From Streptomyces sp. NBC_00582 (GTDB taxonomy: Bacteria; Actinomycetota; Actinomycetes; Streptomycetales; Streptomycetaceae), in NCBI RefSeq assembly GCF_036345155.1, contig NZ_CP107772.1:62001-126000 (forward strand): 64,000 nucleotides of DNA, given 5' to 3'. Under the pieces are notes generated by a model, which searched no databases, was not told the DNA's origin, and was given only the letters and a program-made list of their open reading frames with translations. The translations under genes were made by a program, and so were the position numbers. Shown piece by piece: positions 1 to 64,000 of this stretch. How positions within the stretch are numbered: position 1 is the first letter of the stretch; every line of letters starts with the position of its first letter.

Positions 1-555
1 CGAACGACCAGTCGCCGTGGGCGGCGTCGGTGCGGTGAAGGTGACCTTGTAAGTGGCCGACCCACCGGCGGGCACGACCAGCTTCCTCGGCGAGATGTTC
101 GCCTTGTGGCCGGGCGGTGTCCGCAGCGTGGCGGTGTAGACGCCGGTCCTGTGGTGATGGTGGTGACCGTGCGGGTGACGGTCTGCTTGCCGGCGAGGTC
201 GCCCACGGCGATCGTCGGGGTGTTCAGGTCGCTCGGATCGGTCTTCCTGGCGGTGACGCAGGCGTCCGCGCCGCCGTCGGTCACCGGCTGGTCGCCTACG
301 GCGCGCCTGAACGACGTCCAGGCGGCGGACGTGGAGTCGTAGACCAGACCGGGGTCGTCGGCGGCGTTCGGACCACCTGTCCGGCGCCGTAATCGAGCGG
401 GGCGGCCGGTCCGTCGACATTGGAGCGCGCGATCGGCCTGCCCTTGTGGTCCCTGGTGGTCGCGGTGGTCATCAGTGCCGGCTTGACCGCCATGGGAGAC
501 CAGTCCGGGTGCAGCGACCGCAGCAGCAGAGCCGGCCCCGAAGGCGGCCAAGCGG
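1..555 (-). pseudogene. Subtilisin-like (S8) peptidase, C-terminal remnant
   Basis: Read on the minus strand, the translation starts just after the point where the catalytic Ser segment of S8 proteases lies. It carries the hallmark run HPDWSP, then ALMTTA and DYGAGQV, followed by a fibronectin-like tail (AVGDLAGKQTVTRTV) that runs off the left edge. A one-base deletion near 368 breaks the frame between GAGQVV and PNAADDPG. No catalytic domain and no start codon lie to the right of about 555, so this is a 5'-truncated, frameshifted relic of a secreted protease. The family call is firm; the exact right boundary is not. Confidence 0.8.
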
Positions 556-674
556 TGCGACGAGTCTGCCCATGTGGCTGCCGTCGGTTACCCGTTCGGC
601 ACCGGGTGTTCGTCAGGGCGACGGGGTCGGGCCGGACCGCAGGCCCCTTTCGCGGCCGCGGGCGGGCGGGGCGG

Positions 675-1161
675 TCAGTCGAGGTCGGCGGTGCCGGAGG
701 CGGCGCGGGGCCGGTTGCGTGCCCAGCGCTTAAGGTCGCCGATGCGGTAGAGGAGTTCGGCGCCGCGCTTGCCGGCCGGGCCGGGGAACGTGCGGTCGTT
801 GGCGCGGGCGTAGCGCAGCGCGGCGAGGGTGTACGGCAGGTGGTGTTCGGCGGCCTCGCGCAGGCCCACCGCCTGGTCGTCGATGTCCCCGGCCCGGTTC
901 GCTGGCGACGGCGCTGCGATGGTGCCGGGCGGGTCGGCGGCGTCGTCCGGCTGGGCGGGGAGAACGGCGTGTGCGGGCGTCTCCGCTTCGGCGGGTGGGG
1001 TCGGTGCCTGGTCGTCCGGGGCGGCGGTCTGCGGGCCGCCAGCGGCCTCCTCCAGTTCCGCCGAGACAGGCGGCGCGGGGATTGCGGGGCGCTGCTCGGC
1101 TGGTGTTGCCGACCGCTTCGGCGGTCTCCTCTACCTGCTTGTCGAACTTCGTCTGCGCCAT
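675..1161 (-). pseudogene. Small hypothetical protein, frameshifted
   Basis: A start (MAQTKFDKQ) preceded by GAAGGG opens a frame that is coherent for about 30 residues. The continuing coherent frame is offset by one: a Pro/Ala-rich linker (from about 1100 down) followed by a compact C-terminus (GLREAAEHHLPYTLAALRYA to GELLYRIGDLKRWA-like) ending at 675. Joining the two frames would give about 160 residues. No family is recognised. The shift could be genuine decay or a sequencing error in a GC-rich tract near 1080-1110. Confidence 0.45.
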
Positions 1162-1457
1162 GCCGTCCAACGCCCTTCGTACCGGGTGTGCGTGGGGCGT
1201 CACGGTGCCGCCTGAAGCGGACACCCACGCCGGACGAGGACGCTAAAACGATCTTCCTGTGGACAGATTCCGGAGCTGCCGTCCCTCGGGCCGGGTGCTC
1301 TGAGTACCGAGGCACGGCACCGGATCCATCAGCCGTCCCGCAGTGGTGGAACGTCTCGGACGGGGGTGTGGAGGCGGCGGAGTACCGGGTGCGGGTGCGA
1401 GCCCCGCAGCACGTGCGGCCGGTCGACGGCGTCGACTACGACCCAGGTCGTCACTGA

Positions 1458-2327
1458 TCAGATGACCGCGTGGATGCCGAAAAGCGTGACGATCGCTCCC
1501 CAGGCAATCGTCACGGCGATCCACGCGATCACCGTGCGGTGAGGGTCGGGACCGCGGGGCGGGGCGAAGTCGAAGGTCGTGGGGTCCTCGGGGCTGTAGC
1601 GGACGGACAGCCGGGTCCCGACGGGGATGTCGTCGTGGCGGGTCAGGCCGGCGGGGCCGATACCCGTGACCGTCAGACCCTCGTGCGTGGTGAAGGCGAG
1701 GACGGCGGTGTACGTGTAGGTGGTGATCTCCTCGTTGTGATGGGCCTCGCGCATCAGGGAGACGACCTCGGCGGTCACGGTCGGGGCACCGTCGAGCAGA
1801 GCCCGGCGACGTCCTTGCCGCCGGACGGCGCCGACGCATGCGCACGCGAGGAGGACGGTCAGGCCATAGCCGAAGCCGAGCAGCGCCCAGCCGTAGCTGT
1901 GGTGCTGGACGGTCGTGAAACGCACGAGCAGGACGGCCGCGCAGAGCACCGCGGCCGACAACGCGCCGACCAACTGCTGTCCCAGGCTGACCGGCCGGGT
2001 CTGGACGCGGAACGCGGAGGGTTCCCCCGACGGGAAACGCACCCAGACCGGCATGCCCTCCCAGGCGGCGTACAGCGCGCCGTTCTTGCCGTCTGCCGTT
2101 CGCAGCGTCAGTTCCTGCCCGTTTGAGGGGTCCTGGAAGGCCACGGCCACCGGCAGGCCGTGCCTGTGATCCGTATCGGGAGGCGGTACATCGACCTGCA
2201 CGACCCGGGAGTCGACGGAGTACTCCACCGGATCCGAGGTGAACCCGGTCGCGTACCAGACCGCCTGCACCAGCGCCCACGCTCCGAAGGCGGCGGCCAA
2301 CAACAGCAATACCGCGTTTCCTGACAT
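1458..2327 (-). CDS. DUF3592-like membrane protein
   Basis: A 289-residue membrane protein. The ATG at 2327 has a GGCGGGGG tract about 8 bases upstream and leads straight into a first membrane segment (AVLLLLAAAFGAWALV). A second pair of hydrophobic segments lies mid-protein (LVGALSAAVLCAAVLLV and ALLGFGYGLTVLLACACVGAV), and a last one at the C-terminus (VIAWIAVTIAWGAIVTLFG). Extracytoplasmic parts contain the pattern of DUF3592 proteins, such as VRYSPEDPTTFDF near the end. Function is unknown. An in-frame start 22 codons upstream is possible but has a poorer site. Confidence 0.75.
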   Translation of the reverse strand: MSGNAVLLLLAAAFGAWALVQAVWYATGFTSDPVEYSVDSRVVQVDVPPPDTDHRHGLPVAVAFQDPSNGQELTLRTADGKNGALYAAWEGMPVWVRFPSGEPSAFRVQTRPVSLGQQLVGALSAAVLCAAVLLVRFTTVQHHSYGWALLGFGYGLTVLLACACVGAVRRQGRRRALLDGAPTVTAEVVSLMREAHHNEEITTYTYTAVLAFTTHEGLTVTGIGPAGLTRHDDIPVGTRLSVRYSPEDPTTFDFAPPRGPDPHRTVIAWIAVTIAWGAIVTLFGIHAVI

Positions 2328-2329
2328 CC

Positions 2330-2650
2330 ATCGACCCCCGCCTCGCCACGCGTGACGTCGTGCTCTGTCCGCCACAGCGGAATCCTTCCCCATCGCTTGG
2401 ACCGGAAGTCATCAGTGGAACCACACACCTGTGCCTTCCGGATCAGGCCGGCGATCTCCGTGGCCCACGGATGAGGTCGCGGACGCCCTGCCTGTCTTCA
2501 TGGCCGACTAACGAAGAGACGCACGGGCCACGCGCCGGGGGGTGGGCCGCCAAAGCGCTGGATCAGCAGACCGCCGACCGCACCCCCGCCGCCGAAGCGC
2601 AAGGAGGTGCGGCCGCTGTCAAAGTTTGCGCGACGGCTGGCGACCAAGGG
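2330..2650. other. Intergenic stretch without a supported gene
   Basis: I see no reading frame here with a recognisable domain, ribosome binding site or coherent codon pattern on either strand. It separates the DUF3592-like gene from the decayed LuxR-type fragment and may include further unrecognisable tail of that fragment. Confidence 0.4.
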
Positions 2651-2653
2651 CGT

Positions 2654-2975
2654 TCAAGGCCTGCACGGTGTACCGGCCGGCGGAGCGGGCGCGGGCGGCA
2701 GCCTGCTCTCGCGCAGGCGTCCGGCCAGACCGAGCGCGTCGGCCTGCTGGAGCCACAGTTCGGGCCTCAGTCGGCTTTGCTCACCGAGCAGCCGCAGGGC
2801 TTGTGCGGCCCAGTGCGCGGCGGTGGCCGGTGCGATCGTCGTCATCTGCCGGGCGGCCCGGACCATGATGTCGACGGCCTGTTCGTCTCCGATCCGCGCC
2901 GATCGCTCGACGTGCAGGGCCCGTGCGATCAGTGGCGCGCCGCGCCGCGCCAAACCGTCTGCGGCCCGCCCATGG
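2654..2975 (-). pseudogene. LuxR-type (LAL) regulator fragment, segment downstream of the IS3 insertion
   Basis: The minus-strand translation after the IS (HGRAADGLARRGAPL, then RALHVERSARIGDEQAV and AAHWAAQALRLLGEQ) matches the helical-repeat region of large ATP-binding LuxR regulators. It continues the frame of the fragment at 4269-4480: the last residues before the IS (WRIEAHG) and the first after it (HGRAADG) share His-Gly because the insertion duplicated the target. The frame ends without a DNA-binding HTH, so the gene was also lost at its 3' end. Confidence 0.7.
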
Positions 2976-3003
2976 GGCCTTGACCCCGAATCTTGGACAC
3001 GGG

Positions 3004-3903
3004 CTATGCGGCTGGTATCAGCGTAGTTGGTGCTGTTCGGGATGCGGTTTCGTAGGCGATCGGGCTGCGGTGTCCGAGGCTGGAATGACGGCGTCGGGTG
3101 TTGTAGCGGTGCAGCCAGCGGAACGCGTCGAGGTGGGCCTCGCGCTCGCTGGACCAGGTCTTGCGGCCCTGGAGCGTCTCGCGTTTGAACGTCGCGTTGA
3201 AGGACTCGGCGAGTGCGTTGTCCGCGCTGGAGCCGATCGCGCTCATGGACTGGCGAATGCCGGCCTGGCGGCAGGCGTCTGCGAAGGCCCGGCTGGTGTA
3301 TTGGGCTCCGTGGTCGGTGTGCATGACCGCCCCGGCGAGGCTGCCGCGGGTCCGCTCGGCGGCGGCCAGGGCGTCGATGACGAGACCGGTTCGCATGTGA
3401 TCCGCGATGGCCCATCCGGCCAGGCGACGTGAGGCGAGGTCGATGACGGTGGCCAGGTAGAGGAACTTCCCGCCGTCCACGGGGAGGTAGGTGATGTCGC
3501 CGACGTACTTGGTGTTCGGCTCACTGGCGGTGAAGTCGCGGCCGATCAGGTCCGGTGCCTTCGCCGCAGCCGGGTCCGTGATCGTGGTGCGGTGCCGGCG
3601 TCGCAGCCGCACTCCCGCCAGGTTGATGCTCCGCATCACGCGCGCAATGCGCTTGTGGTTGACCCGCTCGCCGTCCCCGCGGAGTTCGGCGGTGATCCTT
3701 GGGACACCGTAGGTGCCGTCCGACTCGCGGTGCACGGCTCGTATCCGTGCGGCCAGGCGGGCGTCGGCTGCCTGTCGGGCCGCGCGGACCTCGGCGGTCC
3801 GGCGCCAGTAGTAGAAGCTGGAGCGGGCGATGCCCAGGATGGTGCACAGCCGCTTCACGCCGTAACGGCGCTGGTGGTCGGCGACGAACTGGAAGCGGTT
3901 CAC
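3004..3903 (-). CDS. IS3-family transposase OrfB (DDE integrase domain)
   Basis: A 299-residue catalytic subunit starting at a GTG that overlaps the orfA stop (GTGA), so it is translated by coupling or frameshifting. N-terminal HTH_21-type helices (YGVPRITAELRGDG) precede an rve domain with all three catalytic acids visible: Asp in YVGDITYL, Asp in MHTDHGAQYTS and Glu in NALAESFNATFK. It has the usual full length for the family and no interruption. It catalyses strand transfer of the element. Confidence 0.92.
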   Translation of the reverse strand: MNRFQFVADHQRRYGVKRLCTILGIARSSFYYWRRTAEVRAARQAADARLAARIRAVHRESDGTYGVPRITAELRGDGERVNHKRIARVMRSINLAGVRLRRRHRTTITDPAAAKAPDLIGRDFTASEPNTKYVGDITYLPVDGGKFLYLATVIDLASRRLAGWAIADHMRTGLVIDALAAAERTRGSLAGAVMHTDHGAQYTSRAFADACRQAGIRQSMSAIGSSADNALAESFNATFKRETLQGRKTWSSEREAHLDAFRWLHRYNTRRRHSSLGHRSPIAYETASRTAPTTLIPAA

Positions 3904-4205
3904 CAGCGCGTCTCCCCGGCGAAATACTTCGCCGCCTTCCGCAGGATCTCGCGCTCCTCCTCCAGCTCACGGACCTTCTTCCGCAGAGCGGCGTTCTCCG
4001 CCTCCAGCGGCGTGGGCGGCTCCGCGGGCGCCTCCGCCCGCCGCCCCCGCGGCCGGCTCGCTCCAGCCGCCCGGACCCAGTTCCGCAGGGTCTCAGGGTT
4101 GATCCCCAGATCAGCAGCGACCTGCCTGATCGTCGCCTCGGGCCGCGACTGGTACAGCGCGACCGCATCCGCCTTGAACTCCGGCGGATAGTTCTTCATG
4201 ACCAC
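3900..4205 (-). CDS. IS3-family transposase OrfA (HTH DNA-binding subunit)
   Basis: A 101-residue protein with an HTH_Tnp_1 domain (YPPEFKADAVALY, then RQVAADLGINPETLRNWV) and a leucine-zipper-like C-terminus (ENAALRKKVRELEEEREILRKAAKYF) that also carries the signal for fusion with OrfB in this family. It ends four bases inside the orfB start. The GTG at 4205 and the ATG at 4199 are alternative starts. Its role is binding the terminal repeats as part of OrfA or OrfAB. Confidence 0.9.
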   Translation of the reverse strand: MVMKNYPPEFKADAVALYQSRPEATIRQVAADLGINPETLRNWVRAAGASRPRGRRAEAPAEPPTPLEAENAALRKKVRELEEEREILRKAAKYFAGETRW

Positions 4206-4268
4206 GAGATGTCCGTTCTCAGATCCTCAGGATCCAGTGTCTCGTGTGTCCAAGATCAGGGGTCAAGG

Positions 4269-4480
4269 CCCATGGGCCTCGATCCGCCAGCCAGCACCCG
4301 ACCCCTGATACACCGCTGATCGCACCAGCGGGTGGCGGAACCGGAATTGGCGGGTGGAGCCGATCTGGCGGACGAGATCCCGCTCCGCGATCTCGTCCAG
4401 GTCCACGAGCGCCTGTCCGGGCAACTGCAACCGCTCCAAGAGCGACAAGGGCCACCCAAGTGACTGCCGATCGCAGCCTT
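4269..4480 (-). pseudogene. LuxR-type (LAL) regulator fragment, segment upstream of the IS3 insertion
   Basis: The minus-strand translation contains FRFRHPLVRSAVY followed by GWRIEAH, the signature found after the ATPase core in large ATP-binding LuxR regulators. The IS3 element cuts the frame right after this. Further upstream (above about 4480) the frame loses resemblance and no Walker motifs or start are present, so the N-terminal ATPase is gone. With 2654-2975 this gives one gene broken by an insertion and already eroded at both ends. Confidence 0.7.
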
Positions 4481-4681
4481 CCGCCGGGAGTGCGCCGACG
4501 CGTGAGCGTCGCCACCAAACCGCGCTGGCAGCTTCCCGCGGCCCGGCCCAACGCCACGCCTTGTCCCAACTGACGGAAGCCTGCCCCGACACCACCGTCG
4601 CCTACAGACAGCTACCGCAAGGCCGAGCCGGCCGGTAGCACGAGGCGGCGGGCCACCCTGGGAGGGGGGGTGACGCGCCGC

Positions 4682-4707
4682 CGGTAGCGTCCATGGGGGT
4701 GCTACCG
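4682..4707. repeat. Hairpin with 7-bp perfect stem
   Basis: CGGTAGC and GCTACCG face each other across a 12-base loop. There is no T-run on either side, so an intrinsic terminator is not well supported; an operator or residual IS end is equally possible. It lies in the 650-bp gap between the regulator fragment and the acyltransferase gene, which otherwise holds only the dispersed motif at 4822. Confidence 0.4.
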
Positions 4708-4821
4708 CCGTGCGGCGCTCACCCGAGGGAGTGGATGCGGGTCAGTGGCGGCCGCCGTGCCGGCGGGAGCACCATGCTCCCCCGCCCATCGACCCGCCCT
4801 CTTCCTGGCTTCGGTTGTCGC

Positions 4822-4868
4822 GGGGTGCTCTGTGGGGGATGCCAGACCCCCTACCACACTGTTCCGAA
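4822..4868 (+). repeat. Dispersed 47-bp motif, copy A
   Basis: This stretch matches 13274-13320 at about 41 of 47 positions in the same orientation. The core GGGGGATGYCAGACCCCC is a near-palindrome (five G, five C around eight bases), and both copies end in GTTYCGAA. Both lie in non-coding sequence, here about 270 bases upstream of the acyltransferase start. It is not part of either recognised IS, and its role is unknown. Confidence 0.7.
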
Positions 4869-5134
4869 ATGGCGAGATACGGATCATGTCGGCTTGTGCG
4901 TTGAACTCCTCAGCCGGACGCCGCGTACCAGTTCAACGCGGGGGTGCTGTACCGCCCGGCGTATGACCAGGGAAACGGGCAGGCGTCCGTCGCTCGTTCC
5001 ACCGTGCAAGCACCGCCGTGGCATCGGCGGCGTGCGACGGTGGCCAGGGAAAGGGTTGAACAATTTCAGTGGATTCGAGCCGTTCGCTCGACAGTGCTCT
5101 CGACTTAGCAGCCTCAGCCGGGCAGGAGACGGGG

Positions 5135-6334
5135 GTGGACAGAGCACAGACTCCTAGGCAGGTGATGGGGCTGGATGGCCTCCGCGGCTTGGCCGCGTTG
5201 TATGTGGTGCTGTTCCATTGCTGGTTGTACACATTCCCGGGTTACCCCGACAGTTCGGCGCCTCAGTGGCTGGACGTGCTGATGTTCGGGCGCCTTGCGG
5301 TCGTGTTCTTCCTGGTACTTTCCGGCTTCTCCCTGGCAATTTCTCCGGCACGCCATGGCTGGTGGTCGGGCGGTGTCGCGGAGTTCCTGCGTCGACGCGC
5401 CTGGCGCATTCTTCCGCCTTATTGGGCGGCGCTCGTCATGAGCCTGATCATTTCCTGGTCCGTGGTGCCTGCTTCGCATTACGGACCACCTACCAACGCC
5501 TCGATTCTGGTGTACGGGCTCCTCGCTCAGGATATTTTCACAGCACCGACACCGAACGGCGCATTCTGGTCGATCGGAGTGGAGGCCGAGCTCTATCTCT
5601 TCTTTCCCCTTCTCCTGTTCATCCGGCGCCGGTGGGGCGCGGTGGTCCTGGCCGCGTGCGTGACACTTCCGGTGATCTCCCGCGGGCTGGCGGCACCGGA
5701 CGGAACCCCCGTGGAGGGCGACAACTGGCTCGCTCCACATCTCGCTCCCGTATTCATGGCAGGTTTGATAGGCGCAGGTGTCGTCGTGGCGTCGGACAGA
5801 GTGCGACGTCTGCCATGGGGATGGTTCGCAGTCCTGGCCGCCGCGCCTGTCCTGGCTCTGGGGGTTTTCAAGGGTCCGGTTTGGACGGTGAACCATTACT
5901 TCTGGATAGATCTCGCCATCGCTCCCGCTATGACGATGTTGCTTGCTGCGGTTGCCACCGGCCGACCGGCCATGCTGATACGGTTCCTGACCGCGCGTCC
6001 CGTTCGGAGTCTTGGTGGCTTCTCCTACAGCCTCTACCTGATCCATCTGCCGATCGTCATGGCAGTCATTCGCCGAGTGGCTCCGCATTTCGTAGCGCCG
6101 GGCATGCCCACGTTCTGCTTCACGCTGATCCTGGCTCTGCCGGTCTCGCTATGCGGGGCATGGGTGTTTTCTCGGCTCTTCGAAGTACCTTTCAAGCAGA
6201 ACAGATCGTGGAAATCCATGATCGCGCTCGGTCGTTCTTACTGGACCGACAGGAGCACTACGGTCCGTCAGCGGCTTCCGGAGGAAGAGACTCGCGCGAG
6301 CGAGAGTGAGCGATGGGACAGGGCTGGTACGTGA
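5135..6334 (+). CDS. Acyltransferase-3 family membrane protein
   Basis: About 399 residues. It belongs to the O-acyltransferase family (OafA/MdmB type) that transfers acyl groups to sugars or macrolides at the membrane. GLDGLRGLAALYVVLFH near the N-terminus holds the catalytic-region His of the family. A long run of hydrophobic segments follows, with RRAWRILPPYWAAL and WSIGVEAELYLFFP as further family marks and SLYLIHLPIVM near the end. The GTG at 5135 is chosen because GGAG lies 6 bases upstream; a GTG at 5069 in frame is the alternative. No partner genes adjoin it, so the acceptor cannot be inferred. Confidence 0.85.
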   Translation: MDRAQTPRQVMGLDGLRGLAALYVVLFHCWLYTFPGYPDSSAPQWLDVLMFGRLAVVFFLVLSGFSLAISPARHGWWSGGVAEFLRRRAWRILPPYWAALVMSLIISWSVVPASHYGPPTNASILVYGLLAQDIFTAPTPNGAFWSIGVEAELYLFFPLLLFIRRRWGAVVLAACVTLPVISRGLAAPDGTPVEGDNWLAPHLAPVFMAGLIGAGVVVASDRVRRLPWGWFAVLAAAPVLALGVFKGPVWTVNHYFWIDLAIAPAMTMLLAAVATGRPAMLIRFLTARPVRSLGGFSYSLYLIHLPIVMAVIRRVAPHFVAPGMPTFCFTLILALPVSLCGAWVFSRLFEVPFKQNRSWKSMIALGRSYWTDRSTTVRQRLPEEETRASESERWDRAGT

Positions 6335-6852
6335 GCCCCCCGGCGGCTGTCGTCCATCCTGGTGCAAATCTGCGGTGGCCTGCCATGACTTGCCTGCCGA
6401 AGAGGGTGGGCGGCACCGCCCCTGGCCGGCCTTCGCTCCGGAGCCCACTGACCGTGCCGGTGTCGGTCAGCAGCAGGTTGCCCGCATGTGGGTCCGACCG
6501 TTGCCCGCATGTCCGCCGGAGCGGCGCTGTACGTGCAGCAGTCACGGCGGCGTGGACCAGGATGCCCCCGGACGGGCCGTATCGCGGAGCCCGGCGGCGG
6601 GCAGATGGGGCCCGGAGTCACTCTTCGGTCAAGGCGAGCGGGGTGTTCGTGGGGAGGGTGGTGTGGAGCCGTTGGCGCGCGGCTGTTCGGCAGGTGGGGT
6701 CGCATCCAGCCTGGTGGCAGGCTGCGGCACCCCTGGCCATGGAAAGTCAGGGGCGCCTCGGCGGCTGCTGGGGGTAGCTCAGGCGTCAGGCCGGCCCCAG
6801 GGTGTGCATCGTGCTCGGCATGGAGCGCAGGGACGCCTTCGAGGCTGCTCGT
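6335..6852. other. Gap without a confident gene
   Basis: On the minus strand near 6470 a short run resembles the catalytic loop of aminoglycoside-phosphotransferase-like kinases (HAGNLLLTDTG). The surroundings do not extend it in any frame, so at best it is a heavily decayed kinase relic. Nothing else is recognisable. Confidence 0.3.
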
Positions 6853-7442
6853 TCAGCGGTCGTCGGGCTTCCACAGCTGGTTGGCCGAGTCGTCGCAGGC
6901 GAATTGAGCCGCCTGCGCGCCGTTGGCGGTGCCGGCACCCGAGATGCCCCGGCACAGGCCGCTCTTGCGGTTCTTCAGCGCGTACCAGCCGGCGGGGTAG
7001 GACGTCTTGGTGATGAGCTCCCAGTCCTGGTTGAGGTCACTGGATCCGTTGGCCTGAATGGCCGCTGCCCCGGACGTGGTGCTGGCGCCGTCGATGCCGA
7101 GGTTCCTGCCCGAGTTGTCGTTCTTGAGGCTGACGTAGCTGCTGCCTGCGCTGAAGACGTACCAGTTCTGCGTCTCCGCGAAGTCGCCGTCACACTGCCC
7201 AGGGATTCGGGCATCTGGACGATCTTGGCGCCATTGGTGACGACGCCGCCCGCGGGCTGCAGGTACTTGCGGGACTTGTAGTTCTGGATCCCGTAGCGGT
7301 CATCGCCCACGTCCAGTAGGTGTGCCGGCGGTGCGGGCACCTCGTCGCTGGACGGTTGGGCGTGGGCGATCGCCGGGCCGACCGCCGCCAGTAACACTCC
7401 GGTCAGAGCTGCGGCAAGACGACGTCTTATGCGGGTACGCAT
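6853..7442 (-). pseudogene. Secreted ricin-type beta-trefoil lectin, single frameshift
   Basis: The ATG at 7442, four bases after GAGGAGAT, opens a signal peptide (RRRLAAALTGVLLAAVGPAIAHA). The mature part reads YGIQNYKSRKYLQPAGGVV in the first frame. After a one-base deletion near 7201 the next frame continues with QCDGDF, then ETQNWYVFSAGSSYVSLKN, NSGRNLGIDGAS and FACDDSANQLWKPDDR before TGA. This is a complete single ricin-B/QxW-like lectin domain of about 195 residues. It could be a recent pseudogene or a base-calling error at GGGC(C)AG. Carbohydrate binding outside the cell is the expected role. Confidence 0.75.
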
Positions 7443-7602
7443 GTGGATCTCCTCGCGTTCGGATGAGGCCCATGCCGTTGGGAACACCCAGTCAAGGCCG
7501 GGGACTGTGCTGAAAGGTGGTGGCGCGGGTCTGCCCAGGCCGGCCCGGGAAGCCTGACCACTCGCGGCCCAGCCGTGGGCTCGGACCCTTAAGCCAGCGC
7601 GG

Positions 7603-7660
7603 TCAGTGCGTCTCCAGCCAGCCCTGGTTGGAGGATCCGTCGCAAGGGAACAGGGCCGAT
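7603..7660 (-). pseudogene. Tail of a second ricin-type lectin
   Basis: Eighteen codons ending in TGA read PCDGSSNQGWLETH, the typical last repeat of a ricin-B domain. The preceding sequence belongs to the SDR gene, so only the 3' end survives. It suggests that a lectin gene next to the frameshifted copy was overwritten when the neighbouring operon arrived. Confidence 0.45.
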
Positions 7661-7677
7661 AGTCGACCGGCGGCCGG

Positions 7678-8478
7678 TCAGGTTCGTGCCGTCGACGTGA
7701 CCGGCAGCACCGCCTCCGGCGACTCCGGCAGGGTCTGGCCGCCGTCGACGGTGATGACCTGGCCCGTGACGAACGACGCCCGCTCGCCGGCGAGGAACTC
7801 GACCGCGTCGGCGATCTCCTGGGGCCGTGCCAAGCGGCCCAGCGGGATCGTCGCCGTCATCTGCGCGAGGTACTCCTCGCCCATGCTGTCGAGGCCTTCT
7901 GTCGCGACGTTCCCGGGGGCCACCGCGTTGACGGTGATCCCGTAGGGGGCGAGTTCCAGAGCCGCGGTGCGCATGAAGCCGAGTTGGGCCGCCTTGCTCG
8001 CGGCGTAGTGGCTCCACCCCGGGAAACCGGTGACGGGCCCGGTGATCGATGAGGTGAGCACGACCCGCCCCGCCGCCGACCCGCGCAGCAGCGGCAGACA
8101 CGCGGCGACGGCCAGCATCTGGCTCTCCACGTTCACCGCGAACACCTCACGGATGTCGGCGTACGTCATCTCCGCCAGCGGCTTGTTCGGGAAGATGCCC
8201 GCGTTGAGGCACAGCACGTCGAGGCCGCCGAGCAGTGAGGAGGCTGCCTCGGCGAGCCACTCGGCCGAGTCGGGCGCGGCGGAGTCGAGGGCGAGCGCCT
8301 CGACGGTTTGGTCCTCGCGGGTCGCCTCGGCACGGAACTTCTCCAGGACGACGTCCGGGACGTGGCGCCCGGTCAGCAGGACGTCGTGCCCGGCACGGAC
8401 GAAGGTGGAGGTGACGGCGGCGCCGATGCCTCGGGTGCCGCCGACGACGGCGACCTTCCGGGTGTGGAGCGAGCTCAT
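7678..8478 (-). CDS. Short-chain dehydrogenase/reductase
   Basis: 266 residues, classical SDR. The cofactor motif VVGGTRGIGAAV lies near residues 10-20, LNAGIF near 85-90, the catalytic Ser in LTSSITG and the Tyr/Lys pair in HYAASKAA near 155-160. The tail SFVTGQVITVDGGQT is typical of FabG-like enzymes. The ATG is preceded by AAGGA. It is the last gene of the five-gene operon and starts 38 bases after the permease stop, so it probably oxidises or reduces the aldehyde or alcohol produced there. The substrate is inferred from context only. Confidence 0.88.
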   Translation of the reverse strand: MSSLHTRKVAVVGGTRGIGAAVTSTFVRAGHDVLLTGRHVPDVVLEKFRAEATREDQTVEALALDSAAPDSAEWLAEAASSLLGGLDVLCLNAGIFPNKPLAEMTYADIREVFAVNVESQMLAVAACLPLLRGSAAGRVVLTSSITGPVTGFPGWSHYAASKAAQLGFMRTAALELAPYGITVNAVAPGNVATEGLDSMGEEYLAQMTATIPLGRLARPQEIADAVEFLAGERASFVTGQVITVDGGQTLPESPEAVLPVTSTART

Positions 8479-8516
8479 GGCGGTTCCTTGATCTGGGGAT
8501 TGTCGGAGTTTGGCCG

Positions 8517-9926
8517 TCACACGGCCCGGTGCCGTGCTGCGAGCACCAGGCCGACGGCGAACGACAGTGCGACCGTGCCGGCCGTCGCCCAGGCCGCGGC
8601 GGTGCCGCCAACGAGCAGCGGGAAGTTGTCCACCACCAGGAGGGTCACCGCGAGCAGCCCGGACAGCGCGAGCGCGGGGGCGACGAGCGTGCGCCAACGG
8701 GAGAGGCCGCCTTCGCGCCGGGCGAAGTACACGATGACCGCGACGCTCGTGAGTGCCATGAGCAGCAGCAGCCCCAGGGTGGCCGCGCCCGACAGCCACG
8801 CGTAGATCTGGGTCACCGGATCGAGCCTGGCGACCGCGACGGCGACGAGAGCCACCGCGGTGACCGCGCTGTGCACGAGTGAGGAGTACGACGGCGCGTG
8901 GTGGCGGGGGTGGATCTCACCGAGCCGGACCGGCAGGACACGCTCGGTGCCGAGGGCGTACTGGTAGCGGGTGACGACGTTGTGGAAGGAGAGCACGCAG
9001 GCGAACAGGCTGGTCACCAGCAGCACTTGGACGATGTCGCCGAGGATGGGCAGGACGTAGTCCCCGGCGAGGGTGACGACGAGTCCCTCCGGGTCGGCGG
9101 TGGAGTCGGACACGATGTGTGTGACACCCGAGCCCATGGCGATCGCCCATGCGGACAGCGCGTAGAAGAGGCCGATGGAGATCACGGCAATGTAGGTGGC
9201 GCGGGGGATCGTGCGGTCCGGGTCCCGGGTCTCGTCGCGGAACACCGCGGTCGCCTCGAAGCCGATGAACCCGAAGAACGCGAACATCAGCCCGATGCCG
9301 GGACTTCCCTCGCTCACCGCCGCCGGTGCGAAGGGGCTCCAGGTAAGCGAGGAGTGACCGCCGCGCGCGAACACCGCCACGTCCAGGACCAGGATGACGG
9401 CGACCTCACCGATCAGCAGCAGCCCCAGTACCTTCGAGCTCAGCTCGATGTCGTGGTAGCCGAGCCAGGCCACGAGCAGCGCGGTCAGCGCCGTCCAGAC
9501 CCACCAGGGCGTGTCGACGCCGAAGTAGTGGTGCAACGCGTTGGTCGTGGCGGCGCCGCAGTACGCGTACACCGAGATGGCCAGCACCGCGTAGGAGAAC
9601 AGGGCCAGGGTCGCGGACCCGGTTCCGACGGTCCTGCCGAGTCCGGCGCGGATGTAGGTGTAGAAGGCGCCGGCGTTGTCGACGTAGCGGCTCATGGTCG
9701 TGAAACCGACGGAGAAGACGGTCAGGACGATGGCCGCGATCAGGTAGTGGGCCGGTACGCCGGTGCTCTGGCTGGTGGCGAAGACGAGGGGTACTGTGCC
9801 GCCGACCACGGTCAGCGGGGCCGCGGCCGCGACGACCATGAAGACCAACGAGCCTACGCCGAGCTTGCGTTGGAGTGCGGGTGTGGCCTCGGTGGCCACG
9901 GGAATCGGTTTGGTTCTGGATGTCAT
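8517..9926 (-). CDS. APC-superfamily amino acid/amine permease
   Basis: 469 residues with about 12 membrane segments. The N-terminal segment (VGSLVFMVVAAAAPLTVVGG) and FIGFEATAVFRDETRDPDRTIPRA are characteristic of APC transporters of the amino acid/polyamine group. The start ATG overlaps the stop of the GntR regulator (ATGA) and has GGAGG upstream, so the two are translationally coupled. It probably imports the substrate of the operon, likely an amino acid or amino alcohol. Confidence 0.9.
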   Translation of the reverse strand: MTSRTKPIPVATEATPALQRKLGVGSLVFMVVAAAAPLTVVGGTVPLVFATSQSTGVPAHYLIAAIVLTVFSVGFTTMSRYVDNAGAFYTYIRAGLGRTVGTGSATLALFSYAVLAISVYAYCGAATTNALHHYFGVDTPWWVWTALTALLVAWLGYHDIELSSKVLGLLLIGEVAVILVLDVAVFARGGHSSLTWSPFAPAAVSEGSPGIGLMFAFFGFIGFEATAVFRDETRDPDRTIPRATYIAVISIGLFYALSAWAIAMGSGVTHIVSDSTADPEGLVVTLAGDYVLPILGDIVQVLLVTSLFACVLSFHNVVTRYQYALGTERVLPVRLGEIHPRHHAPSYSSLVHSAVTAVALVAVAVARLDPVTQIYAWLSGAATLGLLLLMALTSVAVIVYFARREGGLSRWRTLVAPALALSGLLAVTLLVVDNFPLLVGGTAAAWATAGTVALSFAVGLVLAARHRAV

Positions 9927-10738
9927 GGACGTACCTCCGAGTGGTCCGGCGCGCGGTTCGTTGAGGAGACGTGGAGTTCGGTGCGGTCGGCCCGGAAGAG
10001 GTCGTAGGAGAACTCCAGGGGCTCGCCGTGCTGGTCGTGGGACGTGCGCGTGATCGCCAGCAGTGGCTGGCCGACCGACACGTCGAGGTGGTGGGTGTGG
10101 TGGCTCTCGGCGAGCCGGACCCGGATGTGCTCGGAGACTTCGCAGGCGGTGACGCCGTAGGTGTCGCGGAACACCTGGGAGAGGGAGCCGGTCAGGTCCT
10201 GGTCGAGGAGCCCGGGGAAGCGCGCCGCCGACACGAACAGCCGCTCCCACGACAGCGGCACCCCGTCGGCGAGCCGCACCCGCTCGACCGCCACCGTCCG
10301 GGACCCGTCCGGCAGACCGAGCCCGGCACAGACCTCCGGATCGCCCCGCCGCAGCCCCGTGGACACGACCCGGGTCGCTTCGGCGAAGTGCTGGTGTCGC
10401 AGGAGCGCGGGGACGCTCACATCGACGCCCGGCTGTCGTGCCACCACCCGGTCGCGGCCGTGCGCGAGCCGACTCCAGCTGTAGACGGGCCAGTTGGGGT
10501 TGGGGCGCAGCGCGAAGGTCCCGCCGGCCTTCCCGCGGGTCCGACGTACCTCGCCCTCCGCCTCCAGCCAGGCCAGGGCCCGGCGGACGGACTCCCGGCT
10601 GGTGCCGAAGATCTCGGTCAGACGGCGCTCGGTGGGCAGCCGGCCGCCCATGCGCACCTCACCGCGCCGGATCATCGCCAGCACGCCCTCCGCGACCTTG
10701 CCGGCGGCCGGGCCGAGCGGGTCACGCCCGGTGCTCAT
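9923..10738 (-). CDS. GntR-family regulator with UTRA domain (HutC type)
   Basis: 271 residues. A winged HTH occupies about residues 10-75 (LPTERRLTEIFGTSRESVRRAL), and a UTRA ligand-binding domain follows (ERVRLADGVPLSWERLFV; LLAITRTSHDQHGEPLEFSYDLF). It sits inside the operon, overlapping the kinase gene by 17 bases and the permease start by 4. This supports autoregulation and sensing of a pathway metabolite. The DNA site was not identified; the region upstream of the aminotransferase start (12985-13080) is where to look. Confidence 0.88.
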   Translation of the reverse strand: MSTGRDPLGPAAGKVAEGVLAMIRRGEVRMGGRLPTERRLTEIFGTSRESVRRALAWLEAEGEVRRTRGKAGGTFALRPNPNWPVYSWSRLAHGRDRVVARQPGVDVSVPALLRHQHFAEATRVVSTGLRRGDPEVCAGLGLPDGSRTVAVERVRLADGVPLSWERLFVSAARFPGLLDQDLTGSLSQVFRDTYGVTACEVSEHIRVRLAESHHTHHLDVSVGQPLLAITRTSHDQHGEPLEFSYDLFRADRTELHVSSTNRAPDHSEVRP

Positions 10739-11726
10739 GGCGTACGGCGGTGAGGTAGTCGTCGGCCAGGTAGCGGCGGGCCAGTCGCGCGGACTGCGCC
10801 GCGAAGGCCGGCCGGAGCGAGGCGGCGAAGGGCGTGTCCCCGCGCTTGTGCACCCAGGCGACCAGCATCAGCCGGCGCAGCATCACCAGGGCGGGCACCG
10901 CCCGTACGTCCTCCTCCCGCAGCGCCCGACGCGACTCGTAGCCCCGCAGCCACGAGGCCACCCACTGCGCCGCCCGCGGATCGTGCTCGACGAACGACAG
11001 AGAGCACGCCAGGTCGTAGAGGAACCAGCCGCTGCCGCAGTCGTCGAAGTCGATGAGCCGTACGGCGTCGGTGGCGACGAGCAGGTTGGCGGCGCGCAGG
11101 TCGCCGTGGATGAGACCGAAGACGGCCGGGCTCCTGCCGTACGCGTCGAGTTCTCGGGTGAGCTTCTCCTCGGCCCGTGCGAGCACCTCGGCGTCGCCAG
11201 GGGACACATCGGGGTTGTCCGACCAGCGGCCCCACAGCGAGGCCGCGCCGATCAGGTTGTCCAGGTCCCAGTCGGGCCGGACGAAGGTGGCGGGCCGTCG
11301 CCACCGCGACGCGTGCTCGTGCAGGGCGGCGGTCTCCCGGCCGACGACCTCCATCACGTCCGCGAAGTCCGTCGTGTCGGGCTCGGCGCCGGGTGCGAAC
11401 TCGAAGAGCGCCGCGTGCTGGAGCACCCCGTCCGGACCGCGGAAGCTCGCCGCCGGCTCGCCCGCCGGAGTCGGTACCACCGCGGGTGTGGCGACCGCGC
11501 CGTCGGCCCGCAGTCGCTCGATCCACATCAGTTCGCTGCGGATCTGGGGGAGGGAGCGGAAGCCCGGCCGGTGCAGGCGCAGGACCAGCGGATCGGGGGT
11601 GTCGGTGAAGGTGCACAGATAGGTGGCGTTCTCCGAGAGGCTCAGCAGCCGGGCCTCGGCCAGCGCGCCGTCCCGGCCGTACGCGGTGAGCGCGGCGGTG
11701 ATCTGCCCGTCCCAGGTGTCAGACAT
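10722..11726 (-). CDS. APH-like small-molecule kinase (hydroxylysine/amino-alcohol kinase type)
   Basis: 334 residues of the APH/ChoK fold. The catalytic loop IHGDLRAANLLV lies near residue 205 and the metal-binding IDFDDCG about 15 residues later. A Gly-rich-loop region starts at residue 30 (ENATYLCTF). It overlaps the aminotransferase-fold gene by 8 bases upstream and the regulator by 17 downstream. In animals and bacteria, kinases of this fold pair with class-III-aminotransferase-fold phospho-lyases to degrade hydroxylysine or phosphoethanolamine. That pairing, rather than antibiotic resistance, is the better reading here. Confidence 0.78.
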   Translation of the reverse strand: MSDTWDGQITAALTAYGRDGALAEARLLSLSENATYLCTFTDTPDPLVLRLHRPGFRSLPQIRSELMWIERLRADGAVATPAVVPTPAGEPAASFRGPDGVLQHAALFEFAPGAEPDTTDFADVMEVVGRETAALHEHASRWRRPATFVRPDWDLDNLIGAASLWGRWSDNPDVSPGDAEVLARAEEKLTRELDAYGRSPAVFGLIHGDLRAANLLVATDAVRLIDFDDCGSGWFLYDLACSLSFVEHDPRAAQWVASWLRGYESRRALREEDVRAVPALVMLRRLMLVAWVHKRGDTPFAASLRPAFAAQSARLARRYLADDYLTAVRHEHRA

Positions 11727-12984
11727 GGGTGGCCGCCACTTTCCGTACGGCGTCCCGCAGGCGGGTGAGGATCTCGGCGGTCTCCTGCTCGGTGAGCAGC
11801 AGGCCGGGCTTGAACTGCAGGACGGCAGGGTCGAGCGTGGAGAAGATCGCCCAGACGCCCTGCCGGTAGAGCTCGGCCATGATCGCCTTCGCGCCGACGG
11901 CACCGAACTCCAGGCCGATGACCAGTCCCTTCTGCCGGATCCCGGTGAGCGCGCGGGGCAGTTCGGCGCGCAGCCCCGCGAGGCCTTCGGTGACCTGGTC
12001 GATGCGTTGCCGGACGTTCTCGCGGGTCTCGGGCCGCTGCGTGATCTCCAGGACCTTGGCGGCCACGGCACAGCCGAGTTCGGCGCCTCCGAAGGTCGCC
12101 ATGTGGGCGAAGCCGTCCCGCTCCAGCCACCCGCTCGCCACCGGGCCCAGAAGGGCGGCGCTGACCGGGTAGAGGCCGCCGCCGAGGCCCTTGCCGGTCA
12201 CCAGGATGTCGGGGGTGACGCCTTCGCCGTACACGCCCCACAGCTCACCGGTCCTGCCGAGGCCGGTCTGGACCTCGTCCGCGATGTAGAGGGTGCCGGT
12301 GGCGTCGCACGCCTGCTTCACGCCGGCGAGATAGCCGGGCTCGGGCATCGGGAAGCCGTAGGTGGCCGGCACCGTCTCCATGATCACGGCGGCGGCGTCC
12401 TCACCGGCGAGCACGGCCGTCATCGCGTCGAGGTCGTTGAACGGCACCTGGACGAACTCGTCGGGGCTGTCCGACCGGAACAGCTGCGAGAACCGCGAAT
12501 CGCCGGTGGCCACGGCCAGTCCCGTATGCCCGTGGTACGCCTTGACGACCGACACGACCTTCCGTCGGCCGGTGGCGTACCGGGCGCTCTTCAACGCGAC
12601 GTCGACCGCTTCCCCGCCGCTGGACCCGAAGACGACCTTGTCCGCGCCCGGCGTCGCCTCGACGAGCCGTCGTGCCAGATGGGCGCGGCCCGGGGTGGGG
12701 AAGTGGTGGTTGCCGATGTCGAGGTGCCGGAGGGCGTGTGTGAGGGTGTCCACCAGTTCGGGGTTGCGATGCCCGAGGTTGTAGGTGCCACCGTTCAGAT
12801 GGACGTCCATCACCTCGTGTCCGTCGACGTCGGTCAGGCGGTACCCGGATCGTTCCCCGACGACGAACGGAACGCCCTCGTCCTGCCAGAACGCCGTCTT
12901 GTCCGGGTTCCAGTACCGCCGCGCGTCGGCGAGGACCTCGGCCTTCGACGCGTACCCGTACATGGACAACTGCTCGATCCCCAA
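11719..12984 (-). CDS. Class III aminotransferase-fold PLP enzyme (possible phospho-lyase)
   Basis: 421 residues. The PLP-ring Asp is in IADEVQTGLGRTG near residue 233 and the Schiff-base Lys in LVTGKGLGGG near 262; FGSSGGEAVDVALKSAR binds the phosphate. The TTG at 12984 is taken as start because GAGGAGG lies exactly 7 bases upstream and no ATG has comparable context. It is the first gene of the operon and overlaps the kinase gene by 8 bases. Next to an APH-like kinase it may eliminate phosphate and ammonia from a phosphorylated amino alcohol; ordinary transamination is the alternative. Confidence 0.85.
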   Translation of the reverse strand: MGIEQLSMYGYASKAEVLADARRYWNPDKTAFWQDEGVPFVVGERSGYRLTDVDGHEVMDVHLNGGTYNLGHRNPELVDTLTHALRHLDIGNHHFPTPGRAHLARRLVEATPGADKVVFGSSGGEAVDVALKSARYATGRRKVVSVVKAYHGHTGLAVATGDSRFSQLFRSDSPDEFVQVPFNDLDAMTAVLAGEDAAAVIMETVPATYGFPMPEPGYLAGVKQACDATGTLYIADEVQTGLGRTGELWGVYGEGVTPDILVTGKGLGGGLYPVSAALLGPVASGWLERDGFAHMATFGGAELGCAVAAKVLEITQRPETRENVRQRIDQVTEGLAGLRAELPRALTGIRQKGLVIGLEFGAVGAKAIMAELYRQGVWAIFSTLDPAVLQFKPGLLLTEQETAEILTRLRDAVRKVAATHV

Positions 12985-13273
12985 TGCCCGGCCTCCTCGC
13001 ACGCGGCTTTCCGTGAACGACTCCACGGTCGGCCGGGCATTTTGCGTCCTGGTGTGGTCGCTGGTTCGGACGCGTAACGCTTGAGGTCCGGTTGTGGTCC
13101 GGTGCCCGGGTACGGGCATCGCCGCGTGCGGCGGGTCACTGCCACCGCCCGGCGGATCGCGGGGTGGCGGGCGGGCAGTCCGGCCGCGGTCAGGGCGCCC
13201 CGACCCCGTAGCGCTCCCCGCACCCCGCCTCCCTCCCCTTTACCTCTTCTCTCCAGTGATCGGGGGGCCGGCA

Positions 13274-13320
13274 GGGGTGCTCCGTGGGGGATGTCAGACC
13301 CCCGACCACGCCGTTTCGAA
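13274..13320 (+). repeat. Dispersed 47-bp motif, copy B
   Basis: This is the second copy of the element at 4822-4868, same orientation, with core GGGGGATGTCAGACCCCC and end GTTTCGAA. It lies in the 410-bp non-coding stretch 12985-13397, between the start of the aminotransferase operon and the small zinc-ribbon gene. I see nothing else in that stretch apart from the presumed operon promoter. Confidence 0.7.
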
Positions 13321-13397
13321 CGTGGTGACCCGTGGAAACAGTTTGGTTCACCCGTCGAGGGCCCCACAGGGAAGCGCGAGGCGGCCACGGAGCACAG

Positions 13398-13858
13398 CTA
13401 CGCCTCCCCCTCCCCCGGCCGGCTCACCAGCCGGGTGCCGGTCGCTTCGTCGTCCAGGGTGATACGGACTCCGCCTTCGCCCCCGTGCGCGCCGATCCAC
13501 CTCGCGGTCTTGTCCTGCGCGGTGACCAGCTCGTCCCACCAGCCCTCCAGCGTCGGCCGCCCGCCGACCCACCGGGTAACCCGGTACCGGCCTGCCACAG
13601 GCCGGCCGGCCGCCCAGTTCTCGCGGATCCCGGCGATCATGCAGTCCCGGCACTGGTCATGCCAGCGCCGCCCCAGGCCCGGAAGGACGACGACGCGCGT
13701 GGCGACCGCGAGCGCCCCGCAGGAGCAGCAGCGGCGCCGGCCCGGCGGGTCGGGGTCGATGCGGGCCAGCCAGTCGGCCCGCACCGGGTGGGCGGAGCGG
13801 GGTCCAGGGTGGCCGGGTCGACGCCGAGGAACGCGAGTCGCTCCAGGTCAGCGTGCAT
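13398..13858 (-). pseudogene. Small zinc-ribbon hypothetical protein, probable frameshift
   Basis: A strong site (GGGAGGAGG) precedes the ATG at 13858, whose frame reads MHADLERLAFLGVDPATLD and then degenerates. The frame that follows, from about 13805 on, reads HPVRADWLARIDP, a CCSCG knuckle, HDQCRDCM and a C-terminal half rich in Trp, ending at 13398. Four cysteines in two CxxC-like pairs suggest one zinc site. The GTG at 13784 could start a shorter protein of 128 residues. Function is unknown; it is divergent from the DUF6233 gene. Confidence 0.5.
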
Positions 13859-13926
13859 CGCGTCCTCCTCCCTGTGCTCTCCCCCTCGTCATGCCGGTGG
13901 GCAGCCTATCCCCTAGAATCGAACAT

Positions 13927-14265
13927 GTGACCGATAGATTGCCGTCCCGGCTGGAGATGCTGCGCTTCGCCCGCCGCGTCGCCGAGCAGCAGCTCACCCA
14001 GATCGACCGGTGGATCCGGACGGAGGAACGGCGCGAAGCCGAGCGGCGGCACGGTCTCGCGGCCCGGCCCCCGGCGCCGGACTGGCTGATCGAGCGCGGC
14101 CTGTCCGGCGAGGAAGCGGTGTATGTGCACGCGGGAAACTGCTGGAACGGGGGGAAGCGTTCGAAGGGCGTCGACCGGATGACGGCCCTGCGCGCGCTCA
14201 CCGAGGGCGTACCCGCCTGCCCGCAGTGCCGGCCGGACAGCATGCTCGGCTACCTGGAAGGGTGA
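13927..14265 (+). CDS. DUF6233-family protein
   Basis: 112 residues starting at GTG. It has a helical N-terminal half with basic/acidic heptads (RLEMLRFARRVAEQQLTQIDRWI) and the family's C-terminal pattern: APDWLIERGL, VHAGNCWNGGKRSKGV, then CPQCRPDSMLGYLE. The CPQC pair with the upstream Cys could form a small metal site. Such proteins are common in Streptomyces accessory regions, and their function is unknown. It ends one base before the Ku remnant on the other strand. Confidence 0.78.
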   Translation: MTDRLPSRLEMLRFARRVAEQQLTQIDRWIRTEERREAERRHGLAARPPAPDWLIERGLSGEEAVYVHAGNCWNGGKRSKGVDRMTALRALTEGVPACPQCRPDSMLGYLEG

Positions 14266-14266
14266 G

Positions 14267-14830
14267 TCAGGCGCTGCGGGACTGGCGGGCGGTCGTCTTC
14301 TTCGCCGCGGTCTTCTTGGCCGGCGTCTTCGCGGTTGCCTTCTTGGCTGCGGCCTTCTTCCTCGGCTTCGACTCCTCGCCGCGGGCCGCCTTCGCCTTGG
14401 CCACGGACTCGTTCAGCGCGGCCATCAGATCGAGCACCTGGCTCGGCTCCTCCGGCTCCGGCGCCTCGGGCAGCTCACGGTCCTGCCGCTTCGCCTCGAT
14501 GATCTGCGCCATGGCCTCGGTGTAGGCATCCCTGAACTCCGGGCCTTCCAGGTCCTCACGGGTCATCGTCTCCAGCAGCGCGATTGCGCCCTCGATCTCC
14601 TCCTCGGAGACCTCCACCCGCGGAGGCAGCAGCTCGGCAGGGTCGCGGATCTCGTCCGGCCAGCGCATGGCATGCAGCACGATCGCATCGCCGCGCACCC
14701 GCAACAGCCCCAGGCGCTCGCGGCCGGACCACGCATACTTCGCGATGGCGGTTGGAGTCCCTGATCGATTAGTTTCCGTAACTGCATGTGCCTCCAGGCG
14801 GCGGCCGAAGTACCACCGCCTGCTGGCGGC
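14267..14830 (-). pseudogene. Ku-like DNA end-binding protein, N-terminally truncated
   Basis: The frame carries the C-terminal core of bacterial Ku: AIAKYAWSGRERLGLLRV, VLHAMRWPDEIRDP and VLDLMAALNESV. A Lys/Ala-rich tail (AAAKKATAKTPAKKTAAKK) follows, the DNA-binding extension seen in actinobacterial Ku. Homology can be followed upstream to about 14830 (WYFGRR) but the first half of the protein is missing. An internal ATG at 14704 would only give 145 residues without the ring that threads DNA. It is therefore a relic of the NHEJ system. Confidence 0.8.
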
Positions 14831-15031
14831 GAGGCGTTCGGCGAATGACCGTGTAGTTCAAGCCCGGCGACACCGCGCATGCGGTGGAGCAACTCGACTG
14901 GATGCGGGCGGTGTTCTTCGCCAACCGCCCAGACGACCCCGGCGGCGGTACACCTTCGGGCCGTGCCTGCGCGGCGTCGAAGCGGGCCGACCGCATCAGA
15001 TGCCTGTGCGACGAGGCCGGCCGTGCCCTTG

Positions 15032-15655
15032 TCAGTGGTGGCGCGGGCGGGGCAGCAGGGCGAACGCGGTCTCCGCGATCGAGGTCAGGCGGTCGGGGCC
15101 GTGGCCGTACGCGCCTACGACATCGCTGCCGCGGATGACGGTCAGCACAAGGTAGGCGAGGTCGTCGGGGTCCGCGTCGGGGTCGATGTCGCCGTTGCGC
15201 TGCGCCGCTCGCACGCAGTCGGCCACCGCCGTCCGGACCACGGAGAAGCAGTCGTTGGCCAGGCGTTGCACCTCGGGATCGGAGCCGCCGACCTCCAGGG
15301 CCATCTTGGCGGCGAAGCAGGCCGCCGCCGCCCGGTCATCGGCGGGGGGTACGTCGGCGGCGAGCGGCACCCCGTGGACGGCGCGCAGCAAGTACGCGTG
15401 CAGTCGTTCCAGGGCGCCCTCATCCGGTCCGTCGAGCATCTTCCGCGGACCCTGCGCCAGCCGGGCGAAGTAGCCGGTCATCGCCTGCAGCAGCACGCCG
15501 TGCTTGCCGTCGAACGCGGCATAGAGGCTGCCGCGGCCCAGGCCGGTGGCGGCGCTGATGTCGTCGACGCTCGTGCCGTTGTAGCCCGAGGCGCGGAACT
15601 GCCGCTCAGCGGCATGCAGGACGTGGTCGGGGTCAAAGCTTCGTGGTCTCGCCAT
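15032..15655 (-). CDS. TetR-family repressor, likely owner of the repeated operator
   Basis: 207 residues. The N-terminal HTH (VDDISAATGLGRGSLYAAF) is followed by an all-helical ligand domain of the AcrR/YcdC-like type. The ATG at 15655 begins MARPRSFD, a typical TetR opening. The gene diverges from the SDR at 15828, with operator copy 1 between them (15683-15735), so it probably represses itself and the SDR. A deleted copy of the gene flanks operator copy 2. The same operator precedes four other transcription units, which makes it the likely master regulator of 15-30 kb. Confidence 0.88.
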   Translation of the reverse strand: MARPRSFDPDHVLHAAERQFRASGYNGTSVDDISAATGLGRGSLYAAFDGKHGVLLQAMTGYFARLAQGPRKMLDGPDEGALERLHAYLLRAVHGVPLAADVPPADDRAAAACFAAKMALEVGGSDPEVQRLANDCFSVVRTAVADCVRAAQRNGDIDPDADPDDLAYLVLTVIRGSDVVGAYGHGPDRLTSIAETAFALLPRPRHH

Positions 15656-15682
15656 ACAAAGACGGTAAAGCGGACCCACCCT

Positions 15683-15735
15683 TCTTGACAACCCAGTACA
15701 GAACCGCCTAGGTTTCCGACTGTTCAGTACACAAC
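15683..15735 (+). promoter_or_regulatory. Repeated promoter/operator module, copy 1
   Basis: TTGACA at 15685 and TAGGTT at 15709, spaced 18 bases, form a good promoter for the SDR. GTACAGAAC (15696-15704) and GTTCAGTAC (15722-15730) form an inverted repeat (8 of 9 positions) that brackets the -10 box, so a bound dimer pair would block RNA polymerase. It also lies about 30 bases from the divergent tetR start. Four further copies occur at 22281, 22633, 24662 and 28774. Confidence 0.75.
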
Positions 15736-15827
15736 CTTTCTGAGCTCACCGGGACCGGCTTGGTCCGGGCTTGCAGAACCGGTGCGCGCACCGTGTCGGT
15801 CATGGCCACACAACCGAAGGAACCACC

Positions 15828-16643
15828 ATGCAGACAGCTCCCCCAGTAGCCCTCGTGTCGGGCGCCTCCTCCGGGATCGGGCGGGCGGCAGCGCGCGCCC
15901 TCGTGGGTGCCGGCTTCGCGGTGGTCGGCACGAGCCGCAACGCGGCGAACGCCGAGCCGCTCCCCGGGGTGACGTTCCTCGATCTCGACGTGGCCGACGA
16001 CGAGTCGGTCCGCTCCCTGGTCGAGGAGGTGATCGAGCGGTTCGGCCGAATCGACGTCCTGGTCAACAACGCCGGCGTGGGCGCGGTCGGCGCCGGCGAG
16101 GAGAGCTCGATCCACCAGGCCAAGGAGGTCTTCGACATCAACGTCTTCGGCGTGATGCGGATGACCAACGCAGTGCTGCCCCACATGCGCGCCCAGGGCA
16201 GTGGCCGCGTGGTCAACGTCTCCTCGGTCCTCGGTCTGATCCCAGCCCCCTTCATGGCCGTCTACGCCGCCACCAAGCACGCGGTCGAGGGCTACTCCGA
16301 GTCCGTCGACCACGAGCTTCGCGAGCACGGCGTCCGGGTGCTGCTGGTCGAGCCGGCCTACACCAGCACGAGTTTCGAGGCGAGCAGCATGGCGCCCGAC
16401 GCGCCCCTGCCGATCTACGCCGCACAGCGGGAGATCTCCCGGGACGTGCTGGCCACGGCCGTGCGCAACGCCGACCACCCGGACGTCGTCGCGAAGGTGA
16501 TCGTCGCGGCCGCCACCGATTCCAAGCCCAAGCTCCGCTACACCGCCGGCCCGATGGCCAGACGCGTCAGCGCCCTGCGCCGGATCGTGCCCTCGCGCGC
16601 CTTCGACCAACAGGTCCGCAAGCTCAACCGACTGGCCGGCTGA
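15828..16643 (+). CDS. Short-chain dehydrogenase/reductase
   Basis: 271 residues, classical SDR with VSGASSGIGRAAA near residues 10-22, LVNNAGVG near 82, a Ser in VNVSSVLG and the YAATKHAVEGYSESV active site near 146-155. It resembles the oxidoreductases that precede an alpha/beta hydrolase in actinobacterial catabolic or detoxification clusters. The ATG at 15828 follows GAAGGAACC. It is the first gene under operator copy 1, and the hydrolase at 16753 follows within 110 bases, probably in the same transcript. Confidence 0.88.
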   Translation: MQTAPPVALVSGASSGIGRAAARALVGAGFAVVGTSRNAANAEPLPGVTFLDLDVADDESVRSLVEEVIERFGRIDVLVNNAGVGAVGAGEESSIHQAKEVFDINVFGVMRMTNAVLPHMRAQGSGRVVNVSSVLGLIPAPFMAVYAATKHAVEGYSESVDHELREHGVRVLLVEPAYTSTSFEASSMAPDAPLPIYAAQREISRDVLATAVRNADHPDVVAKVIVAAATDSKPKLRYTAGPMARRVSALRRIVPSRAFDQQVRKLNRLAG

Positions 16644-16752
16644 CCCCGCAGTACACCCGGCGCCCGAGCAGACGCACATGTCCAGAACCAGAGACACAGA
16701 AGCCGGCATCAGCAAACTCTCGCCCGACCACTCTTGGAAACGGCTGACACCC

Positions 16753-17595
16753 ATGGAGTTCGAACACGTCACGTTCGACCTGCCACACGGCACCTTCCAC
16801 GCGCTGCAGGGTGGTGACCCCGATGGGCGACCGACGCTCGTCCTGCACGGCTTCCCGGACCATCCGCCGACCGCGAAGCCCTTCCTCGCCGAGCTCGGCC
16901 GCCGCGGACGTCACGTCCTCGCACCCTGGCTTCGCGGTTACGCGCCGTCCCCGACCGCGGGGCCGTTCGACTTCGCATCCCTCACCAGCGACGTGCTCGC
17001 GCTGATCGACCGCTGGTCTCCCGGGCGAGCCGTGGAGTTGGTCGGCCACGACTGGGGCGCCTTCATCACCTACGATGCCGTCGCCACCGCGCCGGAGCGG
17101 ATCGAACGCGCGGTCACGCTCGCCATCCCCCACCCACGCACGTTCCTGAAGCTGCTGCGCCCCGCGCAGCTGCGCCGGAGCTGGCACATGGGGCTCTTTC
17201 AACTGCCGGGAACCGGCTGGCTGGCCGGCGCCCGCGATCTCGCCCTCATCGACCACCTCTGGCGTCAGTGGTCGCCCGGCCTCTCGCTCGATCCAGCTCT
17301 CCAGGCGGAGCTGCACAAGGACCTGCGGGCGAGCATGCCCGCGCCCCTGAAGTACTACCGGCAGATGATGCGACCCAGCATGCTCGGGGTGTTGCGCCGC
17401 ACGTCTCAGCCGATCAAGGTACCCCTGCTGCAGCTCCACGGTGCCGACGACGGCGGCATCCTCCCCCCGCAGATCGACGACCGGCATCGGTTCGCCGCCC
17501 CGCACGCGCTGGAGATCGTCCCCGACGTCGGTCACTTCCTGCACGTCGAGGCCCCCGAGGCGATCGCGGAACGGATCGCGGCATGGGCCCAGTAG
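16753..17595 (+). CDS. Alpha/beta hydrolase (epoxide hydrolase-like)
   Basis: 280 residues. The oxyanion-hole motif HGFPDHP lies near residue 33 and the nucleophile elbow GHDWGAF near 97, where Asp replaces Ser as in epoxide hydrolases and haloalkane dehalogenases. A cap domain follows, and the C-terminal HGADDG and GHFLHVEAPE supply the acid and His. The start is set at MEFEHV; an in-frame ATG at 16678 is possible, and neither has a strong ribosome site. It shares the unit with the SDR. A paralogue lies at 25050-25985. Confidence 0.82.
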   Translation: MEFEHVTFDLPHGTFHALQGGDPDGRPTLVLHGFPDHPPTAKPFLAELGRRGRHVLAPWLRGYAPSPTAGPFDFASLTSDVLALIDRWSPGRAVELVGHDWGAFITYDAVATAPERIERAVTLAIPHPRTFLKLLRPAQLRRSWHMGLFQLPGTGWLAGARDLALIDHLWRQWSPGLSLDPALQAELHKDLRASMPAPLKYYRQMMRPSMLGVLRRTSQPIKVPLLQLHGADDGGILPPQIDDRHRFAAPHALEIVPDVGHFLHVEAPEAIAERIAAWAQ

Positions 17596-17649
17596 CGGAT
17601 CACTCGACCCCCGCGGCGAGACCACCCGAATGGGCGTCGCGGGGCCGTC

Positions 17650-17790
17650 CGGCAGACCGAGGTCGACCGGCTGCCGGTCCTCGGGGCGCGGCACGTGGAG
17701 ATCGGCCAGGGAGAGCAGTCCTGGACCACACTGGTGGACCCGCACGGCAACGAGTTCTGCCTGCTCGGCCCGCGGCGGAGCCGACCGGAG
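17650..17790 (+). pseudogene. VOC/glyoxalase-fold protein, C-terminal remnant
   Basis: In one frame the sequence reads QTEVDRLPVLGARHVEIGQ, then SWTTLVDPHGNEFCLLGPR. This is the last beta-alpha unit of a VOC-superfamily (glyoxalase/bleomycin-resistance) protein, including the metal-site Glu in GNEFC. The start and first 80 residues are missing, replaced by the end of the hydrolase gene 55 bases upstream. It lies 90 bases before the receiver/reductase gene. Confidence 0.65.
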
Positions 17791-17882
17791 CGAAGCAGGG
17801 CGACGACCACACAATGTCTGAAAGGCGGCGCGGCACCGAGCCGGCGCCGACCGGTGATCCGATCACTCGAGGTGAGAGACGT

Positions 17883-19559
17883 ATGGCACAGACCGCGGAC
17901 GCTGCGCGGACCGTCATCATGACCGTGGACGACGACCCCGGGGTCTCCCGCGCCGTCGCCCGCGACCTGCGGCGGCGCTACGGCGCCTCGTACCGGATCG
18001 TGCGCGCGGAGTCCGGCGAGTCCGCGCTGGAGGCGCTGCGGGAACTGAAGCTGCGCGGCGACCTCGTGGCGGTGATCCTGGCCGACTACCGCATGCCGCA
18101 GATGAACGGCATCGAGTTCCTCGAACAGGCCCTGGACATCTATCCGGGCGCCCGGCGGGTGCTGCTGACCGCCTACGCGGACACCAACGCGGCAATCGAC
18201 GCGATCAACGTCGTCGACCTCGACCACTACCTCCTCAAGCCATGGGACCCGCCCGAGGAGAAGCTCTACCCGGTCCTGGACGACCTGCTGGAGGCGTGGC
18301 GGTGCAGCGACTACAAGCCGGTGCCCGCCACCAAGGTGATCGGACACCGCTGGTCGGCCCGCTCGTCGGACGTACGGGAGTTCCTGGCCCGCAACCAGGT
18401 GCCGTACCGCTGGTACTCCACCGAGGAGCCCGAGGGGCAGCGGCTGCTGACCGCCGCAGGGCAGGACGGGCAGCGGCTGCCGGTGGTGATCACGGCGGAA
18501 GGTACGGCGCTCGTCGAGCCGGAGGTGCCGGAACTGGCCGCGCACGTGGGCCTGGCGACGACACCCACGGCCGACTTCTACGACCTGGTCGTCATCGGCG
18601 GCGGCCCGGCAGGGCTCGGTGCGGCGGTGTACGGGGCCTCGGAGGGGCTGCGTACGGTGCTCGTGGAGCGGTCGGCGACCGGCGGGCAGGCCGGACAGAG
18701 CTCGCGGATCGAGAACTACCTGGGCTTCCCCGACGGCGTCTCCGGCGGCCAGCTCACCGACCGGGCGCGACGCCAGGCCACCAAGTTCGGCGCCGAGATC
18801 CTCTCCGCGCGGGAGGTGACCGGTCTGGAGAGCAGCGGGGCGGCCCGGCTCGTACGGTTCGCGGACGGGTCGCAGATCGCGGCGCACAGCGTGATCCTGG
18901 CGACCGGTGTGTCGTACCGGAAGCTGGAGGCGCCGGGTGCCGACGAGTTGTCGGGCCGCGGGGTGTTCTACGGGTCCGCGCTCACCGAGGCCGCCGCCTG
19001 CCAGGGCCACGACGTGTACATCGTCGGCGGCGCCAACTCGGCCGGGCAGGCGGCGATGTACCTGGCCCGGGGCGCCAAGTCGGTCACTCTGCTGGTGCGC
19101 GGAGCGGACCTCACCGCGTCGATGTCGCACTATTTGATCCAGCAGATCGCCGAGTCGCCGAACATCTTTGTACGGGCCCACACGGTCGTCGAGGCCGCGC
19201 ACGGCGACAACCACCTGGAACAGCTGACGTTGCGCGACACGACGAGCGGGCAGACCGAACTCGTCGACGCGCAATGGCTGTTCGTGTTCATCGGCGCGGC
19301 CCCGCTGACCGACTGGCTGGACGGCACGGTGTCGCGGGACGAGCGCGGGTTCATCCTCGCCGGGCCCGATCTGACCGCCGACGGGCGGCCACCGGCCAAC
19401 TGGGAGCTGGACCGGCCGCCGTACCACCTGGAGACCGACATTCCCGGCGTGTTCGTCGCCGGGGACGCGCGCGCCGAGTCCGCGAAGCGGGTCGCGTCCG
19501 CCGTCGGAGAGGGAGCCATGGCCGTGATGCTCGTCCACCGGTATCTGGAGCAGTCATGA
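17883..19559 (+). CDS. Fused response-regulator receiver / thioredoxin-reductase-like flavoprotein
   Basis: 558 residues. The receiver domain (about 10-130) has acid-pocket D16/D17, phospho-acceptor D68 in ILADYRMP, T96 and K119, all intact. After a linker, a pyridine nucleotide-disulphide oxidoreductase domain (about 233-555) shows the FAD-binding GGGPAG at 239-244 and the NAD(P)H-binding VGGANSAGQ at 381-389. The redox CxxC of true thioredoxin reductases is absent: that segment reads VFYGSALTEA (361-370). It is probably a flavin reductase or redox sensor controlled by phosphorylation. The start has GAGGTGAGAG upstream, and its stop overlaps the kinase start (ATGA). Confidence 0.88.
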   Translation: MAQTADAARTVIMTVDDDPGVSRAVARDLRRRYGASYRIVRAESGESALEALRELKLRGDLVAVILADYRMPQMNGIEFLEQALDIYPGARRVLLTAYADTNAAIDAINVVDLDHYLLKPWDPPEEKLYPVLDDLLEAWRCSDYKPVPATKVIGHRWSARSSDVREFLARNQVPYRWYSTEEPEGQRLLTAAGQDGQRLPVVITAEGTALVEPEVPELAAHVGLATTPTADFYDLVVIGGGPAGLGAAVYGASEGLRTVLVERSATGGQAGQSSRIENYLGFPDGVSGGQLTDRARRQATKFGAEILSAREVTGLESSGAARLVRFADGSQIAAHSVILATGVSYRKLEAPGADELSGRGVFYGSALTEAAACQGHDVYIVGGANSAGQAAMYLARGAKSVTLLVRGADLTASMSHYLIQQIAESPNIFVRAHTVVEAAHGDNHLEQLTLRDTTSGQTELVDAQWLFVFIGAAPLTDWLDGTVSRDERGFILAGPDLTADGRPPANWELDRPPYHLETDIPGVFVAGDARAESAKRVASAVGEGAMAVMLVHRYLEQS

Positions 19560-21034
19560 GCGGGCAACTGATGCCGTGCGCCCCCGAGGAGATCGGGTCG
19601 CTGTTCCTCTTCGAGAAGCTCAGTGCCGAGCAGCTCGACAGGCTGTGCAGCGCGGGACGGGTCGAACTGTTCGGCCCCGGACCTGTGTTCACCGAAGGTG
19701 ACCCGGCGACCGACTTCTACGTGATGGTCGAGGGCACGCTCGTCATGTCGCGCCGGGTGGGCAGCGACGACATCGAGGTGAGCCGCACGTCCCAGCGAGG
19801 GGTGTACGCGGGGGCCGTGATGGCGTACCTCTGGGACGGGAAACCGCAGCGGTACATGAACTCGGTGCGGGTGTCGGAGCCGACGCGGTTCTTCGTGCTG
19901 CCCGCCGCATCGTTCGCGAACCTCGTCCACGAGTGGTTTCCGATGGCGGTCCATCTCCTGGAGGGGCTCGCCCTCGGTTCGCAGACCTTTCAGCGGGCCG
20001 TCGGGCAGCGCGAACGGCTGCTCGCGCTGGGCTCGCTGTCCGCAGGCCTCACCCATGAGCTCAACAACCCGGCCGCGGCGGCCGCACGAGCCACCTCGTC
20101 ACTCAGGGACCGGGTCGCGCACATGCGCAACAAGCTCGGCGCCATCGCCTCGGGCCCCTACCACGGCGACGTCCTGAAGGCCCTGGTCGACCTCCAGGAG
20201 CGTACGGCCGAGCGGGTCTCCAAGGCGTCGGCACTGAGCCCGCTCGAGGCGTCCGACCGGGAGGACGAACTCGCCGACTGGCTGGACGACCACGGTGTCC
20301 CAAACGGCTGGCAGATCGCGCCGACCTTCGTGCAGGCCGGTCTCGACGTCGACTGGCTGGAGCAGGTCGCGGCGGCCATCGGCGAGCAGGAGATCCTGCC
20401 CAGTGCCATCGAGTGCCTCAACTACACGGTCGAGGCCGAGCTGTTGATGTCCGAGATCGAGGACTCCACCACCCGTATCTCGCACCTCGTCGACGCCGCC
20501 AAGCAGTACTCGCAGCTGGACCGCGCGCCCTACCAGGTCACGGATGTGCACGAACTCCTCGACAGCACGCTGATGATGCTGTCCGGGAAGATCGGGCAGC
20601 AGATCAAGGTGGTCAAGGAGTACGACCGGACCCTGCCGAGGATTCCGGCCTACCCGGCCGAGCTGAACCAGGTGTGGACGAACCTGATCGACAACGCGGT
20701 GCAGGCCATGAACAGTGTGGGCGGGGAGGGGACGTTGACCGTCCGGACCGCGCTGGAGCACGACCGGCTGCTGGTGGAGTTCCGGGACACCGGGCCCGGG
20801 GTGCCGGCGGACATCCGCGGGCGGATCTTCGACCCCTTCTTCACCACCAAACCGGTGGGCGAGGGCACCGGGCTCGGGCTCGACATCTCCTGGCGGATCG
20901 TCGTCAACAAGCACCACGGTGACCTGAAAGTCGAGTCCGTACCCGGCGACACCCGCTTCCAGGTGCTGCTCCCCCTCACCGCCATCGACACCGAGCCCGA
21001 TACCGTCCCCGACCCGGCCCAGGAGCCCTCATGA
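19556..21034 (+). CDS. Sensor histidine kinase with cyclic-nucleotide-binding-like domain
   Basis: 492 residues, with no membrane segment. An N-terminal cNMP-binding-like domain (about 12-125) precedes a HisKA-type region with the phospho-acceptor H167 in GLTHELNNP. The ATPase domain has its N-box in LIDNAVQAM (near 376-384), G1 in DTGPGVP (near 411) and G2 in GEGTGLGLDI (near 435). It overlaps the receiver/reductase gene by 4 bases, so the two are a cognate cytoplasmic pair. The downstream gene of the usual three-gene cassette begins at 21031 but is truncated. A segment of this gene is duplicated at 23893-24172. Confidence 0.88.
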   Translation: MSGQLMPCAPEEIGSLFLFEKLSAEQLDRLCSAGRVELFGPGPVFTEGDPATDFYVMVEGTLVMSRRVGSDDIEVSRTSQRGVYAGAVMAYLWDGKPQRYMNSVRVSEPTRFFVLPAASFANLVHEWFPMAVHLLEGLALGSQTFQRAVGQRERLLALGSLSAGLTHELNNPAAAAARATSSLRDRVAHMRNKLGAIASGPYHGDVLKALVDLQERTAERVSKASALSPLEASDREDELADWLDDHGVPNGWQIAPTFVQAGLDVDWLEQVAAAIGEQEILPSAIECLNYTVEAELLMSEIEDSTTRISHLVDAAKQYSQLDRAPYQVTDVHELLDSTLMMLSGKIGQQIKVVKEYDRTLPRIPAYPAELNQVWTNLIDNAVQAMNSVGGEGTLTVRTALEHDRLLVEFRDTGPGVPADIRGRIFDPFFTTKPVGEGTGLGLDISWRIVVNKHHGDLKVESVPGDTRFQVLLPLTAIDTEPDTVPDPAQEPS

Positions 21035-21093
21035 CCAAGGACACCGGAATCGACCCCGGCGTCCCGCCCAACGGGGCCGGGACGAGGGGCTGA
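21031..21093 (+). pseudogene. UBP-type zinc-finger gene, first 20 codons only
   Basis: The ATG overlaps the kinase stop (ATGA). The translation MTKDTGIDPGVPPNGAG matches the N-terminus of small UBP-type zinc-finger proteins that normally form the third gene of this redox cassette. After 20 codons it hits TGA, and none of the Cys/His residues of the zinc finger follow. The downstream sequence is unrelated. Confidence 0.6.
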
Positions 21094-21448
21094 CCCGTCT
21101 CGCCGGTGTGCTGGTCCGGCCCCGTGTCCGCGAGGCCCGTGCCGTGCTCATCGCCGGGGACGCCGGGGTGTGCGCGGCGGGCCTGGACATCCCCGACGAC
21201 GTCGGCATGAAACCCACGCACCACGCCGTCCACGTCGGCCCGGGTACACATCGCTGCGAAGGACACGGTGTTCCACGTCAGCGATCACTCCTCCTACAGG
21301 GACCCCGCACGAGGACGACGCTTGCGAGTTCCTGGCAACCCTCCTCGCCCCGTGGTGACGACAGCCCTGTACGAGATCGAGACCAGCGAAGCCGACTGCC
21401 GCGATTTGGGTTGCTGGTCGGCCCGTACCCGTTGCCTCGCCGCCGGGC
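21094..21448. other. Degenerate stretch between the kinase cassette and the isomerase-like gene
   Basis: Plus-strand frames give fragments that look protein-like (AGLDIPDDVGMKPTHHAVHV; then, shifted, FHVSDHSSYRDPAREDDAC) but do not join into one frame and match no family I can name. It is probably one frameshifted gene relic that replaced the rest of the zinc-finger gene. Confidence 0.35.
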
Positions 21449-22243
21449 TCAGAACCCGGGGAAAATCCTGCGCAGGTCGTCGAGGGTGACGGTGTCACCG
21501 GTGAGGGTCACGGAAGAGGGGGTGTGGGCGGGGGCGTGCCGACCGGCGACGAGTCGCAGCCACCACTCGGCGGGAGCCGTCAGCACGGCGTCGGCGTTCT
21601 CGGGTTCGCCGGTGAGCGCGACCGTCTCGCCGACCGAGAGACCGAAGGCGCGCTCGGGTGCGGTGGTGTGCACCGCGACGGCGACGGGGCGGTTCTCCAG
21701 GGCGTCCGCCTTGCCGATGAAGCCCAGCATCATGCCGGCCTGGTCGAGGAGCGGCCCGATCGCGGCGGACGCCAGGGTCGTCGACGGGTCGAAGGCCACC
21801 TCGACGTCCCACGAGTGGTGGGTGAGCTCACCGAGCCGGAGCCCCGCCGCGGTCGCGACGTCCACCGGCGCGGGCAGGAAGCCGAGGTCGATCCGGAGGT
21901 CGCTGCGGGCCCCCGCGTCGAGGCCCTCGTAGCGTTCGACCAGCGCCTGGTTGGCGGTGACGAAGCCTTCGGCGTGCTCGGCCGGGGTCATCGCGTCCCA
22001 GCGGGCCCACACCGACTTGTTGAAGTCGCCGTCGGGGGCACCCGTACCGCCCATCGCGCCCTCCAGTACGGCCAGGCCTATTTCGGCGCCGCTGCCCAGA
22101 TGGCCGAGCACCTGGGAGACGTCCCACTCCGACGCGCCGGACGGGCGGGTGAGATCGGCCGTGGTGAGTCTGTGCACCACAGCGGCGAGGTGGTCGTGCC
22201 CGCTGCGCAGGGCGTCGATGATCCGGTCTGCGGCTTCAGTCAT
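21449..22243 (-). CDS. Maleylpyruvate-isomerase-like, mycothiol-dependent family protein
   Basis: 264 residues of the DinB/MDMPI type. The N-terminal four-helix part (AVVHRLTTADLTRPSGASEWDVSQVLGHLGSG) carries the metal-ligand His, and TTHHSWDVEVAF-like residues (LTHHSWDVE) give the second and third. The C-terminal half (FGLSVGETVALTGEP; WWLRLVAGRH) is the MDMPI C-terminal domain. The ATG has GGGGAAAAG upstream. Operator copy 2 lies 38 bases before it in the same direction, so it is part of the TetR regulon. A thiol-transfer or isomerisation role in detoxification is inferred. Confidence 0.8.
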   Translation of the reverse strand: MTEAADRIIDALRSGHDHLAAVVHRLTTADLTRPSGASEWDVSQVLGHLGSGAEIGLAVLEGAMGGTGAPDGDFNKSVWARWDAMTPAEHAEGFVTANQALVERYEGLDAGARSDLRIDLGFLPAPVDVATAAGLRLGELTHHSWDVEVAFDPSTTLASAAIGPLLDQAGMMLGFIGKADALENRPVAVAVHTTAPERAFGLSVGETVALTGEPENADAVLTAPAEWWLRLVAGRHAPAHTPSSVTLTGDTVTLDDLRRIFPGF

Positions 22244-22280
22244 GTTCTTTTCCCCAATGAAGGCCCGTGAGCTCAGGATG

Positions 22281-22331
22281 GTTGTGTATTGAACAGCCGG
22301 AAACCTAGGCAGTTCTGTACTGAGTTGTCAA
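22281..22331 (-). promoter_or_regulatory. Repeated promoter/operator module, copy 2
   Basis: On the minus strand this reads TTGACA, then GTACAGAAC, CCTAGGTTT and GTTCAATAC with the same spacing as copy 1. The second arm has one change (GTTCAATAC). It points at the isomerase-like gene, whose start is at 22243. A deleted tetR copy flanks it on the other side, which mirrors the divergent layout of copy 1. Confidence 0.75.
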
Positions 22332-22337
22332 GAAGGA

Positions 22338-22570
22338 CGGTCGGCTTTACCGCATAGGGCGAGGCCGCGAAGCTTTGACCGCGACCACGCCCTCCATGCC
22401 GCCGAGTGGCAGTTCCGCGCCTCGGGCTGTCATCCGCGGCATCGACGTCGTAGGCGCATACGGCCGCAGCCCCCGCCGCCCCGCCCCCGCCGCCACTGAC
22501 AAGGACACGGTCGACCTCGTCACGCAGGCATCCGAGGCGGCCGGCCCATCTGGGCGCCACGCAGGCACGC
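22338..22570 (+). pseudogene. Internally deleted copy of the tetR gene
   Basis: The first 24 codons match the start of the 15655 tetR gene (RPRSFD, HALHAAE, QFRASG equivalents). The start codon is ATA instead of ATG. The sequence then jumps from the end of helix 1 directly to the last 20 codons of the ligand domain (VIRGIDVVGAYG). Some 500 bases in between are gone, including the recognition helix, so no repressor can be made. It stands divergent to operator copy 2, as the intact gene does to copy 1. Confidence 0.75.
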
Positions 22571-22632
22571 TCGCACGCACACGGCCACCGCCGTCGCGAC
22601 CGCGAAGGAAAGGTGAAGCCGGCCCACCACAG

Positions 22633-22684
22633 TTGACAGCTCGGTACAGAACCGCCTAGGTTTCCGACTGTTCAGTACACAACT
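22633..22684 (+). promoter_or_regulatory. Repeated promoter/operator module, copy 3
   Basis: TTGACA at 22633, GTACAGAAC, CCTAGGTTT and GTTCAGTAC at the same spacing as copy 1. It points rightward toward the truncated hydrolase (22720) and the methyltransferase (22955). The 20 bases upstream of the -35 box also resemble those of copy 1, so the duplication included part of the tetR leader. Confidence 0.75.
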
Positions 22685-22719
22685 GTCCTGGGCTCACTGG
22701 ACAGGCTGCGTACACGTCT

Positions 22720-22915
22720 GGCGCCATCACCGTCCCGTCGCTCTACCTCCACGGGGCCGACGACAACTGCTTTTCCAGTGGAGTTGAGCGACAGCACGGA
22801 CGACCTGTTCACGAACGGCTTCGAACGCATCGTCATACCCGGCGCGGGGCACTTCCAGCACCTCGAACAGCCCAAGACGGTCGCCGACCACATCCTCGGC
22901 TTCCTGAACAGCTGA
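22720..22915 (+). pseudogene. C-terminal fragment of the alpha/beta hydrolase
   Basis: This duplicates 25793-25985 nearly base for base (SLYLHGADDNC, then FTNGFERIVIPGAGHFQHLEQPK, ending ILGFLNS). One extra T near 22771 shifts the frame, and the first two thirds of the gene are missing. It is joined directly to the leader of operator copy 3, so the 5' part was lost by a deletion or the copy was partial when made. The 40 bases after it are also shared with 25986-26025. Confidence 0.85.
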
Positions 22916-22954
22916 CCCCGCCAGCCACCCAGAACTCGAAGGACTGACCGAACC

Positions 22955-23752
22955 ATGACTGACAAGGAAAGGCAGGAGGCCATGGCTGTGACGACTCCTT
23001 TCGTGGAAAAGCACCGCGGCACCGAGGCCATGCTGGCCGTCCTCGACGCGATGGACCAGATGCCGAGCGCCAGCCTGCTGCGGGCCCGCTCCTACGAGCT
23101 GCTGTCTCTTGTCCCGGGCTCGTCCGTCGTGGACGTCGGCTGCGGTGCCGGGCGGGCCGTCGCCGAGCTGGCCGAGCGTGGCGTCCACGCGGTGGGCGTG
23201 GATCCCGATCCGTGGATCCTGGCCGAGGCCCGGAAACGGTGGCCGGGGGCCGAGTTCCGGGAAGCGGGGGCGGAGGATCTGCCGTTCGCCGACGGAAGTG
23301 TGCGCGGCTACCGTGCCGACAAGGTCTTCCAATTCCTTCAGGAGCCGTGGCGCGCGGTGACGGAAGCGCGGCGCGTCCTCTGCCCGGGCGGCAGGATCGC
23401 CCTGGTCGGGCAGGACTGGGACGCCATCATGATCGACTCTGATGACGCGGCGCTCACCCGCACGATCGTGCACGCCCGCGCCGACCTCCTGGGCACCCCC
23501 CGCGCCGCCCGCCAGTACCGCAACCTGCTCCTGGACGGCGGCTTCAACGACGTCACCGTCGAGGTGCACACCAGCGTGTTCACCGATCCAGCGATGCTGT
23601 CATTGCCCACCATGCTCGCCGAGTCGGCCTGCACGATCGGTGCCGTCAGCCGTGACCAGGCCGATGAGTGGCTCGCCGAACAGCGCCGACGCGCCGAGGC
23701 CGACCGCTTCCTCATCGCCCTTCCGTACTTCGTGGCTGCCGCCTCCGCCTAG
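22955..23752 (+). CDS. Class I SAM-dependent methyltransferase
   Basis: 265 residues. Motif I is VVDVGCGAGRAVAELA near residues 57-70, with the acidic motif II at HAVGVDPDP and motif III near ALVGQDWD. It resembles UbiE/COQ5-type small-molecule methyltransferases. The first dozen residues (TDKERQEAMAVTTP) are homologous in DNA to the start of the flavoprotein at 26026 (NDKETQETTAVATP), so the leader and first codons were shared by duplication before a different gene was joined. It is expressed from operator copy 3 if the fragment between them does not terminate. Confidence 0.85.
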   Translation: MTDKERQEAMAVTTPFVEKHRGTEAMLAVLDAMDQMPSASLLRARSYELLSLVPGSSVVDVGCGAGRAVAELAERGVHAVGVDPDPWILAEARKRWPGAEFREAGAEDLPFADGSVRGYRADKVFQFLQEPWRAVTEARRVLCPGGRIALVGQDWDAIMIDSDDAALTRTIVHARADLLGTPRAARQYRNLLLDGGFNDVTVEVHTSVFTDPAMLSLPTMLAESACTIGAVSRDQADEWLAEQRRRAEADRFLIALPYFVAAASA

Positions 23753-23892
23753 AGAGCAGATGGAGCACAGGCTGCGGGGATCCGCTTGACCGGGGAACGG
23801 TGACCACGCCTGTCAGGCGCTCGTGGCCGATGTGGGTTTCCTTGGCCGGCCGGGGGTGACCCCCTTCCGTGCGAGACGCCTGGTCATGAGGG

Positions 23893-24172
23893 TTGGGCAG
23901 CGACGACATCGAGGTGAGCCGCACGTCCCAGCCAGGGGTGTACGCGGGGGCCGTGATGGCGTACCTCTGGGACGGGAAACCGCAGCGGTACATGAACTCG
24001 GTACGGGTGCCCGAGCCGACACGGTTCTTCGTCCTGCCCGCCGCATCGTTCGCGAACCTCATGCACGATTGGTTTCCGATGGCGGTCCACCTCCTGGAGG
24101 GGCTCGCCCTCGGTTCGCAGACCTTTTTCAGCGGGCCGTCGCGCAGCGCGAACGGCTGCTCGCGCTGGCTCG
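23893..24172 (+). pseudogene. Duplicated segment of the histidine kinase gene
   Basis: This repeats about 280 bases of the kinase gene (19759 onward): SDDIEVSRTSQPGVYAGAVM, then RYMNSVRVPEPTRFFVLPAAS and LLEGLALGSQTF. Two extra T residues near 24125 shift the frame in the continuing copy. It has neither the start nor the catalytic H-box, so no product is expected. Its presence 4.1 kb from its parent shows that the cassette was copied together with neighbouring sequence. Confidence 0.85.
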
Positions 24173-24231
24173 TCAGGACTTCTCTGTGCCGCAGAACCTG
24201 GGCGCCGTTAACGAGCGGCGAACCAGGTGAC

Positions 24232-24507
24232 ATGCAACTCCTGAGGAAGGTTCGGAGCCGGATCTTCCCCGGCGGAGTCGTCGTGGCCCTCGTCCTCGCG
24301 GGGATCGGGGTAGCGGCCGAACGGCTCGACCCGGTCAGAGCCTTCGGCTCCGAGTGCCCCGGGGCCCTTCGTACGGTGCGGCGGCAGCGGGATCATGCGT
24401 CCTCCCCCTGCTGTCGGGCCTGCGCGATCAGCGCGGCCACGACGTCGTCCGACTGGTCATCGGTCTGTTCAACGACCGCGCCCATCGCGTTGGGGTGCCG
24501 CCCGTGA
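24232..24507 (+). other. Unrecognised ORF with one membrane segment
   Basis: A 91-residue frame opens with a basic start and a hydrophobic run (MQLLRKVRSRIFPGGVVVAL, then VLAGIGVAAERLD), which looks like the N-terminus of a membrane or secreted protein. After about residue 50 the sequence becomes low-complexity and Ser/Cys-rich, as expected past a frameshift. There is no clear ribosome site. It is most likely a truncated gene lying between two duplicated blocks. The rest of 24173-24661 holds nothing I recognise. Confidence 0.3.
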
Positions 24508-24661
24508 CCTGCTGCTGGAGGCGTTTCATCAGGTCGGGGTCGGTGTTGCTGCCGGACCCGGTGAGGTCCACCCGGGTCGGCCGGCGCGGGGCGATGACCT
24601 CGGGCGTGGCCGGTGCCGTTCTTCTCGGCTTCGGCGAGCGTGCAAGACCGACCCGCCGTAT

Positions 24662-24712
24662 TTGACAGCTCAGTACAGAACCGCATAGGTTTCTGACTGT
24701 TCAGTCCACAAC
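24662..24712 (+). promoter_or_regulatory. Repeated promoter/operator module, copy 4
   Basis: TTGACA at 24662, GTACAGAAC, then GCATAGGTTT and GTTCAGTCC: the right arm carries one change from GTTCAGTAC and the -10 region has CATAGG for CCTAGG. It points toward the transporter fragment at 24769 and, 340 bases on, the intact hydrolase. The 28 bases from 24743 (GCGCGATCGAGGGCAACCC) recur after copy 5. Confidence 0.72.
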
Positions 24713-24768
24713 GGTCCCGAGCTCACCGGAAGGGCTGCGTGCACGCCTGGCGCGATCGAGGGCAACCC

Positions 24769-24948
24769 ATGCCTTTGAACTCCTCCGCGCCGCCCCGCGT
24801 CGCGACGCCTTCCGGGCCGGCAAGGCCCGGTCTGATCCTCGCGATGCTGGCGACGGCAAGTTTCACCGCCGTACGGGATCTGTACATCACGAACGTCCCA
24901 AGCGAACCGGAGGCGGACTCTCCACTGGGTGCACAGCCACCGTCGTGA
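24769..24948 (+). pseudogene. N-terminus of an MFS-type transporter
   Basis: 59 codons: a short basic/Pro-rich leader and then PGLILAMLATASFTAVRDLYI followed by TNVP. This is the first membrane helix and loop of a 14-helix MFS drug transporter (normally ...DLYITNVALP). The frame stops shortly after, so only helix 1 remains. The ATG region is shared with the sequence after operator copy 5. Confidence 0.6.
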
Positions 24949-25049
24949 CCGCTCACCGGCACTGACCCCGGCTTCAGACAGCCGTACTCGCCACTTGGTC
25001 CGGGCTTGCCGGACCGCGACGCCGCGAAGGCGGCTAGGAGGTTGAACTC

Positions 25050-25985
25050 ATGACACAGGCGACCCAGCGACCGCCCTTTGGCGAGGACTCCCCGGCCGGG
25101 GGGTCCCAGGCGACCGACCGCGTCCGTCGTCGGACGGTTCAGGCAGGCGGACTGGAGGTTCCGATCCTCGAGGCCGGCAGCGGGCCGCTCGTGGTGCTCC
25201 TCCACGGGTTTCCCGACCACGCCGCCAGCTGGACAGGGACCCTCGACCGCCTCGCCCAGGAAGGGTACTGGGCGGTCGCGCCCGCACAGCGCGGATACTG
25301 GCCCGGCGGCGCGGCCCCCGACGGCTCCTACCGCATTGCCTCGACCGGTCAGGACGTCCTGACCCTGATCGAAGCGCTCGGGCGCGAGCAGGCGGATCTC
25401 ATCGGCCACGACTTCGGCGCCGCGGCGGCGTACGCGGCAGCGAGCCTCGACGCCAGACGGGTCCGCAAGCTGGTCACCATGGCGGTTCCCCATGGCCGTC
25501 AACTGCTGAACGCACTGGTCGCCGACGGTGACCAGCAGCGACGCAGCTGGTACATGTTCTTCTTCCAGACCGCCATGGCGGAGGCGGCCGTCGAGCGCGA
25601 CGACTTCGCCTTCATCGACCGGCTGTGGCGGGAATGGTCACCCGGTTACGAGCTGCCGGACGCGGAGCGCGCCGCGCTCAAGGAAACCCTGGGTGCTCCA
25701 GGAGTCCTGACCGAGATCCTCGGCTACTACCGCCAGTTGTTCACGCCCCCCGCGGACGAGGCGGCCCAAGCCCTGCAAGCCCGGGCCTTCGGCACCATCA
25801 CCGTCCCGTCGCTCTACCTCCACGGCGCCGACGACAACTGCATGACCGTGGAGTTGAGCGACGGCATGGACGACCTGTTCACGAACGGCTTCGAACGCGT
25901 CGTCATACCCGGCGCAGGGCACTTCCTGCACCTCGAACAGCCCAAGACGGTCGCCGACCACATCCTCGGCTTCCTGAACCGCTGA
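25050..25985 (+). CDS. Alpha/beta hydrolase (epoxide hydrolase-like)
   Basis: 311 residues, full length. HGFPDHAASW forms the oxyanion-hole region, GHDFGAAAAY is the nucleophile elbow with Asp, HGADDNC holds the charge-relay acid and GAGHFLHLEQP the His. It is a paralogue of the hydrolase at 16753. AGGAGG lies 8 bases before the ATG. The leader (ACTTGGTCCGGGCTTGC) is shared with the leader after operator copy 1. It is followed 40 bases later by the flavoprotein gene, so they are probably one transcript. A copy of its 3' third lies at 22720-22915. Confidence 0.88.
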   Translation: MTQATQRPPFGEDSPAGGSQATDRVRRRTVQAGGLEVPILEAGSGPLVVLLHGFPDHAASWTGTLDRLAQEGYWAVAPAQRGYWPGGAAPDGSYRIASTGQDVLTLIEALGREQADLIGHDFGAAAAYAAASLDARRVRKLVTMAVPHGRQLLNALVADGDQQRRSWYMFFFQTAMAEAAVERDDFAFIDRLWREWSPGYELPDAERAALKETLGAPGVLTEILGYYRQLFTPPADEAAQALQARAFGTITVPSLYLHGADDNCMTVELSDGMDDLFTNGFERVVIPGAGHFLHLEQPKTVADHILGFLNR

Positions 25986-26025
25986 CCCCCTCCAACCACC
26001 CAGAACTCGAAGGACTGACCGAACC

Positions 26026-27045
26026 ATGAACGACAAGGAAACGCAGGAGACCACGGCTGTGGCCACTCCCGCAGACGCGAGCGACGCACTGGCCGAGGGG
26101 ACCGTCGACGCGGTGGTGATCGGCGGGGGCGCCGCGGGGCTGAACGGTGCACTGATCCTCGCCCGCTCCCGCCGCTCGGTCGTCGTGATCGACAGCGGCT
26201 CCCCGCGCAACGCACCCGCCGAGGCCGTGCACGGCCTCCTCGCCCTGGACGGCACCCCGCCGTCCGAGATCCTTCGACGGGGCCGGGAGCAGGTGCGCCA
26301 GTACGGCGGACGCGTCATCCACGGCCAGGTGGTCTCGGCCGGGCCCGCCGCCCCCTCGGCGGACGGGGACCTGCGCTTCACCGTCACCCTGGCCGACGGC
26401 CGCCACCTCACCGCCCGCCGCATCCTGGTCGCCACCGGCGTGAAGGACGTACTCCCGGAGGTGCCCGGGCTCGCCCAGCACTGGGGACACAGTGTGGTGC
26501 ACTGCCCGTACTGCCACGGCTGGGAGGTACGCGACGAACCCATCGGCGTCCTCGCCACCGGCCCCGCTTCCATCGGCCCCGCACTGTTGTTCCGCCAGCT
26601 GACCGAGGACCTCACCTACTTCACCAACGAAACCGACCTCGACGAGGACACCCGCACCCGCTTCGCCGCCCGCGGCATCCGCGTCATCGACACCCCGGTC
26701 ACCGAGATCGTCAACGACGAGGACGGTGCCCTCGCCGGGGTGCGCCTGGCCGACGGCCAGTTCGTGGCCCGCCGCGTCCTCGGGGTCGTCCCGCAGATGC
26801 AGGCCCGCACAAAGGGCCTGGAAGGCCTGAACCTGCCGATACAGGACCTGCCCACGGGCCGCACTTTCGCCTCCGGCACAGACGGCACCACCGAGGTGCC
26901 GGGTGTGTGGGTGGCCGGCAACGTCACCGATCCGGTCGCCCAGGTCGGGGCCTCCGCAGCAGCCGGCGCACTCGCCGGCATCGACATCAACAAGAAACTG
27001 GCCGTCGCGGACACCGACGCGGCCCTCCAGAAGATCACCGCGTAA
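26026..27045 (+). CDS. Thioredoxin-reductase-like NAD(P)/FAD oxidoreductase
   Basis: 339 residues. FAD-binding VVIGGGAAGLNGAL lies near residues 29-42, the redox motif CPYCHGWE near 165, and the C-terminal FAD contact GVWVAGNVTDPVAQV near 295. The usual NADPH-binding GxGxxA segment is poorly kept (LATGPASIGPALLF). This places it with the stand-alone TrxR-like oxidoreductases, such as holomycin/gliotoxin dithiol oxidase-type enzymes, rather than housekeeping TrxB. It follows the hydrolase and is likely co-transcribed with it. A decayed copy of its last 85 codons lies at 28881-29133. Confidence 0.85.
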   Translation: MNDKETQETTAVATPADASDALAEGTVDAVVIGGGAAGLNGALILARSRRSVVVIDSGSPRNAPAEAVHGLLALDGTPPSEILRRGREQVRQYGGRVIHGQVVSAGPAAPSADGDLRFTVTLADGRHLTARRILVATGVKDVLPEVPGLAQHWGHSVVHCPYCHGWEVRDEPIGVLATGPASIGPALLFRQLTEDLTYFTNETDLDEDTRTRFAARGIRVIDTPVTEIVNDEDGALAGVRLADGQFVARRVLGVVPQMQARTKGLEGLNLPIQDLPTGRTFASGTDGTTEVPGVWVAGNVTDPVAQVGASAAAGALAGIDINKKLAVADTDAALQKITA

Positions 27046-27181
27046 AGCCCCACAGCGGCCACCCGATGATCTCGAAGCCCTGAGATCTCAGCCCGTCACC
27101 CACTCGCCTCACCTTCATCGGTGAGGAGACCAATCAGTTTCCCCGTCTGGAAGCTGATCAGTTTCCAGACGGTTCTCAGTC

Positions 27182-27280
27182 ATGCCCGCAAGCAAGCAGC
27201 ACGAGCGCCGCGCCGAGGTCAACGCCCCCCTTGACGGCTTCCTCGCCCGCCTCGACGACTTCACATCCCCAGCTTCATGA
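27182..27280 (+). CDS. Possible 32-residue peptide or relic
   Basis: MPASKQHERRAEV continues to FLARLDDFTSPAS and stops just before the monooxygenase leader. The start context (CAGTCATGCCC) is the same as that of an upstream ATG before the MFS gene (29175), because both follow copies of the flavoprotein tail. There is no ribosome site of note. It is probably a remnant of a longer gene's 5' end; a real small protein cannot be excluded. Confidence 0.25.
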   Translation: MPASKQHERRAEVNAPLDGFLARLDDFTSPAS

Positions 27281-27317
27281 ACGGCCGACCCACCCCCACC
27301 AGATGAAGGACACGACA

Positions 27318-28559
27318 ATGTCGGAGCGCAATCCCGTGGACAAGAACACGACATCGCGACAGCGGGCCCTGGTGGTCGGCCTCGGGATCAGCGGGATCGC
27401 CTCCGCACTGCGACTGCATCGCGCGGGCTGGGACGTGGTGGTGCTGGAGAAGGCCCCCGAGCGGCGCCGCGGCGGCTACTTCATCGCCCTGTTCGGGACC
27501 GGGCTCGCCGCCGCCGAACGGCTGGGCTTCGCCGATGCGGTGCCGAATCGCTTCGCTCCGGAAGGCGTGAGCTACGCCGTCGACCGAACGGGCCGGCGCC
27601 GCCCCGGTGTGAGCTACGCCGATGTGTTCGGCGGGTCTCGCATGGTACTGCGGGGCGACATCGAAGAAGCGGCCTTCACCGCCCTGCCCGACGAGGTCGA
27701 GATCCGGTACTCGACCGTGCCGACCGCGCTGGACCAGTACCTCGACGGGGTGGACGTCGAGATCCGCGACCTGACGACGGAGACGACGACTGTCGAGCGG
27801 TTCGACCTGGTGGTCGGGGCAGACGGACTGCGCTCGACGGTGCGCCGACTCGCGTTCGAGCCCGAGCAGAGCCCGATCCGTCGGCTGAACTACATGATCG
27901 CCGTGTACAGACTGCCCGAGCCGATACCCGGCTACCGCCCGCAGGACGGGCTGAGCATGATCGAGGCGGGCCGATCGGTGTGGGTGTTCTCGTTCGCCGA
28001 CCGTCCGCCGTCGGTGATGTTCTCCTACCGCACCGACGACGTGGACGCCGAGTTCACCCGGCCGGCCATCGACTCGCTGCGCGCCGCCTACGGCCCCCAG
28101 CCCACCGGCTCCACGCTCGGTTGGCTGCTCGACCAGTTCGAGAAGGCCCCGGACCACCTGTTCGACTCCGCCGAGCAGGTGCACCTCGACCACTGGCACC
28201 GCGGCCGAGTCGTGCTCGTCGGCGACGCCGCGTGGTGCCTGACCGTCTACTCCGCCATGGGGGCATCCACCGGCCTCGCCGGGGCGGACCTGCTCGGCAC
28301 CATGCTGGAACGCCACCCCCACGACGTGCCACGAGCACTGCAGGACTGGGAGGACCACCTGCGCCCGTTCATCGAACACCACCTCGGCAGCGCTGTGGGC
28401 CAGCGCAGTTTCTTCACCCCAGGCAACCGCGCCGAGTTGCTGCTTCGGTCCGTGATGCTCCGCCTCGCCCGGCTGCCGATCGCCGGCCGGCTGCTCGCCA
28501 GGACGAGGACCAACAATGCGCGGATGAAAGGCCTGGATATCGCCGCCGCTGCAGCGTGA
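27318..28559 (+). CDS. FAD-dependent monooxygenase (PHBH/aromatic-ring hydroxylase fold)
   Basis: 413 residues. The dinucleotide motif LVVGLGISGIASALRLHRAG lies near residues 18-37. DLVVGADGLRSTVR is the DG motif contacting FAD and NADPH, and RVVLVGDAAWCLTVYSAMGAS is the GD motif near residue 297. It resembles tetracycline-modifying (TetX-like) and polyketide hydroxylases. The ATG follows AAGGACACGACA. It lies downstream of the flavoprotein and upstream of operator copy 5. A detoxifying or tailoring hydroxylation is plausible. Confidence 0.87.
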   Translation: MSERNPVDKNTTSRQRALVVGLGISGIASALRLHRAGWDVVVLEKAPERRRGGYFIALFGTGLAAAERLGFADAVPNRFAPEGVSYAVDRTGRRRPGVSYADVFGGSRMVLRGDIEEAAFTALPDEVEIRYSTVPTALDQYLDGVDVEIRDLTTETTTVERFDLVVGADGLRSTVRRLAFEPEQSPIRRLNYMIAVYRLPEPIPGYRPQDGLSMIEAGRSVWVFSFADRPPSVMFSYRTDDVDAEFTRPAIDSLRAAYGPQPTGSTLGWLLDQFEKAPDHLFDSAEQVHLDHWHRGRVVLVGDAAWCLTVYSAMGASTGLAGADLLGTMLERHPHDVPRALQDWEDHLRPFIEHHLGSAVGQRSFFTPGNRAELLLRSVMLRLARLPIAGRLLARTRTNNARMKGLDIAAAAA

Positions 28560-28664
28560 GTGGACCTCCTTGCATACGAGCGGGAGAGCGAGGTCGCCTG
28601 GGCCCGCAACTTCGTCGAACGAATGCGCGGCCAGCTCGACGTCGCTGAAGTCGACCTCCTTCAG

Positions 28665-28750
28665 CAGCGGATCGAATGCGGCGCGTTGCTGCTAGCCAAG
28701 CCTGTGACCACCGAGAAACGCAGACTCGACATCCCGGGCATCGTCGTGGT
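28665..28750 (+). pseudogene. Internal segment of the MFS transporter gene
   Basis: GALLLAKPVTTEKRRLDIPG plus IVVV matches codons of the MFS gene at about 29797-29868 (GALLLLAKPVITQKPRLDIP). It is abutted by unrelated sequence on the left and by operator copy 5 on the right. Because the parent lies downstream of the same operator, this is a partial duplicate placed upstream of it. Confidence 0.8.
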
Positions 28751-28773
28751 CGGCGAGGGTCGACCTGCCGTAC

Positions 28774-28824
28774 TTGACAACCCAGTACAGAACCGCCTAG
28801 GTTTCTGACTGTTCAGTACACAAC
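28774..28824 (+). promoter_or_regulatory. Repeated promoter/operator module, copy 5
   Basis: TTGACA at 28774, GTACAGAAC, CCTAGGTTT and GTTCAGTAC, identical to copy 1 over almost the whole module (one change, CCGAC to CTGAC). It points toward the MFS gene at 29199, with the flavoprotein relic 28881-29133 in its leader. Confidence 0.76.
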
Positions 28825-28880
28825 GGTCCTGGGCTCACCGGACAGGCTGCGTCACGCCTGGCGCGATTGAGGGCAACCCA

Positions 28881-29133
28881 TGCCTTTGGTCTGGGCCTGC
28901 CGGTGCAGGACCTGCCGGTGAGCCGCGGTTTCGCCTCCGCCTGGCCGGCACCACCGAGGTGCCGGGCGGGTGGGTGGCAGGCAACGTCACCGATCCGGTC
29001 GCCCAGGTCGGGGGCCTTCGCAGCGGCCGGCGCACTGGCCGGCGCCGACATCAACAGCAGCTTGGCCACCGCGGACACCGACGCGGCCCTCCAGCAGATC
29101 GCTGAGGCAAGCCCCGCAGCGGCCACCCGATGA
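28881..29133 (+). pseudogene. Duplicated C-terminus of the thioredoxin-reductase-like gene
   Basis: This repeats 26829-27045 and about 30 bases beyond: LPVQDLPVSRGFAS, a frameshifted TTEVPG-VWVAGNVTDP segment and AGALAGADINSSLATADTD. At least two small indels break the frame. The shared non-coding tail (GATGATCTCGAAGCCCTGAG) follows in both copies, so the duplication reached past the stop codon. Confidence 0.82.
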
Positions 29134-29198
29134 TCTCGAAGCCCTGAGATCTCAGTTTCCAGGCGGCATCAGTCATGCCCACCAAGCAAGGGAAGAAA

Positions 29199-30698
29199 AT
29201 GAGTACCAGCATCGACCGCGGGGCGCCCGCCTCCAAAAAGACAGACTCGGGCCTTCGCGGCTCCCATGCCGTGCGCTGGTGGGTGCTGGCCGTCATCGGC
29301 CTGGCACAGCTCATGGTCATGCTCGATGCGACCGTCGTGAACATCGCGCTGCCCGAGGCCCAGCAGGACCTCGGCTTCAGCGACGGCAGCCGGCAGTGGG
29401 TCATCACGGGGTACGCGCTGGCGTTCGGCAGCCTGCTGCTGCTCGGCGGCCGACTCGGTGACCTGCTGGGCCGGCGTACCCTCTTCGTGATCGGCTTGGC
29501 AGGTTTCGGGGCCGCATCCGTTCTCGGCGGCGCGGCCGGCAGCTTCGAGATCCTCGTCGCGGCACGCGTGGCCCAGGGCCTCTTCGCCGCGCTGCTCGCG
29601 CCCGCGGCCCTCTCGCTGCTCAGCGTGACCTTCACCGAACCGTCCGAAAGGGCGAAGGCCTTCGGCATCTTCAGTGCGCTGGGCGGTGCGGGCGGCGCGG
29701 TCGGGCTGCTGGTCGGCGGCATGCTCACCGAATGGGCGTCGTGGCGGTGGGTGATGTACGTGAACGTCGTCTTCGCGGTCCCCGCCCTGATCGGTGCCTT
29801 GCTGCTGCTGGCCAAGCCCGTGATCACCCAGAAGCCCAGACTCGACATCCCGGGCATCGTCGTGGTGAGCGCCGCGCTGTTCGCCGTCGTCTACGGGTTC
29901 GCGCACGTCGAGTCCACCAGCTGGACCGACCCGGTCGCCCTCGGCTCCATGATCGTCGGCGCGGTGCTGCTCGCGGTGTTCGTCCGGCTGGAGACCCGGG
30001 TCGCGCATCCGCTGCTGCCGCTGCGGGTCGTGCTGGACCGGACCCGCGGTGGTTCGTTCGCGGCGGTGTTCGTCATCGGCATGGGGATGTTCTCGATCTT
30101 CCTGTTCCTGACCTACTACTTCGCGGCCAGCCTGGGCTACTCGCCGATCAAGACCGGGCTGGTGTACCTGCCGATGGTCGCGGCCGTCGTCGTTTCGTCG
30201 ACCACCATGCCGGTGCTGGTGCTGCCCAGGGTCGGCCCGAAGATCGTGATCACCGCCGGCTTCCTGGTCGCCGCAGCCGGTATGGCCCTGCTGACCCGGA
30301 TCGGGTTGGACAGCACCTACGCCGCCCACATCATGCCCGGCATGATCCTGATGGGTCTCGGCCTCGGCACGGTAATGACCACCGCGTTCCAGGGGGCGAC
30401 CTCAGGCCTGCACCACGAGGACTCGGGCGTCGCCTCGGCACTGATCAACACCGGTCAGCAGGTGGGCGGCTCGATCAGCACCGCGCTGCTGACCACCATC
30501 GCCTCGTCGGCCGCGACCGACTACCTGACTTCGCACAAGCCCAGCGCGCTGGCCGCGGCACAGGCCGGCGTCGAGGGCTACACGGCCACCCTCGCGTGGG
30601 GCTCCGGGTTCTTCGTGGTCGGCGCGGTGATCGCGGCGCTCCTGATCCCGAACCGGGCACTGGAGCCGTCCGAGGGGGAGCCCGTGATGGCCCACTGA
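29199..30698 (+). CDS. MFS transporter, DHA2 (14-TM) drug-efflux type
   Basis: 499 residues. Membrane helices start at WWVLAVIGLAQLMVMLDATVVNIALP (motif D1 of DHA2 exporters), followed by WVITGYALAFGSLLLLGGRLGDLLGRR (motif A) and the motif-C region GGAGGAVGLLVGG. About 14 hydrophobic segments are visible. The ATG at 29199 follows AAGGGAAGA; an ATG 24 bases upstream is weaker. It is the last gene of the block and lies behind operator copy 5, so a TetR-controlled exporter of the compound the enzymes modify is a natural reading. Confidence 0.9.
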   Translation: MSTSIDRGAPASKKTDSGLRGSHAVRWWVLAVIGLAQLMVMLDATVVNIALPEAQQDLGFSDGSRQWVITGYALAFGSLLLLGGRLGDLLGRRTLFVIGLAGFGAASVLGGAAGSFEILVAARVAQGLFAALLAPAALSLLSVTFTEPSERAKAFGIFSALGGAGGAVGLLVGGMLTEWASWRWVMYVNVVFAVPALIGALLLLAKPVITQKPRLDIPGIVVVSAALFAVVYGFAHVESTSWTDPVALGSMIVGAVLLAVFVRLETRVAHPLLPLRVVLDRTRGGSFAAVFVIGMGMFSIFLFLTYYFAASLGYSPIKTGLVYLPMVAAVVVSSTTMPVLVLPRVGPKIVITAGFLVAAAGMALLTRIGLDSTYAAHIMPGMILMGLGLGTVMTTAFQGATSGLHHEDSGVASALINTGQQVGGSISTALLTTIASSAATDYLTSHKPSALAAAQAGVEGYTATLAWGSGFFVVGAVIAALLIPNRALEPSEGEPVMAH

Positions 30699-30839
30699 GC
30701 CTGGCCCCACCCCCACAGATGCCCTGCCACCTGCGATGACTGCTGTCCTCAGGACACGAATCAGCGCAGGAAAGCAGGGCATCTCCAGGGTTCCACCGCG
30801 ACGGTCCCCCCTGCGCATCCACGACGTGTCGTTCTTTCG

Positions 30840-31160
30840 CGGTAGACCTCACCGCCCGCCACCCGCGCCCCGGAGAACTGTCGGCCTTCGGCCGGTCCGT
30901 GTGCGTCTCGGCGCGGGCCGCAGGGATCCCGGGCCGGAAGTGGGTGTCGATCAGGTCGGCGTAGTGGCGGTGGAAGGTGGCGTGGGGAATGCCGAGGCGT
31001 CGCTCGATGGCGGTCACGGTCGGCCGCCGTCCGCTGGCGAACGCTTCTTCCAGGACGGTATCGATGGGCGGCCTTGACGGTGTCGGCGTCAGCACGTCGG
31101 CGGCCCATTCGTTGATGAACGGTTCCGCTCGCAGGTAATGGGCGAAGGAGGTCTGCGCCG
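30840..31160 (-). pseudogene. HTH-containing protein fragment
   Basis: The minus-strand frame reads TNTAQTSFAHYLRAEPFIN, then PPIDTVLEEAFASGRRPTV and TAIERRLGIPHATFHRHYADL, a helix-turn-helix of a type seen near recombinases and plasmid genes. There is no start in good context, and past 30840 the frame turns to low complexity. I do not recognise the family. The remaining gap 30699-30839 is empty. Confidence 0.35.
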
Positions 31161-31203
31161 TGTTGGTCAGCCGCGTGCCGGTAGGGGGTGAGGCTGGGGG
31201 CTA

Positions 31204-32478
31204 CTACTTGGTGCCGACCGTGCGCAGTGTGGCGAGCACCAGTGCCCGGGTGACGGTGACGATGTCGCTCACGCGGACCTGTTCCTGCGGACCGTGTGCG
31301 AGGCGTACGTCGCCGGGGCCGTACTGCAGCGTAGGGATGCCCGCCCCGGAGTACAGTCGCAGGTCGCTGCCGTAGGGGGCGCCTCGCTCAGAGGGTCGCG
31401 GGCCGCCGGTGACGTCGGCGTGCGCGTCGGCGACCTGGGCCACAAGCGGATGCCCGGTCGGCAGCCGTCCGCTGGCGAACTGTCCGCCGGGCCACGTCAC
31501 CGTGGCGGGGTGGGAGCGCAGCCAGGGGTCGGCCGCGCAGGCTTCGGCCACGCACGCCTCCAGTTCGGTGCGTGCCTGGGCAGGATCCTCGCCCAGCCGG
31601 ACGCCCAGTCTTCCCTCGGCCACCAGCAGGTCGGGCACGCTGCTGGCCCAGTCGCCGGAATGAACGGTACCGATGGACAGCGGGTAGGGGATGGGGTATT
31701 CGGACATGAGTGGGTCGGCGCCGACGTTGCGGCGGGCTTCCAGGTGGGCGAGCGCGCGGTGGATGGGCAGGTATGCGTCGATGGCGCTCACTCCCACGTA
31801 TCTGGTGCTGCCGTGGGTGGCCCGGCCGGGTACTTGGATGCGAAAGGTCAGGGCGCCGGCGTTCGCAGTCATGACCGCGCCGCTGGTCGGTTCGGTGATG
31901 ATGCAGGCGTCGCCGGTGTGGCCGCGTTGGAGGGTGCCGAACGCCCCGAGTCCCCCGTCCTCTTCACTGACTACGAAATGCGCGGACACCTGGCCGCGCA
32001 ACCTTGCGCCCGCCTCCCGTATCGCGGCCAGGGCGGCGAGTATCGCCACCACCCCCGCCTTCATGTCGCACGCTCCTCGTGCGTGCACCACGTCCCCGGC
32101 AACCCGAGGGTGGAAGGGGTCACCCTCCCAACGCGCCAGGTCCCCGGAAGGAACGACGTCGACGTGCCCTTGGAGGATCAGGGTCGGCCCGTCGCCCCGG
32201 GGCACCGTGCCGCCCACCAGGCCCCACGCCTCGGTGCGCGGGGCCTCGCTGCCGGGAAAACCGGGATGGTCACGTAGCTTGGGCAGGTTCATGGACCACA
32301 GGTCGACATCGAGGTCCATCCGCTTCAGATGCCGGGCCAGGACGTGCTGAACCTCGGACTCCGCGGCGCTCCCCGTCACGCTCGGAACGGCGAGAAGTTC
32401 CAGCAGCAGCCGGGCGATGCCCGCCTCGTCCACCGCGGCCAGCGCCGAGGCTTCCACATCGCTCAGGCTTGCTGTCAT
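31204..32478 (-). CDS. M20-family metallopeptidase/deacylase (ArgE/DapE type)
   Basis: 424 residues. The metal-binding residues are visible: LQGHVDVVPSGD (His and Asp), HARGACDMKAG (bridging Asp) and VVSEEDGG (general-base Glu and ligand). The dimerisation insert follows (TFRIQVPGRATHGSTR). The ATG at 32478 has GGGAG upstream. It diverges from the Lrp/AsnC regulator at 32648 with 169 bases between, so it is probably that regulator's target. The substrate is likely an N-acyl amino acid or small peptide. Confidence 0.88.
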   Translation of the reverse strand: MTASLSDVEASALAAVDEAGIARLLLELLAVPSVTGSAAESEVQHVLARHLKRMDLDVDLWSMNLPKLRDHPGFPGSEAPRTEAWGLVGGTVPRGDGPTLILQGHVDVVPSGDLARWEGDPFHPRVAGDVVHARGACDMKAGVVAILAALAAIREAGARLRGQVSAHFVVSEEDGGLGAFGTLQRGHTGDACIITEPTSGAVMTANAGALTFRIQVPGRATHGSTRYVGVSAIDAYLPIHRALAHLEARRNVGADPLMSEYPIPYPLSIGTVHSGDWASSVPDLLVAEGRLGVRLGEDPAQARTELEACVAEACAADPWLRSHPATVTWPGGQFASGRLPTGHPLVAQVADAHADVTGGPRPSERGAPYGSDLRLYSGAGIPTLQYGPGDVRLAHGPQEQVRVSDIVTVTRALVLATLRTVGTK

Positions 32479-32647
32479 CTCAACACTGCTCCCAGCACGT
32501 GACATCAGGACAAGCCGGAGACTATGTTCGACCGATAACACAAGCAATCGCCATTTGCTGCTGTCCACCGTCGCTTTCTTGCAATGTCAGCGGGCCCGTG
32601 GCCATTTCTTGCGCTGGGCCGCAGGTTCTGACGTCTGGAGTGAGGTC

Positions 32648-33085
32648 ATGGACGCCATCGATCAAGCGATCATCCGGTACGTGCTGCACGACGCACGGGC
32701 CACATACGCCCAGATCGGCAAGGCGGCCGGGCTGTCCGCGCCCGCCGCCAAGCGGCGTCTCGACCGCCTCGTGGCTACCGGAGCGATCCGCGGTTTCACC
32801 GCTCTCGTCGATCCTCAGGCGTTGGCCTGGCACACCGAGGCTTTCGTCGAGGTCTACTGCGCCGGCAATCCCGCCCCCGCCGAACTGCGCCAAGCCCTGG
32901 AGGCCATCCCCGAGGTCGTCGAAGCCTGCACCGTCTCGGGGGCCGCCGACGCAGTCGTCCACATCCTCGCCAGAGACATCCCCCACCTGGAACAGGCCAT
33001 CCAACGCATGCGCGCCACCCCTCCTGTGGAACGGACCGAGAGCGCTATCGTGCTCTCCCGGCTGTTGAACCGGCCTCGCGTGTGA
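32648..33085 (+). CDS. Lrp/AsnC-family regulator
   Basis: 145 residues. An AsnC-type HTH (DQAIIRYVLHDARATYAQIG, then KAAGLSAPAAKRRLDRLVATGAI) is followed by a RAM ligand-binding domain (AFVEVYCAGNP; EVVEACTVSGAADAVVHI). The ATG is 9 bases after GGAG. It stands divergent from the M20 peptidase gene, so local control by an amino acid is expected. Confidence 0.88.
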   Translation: MDAIDQAIIRYVLHDARATYAQIGKAAGLSAPAAKRRLDRLVATGAIRGFTALVDPQALAWHTEAFVEVYCAGNPAPAELRQALEAIPEVVEACTVSGAADAVVHILARDIPHLEQAIQRMRATPPVERTESAIVLSRLLNRPRV

Positions 33086-33107
33086 TCGACACCGTGGGAC
33101 ACCGCGA

Positions 33108-33560
33108 GTGCCGATGCCCCAGGGCCGACGACCAGCCGTGCTGGATCGGGTTGAAGAGCGCACCCCTGGAACACTGCCTCCTCACCAGTTGGTGCGGGTC
33201 ACCACCGAGGCCGTGATCGGCGCGGTCACCGGGTCCCTCACCGCGCCCCGCACGCTGCTGCTGGGCCGCTACGACCGAGCGGGCCGCCTGCAGTACATCG
33301 GCCGCAGCACCACCCTGTCCCGGACCGCCGGCCGCGCTCTGGCCGACCAACTGGCCCCACCGCAGGAAGCGCATCCGTGGACGGGATGGACGTTCTCGGC
33401 AGGCTGGGGAATACAACGCACCCTCGAGGCCGTCCTGGTGCGGCCCGATGCCGTGATGGAAGTCGACGTCGCCCGCGACAGCGCCGGACGGTGGCGGCAC
33501 CCAGCCCACCCCCACCGCATCCGTGCCGATCTCAGCCCGCGGGAGGTCCCCCGCGGCCCG
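33108..33560 (+). pseudogene. ATP-dependent DNA ligase, C-terminal OB-fold remnant
   Basis: The frame contains VTTEAVIGAVTGSLTAPRTL, then LLGRYDRAGRLQYIGRS and HPWTGWTFSAGW, the C-terminal domain of actinobacterial ATP-dependent DNA ligases (LigC/LigD-like). The adenylation domain with the KxDG lysine is absent. It is therefore only a 3' fragment, 24 bases past the AsnC stop. A different ligase N-terminal fragment lies at 52096. Confidence 0.75.
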
Positions 33561-33999
33561 CCTCGCCCCGCCCGGACACGACCTCCTTCTCTACACCCGT
33601 ACCCGCCCACGGCAGACGACGCCCGCAGAGGCGGAACCGGGTCGGCGGCGCGTCGAGCTGTGCCTGTCCCAGATGGCCGTACTGCTGCTCGCCGTCAGCC
33701 TCGCCGGCCAGCTCCACCGGCCCCTCGCCGACGGACTCGCCGATCAGGTCCGCGCCGCCCGCTGCGACCACCTGGTCAAACGCTGGGTCCTCCACCTCAC
33801 CGAAGACCATCTCGCCAGCGTCGCCTACGTGTTTCTGGCTGCACAAAAACGACCGGCTCCGCCGCCGAGGCCAACCGCTTCCCCCGCGACACCGGATCAC
33901 CTACCAGCCCACCCCACCCCACGCACGGCCATCCCGCCGTCCGTCCCGATCCTGCACCGCTCGCAGACACCGACCACACACCCCGGCAGCCGCAGCTGA
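33523..33999 (+). CDS. Hypothetical protein or relic
   Basis: The middle of this 158-codon frame is protein-like: RRVELCLSQMAVLLLAVSLA, then LADGLADQVRAARCDHLVK and HLTEDHLASVAYVFLAAQ. The first 35 and last 50 codons are low-complexity Pro/Thr-rich sequence. It overlaps the ligase remnant. No ribosome site or family was recognised; it may be the body of a gene that lost both ends. The rest of 34000-34211 is empty. Confidence 0.3.
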   Translation: MPISARGRSPAARLAPPGHDLLLYTRTRPRQTTPAEAEPGRRRVELCLSQMAVLLLAVSLAGQLHRPLADGLADQVRAARCDHLVKRWVLHLTEDHLASVAYVFLAAQKRPAPPPRPTASPATPDHLPAHPTPRTAIPPSVPILHRSQTPTTHPGSRS

Positions 34000-34211
34000 C
34001 AGACTGTACGCCGCGCCGCTGCTTCGTCCAGGATCTGGCTGGCCTTGAGTCGCGGCTTGAGGCAGGCCTCCCAGGGGCCCCGGGCCTGACCGTCAGGCTT
34101 GCGGTACCCCAGTGCACCCGGGAGGCTCACCTGGAAGTGCGTGGCGTCGTCTTCGCTCCTTCGCGGGTCCCGGCGCACAGGGGACCGGGGCACTTCCGCT
34201 GCTGGGGTCGG

Positions 34212-35030
34212 TCAGTGCACGGAGTCGGCTGCGGCGACGATGGCCCGGTTGACAGCTTCCGGACTGATCGAAGGAACGTCATGGCCCGAGCGCGTGTGGA
34301 TGAGGTGGGCTCCCACTCGGTCGGCTTCGAACTCCTGGGCGGCTGGCGGCACGGCGTGGTCCTCGGTCGCGACGACGGCCCACTTCGGTGTCCTGGCCGG
34401 CGGGTTCACCGTTGCTTTGTCGCTGAAGGCCGAGAAGGCGATCGGCTCCTGGGTCACCGAGGCGACGTCGATGGCCGATTTCGACAGTCCGTTGCCGTAC
34501 ACGGTCCCATACCTCTCGGTCTTGATGTAGACGTCGGTGTCACCGCCGGGCAGCGGAACGGTGCGCAGGTTCTGCGGGGTGAGCTGTGAGCCGGGGAACT
34601 GTCCGATCAGGGAGTTGGCGGATTCTCCCGCCCTGGGGATGAGAGCCGCCACGTAGACGAGGGCCCTGACCTTGGGTGTCTCGGCGGCGACCTGGCTGAT
34701 GACCTCTCCCGAGTAGGAGTGGCCGACCAGTACCACGGGCCCCTTGATGGTATTGAGCTGTGCCTCGACATAGGCGCTGTCGAAGGCCAGGCCGCGCAGG
34801 GGTGTGTCGATCGCGTAGACCGGGTAGCGGTGCCGTCGCAGGTAGGCGACCTCGCTGTTCCAGCTGGAGGAGTCGGCGAACGCCCCGTGGAGCAGGACCA
34901 CCGTCGGCTTCGCGCGGTGTGCCGCCGGCGAGGCGACGGCGAGATCGTTCGTGACAGCCAGCGAAGCTACGGCCACGCCGCTCACGAGTCCGGCAGCTGC
35001 CAATGCTTTGACTCGACCGGTGGACTTCAT
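34212..35030 (-). CDS. Secreted alpha/beta hydrolase
   Basis: 272 residues. A signal peptide (VKALAAAGLVSGVAVASLAV) precedes a compact hydrolase domain with oxyanion-hole HGAFADSSSW, nucleophile Ser in LVGHSYSGEVIS and catalytic His near the end in HTRSGHDVPSISPE. This resembles the salicylate-esterase/EstC-like group of small secreted hydrolases. GAGAGGAAT precedes the ATG. The long non-coding region to its right (35031-35588) carries several palindromes and is shared with the divergent catalase-related gene. Confidence 0.85.
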   Translation of the reverse strand: MKSTGRVKALAAAGLVSGVAVASLAVTNDLAVASPAAHRAKPTVVLLHGAFADSSSWNSEVAYLRRHRYPVYAIDTPLRGLAFDSAYVEAQLNTIKGPVVLVGHSYSGEVISQVAAETPKVRALVYVAALIPRAGESANSLIGQFPGSQLTPQNLRTVPLPGGDTDVYIKTERYGTVYGNGLSKSAIDVASVTQEPIAFSAFSDKATVNPPARTPKWAVVATEDHAVPPAAQEFEADRVGAHLIHTRSGHDVPSISPEAVNRAIVAAADSVH

Positions 35031-35179
35031 TTCGTGTTGATTCCTCTCGAATTGCGCTTTCGCATCGGTATGAGGAAGCGGCGCAATCGGCGTAGAGCGT
35101 GGCATGAAAGCCAAACGCTTGTTTGCCGCCGTCCGCGGCGCTTCACGAAATCGACTATGGCGGCCTCGTCTCCGGTCCC

Positions 35180-35335
35180 GCCAATGCCGATCCTGCTTCG
35201 CTGATGCCGGTCCGGCATACGCGTCACCACAACTGTCGGCTTGGGCTTTCCGAGGCTTCCCGGGTGTCCAGCACACCCCGCTGTCCCGGCGTCATGCCCG
35301 ATCGGCATGACGCCTCGGGTAATCGGCATTGGCGT
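35180..35335. promoter_or_regulatory. Cluster of palindromes containing ATGCCG/CGGCAT
   Basis: Within 155 bases there are a perfect 11-bp inverted repeat (GGCGTCATGCC, 5-base spacer, GGCATGACGCC at 35288-35314), a shorter ATGCCGG-T-CCGGCAT near 35204-35218, and half-sites CAATGCCGAT (35181) and ATCGGCATTGG (35321). No T-run follows, so they look like operator sites for one dimeric regulator rather than a terminator. They lie between the divergent hydrolase and catalase-related genes. The remaining non-coding bases up to 35588 show nothing else. Confidence 0.5.
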
Positions 35336-35588
35336 GACGAGACGCGGGCCGCGATGCTCGGCGAAGTCGGAACTCGGCGAAACAAAAGGCGCGGTAGCAG
35401 TGAAGTCCCTGTGGCGGATGGTGGATGAAACGCTCCTCGGAGCAGTGATCTATGCACTCACGTGCAGGCTGCTACGCGGCCGCCCCCCAGCACGGCGGGG
35501 CTGAAGTGCACGGGCGCCGGCACCGGCGTCAGCCTGTGACCGCCTTCTGTCTGACGGGGGGCACGACCATCGAGAAGGATGTTGTTCT

Positions 35589-36527
35589 ATGCCAAGCACT
35601 CAGTGGCGCGAAGTGTTCCTGCCCGACGAGGAAAACCGGCACGCGCAACAGGTGCATGTGTTCAGCGAACTGCAACGCAAGCATCTGAAGAAGCACGGCC
35701 CTGGGCGAGCGCTGCACCGCAATCAAGTGGCTGCCCTGAAAGCGGCCCTCGTGGTCGAGGAGGGGCTTCCTGATCATGCGCGGCAAGGAATCTTCGCCGC
35801 TCCCGCAGTCTTTGAGGCACATGTCCGGCTGTCCAACGGGAACTTCTCCGTCGATCGGGCTCCCGACATACGCGGATTCGCGATCAAAGTGCTCGGGGCC
35901 TCGACGCCGACGTCAACGGATGTCGAGCAGAACTTCACCCTCGTCAGTCAGGAGACCCTGAAGGTCAGTGGCAGCGCGGACGTCGTGGGAATCGTCGAGC
36001 TCTCCACGAGTGCGCCCGGCTCCGCGCTCCGCAAGGCCGCGATGAAGCCGGGGCTCACGCGCCGTGCCGTCGCGAACTTCCGGGACATGGTGCAGCCGTT
36101 CAGCGGCTTCGCCACGCACGACTTCTTCAGCATCATGCCCATCACCTTCGGCGACTACGCGGCCCGCCTGAAGCTGTGCGCGGCCTCGACAACGATCAAC
36201 AATGAAGCACGCAAGGATCTGGCCGCCGACCTCTATGCGCGGCTTTCGGACGGCGACCTGGAGTTCCTCTTCCAAGCCCAGTTCTTCGAAGACGAGCGTC
36301 GTACCCCGATCGAGGACTCCTCGACCCGCTGGGACGCGCCGTGGCTCACCGTGGCGCGACTGCGCCTGCCTCGGCAGGCACCGGACCAGGCATTGGCCGA
36401 GGCCGTCGAGAAGAGCAGCTTCAACCCCTGGATCGCGGCGAAGGAGCATCGGCCGCTCGGGGAACTGATGCGCGCCCGCCAGGCAGCCTACGAGCTCAGC
36501 TGGCGCAACCGGGACGCCACTGCCTGA
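35589..36527 (+). CDS. Catalase-related heme protein (short catalase-like family)
   Basis: 312 residues. Features of the catalase fold are PDIRGFAIKVLG, the QNFTLVSQ segment and the C-terminal FNPWIAAKEHRPLGELMRAR, which is typical of the small catalase-related and allene-oxide-synthase-like proteins. It is shorter than true catalases (about 480) and lacks the long N-terminal arm. The expected role is peroxide or fatty-acid hydroperoxide handling in the cytoplasm. The start overlaps a weak GAAGGATG context (AGAAGGATGTTGTTCT upstream). Confidence 0.75.
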   Translation: MPSTQWREVFLPDEENRHAQQVHVFSELQRKHLKKHGPGRALHRNQVAALKAALVVEEGLPDHARQGIFAAPAVFEAHVRLSNGNFSVDRAPDIRGFAIKVLGASTPTSTDVEQNFTLVSQETLKVSGSADVVGIVELSTSAPGSALRKAAMKPGLTRRAVANFRDMVQPFSGFATHDFFSIMPITFGDYAARLKLCAASTTINNEARKDLAADLYARLSDGDLEFLFQAQFFEDERRTPIEDSSTRWDAPWLTVARLRLPRQAPDQALAEAVEKSSFNPWIAAKEHRPLGELMRARQAAYELSWRNRDATA

Positions 36528-36693
36528 AGCGGTGCCCGGTGTCGGCGTACTGAGAAAAGTGCTCAGGCGTGTACAGACGAACGTGCTCAGTCGTAAGACC
36601 GGGACGACAACCTTGCGGCCGTGGAAGTGTCCGCGAGCGTCCATGACTTGCTGGCGGTCTGAACGTGGAGCACGCGGACGTAGGCTCTCAGGG

Positions 36694-37089
36694 ATGCGGA
36701 TAGGCGAGTTGTCCAAGCGCACGGGCGTGAGTCCGCGCTCTCTGCGGTACTACGAAGAGCAGGGTCTGCTGACCAGCTCACGCTCCGACGCGGGGCAGCG
36801 TCACTATTCCGATGCCGCGGTCCAGCGCGTGTCGCTCATCCGGCAGCTGTTCGACGCGGGTATGTCCAGCCGGGTGATCGCGTCTGTGCTGCCGTGTGTG
36901 GACGTCCCGGGTGACCTGGGCGTCGCCGAGGAGACGTTCACGGCGATGATGCGCGAGCGCGACCGGATCGACGCCGACATCGCGCACCTGATCGAGACCC
37001 GGGATGCACTCGACGTGCTGATCAGGGCCAACAGTCGGCACCGGGCGGAGCTGTCCACGGCCCCGGAACCGGTGGCACAGTCGGCCTGA
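36694..37089 (+). CDS. MerR-family regulator
   Basis: 131 residues. The N-terminal winged HTH (MRIGELSKRTGVSPRSLRYY, then EEQGLLTSSRSDAGQRHYS) is followed by a coiled-coil effector region (REHRDRI-type helix RERDRIDADIAHLIETRDAL). No Cys pair is present, so it is not a metal sensor. An earlier in-frame start at 36532 lacks the family beginning. The quinone oxidoreductase gene follows 106 bases on and is its probable target. Confidence 0.85.
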   Translation: MRIGELSKRTGVSPRSLRYYEEQGLLTSSRSDAGQRHYSDAAVQRVSLIRQLFDAGMSSRVIASVLPCVDVPGDLGVAEETFTAMMRERDRIDADIAHLIETRDALDVLIRANSRHRAELSTAPEPVAQSA

Positions 37090-37112
37090 CGCTGTGACCC
37101 GCACCACAGTCG

Positions 37113-37140
37113 CTTGCCCCTTACATCAATGTCAGAGGTG
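37113..37140 (+). promoter_or_regulatory. Candidate MerR-type promoter
   Basis: TTGCCC (-35-like) is followed by CTTACAT-CA-ATGTCAG, a near-palindrome centred between promoter elements, and GAGGTGAGGATGG. MerR proteins bind dyads inside unusually spaced promoters, so this site, between the MerR gene and the oxidoreductase gene, fits. The call rests on the dyad and its position only. Confidence 0.35.
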
Positions 37141-37195
37141 AGGATGGCGGCAACGCCCGGAATCACCGGGTCGGTTATACGAGAGGTGACGGAAG

Positions 37196-38119
37196 ATGGG
37201 GCAGGCGTGGGGTTTCGGCAGGTATGGCGGGTCTGAGGTGCAGGAGTTCTTCGATCGTCCCGATCCCGTCCCTGGTCGCGGCGAGGTGCTGATCCGGGTC
37301 GACGTCGCCGGCGTGAATCCCCTCGACCACCTTCTGCGCTCGGGTCTGGTCGACGGGCTCGACGGCGGGAGTCCGTTTCCCCGCGTGCTGGGCATGGAGG
37401 CAGCCGGAACGGTTCTCGCCCGGGGCGAGGACGTCAACGGGCTCGAGGTGGGTGACGCGGTCTTCGGCTTCGCGCTCACCGGTGGCGGCACCTACGCCGA
37501 GACGACGGTGCTGTCCGCGCCGAACACCGCGCGCATCCCGGAGGGTCTGTCCGCGACCGTGGCGGCAACGCTGCCAGTGGCCGGGACAACCGCGGTGGAC
37601 GTGCTCGACCAGCTCGGCCTCCCGGCCGGTGCCACAGTCCTGGTCAACGGGGTCGGGGGCGGGGTCGGCCTCGCCGTCGCCCGGCTGGCTATTGGGCGCG
37701 AGCTGTGTGTGATCGGCACCGGAAGTACCGCCAAACGAGAGCACGCCGACGCCATCGGAGTGCGGTTCATCGATTACACGGCCGAGGACGTCGCCGCCGC
37801 GGCACGCGAGCTGGTTCCGGACGGCTTCGACGGGATCGTCGACCTGGTCGGAGGCACCTCGCTGCAGACGGTCGCTCCGCTGGCCCAGGATCCCCGCAAC
37901 GTCATCGCAGTGGGTGATATGTCTGTACCCGATCTCGGTGGGCGTTTCGTCGAGCGTCGCCTCGACCGCGAGAACCTGGAGCGGTCAGCCCGGCTGGCCC
38001 TCGACGGACTCCTCGCACCCGTAATCACCGCGGTCCATCCGCTCTCCGACGCCCCGGCCGCCCTCGCCACCGTCGAGAACGGTCACACCTCGGGCAAGGT
38101 TGTCATCAAGGTGGCATGA
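37196..38119 (+). CDS. Zinc-free medium-chain dehydrogenase (quinone oxidoreductase-like)
   Basis: 307 residues. The GroES-like N-terminus (VLIRVDVAGVNPLDHLLRSG; GMEAAGTVLARGEDV) lacks the zinc-ligand Cys residues, as in QOR/crotonase-reductase types. The nucleotide-binding segment is VLVNGVGGGVGLAVARLA near residues 145-160. GGTGACGGAAG precedes the ATG. It probably reduces quinones or enones with NADPH. It follows the MerR gene, which likely regulates it. Confidence 0.88.
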   Translation: MGQAWGFGRYGGSEVQEFFDRPDPVPGRGEVLIRVDVAGVNPLDHLLRSGLVDGLDGGSPFPRVLGMEAAGTVLARGEDVNGLEVGDAVFGFALTGGGTYAETTVLSAPNTARIPEGLSATVAATLPVAGTTAVDVLDQLGLPAGATVLVNGVGGGVGLAVARLAIGRELCVIGTGSTAKREHADAIGVRFIDYTAEDVAAAARELVPDGFDGIVDLVGGTSLQTVAPLAQDPRNVIAVGDMSVPDLGGRFVERRLDRENLERSARLALDGLLAPVITAVHPLSDAPAALATVENGHTSGKVVIKVA

Positions 38120-38328
38120 GGAGTGCCCTGCCGTCTGACGCTGCCGACCGTCCCTTGCGGACTGCCGGGAACCCGTGGTCAGCGCATCATCAACCGAGCG
38201 CGTTCACCTGTACGGGGTTGTTCAGGCGTACGCCGACACCCGGTTTCCCTCATGGACCAACCGACAACTCCGCTGCCAGACAGGGCTGTTGGGGCATATG
38301 CCGAACCGGCACGGTTACCATGGGCCTC

Positions 38329-39207
38329 ATGGACCTCGATCTGCGCCGGGTGCGCTACTTCGTGGCCGTGGCAGAGGAGTGCAGCTTCGTGCGAGCGGCA
38401 AGCCGTCTGTACATGACCCAGCCCGCGCTCAGCCGCCAGATCCGGGCCTTGGAGGAAGATCTGGGCGTGGTCCTCTTCCTGCGGGACCGGCAGGGCACCG
38501 TACTGACGCGGGCGGGTCACCAGTTGCTGGAGGACGCCCGACCGATGCTGGCGATGTCGCAGGCGGTGCAGCAGCGGGTGCGGAGGGCGAACCGGGAGGT
38601 GAACCACTTCGCCATCGGCTTCATGCCGGGCATCGTCGTCACCCCCATCGTGCGGGAGTTCGCCGCGATGGCACCGCAACTCGACATCGAGGTTGTGCAC
38701 ACCTCGGTCACCGACCAGGCCGACTTCCTGATCGACGGCCGGGTCGACGTCTGCTACGTCCGGCTGCCGCTGCCGGAGGGCATGTTCGAGGTGGTCCCCC
38801 TGTTCCCCGAGCCCCGTGTGGTGGCGCTGTCGAGCGCGCATCCACTCGCGGAGCTCAAGACGGTGCACGTCGAGGACCTGCGCGACATGGTCCTGCTGCA
38901 GAACCCCCAGGACGTCCCCGAATGGCGCGGGCGCCTGCCACGCGAACCCCTCGCGCCGCGGACGGAAGCCGGGCGGTTTCCGGTGACGGTCGAGGAGTGC
39001 CTGGAAGGCGTTGCCTCCGGCGCCGGCTGCTATGTCATGCCCGCCGGCATGGCCGGCTTCTACCGCCGTGACGATGTCGCCTACCTGACCCTGGAGGGTG
39101 TCGCACCGCGCATGGTCGCCCTGGCCTACAGCAAGCACCGGACCATGCCCGAGCTGAACCGGTTCGCCGAACTCTCCTGCCGCATGCTCGGCCCGGGCCC
39201 GAACTGA
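38329..39207 (+). CDS. LysR-family transcriptional regulator
   Basis: 292 residues. The HTH is DLRRVRYFVAVAEECSFVRA, then ASRLYMTQPALSRQIRALEE, and a periplasmic-binding-protein-like effector domain follows (FAIGFMPGIVVTPIV onward). ATGs at 38320 and 38329 are both possible and neither has a ribosome site, so it may be translated from a leaderless or short-leader transcript. GGCATATGCC, a palindrome, lies 27 bases upstream. A neighbouring target is not obvious; the oxidoreductase ends 209 bases before it. Confidence 0.85.
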   Translation: MDLDLRRVRYFVAVAEECSFVRAASRLYMTQPALSRQIRALEEDLGVVLFLRDRQGTVLTRAGHQLLEDARPMLAMSQAVQQRVRRANREVNHFAIGFMPGIVVTPIVREFAAMAPQLDIEVVHTSVTDQADFLIDGRVDVCYVRLPLPEGMFEVVPLFPEPRVVALSSAHPLAELKTVHVEDLRDMVLLQNPQDVPEWRGRLPREPLAPRTEAGRFPVTVEECLEGVASGAGCYVMPAGMAGFYRRDDVAYLTLEGVAPRMVALAYSKHRTMPELNRFAELSCRMLGPGPN

Positions 39208-39326
39208 CATCAGGTCCCGGTGTCCCGGCGGCAGGAGAAGCACGGCGAGTGCCCGGTGGCGGGCGAGCCCATGGTCGGAGCGCCCGGTTGAATCCCCGTG
39301 CCCCGGGCCTCAAGGACAGTGGCGGC

Positions 39327-39758
39327 TCAGCCCAGTGGCGGCATGAGGCCGGTCTGCACGAGGAAGCCCGCGAGATTCCAGTAGTCGCGGTTCTCGCTGA
39401 TCAGGCCGTCGGTCCGCACGCCGATGGTGACGCCCGGGCACGCGAACCTCTTGCCCGTCGCCGGTATCCCCAGGTCGGAGTTGGAGCGGTCATGCGTGCC
39501 GGAGAGGACCCACTCGAACGAGTAGGAGCCGCCCGACTCCACGACCTTGCCCAGGGTGAAGACGAAATCACTCGACAGATTCGTGTCCATCCCGTCAATG
39601 AGCGCCTTGACCGCTTCCCTGCCCTCGAAGAGGCCGCCGAAGGCGGTGTCGACGACCTGGACGTCCTCGCTCATCATGTCGACCACTGCCTGCGAGTCGT
39701 GCCGGTTGCAGGCATCGACATAGCTCGTCACCCACGACGGCGGGGTCTGCTCGTTCAT
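39327..39758 (-). CDS. SnoaL-like/NTF2-fold protein
   Basis: 143 residues. The pattern SWVTSYVDACNRHDSQAVVD, then FGGLFEGREAVKALIDGM and GVTIGVRTDGLISENRDYWN is that of SnoaL-like polyketide-cyclase-related or ester-cyclase proteins. GAGGAAAC lies just before the ATG at 39758. It converges with the LysR gene. It may bind or isomerise a small hydrophobic molecule; the substrate is unknown. Confidence 0.82.
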   Translation of the reverse strand: MNEQTPPSWVTSYVDACNRHDSQAVVDMMSEDVQVVDTAFGGLFEGREAVKALIDGMDTNLSSDFVFTLGKVVESGGSYSFEWVLSGTHDRSNSDLGIPATGKRFACPGVTIGVRTDGLISENRDYWNLAGFLVQTGLMPPLG

Positions 39759-40553
39759 GTGTTTCCTCACTGGCTCAACTCGATACGACCGCGCTGCCCG
39801 GAGGAGACCGGACATCCGCACACCGATGCTCAAGCAGGGAGAGACCCTGCCGCCAATGCCGAAACACAGCGCCCTGATGTCGTCCTGGCATGGCTTCAGC
39901 CAGAAACAGTCGCGCCCAGGCGCTCGCCGACAGCCGCGGCCAGGCGCGGACGAGGCAGCACGGCCGGCCGAGACGGGAGCAGGAGGGCGGCCGCGGCGAT
40001 GTCACCGGCGCGCGTGGCGGGAGCACGGGCACTGGCGAGCGAGGACAGCCGGCTGTCCGGCCAGGCACCCATGATGAAGAGCGGCCCGTCACGGGTGTCG
40101 TCGCCGTGGGCGGTCAGGACCGTCCGGATGCGCTGAACAGGCCGGTGCGGGCGGCGTCGTCGAGGACGGCGGCGTCGTCGAACGCCAGCTTGGTGTCCCG
40201 GCGGATGTTGGCTTTCACCGCGTGTCCTTCATGTCTGCCGCACAGCGACCGAGCTGGGGACGGATTATCGCGTCTCCGGTTCTACGGAAGGGGCTCCTGA
40301 ATACTGGCCAGGTTGAGCGCGACATCGGACGAAGCGCAGTGCAGGCAGTTCGTACAGCCGGGTGAAGCAGCCATGCCCCGAGCCCGCGCATGTGCAGGTG
40401 AACCTTCCTCACTCGAATCAGCCCTTGTGAGCGTCGATGGATCGACCGGCTTCACCTGGCCGTCACCTGGGGGCTATTCGGACGTTGCAGAGCGACTCGT
40501 ATGGTCATCGCTCCTGATGTCTCTTTTCACCGGGTGTACGGAGGTACGAGCGC
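39759..40553. other. Long non-coding stretch with a small relic
   Basis: Near 40119-40220 the minus strand reads VKANIRRDTKLAFDDAAVLD then DAARTGLFSASG and a stop, which looks like the first 33 codons of a gene with the remainder lost. The rest is unstructured GC-rich sequence with no recognisable gene; the last 100 bases probably contain the promoter of the large STAND protein. Confidence 0.35.
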
Positions 40554-43500
40554 ATGGGGCGTCCCGAGAGACCCCTGGATCCGACGGCCGGTCCCGTGCA
40601 GCGGCTCGCCTGCGAGTTGCGGGAGCTGCGCAAGGGCGCGGGCAGTCCCTCCTATCGGACGATGGCGAAGACGGCGGGGTTCTCCTCGACAGCGTTGTCC
40701 GATGCCGCCAGGGGCGAGAGGCTGCCCTCGCTCGCCGTCGTCCTCGGGTATGCGCGCGCCTGCGCGGGCGACCCTGCGGAGTGGGAACGCCGGTGGAAGG
40801 AGGCCGAGGCGCAGCTGGACCGGGCCCCCGCGGAGCTCCCCGAGGACGCTCCGTCGCCGTATCGCGGGCTCACCCGGTTCGAGCCGTCCGACCGCCACCT
40901 GTTCTTCGGGCGGGACCGGGTGGTGACCGAGGTGAGGGACCTGTTGTCCCGGCACGGGTTCGCGGTGCTGTTCGGCCCCTCGGGGAGCGGGAAGTCGTCC
41001 CTGCTGCGGGCCGGCGTGATTCCCTGGCTCCAGCAGGAGATCGCGGAGCGCGGCCACCCGGCGGTGCTGCGCGTCCTCACCCCGGGCCCGGCCCCCGCCA
41101 CGACCTACGGGCACCTCCTCGCCCCGGCCGAGGGCGAGCCGGAGAGCTGGGTCGTCGTGGACCAGTTCGAGGAGGTCTTCACCCTCTGCCGCGACCCCCA
41201 CCAGCGCTCACGCTTCATCGATCTGCTGCTCGCCGCCCGCGACCCGGGCAACAGACTGCGTGTGCTGTTCGCCGTACGCGCCGACTTCTACGCCCGCTGC
41301 GCCGAGCACCGGGGCCTGGCGGACGCCCTGCGAGGTGCCGCGCTGCTGCTCGGACCGATGGCGGCTGACGAACTGCGGGAGGCGGTGGTCGGCCCGGCCC
41401 TGGCGGTCGGCTGTCTCGTCGAACGGACACTGACCGCCCGTCTGATCGACGAGGTCCAGGGTGAGCCCGGCGGCCTGCCGATGCTCTCGCATGCCCTGCT
41501 GGAGACCTGGCGCCGCCGCAAGGGCCGCATGCTCACCCTCGCCGCCTACGAGGCCGTCGGCGGGGTGCGCGGCACGATCGCGGCGACCGCCGAGGAGGTG
41601 TACGGCGGCCTGTCGCCGGAGCAGGCCCGCACCGCACGGCACCTGATGCTGAGGATGGTCGTCCCCGGCCAGGGCACCCCCGACACCCGCCGCCCGCTCA
41701 CCCGCGCCGAACTGGAGGAGTGGGCGGCCCCGGACGCGACGGTGGTGGTGGAGCGGCTGACCCGTGCCCGGCTGCTGACCGCCGACGAGGACGGCGTCCA
41801 GCTCGCCCACGAGGCGCTCATCACCTGCTGGCCCCGGCTGCACGCCTGGATCGAGGAGGACCGCGAACGGCTGCGCCACCACCGGATGCTCGCGGACGCG
41901 GCCCGCACGTGGCTGGAGCACGACCGCGACCCCGGCGCGCTGTACCGGGGCACCCGGCTGAGCCGCGCCGAGGAGCTTTTCCCCGACCACGAGCGGGACC
42001 AGGCTCTGACCGTGTCGGAGCGGGAGTTCCTCACCTGCGCGACCGAGGCCCGCGAGGCGGAACGCCGGGCAGCCGCCCGCACCAGCCGCAGGCACCGGAT
42101 CCTGACCGTGTCACTGTCCGCCGTCCTGGCCGTGGCCCTGCTGACGGGCTTCGCCGTCTGGCGCGAGTACGACGACAACAGGACGCGGCGCACCCAGGAC
42201 CAGGCCCGCCACATCGCCGACGTCGCCGACGCGCTGCGCACCACCGACCCGCGTGCCGCGCTGCTGCTCGGCGTGGCCGCCTGGCGGACGGTCGGGCTGC
42301 CCGAGACCCACCGCGCCCTGCTGGGCTCCCTCGCCCAGCCGGAGACGGACGCCTTCACCGACCCCGAACCCGGTGACGACTCCGGTCGTTTCCTCGCCGA
42401 CTCCGGCCGGACGCTGTTCAGCGTCGAGGGCCGCACCTGGCGCACCTGGAACGTGGCCACCCATCGCCGCATCGCCTCGGGGCGGCTGCCCACCGGGCAG
42501 ACGGCGGTCGCGGTGAGTGGGGACGCGCGCGTGCTGGCGCTCTCCGCGAGCGACGGCGTACGGCTGTGGGACACGGCCACCGGAGGCTGGACCGGCGACC
42601 GGGCCCATCCGGAGAAGCCCTACTCCATCGTCGACTTCACCGGCGCCGGCTATCTGGTGACCTCCGTGGACAGCGACGACCGCGTGCTGCTGCGTTCCGT
42701 CAAGGACGGCCGCCTGCTGTTCGCCACGCGATCGGCCGGCGCCGACGCGGCCGCGGGCCGGGGCCCCGGCGGTCCGCTGATGGTCGTCTGCCCCTCGGCC
42801 TCAGCCGCACCGCAGGTGTGGGACATCGCCCACCATCGGGCCCTGGCCGGAGACTGGACGCACACCACGGACGTCTGCGGCGACGGCGAGGCCTCGCCGG
42901 TGCTGGGCTCCGGGAGGCTGGCAGCGTTCACAGCGGACGGCGTCCGCGTCTGGGACATCCGGTCGGGACACCGGTTGGCCGAACTCTCCCAGCCGGGCGT
43001 GGACTACGCCTCCTTCAGCAAGGACGGCACCTTCCTGGCGACGGCCGACAGCACGAAGATCACGGTGTGGCGACTGTCAGCCCCCGACGCGCCCGTGTTC
43101 CGCCACGCCCTCGACGGGCAGCACCTGTACCGGGGCCTGTACTGGGACCCCGGCCACCCGATCCTGCGCTACCTCGAGGGCGGCGCCGTCCACTCCCTCG
43201 ACCTCACCCGGGTCGTCACCCCCGCCTGGCTCGGACACCCCCTGGACGACGCGCAGCTCAGCCCGGACGGCCGCACCCTGGCCACCGCCGAACGCCTCGG
43301 CAACCGCTACCGCTTCCAGCTCCGCGACACCCGCGACGGCCGCGTCGTACGGACGCTGCCCTCTCCTCCTCTTCCCGTCTCCCGTGATCCCGCGCGCCCG
43401 GTCGACCCGGACTACGCCACGCCCGTGATGGCGTTCGCCCCGGACAGCGGCACACTCGCCTACGGCGTCTACGCCGCCGGCTACGAGGCCGCCCCCCAGC

Positions 43501-44297
43501 TGATCACGCTCTGGGACGTGTCCCACCACCGCGCCCGTACCACCCTGGACCTGGCGACCGGCGACTCCGCCGGGGCCGTCATCGGCCTGGCCCTGGACTC
43601 CGGCGGCCGCAACCTGTACGCCGTCCGCACGCCCGCCGTCGGCGCGCTGCGCGACGAGGTGTGGGACACCGGGCGCCGCCGCCGGGTCTCGATCCTGCCC
43701 GGTCTGGCCGGCGGCGACCTGGCCGTCCGACCCGACGGCCGGCTCCTGGTCGGCGACAACCGTCTCGCTCGCCTGCCGGGCGGCTCCGTCACCGGACGCA
43801 ATCTCGTCCAGGGCGACCAGGTCGGCGCCCTCGCCTTCGACACCGACGGCTCCCTGCTGGCCGTGGGCGACCAGACCGGCCGGGTCGCGCTGTGGGACGG
43901 GGACGTACGGCACCGGGCCGGCGTGCTGCCCAACGTCTTCCCCGCCGTGCACGGCACCACCCCTGAGGCGGTCACCGCGCTGGCCCTGAGCCCGGACGGC
44001 CGCATCCTCGCCGTCGGCGGCGACGCAGGGAGCCTCCAGCTGTGGGACGTGGTCGCCCGGCAGCCCCTGGGCGGACTGCTGACCACGGCGGGCGAACGTC
44101 TCGACTCGCTCGCCTTCGGCCCGGACGGCACGACCCTGTACGCGGGCAGCGCGGATGTCCCGCTCCAGCGGTACGTGGTCGATCCCGAGCAGGTCGTGGC
44201 GCAGGTGTGCGCGCGGACGGGCGGCACCGGGCTGACGCGGGCGCAGTGGCGGACGTACCTGCCGGACGCCCCGTACCGGAGGGTGTGCGGGGGTTGA
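40554..44297 (+). CDS. HTH / STAND-NTPase (nSTAND1) / WD40-repeat protein
   Basis: 1247 residues. The N-terminal XRE-like HTH (about 15-75; SYRTMAKTAGFSSTALSDAA) is followed by PYRGLTRFE, the usual entry to the novel-STAND module. Walker A is GPSGSGKSS at 141-149 and Walker B is VVVDQFEEVF near 198. A winged-helix/ARC2-like region runs to about 480, one membrane segment (ILTVSLSAVLAVALLTGFAV) lies near 515-535, and WD40-type repeats fill the C-terminal 650 residues (RLWDTATG, ITLWDVSHH, VALWDGD, LQLWDVVA). This is the layout of large signalling ATPases in actinobacteria. The function is not known; defence or stress signalling is possible. The next gene is a small secreted protein. Confidence 0.85.
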   Translation: MGRPERPLDPTAGPVQRLACELRELRKGAGSPSYRTMAKTAGFSSTALSDAARGERLPSLAVVLGYARACAGDPAEWERRWKEAEAQLDRAPAELPEDAPSPYRGLTRFEPSDRHLFFGRDRVVTEVRDLLSRHGFAVLFGPSGSGKSSLLRAGVIPWLQQEIAERGHPAVLRVLTPGPAPATTYGHLLAPAEGEPESWVVVDQFEEVFTLCRDPHQRSRFIDLLLAARDPGNRLRVLFAVRADFYARCAEHRGLADALRGAALLLGPMAADELREAVVGPALAVGCLVERTLTARLIDEVQGEPGGLPMLSHALLETWRRRKGRMLTLAAYEAVGGVRGTIAATAEEVYGGLSPEQARTARHLMLRMVVPGQGTPDTRRPLTRAELEEWAAPDATVVVERLTRARLLTADEDGVQLAHEALITCWPRLHAWIEEDRERLRHHRMLADAARTWLEHDRDPGALYRGTRLSRAEELFPDHERDQALTVSEREFLTCATEAREAERRAAARTSRRHRILTVSLSAVLAVALLTGFAVWREYDDNRTRRTQDQARHIADVADALRTTDPRAALLLGVAAWRTVGLPETHRALLGSLAQPETDAFTDPEPGDDSGRFLADSGRTLFSVEGRTWRTWNVATHRRIASGRLPTGQTAVAVSGDARVLALSASDGVRLWDTATGGWTGDRAHPEKPYSIVDFTGAGYLVTSVDSDDRVLLRSVKDGRLLFATRSAGADAAAGRGPGGPLMVVCPSASAAPQVWDIAHHRALAGDWTHTTDVCGDGEASPVLGSGRLAAFTADGVRVWDIRSGHRLAELSQPGVDYASFSKDGTFLATADSTKITVWRLSAPDAPVFRHALDGQHLYRGLYWDPGHPILRYLEGGAVHSLDLTRVVTPAWLGHPLDDAQLSPDGRTLATAERLGNRYRFQLRDTRDGRVVRTLPSPPLPVSRDPARPVDPDYATPVMAFAPDSGTLAYGVYAAGYEAAPQLITLWDVSHHRARTTLDLATGDSAGAVIGLALDSGGRNLYAVRTPAVGALRDEVWDTGRRRRVSILPGLAGGDLAVRPDGRLLVGDNRLARLPGGSVTGRNLVQGDQVGALAFDTDGSLLAVGDQTGRVALWDGDVRHRAGVLPNVFPAVHGTTPEAVTALALSPDGRILAVGGDAGSLQLWDVVARQPLGGLLTTAGERLDSLAFGPDGTTLYAGSADVPLQRYVVDPEQVVAQVCARTGGTGLTRAQWRTYLPDAPYRRVCGG

Positions 44298-44409
44298 TTT
44301 TCCCTGCCGGGGGATTGACCGGCCTGATGAAACGGGTGGTCGGTCAACTTCCGGGCTCTGAGGATCATCCTGTCGCTGCTTCGACCGACCTGATGGGAGA
44401 AAGCCCCCC

Positions 44410-45063
44410 ATGCGCCTGAAGAAGACCGGCCGCAGAAAACTGGCTGTCCTCACCTCCGCCCTCGCCGTCCTCCTGATCCCCTTCTCTGCCGGATCGGCCA
44501 GTGCCAACACCAGCCCCGGTTGGGGGGACGACAGGCCGGACGTGGTCTGGGACTGCAACCACGGCAAGGCCAAGTGCTGGTACCACGAGGTCAACGCGTG
44601 GACCGCGCTGGGCAAGCGCCGGGAGGTGGGAAACCCGATCTACAACTGCTCGGGCAGCCAGACCGTCGACCAGACCCTCACGTGGCGGACCGACCGCAGC
44701 ACGTCGTACTCCTTCGAGCAGTCGACGTCGGTGCAGGTCTCCGCCGGCCTCGAGGACACGATCGAGGCGGGCATGTCCGCCAGCTCGACGCAGACCGAGA
44801 CCTGGCAGGTGGGGAGCACTCTCAGCGCCAGCCAGTCGCTCACGAGCCATGTCGGTCGTGGTGAGGCCGGCGGCTGGTGGTTCGCGCCGTACTGGCGGCA
44901 CTCCCAGGGCTGGATCGAGGCCCACTACGGCAAGCGCAACCACGGCCACTACTACTGGTACTACCCGGGCCAGGGTTCCACGGGCGTCCAGACCACCACG
45001 CCGGTGAGGCTGTCGGACGGCCAGATGAAGGGCAAGTGGTACTGGGCCACCTGGAAGTGCTAG
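44410..45063 (+). CDS. Small secreted protein with possible beta-hairpin pore-former pattern
   Basis: 217 residues with a signal peptide (RRKLAVLTSALAVLLIPFSA, cleavage near residue 32). The mature part starts with a Cys/Trp-rich segment and then has about 60 residues of alternating polar Ser/Thr and small hydrophobic residues (STSYSFEQSTSVQVSAGLED; SASSTQTETWQVGSTLSAS), the pattern of aerolysin/ETX-MTX2-type stems. An aromatic segment (WWFAPYWRHSQGW) follows. GGGAGAAAG precedes the ATG. It lies 112 bases after the STAND gene. The family is not recognised with certainty. Confidence 0.55.
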   Translation: MRLKKTGRRKLAVLTSALAVLLIPFSAGSASANTSPGWGDDRPDVVWDCNHGKAKCWYHEVNAWTALGKRREVGNPIYNCSGSQTVDQTLTWRTDRSTSYSFEQSTSVQVSAGLEDTIEAGMSASSTQTETWQVGSTLSASQSLTSHVGRGEAGGWWFAPYWRHSQGWIEAHYGKRNHGHYYWYYPGQGSTGVQTTTPVRLSDGQMKGKWYWATWKC

Positions 45064-45198
45064 CGCAGTTCTGACAGGTCGCCGCCTCCCGCTGTTTCCT
45101 CCTTTTCCTCCCGGAATGCGGACTCGTCATGTGGTGTCGGGTCGCGCCAGGAGATGGTCGACGCACCGGCGAGGCGGCGGGCCCTCAGGTCGGTCACG

Positions 45199-45300
45199 GC
45201 GAGGCATTACCTTCCGCACGACTTCCCGCCCCACCAGACGGTTCACGGCTACTTCGCCAAATGACAGACCGACGGCATCGTCGCCCAGCTCAGCGGCCTG
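45199..45300 (+). pseudogene. IS5-family transposase fragment
   Basis: The frame reads HYLPHDFPPHQTVHGYFAK, a TGA in place of the usual Trp codon, then QTDGIVAQLSGL. This is the N-terminal DUF4096 region of IS5-family transposases. Neither the DDE domain nor inverted repeats remain. It abuts the ISKra4 remnant, which appears to have landed in or next to it. Confidence 0.65.
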
Positions 45301-45355
45301 TCACGATCGCGAGAGACACCATCGTCGATCTCCTCCGGCATCACGGCGACTCGCG

Positions 45356-46462
45356 GTGACCGAAGCCGTCCGCGGCTCGTTCGACCAGGCCCACGACGCA
45401 GTCGAGCGCCGCTGCGGGAACGTGCTCGGCAAACGTCGGCTGGAAGAGCTCGTGGTCGCCGCCGCGGTCGATGTCGACGGCTTCTACCGGACCCGGATCC
45501 CCATCCCGTGCAGCCGCACGATGCCGCTGGTGATCCAGGTGGACGGCAAGGGCGTGGTCATGCGCCCGGAGGCCCTGCGGGAGGCCACCCGCCAGGCCGC
45601 CGCTAAAGCGGCGGCCGGTCATCGCGGCCGGCTTGCGCCGGGCGAAAAGCCGAACCGGAAGCGGATGGCGACGGTGGCCCGCGTCTTCGACACACGTCCC
45701 GCCCCCAGACGTCCGCACGACGTCATCCACCCGCCCGGCGGCCGAAGCGGCGAACGCCCCGCCCGTCCGGGACCGCGGGCCGAGAACAAGTGGTGCACCG
45801 CCTCGCTGGTCCGCTCGCCCGAGCAGGTGATCTCCGACGCCTTCGGCCAGGCCGAGGCCCGTGACCCGAAGCATCTTCGGCCGTGGGTCGTGCTGGTCGA
45901 CGGCGCCCGCCACCAGCTCGACCTGATCAGTGCCGAGACCGGCCGCCGCGGCGTCACGGTCCACGTCCTGCTGGACTTCGTGCACGTCGCCGAGTACGTC
46001 TGGGCCGCCGCCCACGCCTTCCACAAACCCGGCACCACCGAAGCCGAAGCATGGGCCGCCGACCGTCTTACCGCGATCCTCCCAGGTCAGGCTGCCCATA
46101 CCGCCGCCGAAATGACCAGCCAGGCTGAGCGGGAACACTTGCCGCCGGCCCGGCGCGAGGCTGTCGACGCCTGCGACCGTTACCTGACCGGCCACCTCGA
46201 CCAACTCCACTACGACGCTGCCCTCGCAGCCGGCTGGCCGATCGCCACCGGCGCGGTCGAGGGCGCCTGCCGCCGCCTGATCGCCGACCGCCCCGACATC
46301 ACCGGCGCCCGCTGGGGCCTCCACGGAGCGGAAGCCGTACGGCGATTGCGTGCCGTCCTGTCCAACGGAGACCTCGACCTCTACTGGCGCTACCACGCCG
46401 CCCGCGAACACGAACGCCTCTACCCCGCACCCGACCAGCGGAACTACGTGCCCACCGCCTGA
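45356..46462 (+). pseudogene. ISKra4-family transposase, 5'-truncated
   Basis: The coherent homologous part begins at RLAVTEAVRGSFDQAHDAVE and runs about 368 codons to the natural C-terminus. It includes MPLVIQVDGKGVVMRPEALR, VVLVDGARHQLDLI, LLDFVHVAEYVWAAAHAF and GAVEGACRRLIADRPDITGA, all hallmarks of the family. The N-terminal zinc/HTH part upstream is replaced by the IS5 fragment, so transposition is unlikely. The 3' end sequence (ACCAGCGGAACTAC to ACTGCACCC) recurs at 47233. Confidence 0.8.
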
Positions 46463-46502
46463 CCCGGCGGTCGTCCGAAACGAACTGCACCCACCGCCGG
46501 TC

Positions 46503-47153
46503 CTATCCGGGGCGACGGCGGCCGAGAGCGCGCGCGAGTTCACCGACCGGCGCCAGTATGTGTCCGCCATCGCCCGCGCACCACCACACGGCCGCACCGT
46601 CCCGCTCCGAGCCGTGGACGCCGAGGTGATGCCGGGGGCACACCGGCCAGACCTGCCAGGTCCATTCGAGCAGGCTCTCCTGGATCATGATCGTCAGGCT
46701 GGTCAGTGCCGTGGCCGGGTCGTCGCACATGCTCGGCAGGACGGGGCCGCCCCAGTTGAGCCGTTCGCCGTCGGCAAGGCGGACGCCGGCTCCCACCGGG
46801 AACCAGTCCTCCAGGATCTCGATCTCCGGTTCGCCCTCGATCCCACGCGTGAGCAGATCGCGGGCCACGATTCGCAGCGCGGCACGCAACGTCTCCAAAC
46901 GCTCGGGGGCAAGGTCGAAGCCGGGATCGAAGCCCACGTCGTCCAGGACGCGCCGGGCCAGGGAGGTCATCTCCGCCCGCGGCACCTCGGCCGGATTCCG
47001 CTCGACAACCTCCAGGACGGCGTCGGTGCAATGGAACCAGTCGAGCAGATCGCAGGCGAGGGCGACGACGTCCTGAGGGTCGAGATTGTCCTCACGCAGG
47101 CCGAGGTAGACCCTTCGCATCAACTGCTCAGTAACCGCTTCGTACTCAGCCAT
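46503..47153 (-). CDS. Hypothetical protein
   Basis: 216 residues, acidic, with no signal or membrane segment. The start MAEYEAVTEQL is followed by helical sequence (ALACDLLDWFHCTDAVLEVV) and a C-terminal part with CPRHHLGVHG and VWWCAGDGGHILAPVGEL. This resembles a small zinc-ribbon end common in Streptomyces proteins of unknown function. It is enclosed by two copies of the ISKra4 3' end (46436-46500 and 47233-47300), so it may have arrived with, or been bracketed by, that element. Confidence 0.6.
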   Translation of the reverse strand: MAEYEAVTEQLMRRVYLGLREDNLDPQDVVALACDLLDWFHCTDAVLEVVERNPAEVPRAEMTSLARRVLDDVGFDPGFDLAPERLETLRAALRIVARDLLTRGIEGEPEIEILEDWFPVGAGVRLADGERLNWGGPVLPSMCDDPATALTSLTIMIQESLLEWTWQVWPVCPRHHLGVHGSERDGAAVWWCAGDGGHILAPVGELARALGRRRPG

Positions 47154-47232
47154 GACGTTACTCACCGGCCCAGTATCCGTACGTGGCGCGGTTCCCCGCC
47201 GGATGATTTTCCGGCATGCCGCCTGACGCACT

Positions 47233-47300
47233 CACCAGCGGAACTACCACCTCACCACTTGATCGCGGCCGTCACTCGAAAGGAACTGCACCCCACGTAG
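47233..47300 (+). repeat. Second, decayed copy of the ISKra4 3' end
   Basis: ACCAGCGGAACTAC and GAACTGCACCC occur here with the same order and similar spacing as at the end of the transposase gene (46436-46500). The sequence between is diverged. It marks the former right end of another ISKra4 copy. Confidence 0.6.
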
Positions 47301-47400
47301 TTGGCGAGATTGGTCGGCGATAGTTGGCGAGCCCATCGCTGTTTCCGTCACTGAGGGTCAAAGGTCGCCGCTGTTGTGACTGAGCGCCTCTTGGTTGGTC

Positions 47401-47497
47401 CTGACCGCGGTTGCGTGATGGCTACGTCAGATGCCCATCGCCCACTACGACATCCGGCTGGCACACCACGGAGACGCGGTCACAACCCCCCAGTTGG
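47401..47497 (+). repeat. Long inverted repeat, left arm
   Basis: About 95 bases starting CTGACCGCGG are repeated in inverse orientation at 48059-48153 with roughly 90% identity, including CGTGATGGCTACGTCAGATG. The two arms flank the small membrane-protein gene. There is no transposase inside, so the 750-bp unit looks like a non-autonomous (MITE-like) element or the remains of a composite one. Confidence 0.7.
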
Positions 47498-47499
47498 TC

Positions 47500-47934
47500 T
47501 TACGGCGCATTCGACGGAGATACGGAGCGCTGATTGGATCCCTCGATGCAGCCCTGCATCACCGCCTCGGTGACCTTGCCCTTGAACCCTGCTGAGGGCG
47601 TCAGCCGGTCTGTGCACCAGCGAGAGACATCGTCCGCCATACCGGATCCCGGGTCGTCTCCCTGCTTGGCAAGGGCGGCGGCGAAGTCGTAGCCGCGCTT
47701 GTATTGGGTGTCGGCAATCGAGCCGGGCTCGTATGGGTTCCCGTAGATGATGGCACGCGACGGTTCGGAGGCGCCGCCTCGACTGATGAGCGGGGCGATC
47801 AGCAGCACAGCGGGCAGGCCGACCAAGACCGAGGCGAACAGCCAGCCCATCTTCCGGGACGTCCTCTTGCCGACCGCGTAGGACAGCATCGCCAGCGGGA
47901 TGGCTAGAACGAACGCCAGGAACGGGATGATCAT
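47500..47934 (-). CDS. Small membrane protein
   Basis: 144 residues with two N-terminal membrane segments (IIPFLAFVLAIPLAMLSYAV and MGWLFASVLVGLPAVLLIAP). An extracytoplasmic C-terminal domain of about 90 residues with a Cys pair (RWCTDRL and MQGCIEG) probably forms a disulphide. GGTGGGGG lies about 10 bases before the ATG. Its stop codon lies 3 bases inside the left inverted repeat arm. The family is unknown. Confidence 0.6.
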   Translation of the reverse strand: MIIPFLAFVLAIPLAMLSYAVGKRTSRKMGWLFASVLVGLPAVLLIAPLISRGGASEPSRAIIYGNPYEPGSIADTQYKRGYDFAAALAKQGDDPGSGMADDVSRWCTDRLTPSAGFKGKVTEAVMQGCIEGSNQRSVSPSNAP

Positions 47935-48058
47935 CGCTGTACCCCCACCAGCCACAGGACAGGCCCCCTCTTTCGCAGCTCGGCGGGGTCATGCTACGTG
48001 TCGCGATCAGGACTGATGTGCCTGTTCTTGGCACTGCGTGGTTGCCTGTCACCACCGG

Positions 48059-48153
48059 CCAACTGTGGGGTGGTGACCGCGTCTGCGTGGTGTGCCGGCT
48101 ATGTCGTAGTGGGCGATGGGCATCTGACGTAGCCATCACGCGACCGCGGTCAG
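48059..48153 (-). repeat. Long inverted repeat, right arm
   Basis: This is the complement of 47401-47497; see that entry. The arms differ mainly by single-base changes near the inner ends. The unit they enclose is 753 bases long including both arms. Confidence 0.7.
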
Positions 48154-48170
48154 AACCGGTGGTGCCGGCC

Positions 48171-48785
48171 TCAACCGCCTGCCACGGGCCTGGAACCGAT
48201 GGCTGCGCAGGCCGCCCTCTTGGTGGGGTAGCCGTCGGCCGGGTAGATCACGGGCCCGCCGAGTTTCCCCTGGCCGTCGGTGGTCGAGGACTTGCCGCTG
48301 CCGGGCTGCGCGTTGGGGAAGTAGCAGGCCGCGAACCGGGTCGGCTTGGGAGTCTGCGGCACTGTGCCCTGTGCGGGCTGGTTCCACATCCGGTTCCAGG
48401 CCGCCGCGCAGGAACGCGCTGCGTCCTGCGGATCGAAATCCTTCATGGCTTTGAGTGGCAGCTGACTCAGGTCCGCCTCGGGCGACAGCGTGCGAGCGCA
48501 CATGACATTGCGCCCGCCCTCGCCCCATGGCCCGAATGTGGCTACGGCAGCCGTGGTGGCGCCCCCGAGGAGGACGGCTGTGACCGTACCCACCATGAAC
48601 AGATGCCGACGTCGCCCAGAACCGGCCACGGCCGGCGGCTGCCCGGTGCGGCGCAGGATCTCCCGTAGGACCCTCTGGCCGTCTTCGGACACTGCCCAGC
48701 CTGCAGCGCCGTCGCCGGTGGGGCGCAGGGCGCGGACGGCGGCGAGGTCGGGTGCCTGGCTGTGCTTGGTGACGGTCTGCTTCAT
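48171..48785 (-). CDS. Membrane protein paired with ECF sigma factor (possible anti-sigma)
   Basis: 204 residues. A cytoplasmic N-terminal segment of about 60 residues is followed by one membrane helix (HLFMVGTVTAVLLGGATTAA) and an extracytoplasmic domain with several Cys (NVMCARTL, RSCAAAWN, FAACYF, RAACAAIG). The start overlaps the sigma-factor stop (ATGA). The layout matches the CU044_5270-like proteins coupled to SigJ/SigK-like ECF factors; no zinc anti-sigma motif HxxxCxxC is present. An anti-sigma role is inferred from position. Confidence 0.7.
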   Translation of the reverse strand: MKQTVTKHSQAPDLAAVRALRPTGDGAAGWAVSEDGQRVLREILRRTGQPPAVAGSGRRRHLFMVGTVTAVLLGGATTAAVATFGPWGEGGRNVMCARTLSPEADLSQLPLKAMKDFDPQDAARSCAAAWNRMWNQPAQGTVPQTPKPTRFAACYFPNAQPGSGKSSTTDGQGKLGGPVIYPADGYPTKRAACAAIGSRPVAGG

Positions 48786-49369
48786 GCTGACTCCCGTTGG
48801 GTGAGGTGTGGCTGGGCAACAGCGTCATGGACGGGCTGTGCGTGTCCTGCGCGGGGCAGCGCTGCCCTGAACCTTTTGCGCGCCCGGTGCAGGCGCACGG
48901 CGAAGGCCGTGGCCGTGCAGCCCGCGACGACGGCCGCCTGCTTGGCCGTCAGGCCGTACCAGGCACTCAGCACGAGTACCTCCCGGTCCTGTCCGGAAAG
49001 CGCCGACAGCGCGGCGGCCACCTCGGCACGCGTCCCGATCGCGTCCCCGATCTCCGCGGCCCCCGTCCGGTCGGCCATCACCGCCAGGCGCTCGGTCAGT
49101 GCGCGGTGCCGCTGGTCGGACCGCACGCGGTTGGCGAGCAGCCGCCGGGCCGAGCCGAGCAGCCATGGCAGGGCATCGTCGGGCACGGCCCCGGACTTGC
49201 GCCAGGCCAGCACGAAGGTCTCCGACAGGATGTCCTGTGCTGTCTCCCGGTCCGTACGGTGCATCAGATACGCCAGGACCCGATCGGCATGAGCTGTGTA
49301 AAGGGCCTCCAGGGCCCGGTGTCCGGCCGGGTCACCGTAGTCCCCGGCGGTTGTTCGTCGTCGTCTCAC
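48782..49369 (-). CDS. ECF-type RNA polymerase sigma factor
   Basis: 195 residues starting at GTG five bases after GGAGG. Region 2 is visible in LEALYTAHADRVLAYLMHRT and TAQDILSETFVLAWRK, and region 4 in LSALSGQDREVLVLSAWYGL, then TAKQAAVVAGCTATAFAVRLHRARKR. It is co-translated with the downstream membrane protein, which likely controls it. The 290 bases upstream up to the IS3 remnant contain no other gene and probably hold its own promoter. Confidence 0.88.
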   Translation of the reverse strand: MRRRRTTAGDYGDPAGHRALEALYTAHADRVLAYLMHRTDRETAQDILSETFVLAWRKSGAVPDDALPWLLGSARRLLANRVRSDQRHRALTERLAVMADRTGAAEIGDAIGTRAEVAAALSALSGQDREVLVLSAWYGLTAKQAAVVAGCTATAFAVRLHRARKRFRAALPRAGHAQPVHDAVAQPHLTQRESA

Positions 49370-49659
49370 AGCACCTCCATGTTCCGTCCATCAACGGCCG
49401 TCAACCGGGAGATGTACGGTCGGGCCGGATCTCTTACAGCCACTGACGGATTCGAGCTCGGGCCGTCTCGGCCGCGTGACACGGAGCACGAGCCTGCCGT
49501 GCCTACACACCCCGCGCGAATCACCTGCGCGCGATCACCACCCGCGCCGAGGGGAAGGGCACAGGGTGCTCGCCGGACCCTGGGGCCTCCCCCTGCGCGG
49601 TGGACACGCTGATACTGGATCTGCTTGATCCGGAGAAAGCGAGAACACCGCCGACGGCG

Positions 49660-49915
49660 ATGAAGGACTACTCGGACGAGTTCAAGGCCGATGCCGTGGC
49701 CCTGCAAGAGCATCGCCGCTGACCTGGGCATCAACAGGGCGACGCTGCGTGAGTGGGTGCTGCGGGACCGGGATCGTCGCGGCGTCACCCCGCGGCCGCC
49801 CGGTCAGGTGGTGCTGCTCCGGCCCGGGCAGGACAGCCGGCACCGTCGGCCGACTCTGACGAGCGGATCCGGCAGCTGGAGGCCCGGGTGGCCGAGCTTG
49901 AGGCGAGCAGTCGGC
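49660..49915 (+). pseudogene. IS3-family OrfA, frameshifted
   Basis: The ATG leads into KDYSDEFKADAVAL; after a deletion the frame shifts to SIAADLGINRATLREWVLRD and later to DERIRQLEARVAELEASSRR, the coiled-coil end of OrfA. At least two indels break it. At 49916 the sequence switches to an inverted OrfB fragment. Confidence 0.7.
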
Positions 49916-50395
49916 GAATTCACGCGATGTGTACTGGGCGCCGTGATGGGAGTGGAACACCGCGCCGCTCAGACCACCGCGGGTGGCGGCTGCCATCCGC
50001 GGTGGTCTGAGACGAGTTCGGTGCGCGAGATAGAGGAAGTCGCCCTCCTCTGTGGGGAGATACGTGATGTCGCCCATGTACTTGATCCCGGGCGCCGGGG
50101 CGGTGAAGTCCCGCCGGAACAGGTCCGGGACCGAAATCGCCGACGGCTCGGGGATCGTGGTGCGGACCCGTTTGCGCAGGCGTATGCCCTGGATGGAGAA
50201 CTTGCGCATCACGCGGGCCACCCGTTTCTCGTTGATCTTCCGGCCGTCGGCGCGGAGCTCTGCGGTGATCCGCGGAGAGCCGTAGGCGCCGTCGGAGTCG
50301 GCGTGGACGGCACGGATCCGTTCGGCCAGGGCCCGGTCGGCGGCCTGCCGAGCGGGCCGCGCGTCGGCCCCGTCCCGCCACTTGTACTAGCTGGA
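49916..50395 (-). pseudogene. IS3-family OrfB remnant, inverted relative to OrfA
   Basis: The minus-strand frame reads DGAYGSPRITAELRADGRK, then RDFTAPAPGIKYMGDITYLP and, after an internal deletion, FHSHHGAQYTSREFA. The second conserved strand between the first and second Asp regions is missing, the Asp of the usual HSDHG is His here, and a TAG interrupts the start. It points toward OrfA head-on, so an inversion or two independent elements are involved. Confidence 0.7.
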
Positions 50396-50460
50396 ACGGT
50401 TCACGCCCGGTCGACCCCGCCAGACCGGGGACGAGCCCGCCGCCGCGAAGGAAGAGTGCC

Positions 50461-50742
50461 ATGTCCGCTGGCTCCGTCCTGCAGACCAAGGTCACCCTGG
50501 CCGACATCCACCCGCCGACCTGGCGACGGCTGCAGGTCCCGGCCGACCTCGAACTCGCCCGTCTGCACCTGGCGATCCAGACCGCGATGGGCTGGGAGAA
50601 CTACCACATGCACCTCTTCACCACCCGGGCTGGCGACTACGGGCTACGCGACAGCGAACCCGGTCACCGCGACGAGCGGAAGGCCCCGATGGATACGGTC
50701 GCTCCCACCGCCGACGACACGCAACTAGGGTACGGCGTATGA
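50461..50742 (+). CDS. Truncated PRiA4b ORF-3-like protein
   Basis: 93 residues: LQTKVTLADIHPPTWRRLQV, then LHLAIQTAMGWENYHMHLF and GDYGLRDSEPGHRDERKAP. This is the first half of the plasmid pRiA4b ORF-3-like domain, found in passenger proteins of mobile elements. The family usually continues with YxYDFGDxWxH, which is absent; the frame stops inside the ATGA overlap with the methyltransferase start. A ribosome site (GAAGGAAGAG) precedes the ATG. Confidence 0.6.
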   Translation: MSAGSVLQTKVTLADIHPPTWRRLQVPADLELARLHLAIQTAMGWENYHMHLFTTRAGDYGLRDSEPGHRDERKAPMDTVAPTADDTQLGYGV

Positions 50743-51539
50743 GCCAGACTCCCCTCGACCCCGTCGCGCACAACCGCCTCGCCTGGGACCGCGAGGTGGA
50801 GGAGGGCAACGAGTGGTCACGCCCGGTCGGCCCCGAGGTGATCGCGAAGGCACGGGCCGGCCAGTGGTCCATCGTCCTGATCGGGTACGAGCCGGTCGAC
50901 CCGACCTGGTTCCCGCCGGAGATCGCCGGTCGCGACGTGCTCTGCCTCGCCTCCGGCGGCGGGCAGCAGGGTCCGGTGCTGGCCGCGGCGGGCGCGCGGG
51001 TCACCGTCTTCGATAACTCGCCCCGCCAGCTTGCGCAGGACGAGATGGTCGCGGCGCGGGAGGGGCTCGACCTACGCACCGTGCTCGGCGACGCGCGCGA
51101 CCTGAGCCCGTTCCCGGACGCCTCGTTCGACCTTGTCGTCCACCCGGTCTCCAACGTGTTCATCCCGGAGCTGGCGCCGGTCTGGCGCGAGTGCCACCGC
51201 GTGCTGCGCCCCGGCGGGACGCTGCTGTCCGGCTTCCTCAACCCGGACGTCTACCTCTTCGACGCCGAGTCCTTGGAGGCGCGCGGCGAGCTGGTGGTGC
51301 GCCACCGCCTGCCCTACAGCGACCTCACCCACCTGGAGCCCGCCGAGCGGGAACGGCTGTGGGGCCTCGACGCGCCGGTGGAGTACAGCCACACGCTCAC
51401 CGAGCAGCTCGGCGGGCAGATCGCGGCGGGCTTCGCCATCACCGGCTTCGCCGAGGCGCCGCACCACTCGGAGGCCACCGCCGGCTGGCTCTCCGGCTAC
51501 TTCGCCACGAAAGCGGTCAAGGCTGGCGCCGGTCACTGA
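50739..51539 (+). CDS. Class I SAM-dependent methyltransferase
   Basis: 266 residues. Motif I is VLCLASGGGQQGPVLAAAGA near residues 68-87, the ribose-binding acid is in VTVFDNSP and motif III follows LRPGGTLLSGF. The N-terminus (NRLAWDREVEEGNEWSRPVG) is typical of a bacterial family of small-molecule methyltransferases. Its start overlaps the stop of the truncated PRiA4b-like gene, so it may be translationally coupled to it. It lies in transposon debris, so recent transfer is plausible. Confidence 0.85.
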   Translation: MSQTPLDPVAHNRLAWDREVEEGNEWSRPVGPEVIAKARAGQWSIVLIGYEPVDPTWFPPEIAGRDVLCLASGGGQQGPVLAAAGARVTVFDNSPRQLAQDEMVAAREGLDLRTVLGDARDLSPFPDASFDLVVHPVSNVFIPELAPVWRECHRVLRPGGTLLSGFLNPDVYLFDAESLEARGELVVRHRLPYSDLTHLEPAERERLWGLDAPVEYSHTLTEQLGGQIAAGFAITGFAEAPHHSEATAGWLSGYFATKAVKAGAGH

Positions 51540-51582
51540 CCCTCCACCGGCCGGGCCAGGTCAGCAGTGAGGCCGGCGGGCG

Positions 51583-51846
51583 GCTGGGTCAGGTGGGCCG
51601 GATTCCCGACGGCGGCGGCCACAAGGTGCTGGGCCGCCAAGCAGGCCGGGCCACCCGCAGCGGGACGAGCTTCGACTACGTCCACTCCGCCGTCGACGAC
51701 CACTCCCGCCTCGCCCACAGCGAGATCCACGGCGACGAGAAGGCCGCCACCTGCGCAGACTTCCTGCGCCGGGCCGCGGCCTTCTTCCAGACCACGGGCA
51801 TCGACCGCGTCGAGCGGGTCCTGACCGACAACGCTGGCCCTACCGC
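51583..51846 (+). pseudogene. IS481-family transposase fragment
   Basis: GRIPDGGGHKVLGRQAGR, then FDYVHSAVDDHSRLAHSEIH and GIDRVERVLTDNAG cover the first part of the rve domain, with Asp in VDDHSR and Asp in LTDN. The N-terminal HTH and the C-terminal Glu are missing. The sequence from 51850 to 52090 is further unrecognisable IS-like debris. Confidence 0.7.
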
Positions 51847-52095
51847 AAGAGCTTCGCCAGGCAGCAGGAGATGGAGGCCGCCGCGGTGTGAGCAGGCACC
51901 ACCCATGTGGGTGATGACAGCCGGGCGGTTCGCTCAGCAGAAAGTCGAGAACACCCAAGACCACTTCAGAGCCCGGTCGCATAGCGCGGCCGGGCTCGCG
52001 CCGTGCGGCGGGACGGCTGTACGCAGAAGCTGTGCCGCCCGGGCCGCCTGTCGGCCGTGCGGGAGTACGCCAGCAGGCGGCCGGTGTCCCGAAGG

Positions 52096-52215
52096 CGCAG
52101 GCTGATGGTGTGGAGTGGCCCGTGGACGTCGCCCTCGCGCGGCCCGTGACACAGCTGCCGACAGGCCCGTCGTGGGCGTACGAAACCAAGTTATGGACAG
52201 GGTTTGTTGTTGTCC
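52096..52215 (+). pseudogene. ATP-dependent DNA ligase, N-terminal fragment
   Basis: The frame gives VEWPVDVALARPVTQLPTGP and SWAYETKL, the start of actinobacterial ATP-dependent ligases up to the position of the catalytic KxDG; here the motif reads KLWTG, so the adenylated Lys is followed by damage. The frame then degenerates. Confidence 0.6.
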
Positions 52216-52312
52216 GTTGTCCAGTGCCAACGGCCCACTGCGTCGAGGTTCGCGGCGGCGACGGCGGACCGCGTCCGCACCGCGCTTACCGGCCTGACTC
52301 CGGACCCCGGTC

Positions 52313-52507
52313 GGCACCGACGAGGCACTGCTGTACCGGCGGTTCGCCGGCACCGCTTTCCTCGGTGCCGTGACAGCCGGTGCCCGCGTGGACTTCGCTG
52401 GCACCGACCTGTTCGCCGCCCGCAGTGGAGCCTTCACCGCACAACGCCACGTCGAAGACCTGCTCACCCTCACCGGCCAACCGCGCCCGGACCACACCGG
52501 ATCATGA
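52313..52507 (+). pseudogene. SnoaL/NTF2-like protein, C-terminal fragment
   Basis: LYRRFAGTAFLGAVTAGARVDF leads into AGTDLFAARSGAFTAQRHVE and DLLTLTG before TGA, the last strands of an NTF2-fold protein. There is no start, and its 5' side merges into the ligase relic. It is one of four NTF2-like sequences in the window. Confidence 0.5.
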
Positions 52508-52618
52508 CCGAGTCACCGACGCCGGAAAGCAAGCGGCGGCCGCATCGAGAACGTGGATACGGCCGCCGCTGCCGTGACGAGGTTCCGTCGCCCGACGGTG
52601 ATGCCGGGATGACGAGAA

Positions 52619-52969
52619 TCAGACGCCGTAGGGGTTGTCGATGATGTAGACCCAGTCCCCCTCGCTCGTCCTCCTCATCACCTCGACCGCCTTTCCTTCC
52701 ACGATGCCGCCCTCGCTCGTGATCCGCCAGGACGGCTGGACCATCGCCAGGTCGCCGTTCTGATGGACCGACGTGGCCACCACCTCCATGGTGCTGGGCA
52801 AGGCGAGGTAGACCTTGAGCGCTTCCTTGATGCTTTCCCTGCCGTAGACCGGCTGCTGTCCCGGTCCCGGTACGAACATGGCGTCTTCGGCGAACAGGGA
52901 ACCCAGTCCGTCGAGGTCCTGGTCTTTGAGGTACTGGGCGAAGCGCTCGTGCACGGCTTCCGGTGTCAT
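52619..52969 (-). CDS. SnoaL-like/NTF2-fold protein
   Basis: 116 residues: HERFAQYLKDQDLDGLGSLF, then AEDAMFVPGPG, YGRESIKEALKVYLAL and WRITSEGGIVEGKAVEVMRR, the DUF4440/SnoaL pattern. There is a purine-rich GAAATGGAAAG site before the ATG. Such proteins bind small molecules or detoxify; no partner gene is adjacent. Confidence 0.8.
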   Translation of the reverse strand: MTPEAVHERFAQYLKDQDLDGLGSLFAEDAMFVPGPGQQPVYGRESIKEALKVYLALPSTMEVVATSVHQNGDLAMVQPSWRITSEGGIVEGKAVEVMRRTSEGDWVYIIDNPYGV

Positions 52970-53010
52970 GTTCTTTCCATTTCGTTTCTTCGTTGCGGAC
53001 GGGCGGGTCC

Positions 53011-53210
53011 GCTACAGGCCGATCTGCGTGAGCCATTGACCGGTGACGGGCGGCGTCAGCCCCAGAAGCTGCTGGGCGCTGTCATGCGCGCTGATGATCT
53101 CGTCCGGCACGATGGCGAGGCCCTCATGCAGTGCGGTGACCGCAGCCGCTCCTGCGTCTGCGGCGGCGTGGAAGGAGCGGGCCGGTGCGCCACCGGCACT
53201 GGGTGAGGTG
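53011..53210 (-). pseudogene. C-terminal fragment of an unrecognised protein
   Basis: The minus-strand frame reads ARSFHAAADAGAAAVTALHE, then GLAIVPDEIISAHDSAQQLL and GLTPPVTGQWLTQIGL before TAG. The sequence is protein-like and resembles the tail of a two-domain enzyme, but I cannot assign it. Its upstream part is replaced by the MBL-fold gene, whose stop is one base away. Confidence 0.4.
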
Positions 53211-54023
53211 TCAGCGGGTGTGCGGGTCCGGCAGGGTGACGGGCTCGCCGGGGGTGGGCCAGTGCAGCGGGACGCCGGCGGCGTCGAAGGTCTGCTGGAC
53301 GTGGCTGCGGTCTTCGGTGTAGTGCGCCCAGCCCTCGGCGTGCACAGCCACCACGAGGGGATCGCCGAGCAGGCGGCGGGCCTCGACGGCCTGGACCGCG
53401 GTCAGCGACAGTCGTATGTCACCGAGCTCCTCGAAGCCGGCCGCGCCCAGGTGCAGCAGCGCCACGTCGATGCGGTACCGGTCGGCCAGGGCGCTCATCG
53501 CGTCCAGGTCGACGGTGTCACCGGAGACGTACACGCTCGGTGCCGAGCCGTCGTCGGTGTGCAGGAGGAAGCCGGTGACCGGACCGGTGATGGCCTCGGT
53601 GCCCACCGGCCCGTGACGGGCGGGGACCGCGGTGATGTTCAGCGGCGTGCGGCCCGGCGTCGACAGGGTCCGGGTCTGCCAGGGCTCCAGGCCGACGGCT
53701 GCGCCCCCTAGATCGGCGGCGCCGGCGACGGTGGTGAACACCTCCGAGGCACCGGAGGCCACCGTACGCCCGGTGGCGTCGAGGTTGTCCTGATGCCCGG
53801 TGTGGCTGACCAGGGCGGCGTCGAGAGCGGGCAGTTGTGCGGGCTTCAGCGCCGGGTCGGCGGTCTTGCGTACCAGGACCGGGCCGTCCTGGTATTCGGT
53901 GCCGGCGGCGTCGAAGGTCGGGTCGGTCAGCAGCGTCCAGCCGGCCAGGTGGATCAGCGCGGTAGGGCCGCCGAGCACCGTCACGGTGTTCGCGGCGCGG
54001 GTCACGGCATCGTCGATTACCAC
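53211..54023 (-). CDS. MBL-fold metallohydrolase (UlaG/L-ascorbate-lactonase-like)
   Basis: 270 residues starting at GTG five bases after AAGGAG. ALIHLAGWTLLTDPTF is the first strand pair, SHTGHQDNLD the metal site (a variant of SHDxHxDN), HGPVG and VYVSGDTVDL the next ligands and VVAVHAEGWAHY the last His. It diverges from the HxlR regulator with a dyad between them, which suggests a regulated detoxification enzyme. Confidence 0.85.
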   Translation of the reverse strand: MVIDDAVTRAANTVTVLGGPTALIHLAGWTLLTDPTFDAAGTEYQDGPVLVRKTADPALKPAQLPALDAALVSHTGHQDNLDATGRTVASGASEVFTTVAGAADLGGAAVGLEPWQTRTLSTPGRTPLNITAVPARHGPVGTEAITGPVTGFLLHTDDGSAPSVYVSGDTVDLDAMSALADRYRIDVALLHLGAAGFEELGDIRLSLTAVQAVEARRLLGDPLVVAVHAEGWAHYTEDRSHVQQTFDAAGVPLHWPTPGEPVTLPDPHTR

Positions 54024-54070
54024 AGGTACTCCTTGACGATCAGCGGTTGGCTCCCTCACTCTGACCGAGT

Positions 54071-54102
54071 TACTTTCTGCTGGGAAGTACATACCTTTAG
54101 GT
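54071..54102. promoter_or_regulatory. Candidate HxlR operators between divergent genes
   Basis: TACTT and AAGTA face each other across 9 bases at 54071-54089, the dyad type bound by YodB/HxlR-like regulators. A second small palindrome ACCT-TT-AGGT follows at 54093-54102. Both lie between the starts of the MBL-fold and HxlR genes. Confidence 0.5.
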
Positions 54103-54113
54103 GAGGTGAGCAC

Positions 54114-54488
54114 GTGCAGGAAAGCACGCGAGGCAACGTCCGTGATCCCGCCTGCCCCGGCAGGCAGCTGTTCGACCTGGTCACCGCCCGGTGGGCCGCC
54201 CTGGTCCTGGTGGATCTCGTGGCGGGCCCGCAACGCTGGTCCGAGCTGCGCCGGCGGGCCGGCGGTGTCAGCGACAAGATGCTCGCGCAGACCCTGCGCG
54301 ACCTCGAAGCCGGTGGACTGATCACCCGTACCGTGCACACCGGCCGCCCACCGACGGTGCAGTACGCCCTGACCGACCTCGCCCGCGGCGCCACCGCCGC
54401 ACTGCAACACCTGCAGGACTGGGCCGAAGAGCACACCGGCGACTACGCCCACCACCGACACACCCACACCACCGACCCGAAGCCCTGA
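54114..54488 (+). CDS. HxlR-family regulator
   Basis: 124 residues starting at GTG after AGGTGAG. The winged HTH is LFDLVTARWAALVLVDLVAG, then QRWSELRRRAGGVSDKMLAQ, TLRDLEAGGLITRTVHTG and PPTVQYALTDLAR, the full HxlR pattern. The N-terminal Cys of PACPGRQ sits where redox/quinone-sensing members have theirs. It probably controls the divergent MBL-fold gene. Confidence 0.88.
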   Translation: MQESTRGNVRDPACPGRQLFDLVTARWAALVLVDLVAGPQRWSELRRRAGGVSDKMLAQTLRDLEAGGLITRTVHTGRPPTVQYALTDLARGATAALQHLQDWAEEHTGDYAHHRHTHTTDPKP

Positions 54489-54661
54489 AAAGAGCAGGCT
54501 CGGTGTGCACACGTCACCGTGCTTCCGCCGTAGGAGCAGGCGCCCTGACCAGCACGAAACTGCGCACAACCTCAGGACTCGATCACGGCCCGCCGTCACT
54601 CACGGTAGACGCACGACGGCTTCTGCCGTTGCCGGTCGCCGCCGACGGCGGAATCGTCGGC

Positions 54662-56052
54662 GGGTGTGTCAATTTAACGGCTGATCTTGGTTGTTGAGTG
54701 ATCAGTTGTTGCTCGGGGTCAGGCGACCCTCGAAGGCGATCTGGAACGCATTCAGGGGTGCTTTCCAGCGCATGGTCCACCGCTTGCGGCCCTTGCCCGT
54801 GGGGTCCAGGCTCATCAGGGCCATGTAGATGCACTTGAGGGCGGCGGCCTCGTTGGGGAAGTGGCCGCGGGCACGGACGGACCTGCGGATGCGGGCGTTG
54901 ACGCTTTCGATCGCGTTCGTGCTGCAGATGACCTTGCGGATCTCGACGTCGAAGGAGAGGAAGGGCACGAACTCGGCCCAGGCGTCCGACCACAGCTTCA
55001 CGATCGCCGGATACTTCCGGCCCCACGCTTCCTGGAACTCCAGGAACCGCTCCGTCGCGGCGTCCTCGCTGGGTGCGGTGTAGACGGGTTTGAGGGCCCC
55101 TGCGACCTTGTCCCAGTCCTGGCGGGCGGCGTAACGGAACGAATTGCGCAGCAGGTGAACGACGCACGTCTGGACAATCGTGCGAGGCCAGACGGCCTCC
55201 ACCGCATCGGGAAGGCCCTTGAGCCCGTCGCAGACCAGCATGAGCACGTCGTCCAGGCCGCGGTTCTTCAGCTCGGTGAACACGTGCAGCCAGTACTTGG
55301 CGCCCTCGCCGCCGTCGCCGGCCCAGATGCCGAGGATGTCGCGGGTGCCGTCCACGGTCACCGCCATCACCACGTAGATGGGACGGTTCGCGACCTTCCC
55401 GTCCCTGATCTTGACGTTGATGGCATCGACGAACAAAACGGGGTAAACGCGGTCGAGAGGACGGCTCTGCCATTCCGCCATGCCGTCCATGACCTTGTCG
55501 GTGATGGTGGAGATGGTCTGCTTGGAGACCTCCGCCCCGTAGACCTCGGCCAGGTGAGCGGCGATCTCCCCATGGGTGAGGCCCTTCGCCGAGAGCGACA
55601 GGACCATCTCGTCCACTCCCGTCAGCCGCCGCTGCCGCTTCTTGACGATCTGCGGCTCGAACGTGCCCGAGGTGTCACGCGGGACTTTGACCTCGACCGG
55701 GCCGACGTCGGTCAGCACCGTCTTGGCCCGGCTCCCGTTGCGGGAGTTGCCGCTGCCCCGGCCGCCGGCATCGTGCTTCTCATAGCCGAGGTGATCGGTG
55801 ATCTCACCTTCCAGGGCCGATTCCAGGACCCGCTTGGTCAGCTGCTGCAGCAGCCCACCCTGCCCGGTCAACTGCAGTCCCTCCGACCGGGCCCGCTCCA
55901 CCAGCATCGCGACCAACTGCTCATCCGACACGGGCTCAGGCTGCCCCAACCGGGCACTCTCGACAGGCTCCACGGTCTCCAACTCCACGGCGGTGTCAGT
56001 CACTTGACGTCTCTCCCATGATCGTCGGATCCGCCGTTAGATTTACACTCCC
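54662..56052 (-). mobile_element. IS256-family insertion sequence, intact
   Basis: 1391 bases. Terminal inverted repeats are GGGTGTGTCAATTTAACGG (left) and, complemented, GGGAGTGTAAATCTAACGG (right), 16 of 19 identical. A perfect 8-bp direct repeat TCGTCGGC flanks the element (54654-54661 and 56053-56060), the size expected for this family. With the full-length transposase this indicates recent insertion and possible activity. Confidence 0.95.
54702..56003 (-). CDS. IS256-family transposase
   Basis: 433 residues. A helical N-terminus precedes the mutator-type DDE domain: VLFVDAINVKIRDGKV (first Asp), VCDGLKGLPDAV (second Asp) and STNAIESVNARIRR (Glu). A CVVHLLRNSFRY motif typical of the family lies between. 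No stop or shift interrupts it. It catalyses transposition of the element it sits in. Confidence 0.95.
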   Translation of the reverse strand: MTDTAVELETVEPVESARLGQPEPVSDEQLVAMLVERARSEGLQLTGQGGLLQQLTKRVLESALEGEITDHLGYEKHDAGGRGSGNSRNGSRAKTVLTDVGPVEVKVPRDTSGTFEPQIVKKRQRRLTGVDEMVLSLSAKGLTHGEIAAHLAEVYGAEVSKQTISTITDKVMDGMAEWQSRPLDRVYPVLFVDAINVKIRDGKVANRPIYVVMAVTVDGTRDILGIWAGDGGEGAKYWLHVFTELKNRGLDDVLMLVCDGLKGLPDAVEAVWPRTIVQTCVVHLLRNSFRYAARQDWDKVAGALKPVYTAPSEDAATERFLEFQEAWGRKYPAIVKLWSDAWAEFVPFLSFDVEIRKVICSTNAIESVNARIRRSVRARGHFPNEAAALKCIYMALMSLDPTGKGRKRWTMRWKAPLNAFQIAFEGRLTPSNN

Positions 56053-56117
56053 TCGTCGGCGGTCTTCGTGCGGGTCACCGGAGAACCCAGGGACAAGGGT
56101 GCAGGTCGAAGCGGAAT

Positions 56118-56700
56118 TCAGGGACTGTGTCCGCGTCGTTTGTAGTGGCTGATGCGCACCTGGTGCTGGCGTCGGCGACGCCAGTGTGACCAGTGCAGGA
56201 TGTGGTCGACCGGGGTGGGGCGGCGGTTGGTGAGGCGGTGGATCAGGCGTCGGATTTCGGCGAGGCTGAGGTGGATGAGCTGGGAGGATCCGTTTCTGCT
56301 TTTCCGTGTCCAGCTGCCGTGCCCGCAGGACCGTCAGACAGGCGTGGGCGGCGATGGCCAGGGTCATGTGGCGGTGCCAGCCGGGGTAGCGGCGGACCTG
56401 GTAGTTGTCGAGGCCGCATTCTGCTTGGCGGTCTGGAAGCATTCCTCCACGGCCCATCGGCTGCCGGCAATGCGGATCAGCTCGTCCAGCGTCGTGCCGG
56501 CGGGGCAGTAGGAGATCTGATCGGGCCTGCTGACACTGCGGCGGGCGAGGACCCAGTGCCGGCGGTCCTCGCGGTGCCAGGGCCTCACTTCGACGCGTGC
56601 CCAGTCGAAGATCCGCTGGCCGTGGGCCCCCGGGGCAGGCATCGTCTGGGCTCCTCTCATGAGACCCATCTGACCTGCTGTCACCTTTCCCCGCATCTCG
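56118..56700 (-). pseudogene. IS701-family transposase, C-terminal remnant
   Basis: GAHGQRIFDWARVEVRPWH, then RHWVLARRSVSRPDQISYCP and GSRWAVEECFQTAKQ are read in one frame. After a one-base loss near 56432 the frame continues with CGLDNYQVRRYPGWHRHMTL to the end SHYKRRGHSP. The N-terminal half with the first Asp residues is missing. Confidence 0.8.
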
Positions 56701-56865
56701 GGGGAACCTCACGGTTTCCCACGAAATCCGGTGGAGTCTCAGCGGCCGGAAGTGGTTGGGTCCTGCTCGATGCTTCGCTGACGCGGCCCGGCACAGTGCG
56801 AGGCGCAAGGCCCGAATCGCAGGCGCGGTCCAGCCCGCGTGTCGTCGAGTGATGGAGGTATCGCG

Positions 56866-57654
56866 GTGGCTGGTTATGGGGCGCTTTCCGACGTATACGA
56901 GTGGCTGATCGGGGACGACAGGTTGACCCCCGCCCAGGCAGCCGCGGTTTACTACAGCGATGTCGTGGGCTCTCTGCCGCCCAACGCGCGCGTCCTCGAC
57001 TGCGCGTGTGGAACCGGCCAGCTCGCCGTCGGTCTCGCGAGTCTTGGCCTTGACGTGGTCGCCGCAGACGCCAGCAATGGGATGGTTCGCCGGACCGAGA
57101 AAGCCGCCGACGAGCAGGGTGTCTCGCTTCGAGCCCTCCGCGCGAGCTGGGACGAACTGCCCGACCACCTGGAGGACTCCACGTTCGACCTGGTGTTCTG
57201 CGTCGGCAACTCGCTCGGGCACGCTGAGGGCGCAGCCGGGCGCCTGACCGCCCTGGAAGCGATGTCGCGGCTGCTGAATCCGGGCGGACGCCTCGTGCTC
57301 ACGTCACGCAACTGGGAGCTCGTGCGCTCCGCCGGCTCACGGGTAGACGTCCGCGATCGACTCATCCGCCGCAACGACCGCGATGCGGTCGTCAGCTACT
57401 ACTGGCAGATCGAGCAGCGCTGGGAGCAGGAACACTTCCTCGAGATCGTGGTCGCCCAGATCGAGCCGGATGGGGCAGTGCGAGCCTGCTCGGAGCGGTT
57501 GTCCATCTGGCCCTACCGGTACGAGGACCTCGTAACGCAGTTGCGGAGTGTCGGGCTCACGGTGCAGTCCACCACCTTCGACCCCGAGAGCGATGGATAC
57601 CTGGTGGTCGCCGGCCGCGACCAGGCGCGAGGCACGTCTGAGCCGGCCCGCTGA
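56866..57654 (+). CDS. Class I SAM-dependent methyltransferase
   Basis: 262 residues. The GTG at 56866 lies 7 bases after GGAGG and is preferred to the GTG at 56839. Motif I is VLDCACGTGQLAVGLASLGL near residues 43-62, with VVAADASNGMV and FDLVFCVGNSLGHA following, and LNPGGRLVLTSR is motif III. It resembles glycine/sarcosine-type methyltransferases. It has no operon partner; the 215 bases after it (57655-57870) hold nothing I recognise. Confidence 0.87.
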   Translation: MAGYGALSDVYEWLIGDDRLTPAQAAAVYYSDVVGSLPPNARVLDCACGTGQLAVGLASLGLDVVAADASNGMVRRTEKAADEQGVSLRALRASWDELPDHLEDSTFDLVFCVGNSLGHAEGAAGRLTALEAMSRLLNPGGRLVLTSRNWELVRSAGSRVDVRDRLIRRNDRDAVVSYYWQIEQRWEQEHFLEIVVAQIEPDGAVRACSERLSIWPYRYEDLVTQLRSVGLTVQSTTFDPESDGYLVVAGRDQARGTSEPAR

Positions 57655-57870
57655 TCCGCCTTTCGTCGTTGCCGACCTGCCAGCTCGCGACCGTCTGCAG
57701 CGGGTTCTTCGCGAAGTGTTCAGCGCTGAAGCGGTTGCTACGGGTGCGGTCGTCGCCGCGCTGGCTCCCAACCTGTGGCATCAACGGTTTGATCTGGGGT
57801 CTGGCGCAAGTTCCGTGAGCGTTGGATGTATCGGCTGCACGCTCGTGGGAGTCGGAGCGCGGGCCGCGGA

Positions 57871-58905
57871 TCATTGGGGGATGTTGTTGCCCCACAGGGA
57901 GCTGTCATCCACGTTCGCCTTGGTCACCAGTGGCGCGGGCAGCTGATCCTCCAGCCCGTTGGGCAGCTGGACGATGGTGGAACCGTGCTTCGTGGGCCCG
58001 GCCTTGAACGTCCTGCCCGACGCCGCCGCTTTGGCGTAGTAGAGAGCGTACTTGGCGTAGAGATCAGCGGGTTGTGAGACGGTGGCGTCGATGTCACCCC
58101 TGCGGATCGCGGCAAACTCCTGCGGGATGCCGTCGTTCGAGACAATCACGACGTGCCCCGCGGTGCCCGCAGGCTTGAGCAGGCCCTTCTGCTCGAGCAG
58201 GGACAGGGTTGGCTGCAGAAAGACACCGCCCGCCTGCATGTAGATGCCCTTGATGTCCGGGTGCTGAGCCAGCAGGGTCTGCAGTTTGTTGAAGGCGACC
58301 GAGCCGTCCCAGTCGGTGGGCAGGGGGTAGACGGTGATGTCGGGGAAGTTCCTCTTCATGCAGGCGGCGAACGCCTCCGAGCGGTCACGCCCGTTGATGG
58401 AATCCAGCGCACCCTGGAGTTCGGCAACCTTGCCCTTGCCGCCGAGTTGCTTGCCGAGGAACTCGCAGGCCTTGGTGCCGTAGGCCCTGTTGTCAGCCCG
58501 CACCACCATGTAGACCTTGCCCCTGTCGGGCCGAGTGTCCACACTCACCACCGGGATGTGCTTGCTCGCCAGTTGGTCGAGAGTGGAGGCGATGGCACCG
58601 GTGTCCTGCGGTGCCATGATGATGGCATCGGCGCCAATGGACTCGAAGGCCTGGGCATTCGCCGCCAACTTGGTGACGTCGTTTCGGGAGTTGCTGGTCG
58701 GCAAGGTGTCGATGTCCAGGGCGGAGGCCTCTCGCCTCATGTACCGGGAATAGGAGTTCCAGAAGTCGGAGTCGGCACGCGGCAGGTCGATGCCGATCGT
58801 GGGCTTGTCGGCGGTGTCGCTGCCGCGGTTGCACGCCGTGGCGGCTCCTGCAAGCAGTACGGCTCCGGCAACGACGGCAACGACACGCAGATGGTGGGAC
58901 TTCAT
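57871..58905 (-). CDS. Sugar-binding lipoprotein of an ABC importer (type I periplasmic-binding fold)
   Basis: 344 residues. The signal ends in a lipobox (LLAGAATAC, Cys near residue 25). The mature part has the LacI/ribose-binding pattern: PTIGIDLPRADSDFWNSYSR, ADAIIMAPQDTGAIASTLD, IPVVSVDTRPD and VIVSNDGIPQEFAAIRRGDI with DATVSQ, all sugar-contact regions. It is anchored to the outer face of the membrane. No permease or ATPase gene is nearby, so it is an orphan or the rest of the system lies elsewhere. Confidence 0.87.
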   Translation of the reverse strand: MKSHHLRVVAVVAGAVLLAGAATACNRGSDTADKPTIGIDLPRADSDFWNSYSRYMRREASALDIDTLPTSNSRNDVTKLAANAQAFESIGADAIIMAPQDTGAIASTLDQLASKHIPVVSVDTRPDRGKVYMVVRADNRAYGTKACEFLGKQLGGKGKVAELQGALDSINGRDRSEAFAACMKRNFPDITVYPLPTDWDGSVAFNKLQTLLAQHPDIKGIYMQAGGVFLQPTLSLLEQKGLLKPAGTAGHVVIVSNDGIPQEFAAIRRGDIDATVSQPADLYAKYALYYAKAAASGRTFKAGPTKHGSTIVQLPNGLEDQLPAPLVTKANVDDSSLWGNNIPQ

Positions 58906-58919
58906 GCAAGCGCTCTTCT
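58904..58919. promoter_or_regulatory. LacI-type operator candidate over the start codon
   Basis: AAGCGCTT, a perfect 8-bp palindrome centred on CG (58908-58915), lies between the presumed ribosome site and the ATG of the binding-protein gene. The CG-centred dyad is the LacI/GalR hallmark. No regulator gene of that family is in the window. Confidence 0.35.
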
Positions 58920-59300
58920 CAAGGAGGGGGCCTGTCATCGGATGTCTCGATACGTGGCGAGGACGTTAGGGCCAAGTAACCAAGACCGGCAAGATCCCTC
59001 CGATGATTTCTCGGATTCGTGACCTGACGCCCCCTCAGGCACACCACGACATACCCAACACACCTTCAGCAAAGCGGTCGATTAGGGACTTATCGCGGCC
59101 CTCCCTTCGTCGTGAATCATCGGATGTCTCCTTTTCCGTGAGCTCAGAATCAGTCGCAAGGTCATCCCTCTCCGGGGAACGTCCTCCGCTGGCCAGATGA
59201 CCGTCGCGTGACGCGCCTGACCGCCTTCGTCAGCATTCCGCTCACATGGCGTCGACGTCGGTCCTCCACCGCCGAAGCCTGGACTTTCGGGCGCGTCGAC
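58920..59300. other. Upstream region of the binding-protein gene, no gene seen
   Basis: This is AT-richer than the rest of the window near 58980-59110 (TGATTTCTCGGATTCGTGA), as expected for promoter DNA. I found no coherent reading frame. Confidence 0.4.
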
Positions 59301-59416
59301 ACGCTTGTCGTTCACGCGCGGCGCCTTGACCGGGATGGGCCCGGCGGCCGTGGAGGCGTCCTCGATGTCGAGCTGTTGGCGAGGTAGTCGGCGACCTCCG
59401 CCGGGACATCAGTCGG

Positions 59417-59545
59417 GTGCCGGCGAGCGCAAGCGGTTCTCGTCGCAGATCCTGGCCCCCTGGTGCCGGAAGTCGCCGAGGATCAGCGAGCCCCTTCCCC
59501 CGCTCTACCTGCACGGGCTGTCCTCCGGTGACGCCGTCGCTTCGC
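59417..59545 (+). pseudogene. IS256-family transposase fragment
   Basis: GERKRFSSQILAPWCRKSPR, then ISEPLPPLYLHGLSSGD corresponds to a conserved N-terminal stretch of another IS256 subgroup (normally LPLLYLHGLSSGDF). It is unlike the intact IS256 at 54.7 kb, so it is not a copy of it. No other part is left. Confidence 0.6.
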
Positions 59546-60071
59546 ACCATCCGACCGGCGCCAGGAAAGCGTCGGGGCGCACGGCCCCACCGTGAGGCAC
59601 TGTGACAGCCGCCGTATATGCGGGCTCACGATCCGGCGTCCGCCGCGCGCTGGCCGTGCCTGGCCCGTTTGCGGCAGGCGGGAGGCAGCAGAGCAGTGGG
59701 TTGCCGAGGCAGGACGTTCAATCCCGACCGTCCAGGACGGCCCGCACTCAGGACAGTTGGACGTCCCACCGCCCTGGGTCGCCTGGGTCCTCGTCCGCGT
59801 CCGCCGCATCCGCCGCCGGTGCCGCGGCCGGCAAGCGGACGGACAGAAGACCGCCGTGGCCTTCGCCGGAGGCATCAGCGGGCCATCGCACCCGCGATCC
59901 AAGCGCGGCCCCGAGTCGTCGTCGGTGGTCACGACCAGCCGTAGCCGGGGCACTCCGTCCCTGCGCATGCCTGCACCCCGTACGACGGGTGCGGATGGCT
60001 GCCGACCACCCGATGGCCTCAGCGCAGCGGGTCTCCGCGTGCACCGCTGGAAGGCCCGACGAGTGTCGTGG
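59546..60071. other. Gap without a recognised gene
   Basis: Several long frames are open on both strands because of the high GC content, but none has a domain, a start in good context or a steady codon pattern. It is probably IS debris. Confidence 0.35.
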
Positions 60072-60506
60072 TCAGCGGGTGCCCGCTTCGGCGCGTGTGT
60101 AGAACGCGGCGAGTTCGTGGGGGTTCTTGGTGTAGACGTCGATCTTGCGGACCATGCCGTCCTCGACCTGGTGGATCTCGACCATGGTCAGCGGGAACTT
60201 CTCGCCGGTGGTGTGGGCTGTGAGCGTTCCGGTGAGCGTTCCGATGACGCCCGCCGGGCCCTCGAACACCTCGGCGTCGGTAATGGCGACGTTGGCGTGG
60301 GCCATCATCGTGCCGAGGATCGACTGCACGAACACCTCGCGGCCCTGGTGCACGCCGCCGTAGGGGAGCTGGTCCGGCTCATCGACGATCACCTCGGGGG
60401 CGAGCTTGGCCAGGACACCCGGCACGTCGCCTTTGGTCAACGCGTCATACAGCCCTCGCACGACATCCGCGGGGCTCTCCGTCACCGTCTCGATCTGGTT
60501 GCTCAT
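60072..60506 (-). CDS. NTF2-like protein (SnoaL/ketosteroid-isomerase-like)
   Basis: 144 residues: ADVVRGLYDALTKGDVPGVL, then LAPEVIVDEPDQLPYGGVHQ and GREVFVQSILGTM, a clear SnoaL-like pattern with an Asp in the position of the catalytic acid. GAGGA lies about 9 bases before the ATG. It diverges from the XRE regulator at 60691, a frequent arrangement in actinobacteria, so that regulator probably controls it. Confidence 0.82.
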   Translation of the reverse strand: MSNQIETVTESPADVVRGLYDALTKGDVPGVLAKLAPEVIVDEPDQLPYGGVHQGREVFVQSILGTMMAHANVAITDAEVFEGPAGVIGTLTGTLTAHTTGEKFPLTMVEIHQVEDGMVRKIDVYTKNPHELAAFYTRAEAGTR

Positions 60507-60690
60507 CTGGTGGGTCCTCATCAGTGTTCAGGTGCTGCCGACCGGGGCGCGTGCGTCCTCGCGCCGGTCGGGCCCCGGGGGATCGGGGCACGGACCATGC
60601 AACGCGAGACGGGCGTGACGGGGGAGTTCTTGCTGTGAGGGGTACTGGCAGGGCCCCTCATCTGTCGCGCAGCCTGCCTACCCTGGTCTC

Positions 60691-61557
60691 ATGGACAACC
60701 GGGACGCAGTCAGCGCATTCCTCCGCTCCCGACGCGACAAGATCACCCCGGAGCAGGCCGGTCTGCCGACGTACGGTCGGCGCCGGGTGTCCGGGCTGCG
60801 CAGGGGGGAGGTCGCCGCACTCGCCGGCGTGAGCGTCGAGTACTACACGCGCCTGGAGCGCGGCAGCCTCCAGGGGGTCTCCGACAGTGTGCTCGACGCC
60901 CTCGCCCGCGCCTTGCGGCTGGACGCCACCGAGCGCATGTACCTGTACGACCTCGCCCGCGCTGCCGGACCGGCGCCGCGAACGCGGGTACCGCGGCCAG
61001 AAAGCCGATCGACGGTGCGGCCGAGTGTGGCGCGGATCGTCGATGGCATGCCGGAGCTGCCGGCGTACGTGATGAACAACCGCCTCGATGCGCTGGCCGC
61101 CAACTCGTTGGGCCGGGCCCTGTACTCGGAGATGTATGCCGACCCGACATGCGGGGCGAACGTCGCCCGGTTCGCGTTCTTCAACTCCGCGGCCAGGCGG
61201 TTCTACACCGACTGGGAGCGCATGGCTCGCTTCGCCGTGGGCGCGCTGCGCATCGAGGCGGGGAAAAACCCCTACGACCGGGAGCTGTCGAACCTGATCG
61301 GTGAACTGTCCACCCGCAGCGACGCCTTCCGCGTGATGTGGGGCTCGCACGACGTGCATGTCTTCCGGGAGAGCACCAAACGCCTCAATCATCCTCTCGT
61401 CGGCGAACTGGAACTCGATCAGGAGACCATGAGCCTGCCGGACGAAAGCGGCCTGAGTGTTGTCGTCTACAGCGCGCCCCCCGAAACCGCCGCGGAGGAC
61501 GGCCTGAAGCTACTCGCCAGTTGGTCCGCCACGGCCGGGCAGGTGCAGGACGCGTAA
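60691..61557 (+). CDS. XRE-family regulator with MmyB-like C-terminal domain
   Basis: 288 residues. The HTH (SAFLRSRRDKITPEQAGLP, then VSGLRRGEVAALAGVSVEYYTRLERG) is followed by the MmyB-like ligand-binding domain (PAYVMNNRLDALAANSLGRA; NPYDRELSNLIGELSTRSDAF; HPLVGELELDQETMSLPD). This is a complete member of a very common Streptomyces family that represses a divergent gene. The ligand is unknown. Confidence 0.9.
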   Translation: MDNRDAVSAFLRSRRDKITPEQAGLPTYGRRRVSGLRRGEVAALAGVSVEYYTRLERGSLQGVSDSVLDALARALRLDATERMYLYDLARAAGPAPRTRVPRPESRSTVRPSVARIVDGMPELPAYVMNNRLDALAANSLGRALYSEMYADPTCGANVARFAFFNSAARRFYTDWERMARFAVGALRIEAGKNPYDRELSNLIGELSTRSDAFRVMWGSHDVHVFRESTKRLNHPLVGELELDQETMSLPDESGLSVVVYSAPPETAAEDGLKLLASWSATAGQVQDA

Positions 61558-61921
61558 TCGCCATCCGCGGGCAACCCGCCGCCCCGGCAGGCCTGACGAG
61601 GCCGTGCTGGCCCCTTTTCCGACGCTCAGAGAGACTGTCACCCGGCGCGAGCAGGCCAGTGAGTGCGGCGATCGCCTCCGGTCACGGCTTGACATGGCGG
61701 CACCCGTTCCAAGTCGCACTGACCTGCACCGAAGGCACGCTCAGCTTGTCTTCAGGACCTGACACAGCATCTCGGCCACACCGGAGATGTGCGCCGTCTC
61801 CTCAGCCGCCCCGGCCACCACACCCGCCGACGTCATCGCCGCCACGATCACCCGGCAGCGCCGGCCGCCCTGACGGCACCCGGCCCTCTGCGGCCGAGGC
61901 ACAACCCGACGAACTCTCGGG
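61558..61921. other. Gap without a recognised gene
   Basis: This lies between the convergent XRE and DUF5707-like genes. I see no hairpin with a T-run and no protein-like frame. Confidence 0.4.
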
Positions 61922-62374
61922 CTATTCGACCGTGAAGTCGGCCGCCTCCCTGTCCAGGGTGGTGGAGCCGTCCTCGGCGGTGGCCAGGACGGCGATGTGC
62001 CAGAGGCCGCCGGGGGATGAGTCGGCGTCGCTGCTGGTGAGGGTGAGTGTGTAGGTGCAGCGTGCGGAGTCGTGGCCGGCGGGCTTGCAGGTGGCGGATT
62101 CCGCGGCAGCCATGTCCTTGGTGGTCAGCTTCTGCTTGGCGAGGGATGAGTTCTCGGGCCACGCCAGGACCTTCACGTCCTTGACGCCCGAGGACGCGGT
62201 GACGTCGGTGACGAAGGTGAGCGTGCCGTCGCGGTCCTTGTCGGGAGCGGTGTAGCGGGCGGTGCTGTCGGCCAGTGCCGGAGGCTGTTCGTCGGCGTGG
62301 GCGAGAGCGAAGGCGCCGGCGCCGGCGAGGACTACGGCACCGGCGGCAGCGGACAGAGCCATACGTCGCGACAT
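61922..62374 (-). CDS. Secreted DUF5707-like protein
   Basis: 150 residues with a signal peptide (RMALSAAAGAVVLAGAGAFA). The mature domain (DRDGTLTFVTDVTASSGVKD, then VKVLAWPENSSLAK, ESATCKPAGHDSARCTYTLT and GLWHIAVLATAEDGSTT) looks like a small beta-sandwich with one disulphide, as in DUF5707 proteins of Streptomyces. GGAG lies 7 bases before the ATG. Function is unknown. Confidence 0.7.
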   Translation of the reverse strand: MSRRMALSAAAGAVVLAGAGAFALAHADEQPPALADSTARYTAPDKDRDGTLTFVTDVTASSGVKDVKVLAWPENSSLAKQKLTTKDMAAAESATCKPAGHDSARCTYTLTLTSSDADSSPGGLWHIAVLATAEDGSTTLDREAADFTVE

Positions 62375-62871
62375 TGAGAGTCTCCAAATTTTGTCGGCTG
62401 GACCGGGCAGCGCTCCTGGCTGCTCCGCTGCATCCATAGTCGCCGTGCAAGGGGGTGCCTGAGATGAGTGCAGATACTCAACTCGATCTGAGTGATTAGC
62501 TGTTGCCGCAACGGTGTTGAGGGCGCCACCAGGCCGCGCACGGTCACGCACCGGCCAGCCGACGGGCAGACAGACATGCGCCCGGCAGCCGGGGGCTGCG
62601 TGCGGGGCGTCAAGAGCCTTGTGGCGCAATCCCAGTGGGGCCCGGGCGTGAGGGTCGCACGGGTCCGCGGCCGGGGCCGCGCCAGGCCGCCGCGACGCCG
62701 GCAGCGCCCTCTCCCTTTCGGGGGGACTGGCAGGCGCCCTGCCGCGCGGACCGTCTGCCCCGCAGGCGCGGCCGGGGACGGGCACCCGGGGCCTGCGGAG
62801 CCTCTCCCGGGAAAAGGCAAACAAAAAACGCCGAGCGGCGCCCGGCGACATTACAGAAAAGACCGTCTCGG
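62375..62871. other. Non-coding stretch
   Basis: This lies upstream of the DUF5707-like gene and downstream of the small membrane-protein gene. AT-rich bases near 62385 and 62490 may hold the DUF5707 promoter. No gene was recognised. Confidence 0.35.
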
Positions 62872-63246
62872 TTACTTCGCCATCTCCTCCTCAATTTGAG
62901 CCTTCACCGCATATTCAGGATTCACTGCGACATGGTTCTCGACGACGACAACGGTTACGTCGACCTGTACCTTTTCTTCAGTGGCCTGAGAAGGACCGAG
63001 GAGCGCCAGGAAAAGCGGAATTGACGCTGCCGCGAGAGTCACCCACGCCGCTCTGTCCTGAAGACGCGCCAAACGCTCCTCCCGCTCCCCCACACTCTGG
63101 GACGAGACGGGAACGTCGCTATCGAGCCGGGAGGACACCTCCTCCTTTTCACGATAGAAGTGCAGGTCAGATGCCCTTTCGGGGGTGGGTTCACTGCTGT
63201 CCGCCATCGTCGCGCTCTCACACTTGACCATGCCGAAAATATCCAA
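62872..63246 (-). CDS. Small single-pass membrane protein
   Basis: 124 residues. The TTG at 63246 is taken as start because GAGGAG lies 5 bases upstream. A polar, charged N-terminal region of about 70 residues (EREERLARLQDRA) is followed by one membrane helix (VTLAAASIPLFLALLGPSQA) and a C-terminal segment with strong beta tendency (KVQVDVTVVVVENHVAVNPE). No family is known to me. An intrinsic terminator lies only 20 bases upstream of its ribosome site, within its own leader, which suggests control by attenuation. Confidence 0.6.
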   Translation of the reverse strand: MDIFGMVKCESATMADSSEPTPERASDLHFYREKEEVSSRLDSDVPVSSQSVGEREERLARLQDRAAWVTLAAASIPLFLALLGPSQATEEKVQVDVTVVVVENHVAVNPEYAVKAQIEEEMAK

Positions 63247-63268
63247 TTCAGCTCCTCATTTTGGGTAT

Positions 63269-63304
63269 AAAAAATCCCGGGAACGAGCCTTCTGCTCGCC
63301 CGGG
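63269..63304 (-). terminator. Intrinsic terminator in the leader of the small membrane-protein gene
   Basis: On the minus strand CCCGGG-CGAGC, a short AGAAG loop, GCTCG-TT-CCCGGG and then ATTTTTT form a stable hairpin with a T-run. No gene lies just upstream on that strand to be terminated, and the next gene starts 23 bases on. It is therefore best read as a leader attenuator, or as the end of a small RNA. Confidence 0.8.
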
Positions 63305-63372
63305 CAGGGGTATGCCAGGACTAGGGCGCGGACGCGCCTCGATTTCTTGTCTGTTGCTGTAAACAGCTTACT

Positions 63373-63426
63373 TCATCGCTGCTGGAATGACAAGATGGCG
63401 AGCCGTCGGGCGGTTCGCCATCTCAT
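63373..63426 (-). CDS. Candidate 17-residue leader peptide
   Basis: The ATG is followed by RWRTARRLAILSFQQR and TGA. The 5' half of the frame overlaps a hairpin (63394-63422), and its GCTCGCC (minus strand, 63403-63397) is perfectly complementary to GGCGAGC in the terminator arm (63300-63294). Translation could therefore switch between terminator and antiterminator. There is no clear ribosome site, which is the weak point. Confidence 0.35.
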   Translation of the reverse strand: MRWRTARRLAILSFQQR

Positions 63427-63473
63427 GGGTTCAACGGAGGGGCGGTAGGTCTGCCGGGCCCCTGCAGAACAAA

Positions 63474-63501
63474 AGGGTACGCATTTTCTCTGCCTCGTCA
63501 A
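63474..63501 (-). promoter_or_regulatory. Candidate promoter for the leader RNA
   Basis: TTGACG (63501-63496) and TACCCT (63479-63474) are 16 bases apart on the minus strand, a fair vegetative-type promoter. Transcription would start near 63467 and give a leader of about 220 bases before the small membrane-protein gene. Confidence 0.4.
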
Positions 63502-63555
63502 GGCTCTTTACCCGCAGGGTGGCCGGGCGGGCCCCGGTGGTCCTATTCGGGCGCC

Positions 63556-63894
63556 GTGACTGCGGATTCCGGGGGCGGACGCTGTGCCCGGGACCGCTCT
63601 CGTATCCCGGGCGCGGGGGTGCGCGGGCCCGGGTGTTCCAGGCTGTGGGGGAAGCGCTGGGCGGTGCGGGCCCAGGGCGGCCAGTGGCAGGTGACGGCCG
63701 GTTCGACGTTCCACCGGGTCAGCACGACGCTGGACTACTGCCGGATCCTCCCGGCCAGCCAGCCGATCGAGCAGACCATGGTCAAGTGCAACGGCAAGGT
63801 CTGGAAGGCCAAGTGGGAGACGAAGGGCAGTGCCCCGGGCACCGGGGCCGACGCCGACCACGAGCCCTGGAAGCTGGTCGGCAGCGCCAGCTGA
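63556..63894 (+). pseudogene. Protein with chitin-binding-like C-terminus, start uncertain
   Basis: The last 60 residues are protein-like (GGQWQVTAGSTFHRVSTTLD, then YCRILPASQPIEQTMVKCNG and KVWKAKWETKGSAPG, ending DHEPWKLVGSA), which resembles the Trp-rich end of carbohydrate-binding module 5/12 domains. The first 45 codons are low-complexity, have no ribosome site and no signal peptide, so the true start is lost or frameshifted. Confidence 0.45.
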
Positions 63895-64000
63895 GCCTCA
63901 GCCACCCAGCCTGATACTCCAGGCCATCACATCGACGGAGAGTGCTTCTGACCTGCAACGGTGGCGTGGGTGATCCAGGACGACGTCGCATGGCCTGGTG

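Follow-up and report, generated by a model that had tools for sequence, protein, structure and literature searches.

Five copies of a TetR-associated promoter/operator module in Streptomyces sp. NBC_00582 point to a regulon grown by segment copying

Introduction

Promoter propagation, in which regulation is rewired as promoter DNA is transferred, is a known concept in bacteria. In the cif operon of Pseudomonas, the third gene, morB, encodes an oxidoreductase. This three-gene operon, which also encodes an MFS transporter along with an epoxide hydrolase, is reported to be controlled by the TetR-family regulator CifR, itself released from DNA by certain epoxides (PMC8244358). In streptomycetes, TetRs encoded less than 200 bp from a divergent gene are described as its likely repressors (PMC3511530).

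The present analysis considers a 64,000-nt window of the Streptomyces sp. NBC_00582 chromosome, in which one promoter-like module recurs five times over 13 kb around a tetR gene. The reading favoured here, with a probability of about 0.8, is that the modules are TetR-operator promoters of a five-operon regulon under the adjacent TetR, which would have grown by recombination of segments. Searches on the arm sequences, TetR regulons, operator duplication and promoter propagation returned nothing about this cluster among the matches listed, as judged on titles and abstract starts.

The modules and the genes behind them

The five modules proposed in the initial annotation are all present, where it placed them or no more than a few bases away, and occur in both orientations:

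15685..15730, forward strand: module c1, with -35 TTGACA at 15685-15690 and -10 TAGGTT at 15709-15714
15696-15704, 15712-15720 and 15722-15730, forward strand: arm A, middle arm B and arm C of c1
22286..22331, reverse strand: module c2, inverted, reading toward the MDMPI gene
22633..22678, forward strand: module c3
24662..24707, forward strand: module c4
28774..28819, forward strand: module c5

They share the pattern TTGACA-N5-GTACAGAAC-N4-TAGGTT-N7-GTTCAGTAC, 46 bp long from TTGACA to the final arm, which is exact, arms included, in c1, c3 and c5 (3/5) and carries one mismatch in the other two, the right arm being GTTCAATAC in c2 and GTTCAGTCC in c4. TAGGTT and its 18-nt distance from TTGACA are identical in all five modules, and the arms form an inverted repeat that is nearly perfect, with mismatches at 1/9 positions in c1, c3 and c5 and at 2/9 in c2 and c4. 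The likeness exceeds the 52 bp initially noticed, extending in register over about 110 nt among c1, c3, c4 and c5 (71-84%).

Each copy stands before a different gene or gene relic, as had been claimed, and comparisons of domains and relics found the gene names of the initial annotation broadly right:

15829..16643, forward strand: SDR oxidoreductase, under c1
16678-17595: alpha/beta hydrolase, after the SDR gene
ending at 19559: response regulator/TrxR-like fusion, after the hydrolase gene
up to 21034: cNMP-binding sensor kinase, after the fusion gene
21449..22243, reverse strand: MDMPI_N-domain protein of the maleylpyruvate-isomerase family (mycothiol-dependent-enzyme-like), under c2, its ATG 37 nt from the ACAAC just after the module
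22955-23752: methyltransferase, under c3, after a relic of the hydrolase gene abH2
25050-25985, forward strand: alpha/beta hydrolase, under c4
26026-27045, forward strand: TrxR-like flavoprotein, under c4
ending at 28559, forward strand: FAD monooxygenase, under c4
29175..30698, forward strand: DHA2-like MFS exporter, under c5, with scores short of the curated cut-offs for the named exporter models shown

An ORF at 30478-31095 (reverse strand), tentatively taken as a second TetR gene, is without a Pfam match, and the region 14500-31500 gave no Rfam match at gathering score.

The adjacent regulator and its own promoter

The presumed repressor is encoded beside c1:

15032..15655, reverse strand: tetR, 207 aa, with TetR_N and TetR_C_13 domains (Pfam), presumed repressor of all five modules
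15656..15691, reverse strand: putative tetR promoter (-35 TTGTCA, 18-nt spacer, -10 TACCGT, then 6 nt to the ATG of a leaderless transcript)

The assignment to the TetR family is given by PF00440 (N-terminal helix-turn-helix, E 1.7e-10) and PF16925 (C-terminal ligand domain, E 4.5e-10), which each exceed the Pfam cut-off, and the closest solved structures by sequence are CifR 6nsn and 2i10. Cys113 is invariant in the 17 TetRs aligned (17/17) and has a Cys of CifR as its aligned counterpart. A gamma-butyrolactone receptor of the ScbR/ArpA type was considered and rejected, the ScbR-type equivalog model of NCBIfam giving 46.4 bits for a cut-off of 150. Regarding gene arrangement, tetR (ATG at 15655) and the SDR gene (ATG at 15829) diverge with 173 bp between them, i.e. 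within 200 bp. The TTGTCA of tetR overlaps the forward TTGACAA at c1, and TTGTCA and TANNNT lie at corresponding places in 22/22 tetR upstream regions, a conservation from which the promoter function is inferred.

Distribution of the module and of tetR

A consensus scan of the genome, which the initial annotation had proposed, restricted the module to this cluster and its mirror: with as many as 3 mismatches allowed, the 35-bp pattern has 10 sites in the whole 11.1-Mb genome, five here and five in a mirror copy of the cluster near the other chromosome end. The reversed control pattern gave no match in the same scan, nor in the rows of 392 genomes of the genus. Copies at unrelated sites, the outcome that was to speak against the proposal, were sought in both the genome and the genus genomes and were not found.

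Among these 392 genomes, the module is present in 19, each of which also holds tetR, in two of them (G216 and G392) as pieces at the ends of module-bearing contigs; an ortholog at least 88% identical to this TetR is present in 17/392. With up to 3 mismatches allowed, no module was found in the other 373 genomes, 44 of which have only a TetR paralogue of 39-48% identity; actually, 45 genomes have such a sister match only, and the 45th is G216 with its pieces of this tetR. The number of copies per genome ranges from 1 to 5 (counted per chromosome arm in the present strain) and exceeds one in 11/19. Besides, of 34 tetR genes present in full length, 33 have the TTGACA of a strict-pattern module at a distance of 29 bp; beside tetR in L043, a 299-codon spacer has no Pfam match. 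Within the genus genomes covered, the module occurs in regulator-holding genomes only, and it stands before several operons. The attribution of the module to this TetR, advanced by the initial annotation, is borne out by these figures. The co-occurrence is the best evidence at hand, and support for a regulon governed by this TetR is good. The TetRs of other genera are 77-90% identical, a likeness suggestive of block transfer. Part of the co-occurrence could come from the cluster having been transferred whole, as one block. All in all, the comparisons support each module being a promoter/operator that belongs with the adjacent TetR.

Conservation footprint

Conservation was computed on 22 promoters found through tetR alone, namely 18 of the 20 non-own ortholog matches, the own promoter, L149, L150 and L152, the two matches of G136 having been dropped because contig ends cut tetR. 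Mean pairwise identity reaches 1.00 in the -35 box, 0.99 in arm A, 0.955 in the -10 box and 0.86 in arm C, to be compared with 0.57 in the four bases before the -10 box, 0.75 in the tetR-side leader, 0.77 dropping to 0.48 downstream and 0.82 at the fourfold sites of tetR. The -35 box, the -10 box and arm A are thus far better conserved than spacer and flanks, and arm C moderately so. In this full set, arm C is barely above the tetR fourfold sites (0.86 vs. 0.82), partly because of the broken copy of G255, where the module on the tetR side is interrupted soon after arm A and gives way to an MFS relic. Among the 22 promoters, the two that diverge most (TetR 77% and 83% identical) both keep arm C at 9/9 and have arm A at 8/9 and 9/9, with leader and downstream identity down to 0.20-0.56. 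The spacing of the arms differs by one base in nature, with 16 bp in L047 and 18 bp in L152, a variation that is odd for one rigid dimer.

Relics and the history of the copies

The segments between the modules are rich in remnants of genes:

22358..22480, forward strand: tetR relic of c2, in which an internal deletion has brought tetR nt 3-73 next to nt 517-568
22568..22607, reverse strand: tetR relic of c3, tetR nt 411-450
22754..22909, forward strand: C-terminal relic of the hydrolase abH2 (aa 259-310), behind c3
28687..28755, forward strand: MFS gene relic, just upstream of c5
28888..29155, forward strand: TrxR-like gene relic, after c5 and before the exporter gene

Such arrangements recur elsewhere, c1, c3, c4 and c5 (4/5 copies) having counterparts in other species. 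A relic of nearly the same tetR stretch as at c3 adjoins modules in L048 and L060, the order module, abH2 relic and methyltransferase gene is found in 4/4 such modules of the strict-pattern set (own included), and an MFS relic lies just upstream in 10 of the 78 modules examined, c5 included. These 78 modules, 74 in 61 stretches and four of the five in the window (the strict pattern misses c2), are first followed by a gene for TrxR (26), SDR (22), MFS (6), hydrolase abH2 (4) or methyltransferase (4); 14 are none or unknown, with no intact gene of the reference set following, and two meet a contig end. Since the 61 stretches overlap in species with the 392 genus genomes, neither set is independent of the other. 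In G287, one copy linked to the methyltransferase differs by 6 mismatches.

Copying as the origin of the sites is supported, since their flanks are homologous and bear relics. The initial annotation had opposed copying of the operator to separate evolution of sites; copying stands, but the operator as the copied unit does not, the copied segments being larger than the operator and sometimes including tetR. Regarding c2, no module lies within 1200 nt before the MDMPI gene in 5/5 other loci compared, making it a clear candidate for promoter capture, in which c2 would newly have taken over the MDMPI gene in this strain.

Proposed mechanism

The scheme below draws on the computed sites, their restriction to the cluster, the co-occurrence with tetR, the footprint-like conservation, the relics, the shared arrangements and the c2-MDMPI junction. 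Each module would be a promoter of the housekeeping-sigma type (TTGACA, 18 nt, TAGGTT) overlaid by the operator of the adjacent TetR, with a predicted transcription start some 7 nt past TAGGTT. When bound to the arms, TetR would cover the -10 box and block transcription; its release by a small molecule, most probably an organic compound that is reactive or toxic, would turn on together five operons for SDR/hydrolase, MDMPI-like protein, methyltransferase, hydrolase/flavoprotein/monooxygenase and exporter. At c1, TTGACAA reads TTGTCAA on the opposite strand and probably serves the leaderless tetR transcript; TetR would therefore tune itself too. Growth of the regulon may have proceeded by recombination of promoter-carrying segments, sometimes with tetR attached, the regulator copies at c2 and c3 decaying later and their operators staying nearly or fully intact.

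Operator geometry and alternative explanations

That the inverted arms form a TetR operator was only partly upheld, since promoter/operator status holds but the 17-bp arm geometry is called into question by related promoters. The sister TetR promoters of the genus (39-48% TetR identity) resemble the module in their TTGAC, the register of the left arm and a TA-box in the middle (29/33), and in many an SDR-like start codon region follows (by eye). Unlike the module, which is absent from 44 of the 45 sister-only genomes, 29 of the 33 examined (of 46 such matches) have two 9-bp arms 7 bp apart, GTCCANNAC/GTTNTGGAC, forming a 25-bp palindrome; they start 11 nt after the TTGAC start, i.e. in the register of arm A, and the second arm sits 10 bp nearer, at the place of GTTnCnGAC (the middle arm). 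Here, the outer arms are 17 bp apart, the better second arm lying usually one helical turn further out, with arm centres separated by 26 bp vs. 16 bp in most sister promoters. It is possible, albeit on the unlikely side, that the true operator is the sister-type 25-bp palindrome of arm A and middle arm, GTTCAGTAC being an accessory half-site or a leftover. Besides the shared register, the middle arm retains GTT....AC in 21/22 tetR-located promoters and equals the outer arm in its match to arm A in 3/22 (L046a, L046b and L049, 2/9 mismatches each). Against it, the middle arm has 4-5/9 mismatches to arm A in the window modules vs. 1-2/9 for the outer arm, and in the most divergent Arthrobacter copy it is 0.67 identical to the own one, arms A and C being 1.0.

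Common regulation itself would be dispensable if the modules were passive passengers, that is a promoter duplicated with its neighbours and spread by shared descent and block transfer. The rearranged, relic-rich cluster and the 77-90% identical TetRs of other genera fit such a history, but it is improbable given that modules persist nearly or fully intact next to deleted tetR and enzyme relics, that variation is concentrated outside boxes and arms, and that one copy precedes a gene without module in 5/5 other loci. Far less credible still is a mobile repeat in which a promoter is included by chance: near-identical copies in both orientations would suit it, but just 5+5 sites exist, all in one cluster and its mirror rather than at many unrelated positions (up to 3 mismatches), the 19 module genomes are those with tetR or its pieces, and no conserved termini were seen outside the promoter region. 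The five-operon regulon under the adjacent TetR is preferred to both.

Beyond this regulon, a tentative idea, rated below even odds, is that the tetR-promoter unit is a self-contained cassette, which would land before unrelated genes with its own repressor and then shed it, selected operators outliving copied repressors and enzymes, copy number shifting between 1 and 5 among related species and the repressor of this lineage having come to use a second half-site shifted outward by exactly one helical turn (26 bp centre to centre vs. 16 bp in most sister TetR promoters). If true, the further-out half-site would insulate the repressor from the many sister TetR circuits of the genus. In any case, the cluster is an unusually readable record of bacterial regulon growth, with 1 to 5 copies in related species and relics revealing the copied pieces; it offers a ready TetR/operator pair for asking what operator spacing confers specificity among sister TetRs, and the reading predicts a five-operon stress or detoxification response.

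Comparison with known systems

The CifR/cif system shares with this locus a divergent TetR gene, the best solved-structure match by sequence and an aligned Cys. A further likeness is an operon in which an MFS transporter occurs with an epoxide hydrolase of the alpha/beta type (PMC8244358). Unlike here, CifR serves one operon vs. five, and sequence similarity is low. The resemblance, made of family-level similarity and the aligned Cys only, is a hint about the ligand. The streptomycete pair SCO7222/SCO7223 likewise combines an enzyme gene with a divergently oriented TetR gene at under 200 bp, with palindromic operators between, but its three TGGAACGNCGTTCCA operators lie within one intergenic region, whereas here one promoter-operator stands before each of five operons over 13 kb (PMC3511530). 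As in promoter propagation, recombination would have put a promoter before a new gene; the difference is that the copied part here would carry the operator of its own regulator and sometimes the regulator gene.

Modules and Their Association With TetR

All five promoter/operator modules reported in the initial annotation are present in the sequence as described:

15685-15730 (+), c1, before an SDR gene
22286-22331 (-), c2, before an MDMPI_N gene
22633-22678 (+), c3, before a hydrolase relic and a methyltransferase gene
24662-24707 (+), c4, before hydrolase, TrxR-like and FAD monooxygenase genes
28774-28819 (+), c5, before a DHA2-like MFS exporter gene
15032-15655 (-), tetR, adjoining c1

Each module spans 46 bp, from TTGACA through the last arm, and TTGACA-N18-TAGGTT is invariant in all five; the letters of arm A (GTACAGAAC) and of the outer, right arm C (GTTCAGTAC) are perfect in c1, c3 and c5, with one right-arm mismatch in c2 and one in c4. 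In this 11.1-Mb genome, the window (contig C1:62001-126000) belongs to a 10.79-Mb contig, near the opposite end of which a second set of modules lies in mirror order. The whole-genome consensus scan suggested earlier, run with up to three mismatches, returned these five modules, the five mirror copies and no other site, the reversed control pattern giving none in the same scan.

Among 392 genomes of the genus, 17 (own genome counted) encode an ortholog of this TetR with at least 88% identity, the next-best matches lying at 39-48%. The module occurs in 19 genomes, including all 17; the remaining two are drafts (G216 and G392) in which the module-bearing contigs fetched terminate in tetR pieces or at the tetR start codon. 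It was absent, at up to three mismatches, from the other 373, 44 of which have a match only to a sister TetR. Regarding the 78 modules of strict pattern (61 stretches from named genomes plus the window), a full-length tetR adjoins 34, and in 33 of them 29 bp separate TTGACA from the start of tetR, the sole exception being a locus of G255 (L124) where the module is broken. At L044 9889-10076, also G255, the tetR-side module stops shortly past arm A and runs into an MFS fragment that extends up to a second, intact module, i.e. a recombination junction inside the operator. Elsewhere (L053), two tetR copies with identical match statistics, 3278-3895 and 14932-15549, lie about 11 kb apart in the same genome, which would point to a recent duplication or gene conversion.

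The 61 stretches are mostly from Streptomyces, the exact pattern being also found in Nonomuraea, Kribbella, Amycolatopsis, Lentzea and Leifsonia, and a variant module on an Arthrobacter plasmid. As TetR identities across the other genera amount to 77-90%, horizontal transfer of the cluster is suggested.

Predicted Operator Architecture and Conservation

To avoid bias from the module pattern, conservation was assessed on 22 promoters found via the tetR gene alone, namely 18 of the 20 ortholog matches from other genomes, the own promoter, L149, L150 and L152; two G136 matches were left out, their tetR being cut by contig ends. Mean pairwise identity is 1.00 for the -35 box and 0.955 for the -10 box; among the arms, A reaches 0.99, C 0.86 and the middle one 0.82, against 0.57 for the four bases preceding the -10 box, 0.75 for the tetR-side leader and 0.77 dropping to 0.48 downstream of the module. 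With tetR fourfold sites at 0.82, arm C alone does not stand far above them in the full set. The distant promoters L150 (another family, TetR 77%) and L152 (the Arthrobacter plasmid, TetR 83%) are more telling: arm C is kept at 9/9 in both and arm A at 8/9 and 9/9, respectively, while leader and downstream sequence drop to 0.20-0.56.

Read on the tetR strand, TTGACAA is TTGTCAA, and TTGTCA, 18 nt and a TANNNT box recur in 22/22 tetR upstream sequences (the gap being 17 nt in L150), always with 6 nt between the box and the tetR ATG. Leaderless transcripts are common in actinobacteria, and a leaderless, autoregulated tetR would be the natural reading.

Which arms form the operator was considered against promoters of sister TetRs (39-48% identity), 33 of which were examined out of 46 matches. 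In 29/33, two 9-bp arms lie 7 bp apart with at most 2/9 mismatches, the pair beginning 11 nt downstream from the first base of TTGAC. Arm A of the present modules stands in the register of the first sister arm, so the true operator could be a 25-bp palindrome of sister type, made of arm A and the middle arm. In the five window modules, however, the middle arm, at the sister second-arm position, differs from arm A at 4-5/9 bases, whereas GTTCAGTAC, located 10 bp (one helical turn) beyond that position, differs at only 1-2/9. Because the middle arm equals the outer one in match quality in 3/22 orthologous promoters (L046a, L046b and L049), the 25-bp operator was judged slightly less improbable than before, though still less likely than not; the likelihood given to the regulon itself did not change. 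The spacing between arms A and C is shifted by one base in L047 and L152, changes that may leave room for two dimers.

Origin of the Copies

The proposal that the sites arose by copying of the operator is supported as to the copying itself, since relics flank the modules, but not as to the copied unit, which comprised segments larger than the operator, sometimes with tetR or enzyme pieces. Two tetR relics are involved:

by c2, tetR nt 3-73 fused to nt 517-568, then sequence matching the region past the tetR 3' end
by c3, tetR nt 411-450, opposite strand

Relics of nearly the same tetR stretch as that of c3 adjoin modules in G287 (L048) and G136 (L060). An intact tetR lies between two outward-facing modules in four other genomes (G180, G372, G353 and G287), and likewise in G136, where the order is interrupted by a contig end; the succession c2, tetR relics, c3 looks like a decayed form of this arrangement. 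A hydrolase C-terminal relic separates module and methyltransferase in all four such modules of the strict-pattern set, own included, and an MFS relic stands immediately upstream of 10/78 modules, c5 among them. In 7/10, the piece stops at MFS residue 232, 19-20 bp ahead of TTGACA; in the other three (L075, L082 and c5), the reported match extends to residue 239, reaching the module, the DNA match at c5 stopping at 28755, 18 bp ahead of TTGACA. Between c4 and its hydrolase gene lies a long leader that is also present in L043 and L061 and is perhaps another transporter N-terminal relic common to these loci. This leader (window 24769-24900) begins ATGCCTTTGAACTCC; its L061 counterpart gives weak MFS transporter matches (E 3e-4 to 8e-4), and for the window's own leader there was no match at 1e-3. 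Each of c1, c3, c4 and c5 has counterparts elsewhere and so probably predates this species. A relic at 23891-24168, after the methyltransferase, shares 94-98% identity with the sensor kinase in its cNMP-binding part (19755-20030).

As for c2, no module was found within 1200 nt upstream of the MDMPI gene in the five other loci compared, where the best module match reaches 21-24/51 vs. 47/51 at c2. A close match to the usual MDMPI leader (CTTCATTGGGGAAA) is retained directly 3' of the c2 module sequence, and this case looks like promoter capture.

Predicted Target Genes and Concluding Remarks

Predicted module targets encompass the SDR, hydrolases, TrxR-like flavoproteins, an FAD monooxygenase, a methyltransferase, the MDMPI_N protein and the DHA2-like exporter. 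Among the matches listed for nine proteins scanned, a curated cut-off was reached only by the SDR (NCBIfam PRK06179) and an MDMPI domain model. By sequence, the nearest solved TetR is CifR, which certain epoxides are reported to release from DNA (PMC8244358). An electrophile or toxin response is the best guess for the regulon. In the window (17868-21034), a fusion of a response regulator with a TrxR-like domain is followed by a cNMP-binding sensor kinase; in many related loci this pair likewise comes after the SDR gene that stands behind the module. ORF 30478-31095, which is convergent with the exporter gene of c5, appears TetR-like by eye at its N-terminus; it has no Pfam match and its relatives align as separate pieces.

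That the modules and tetR constitute a real TetR regulon, with predicted binding, is well-supported on sequence grounds. The regulon also has a legible past of copying and decay, with one probable capture. The system is of a known kind, and its evolutionary record is informative.
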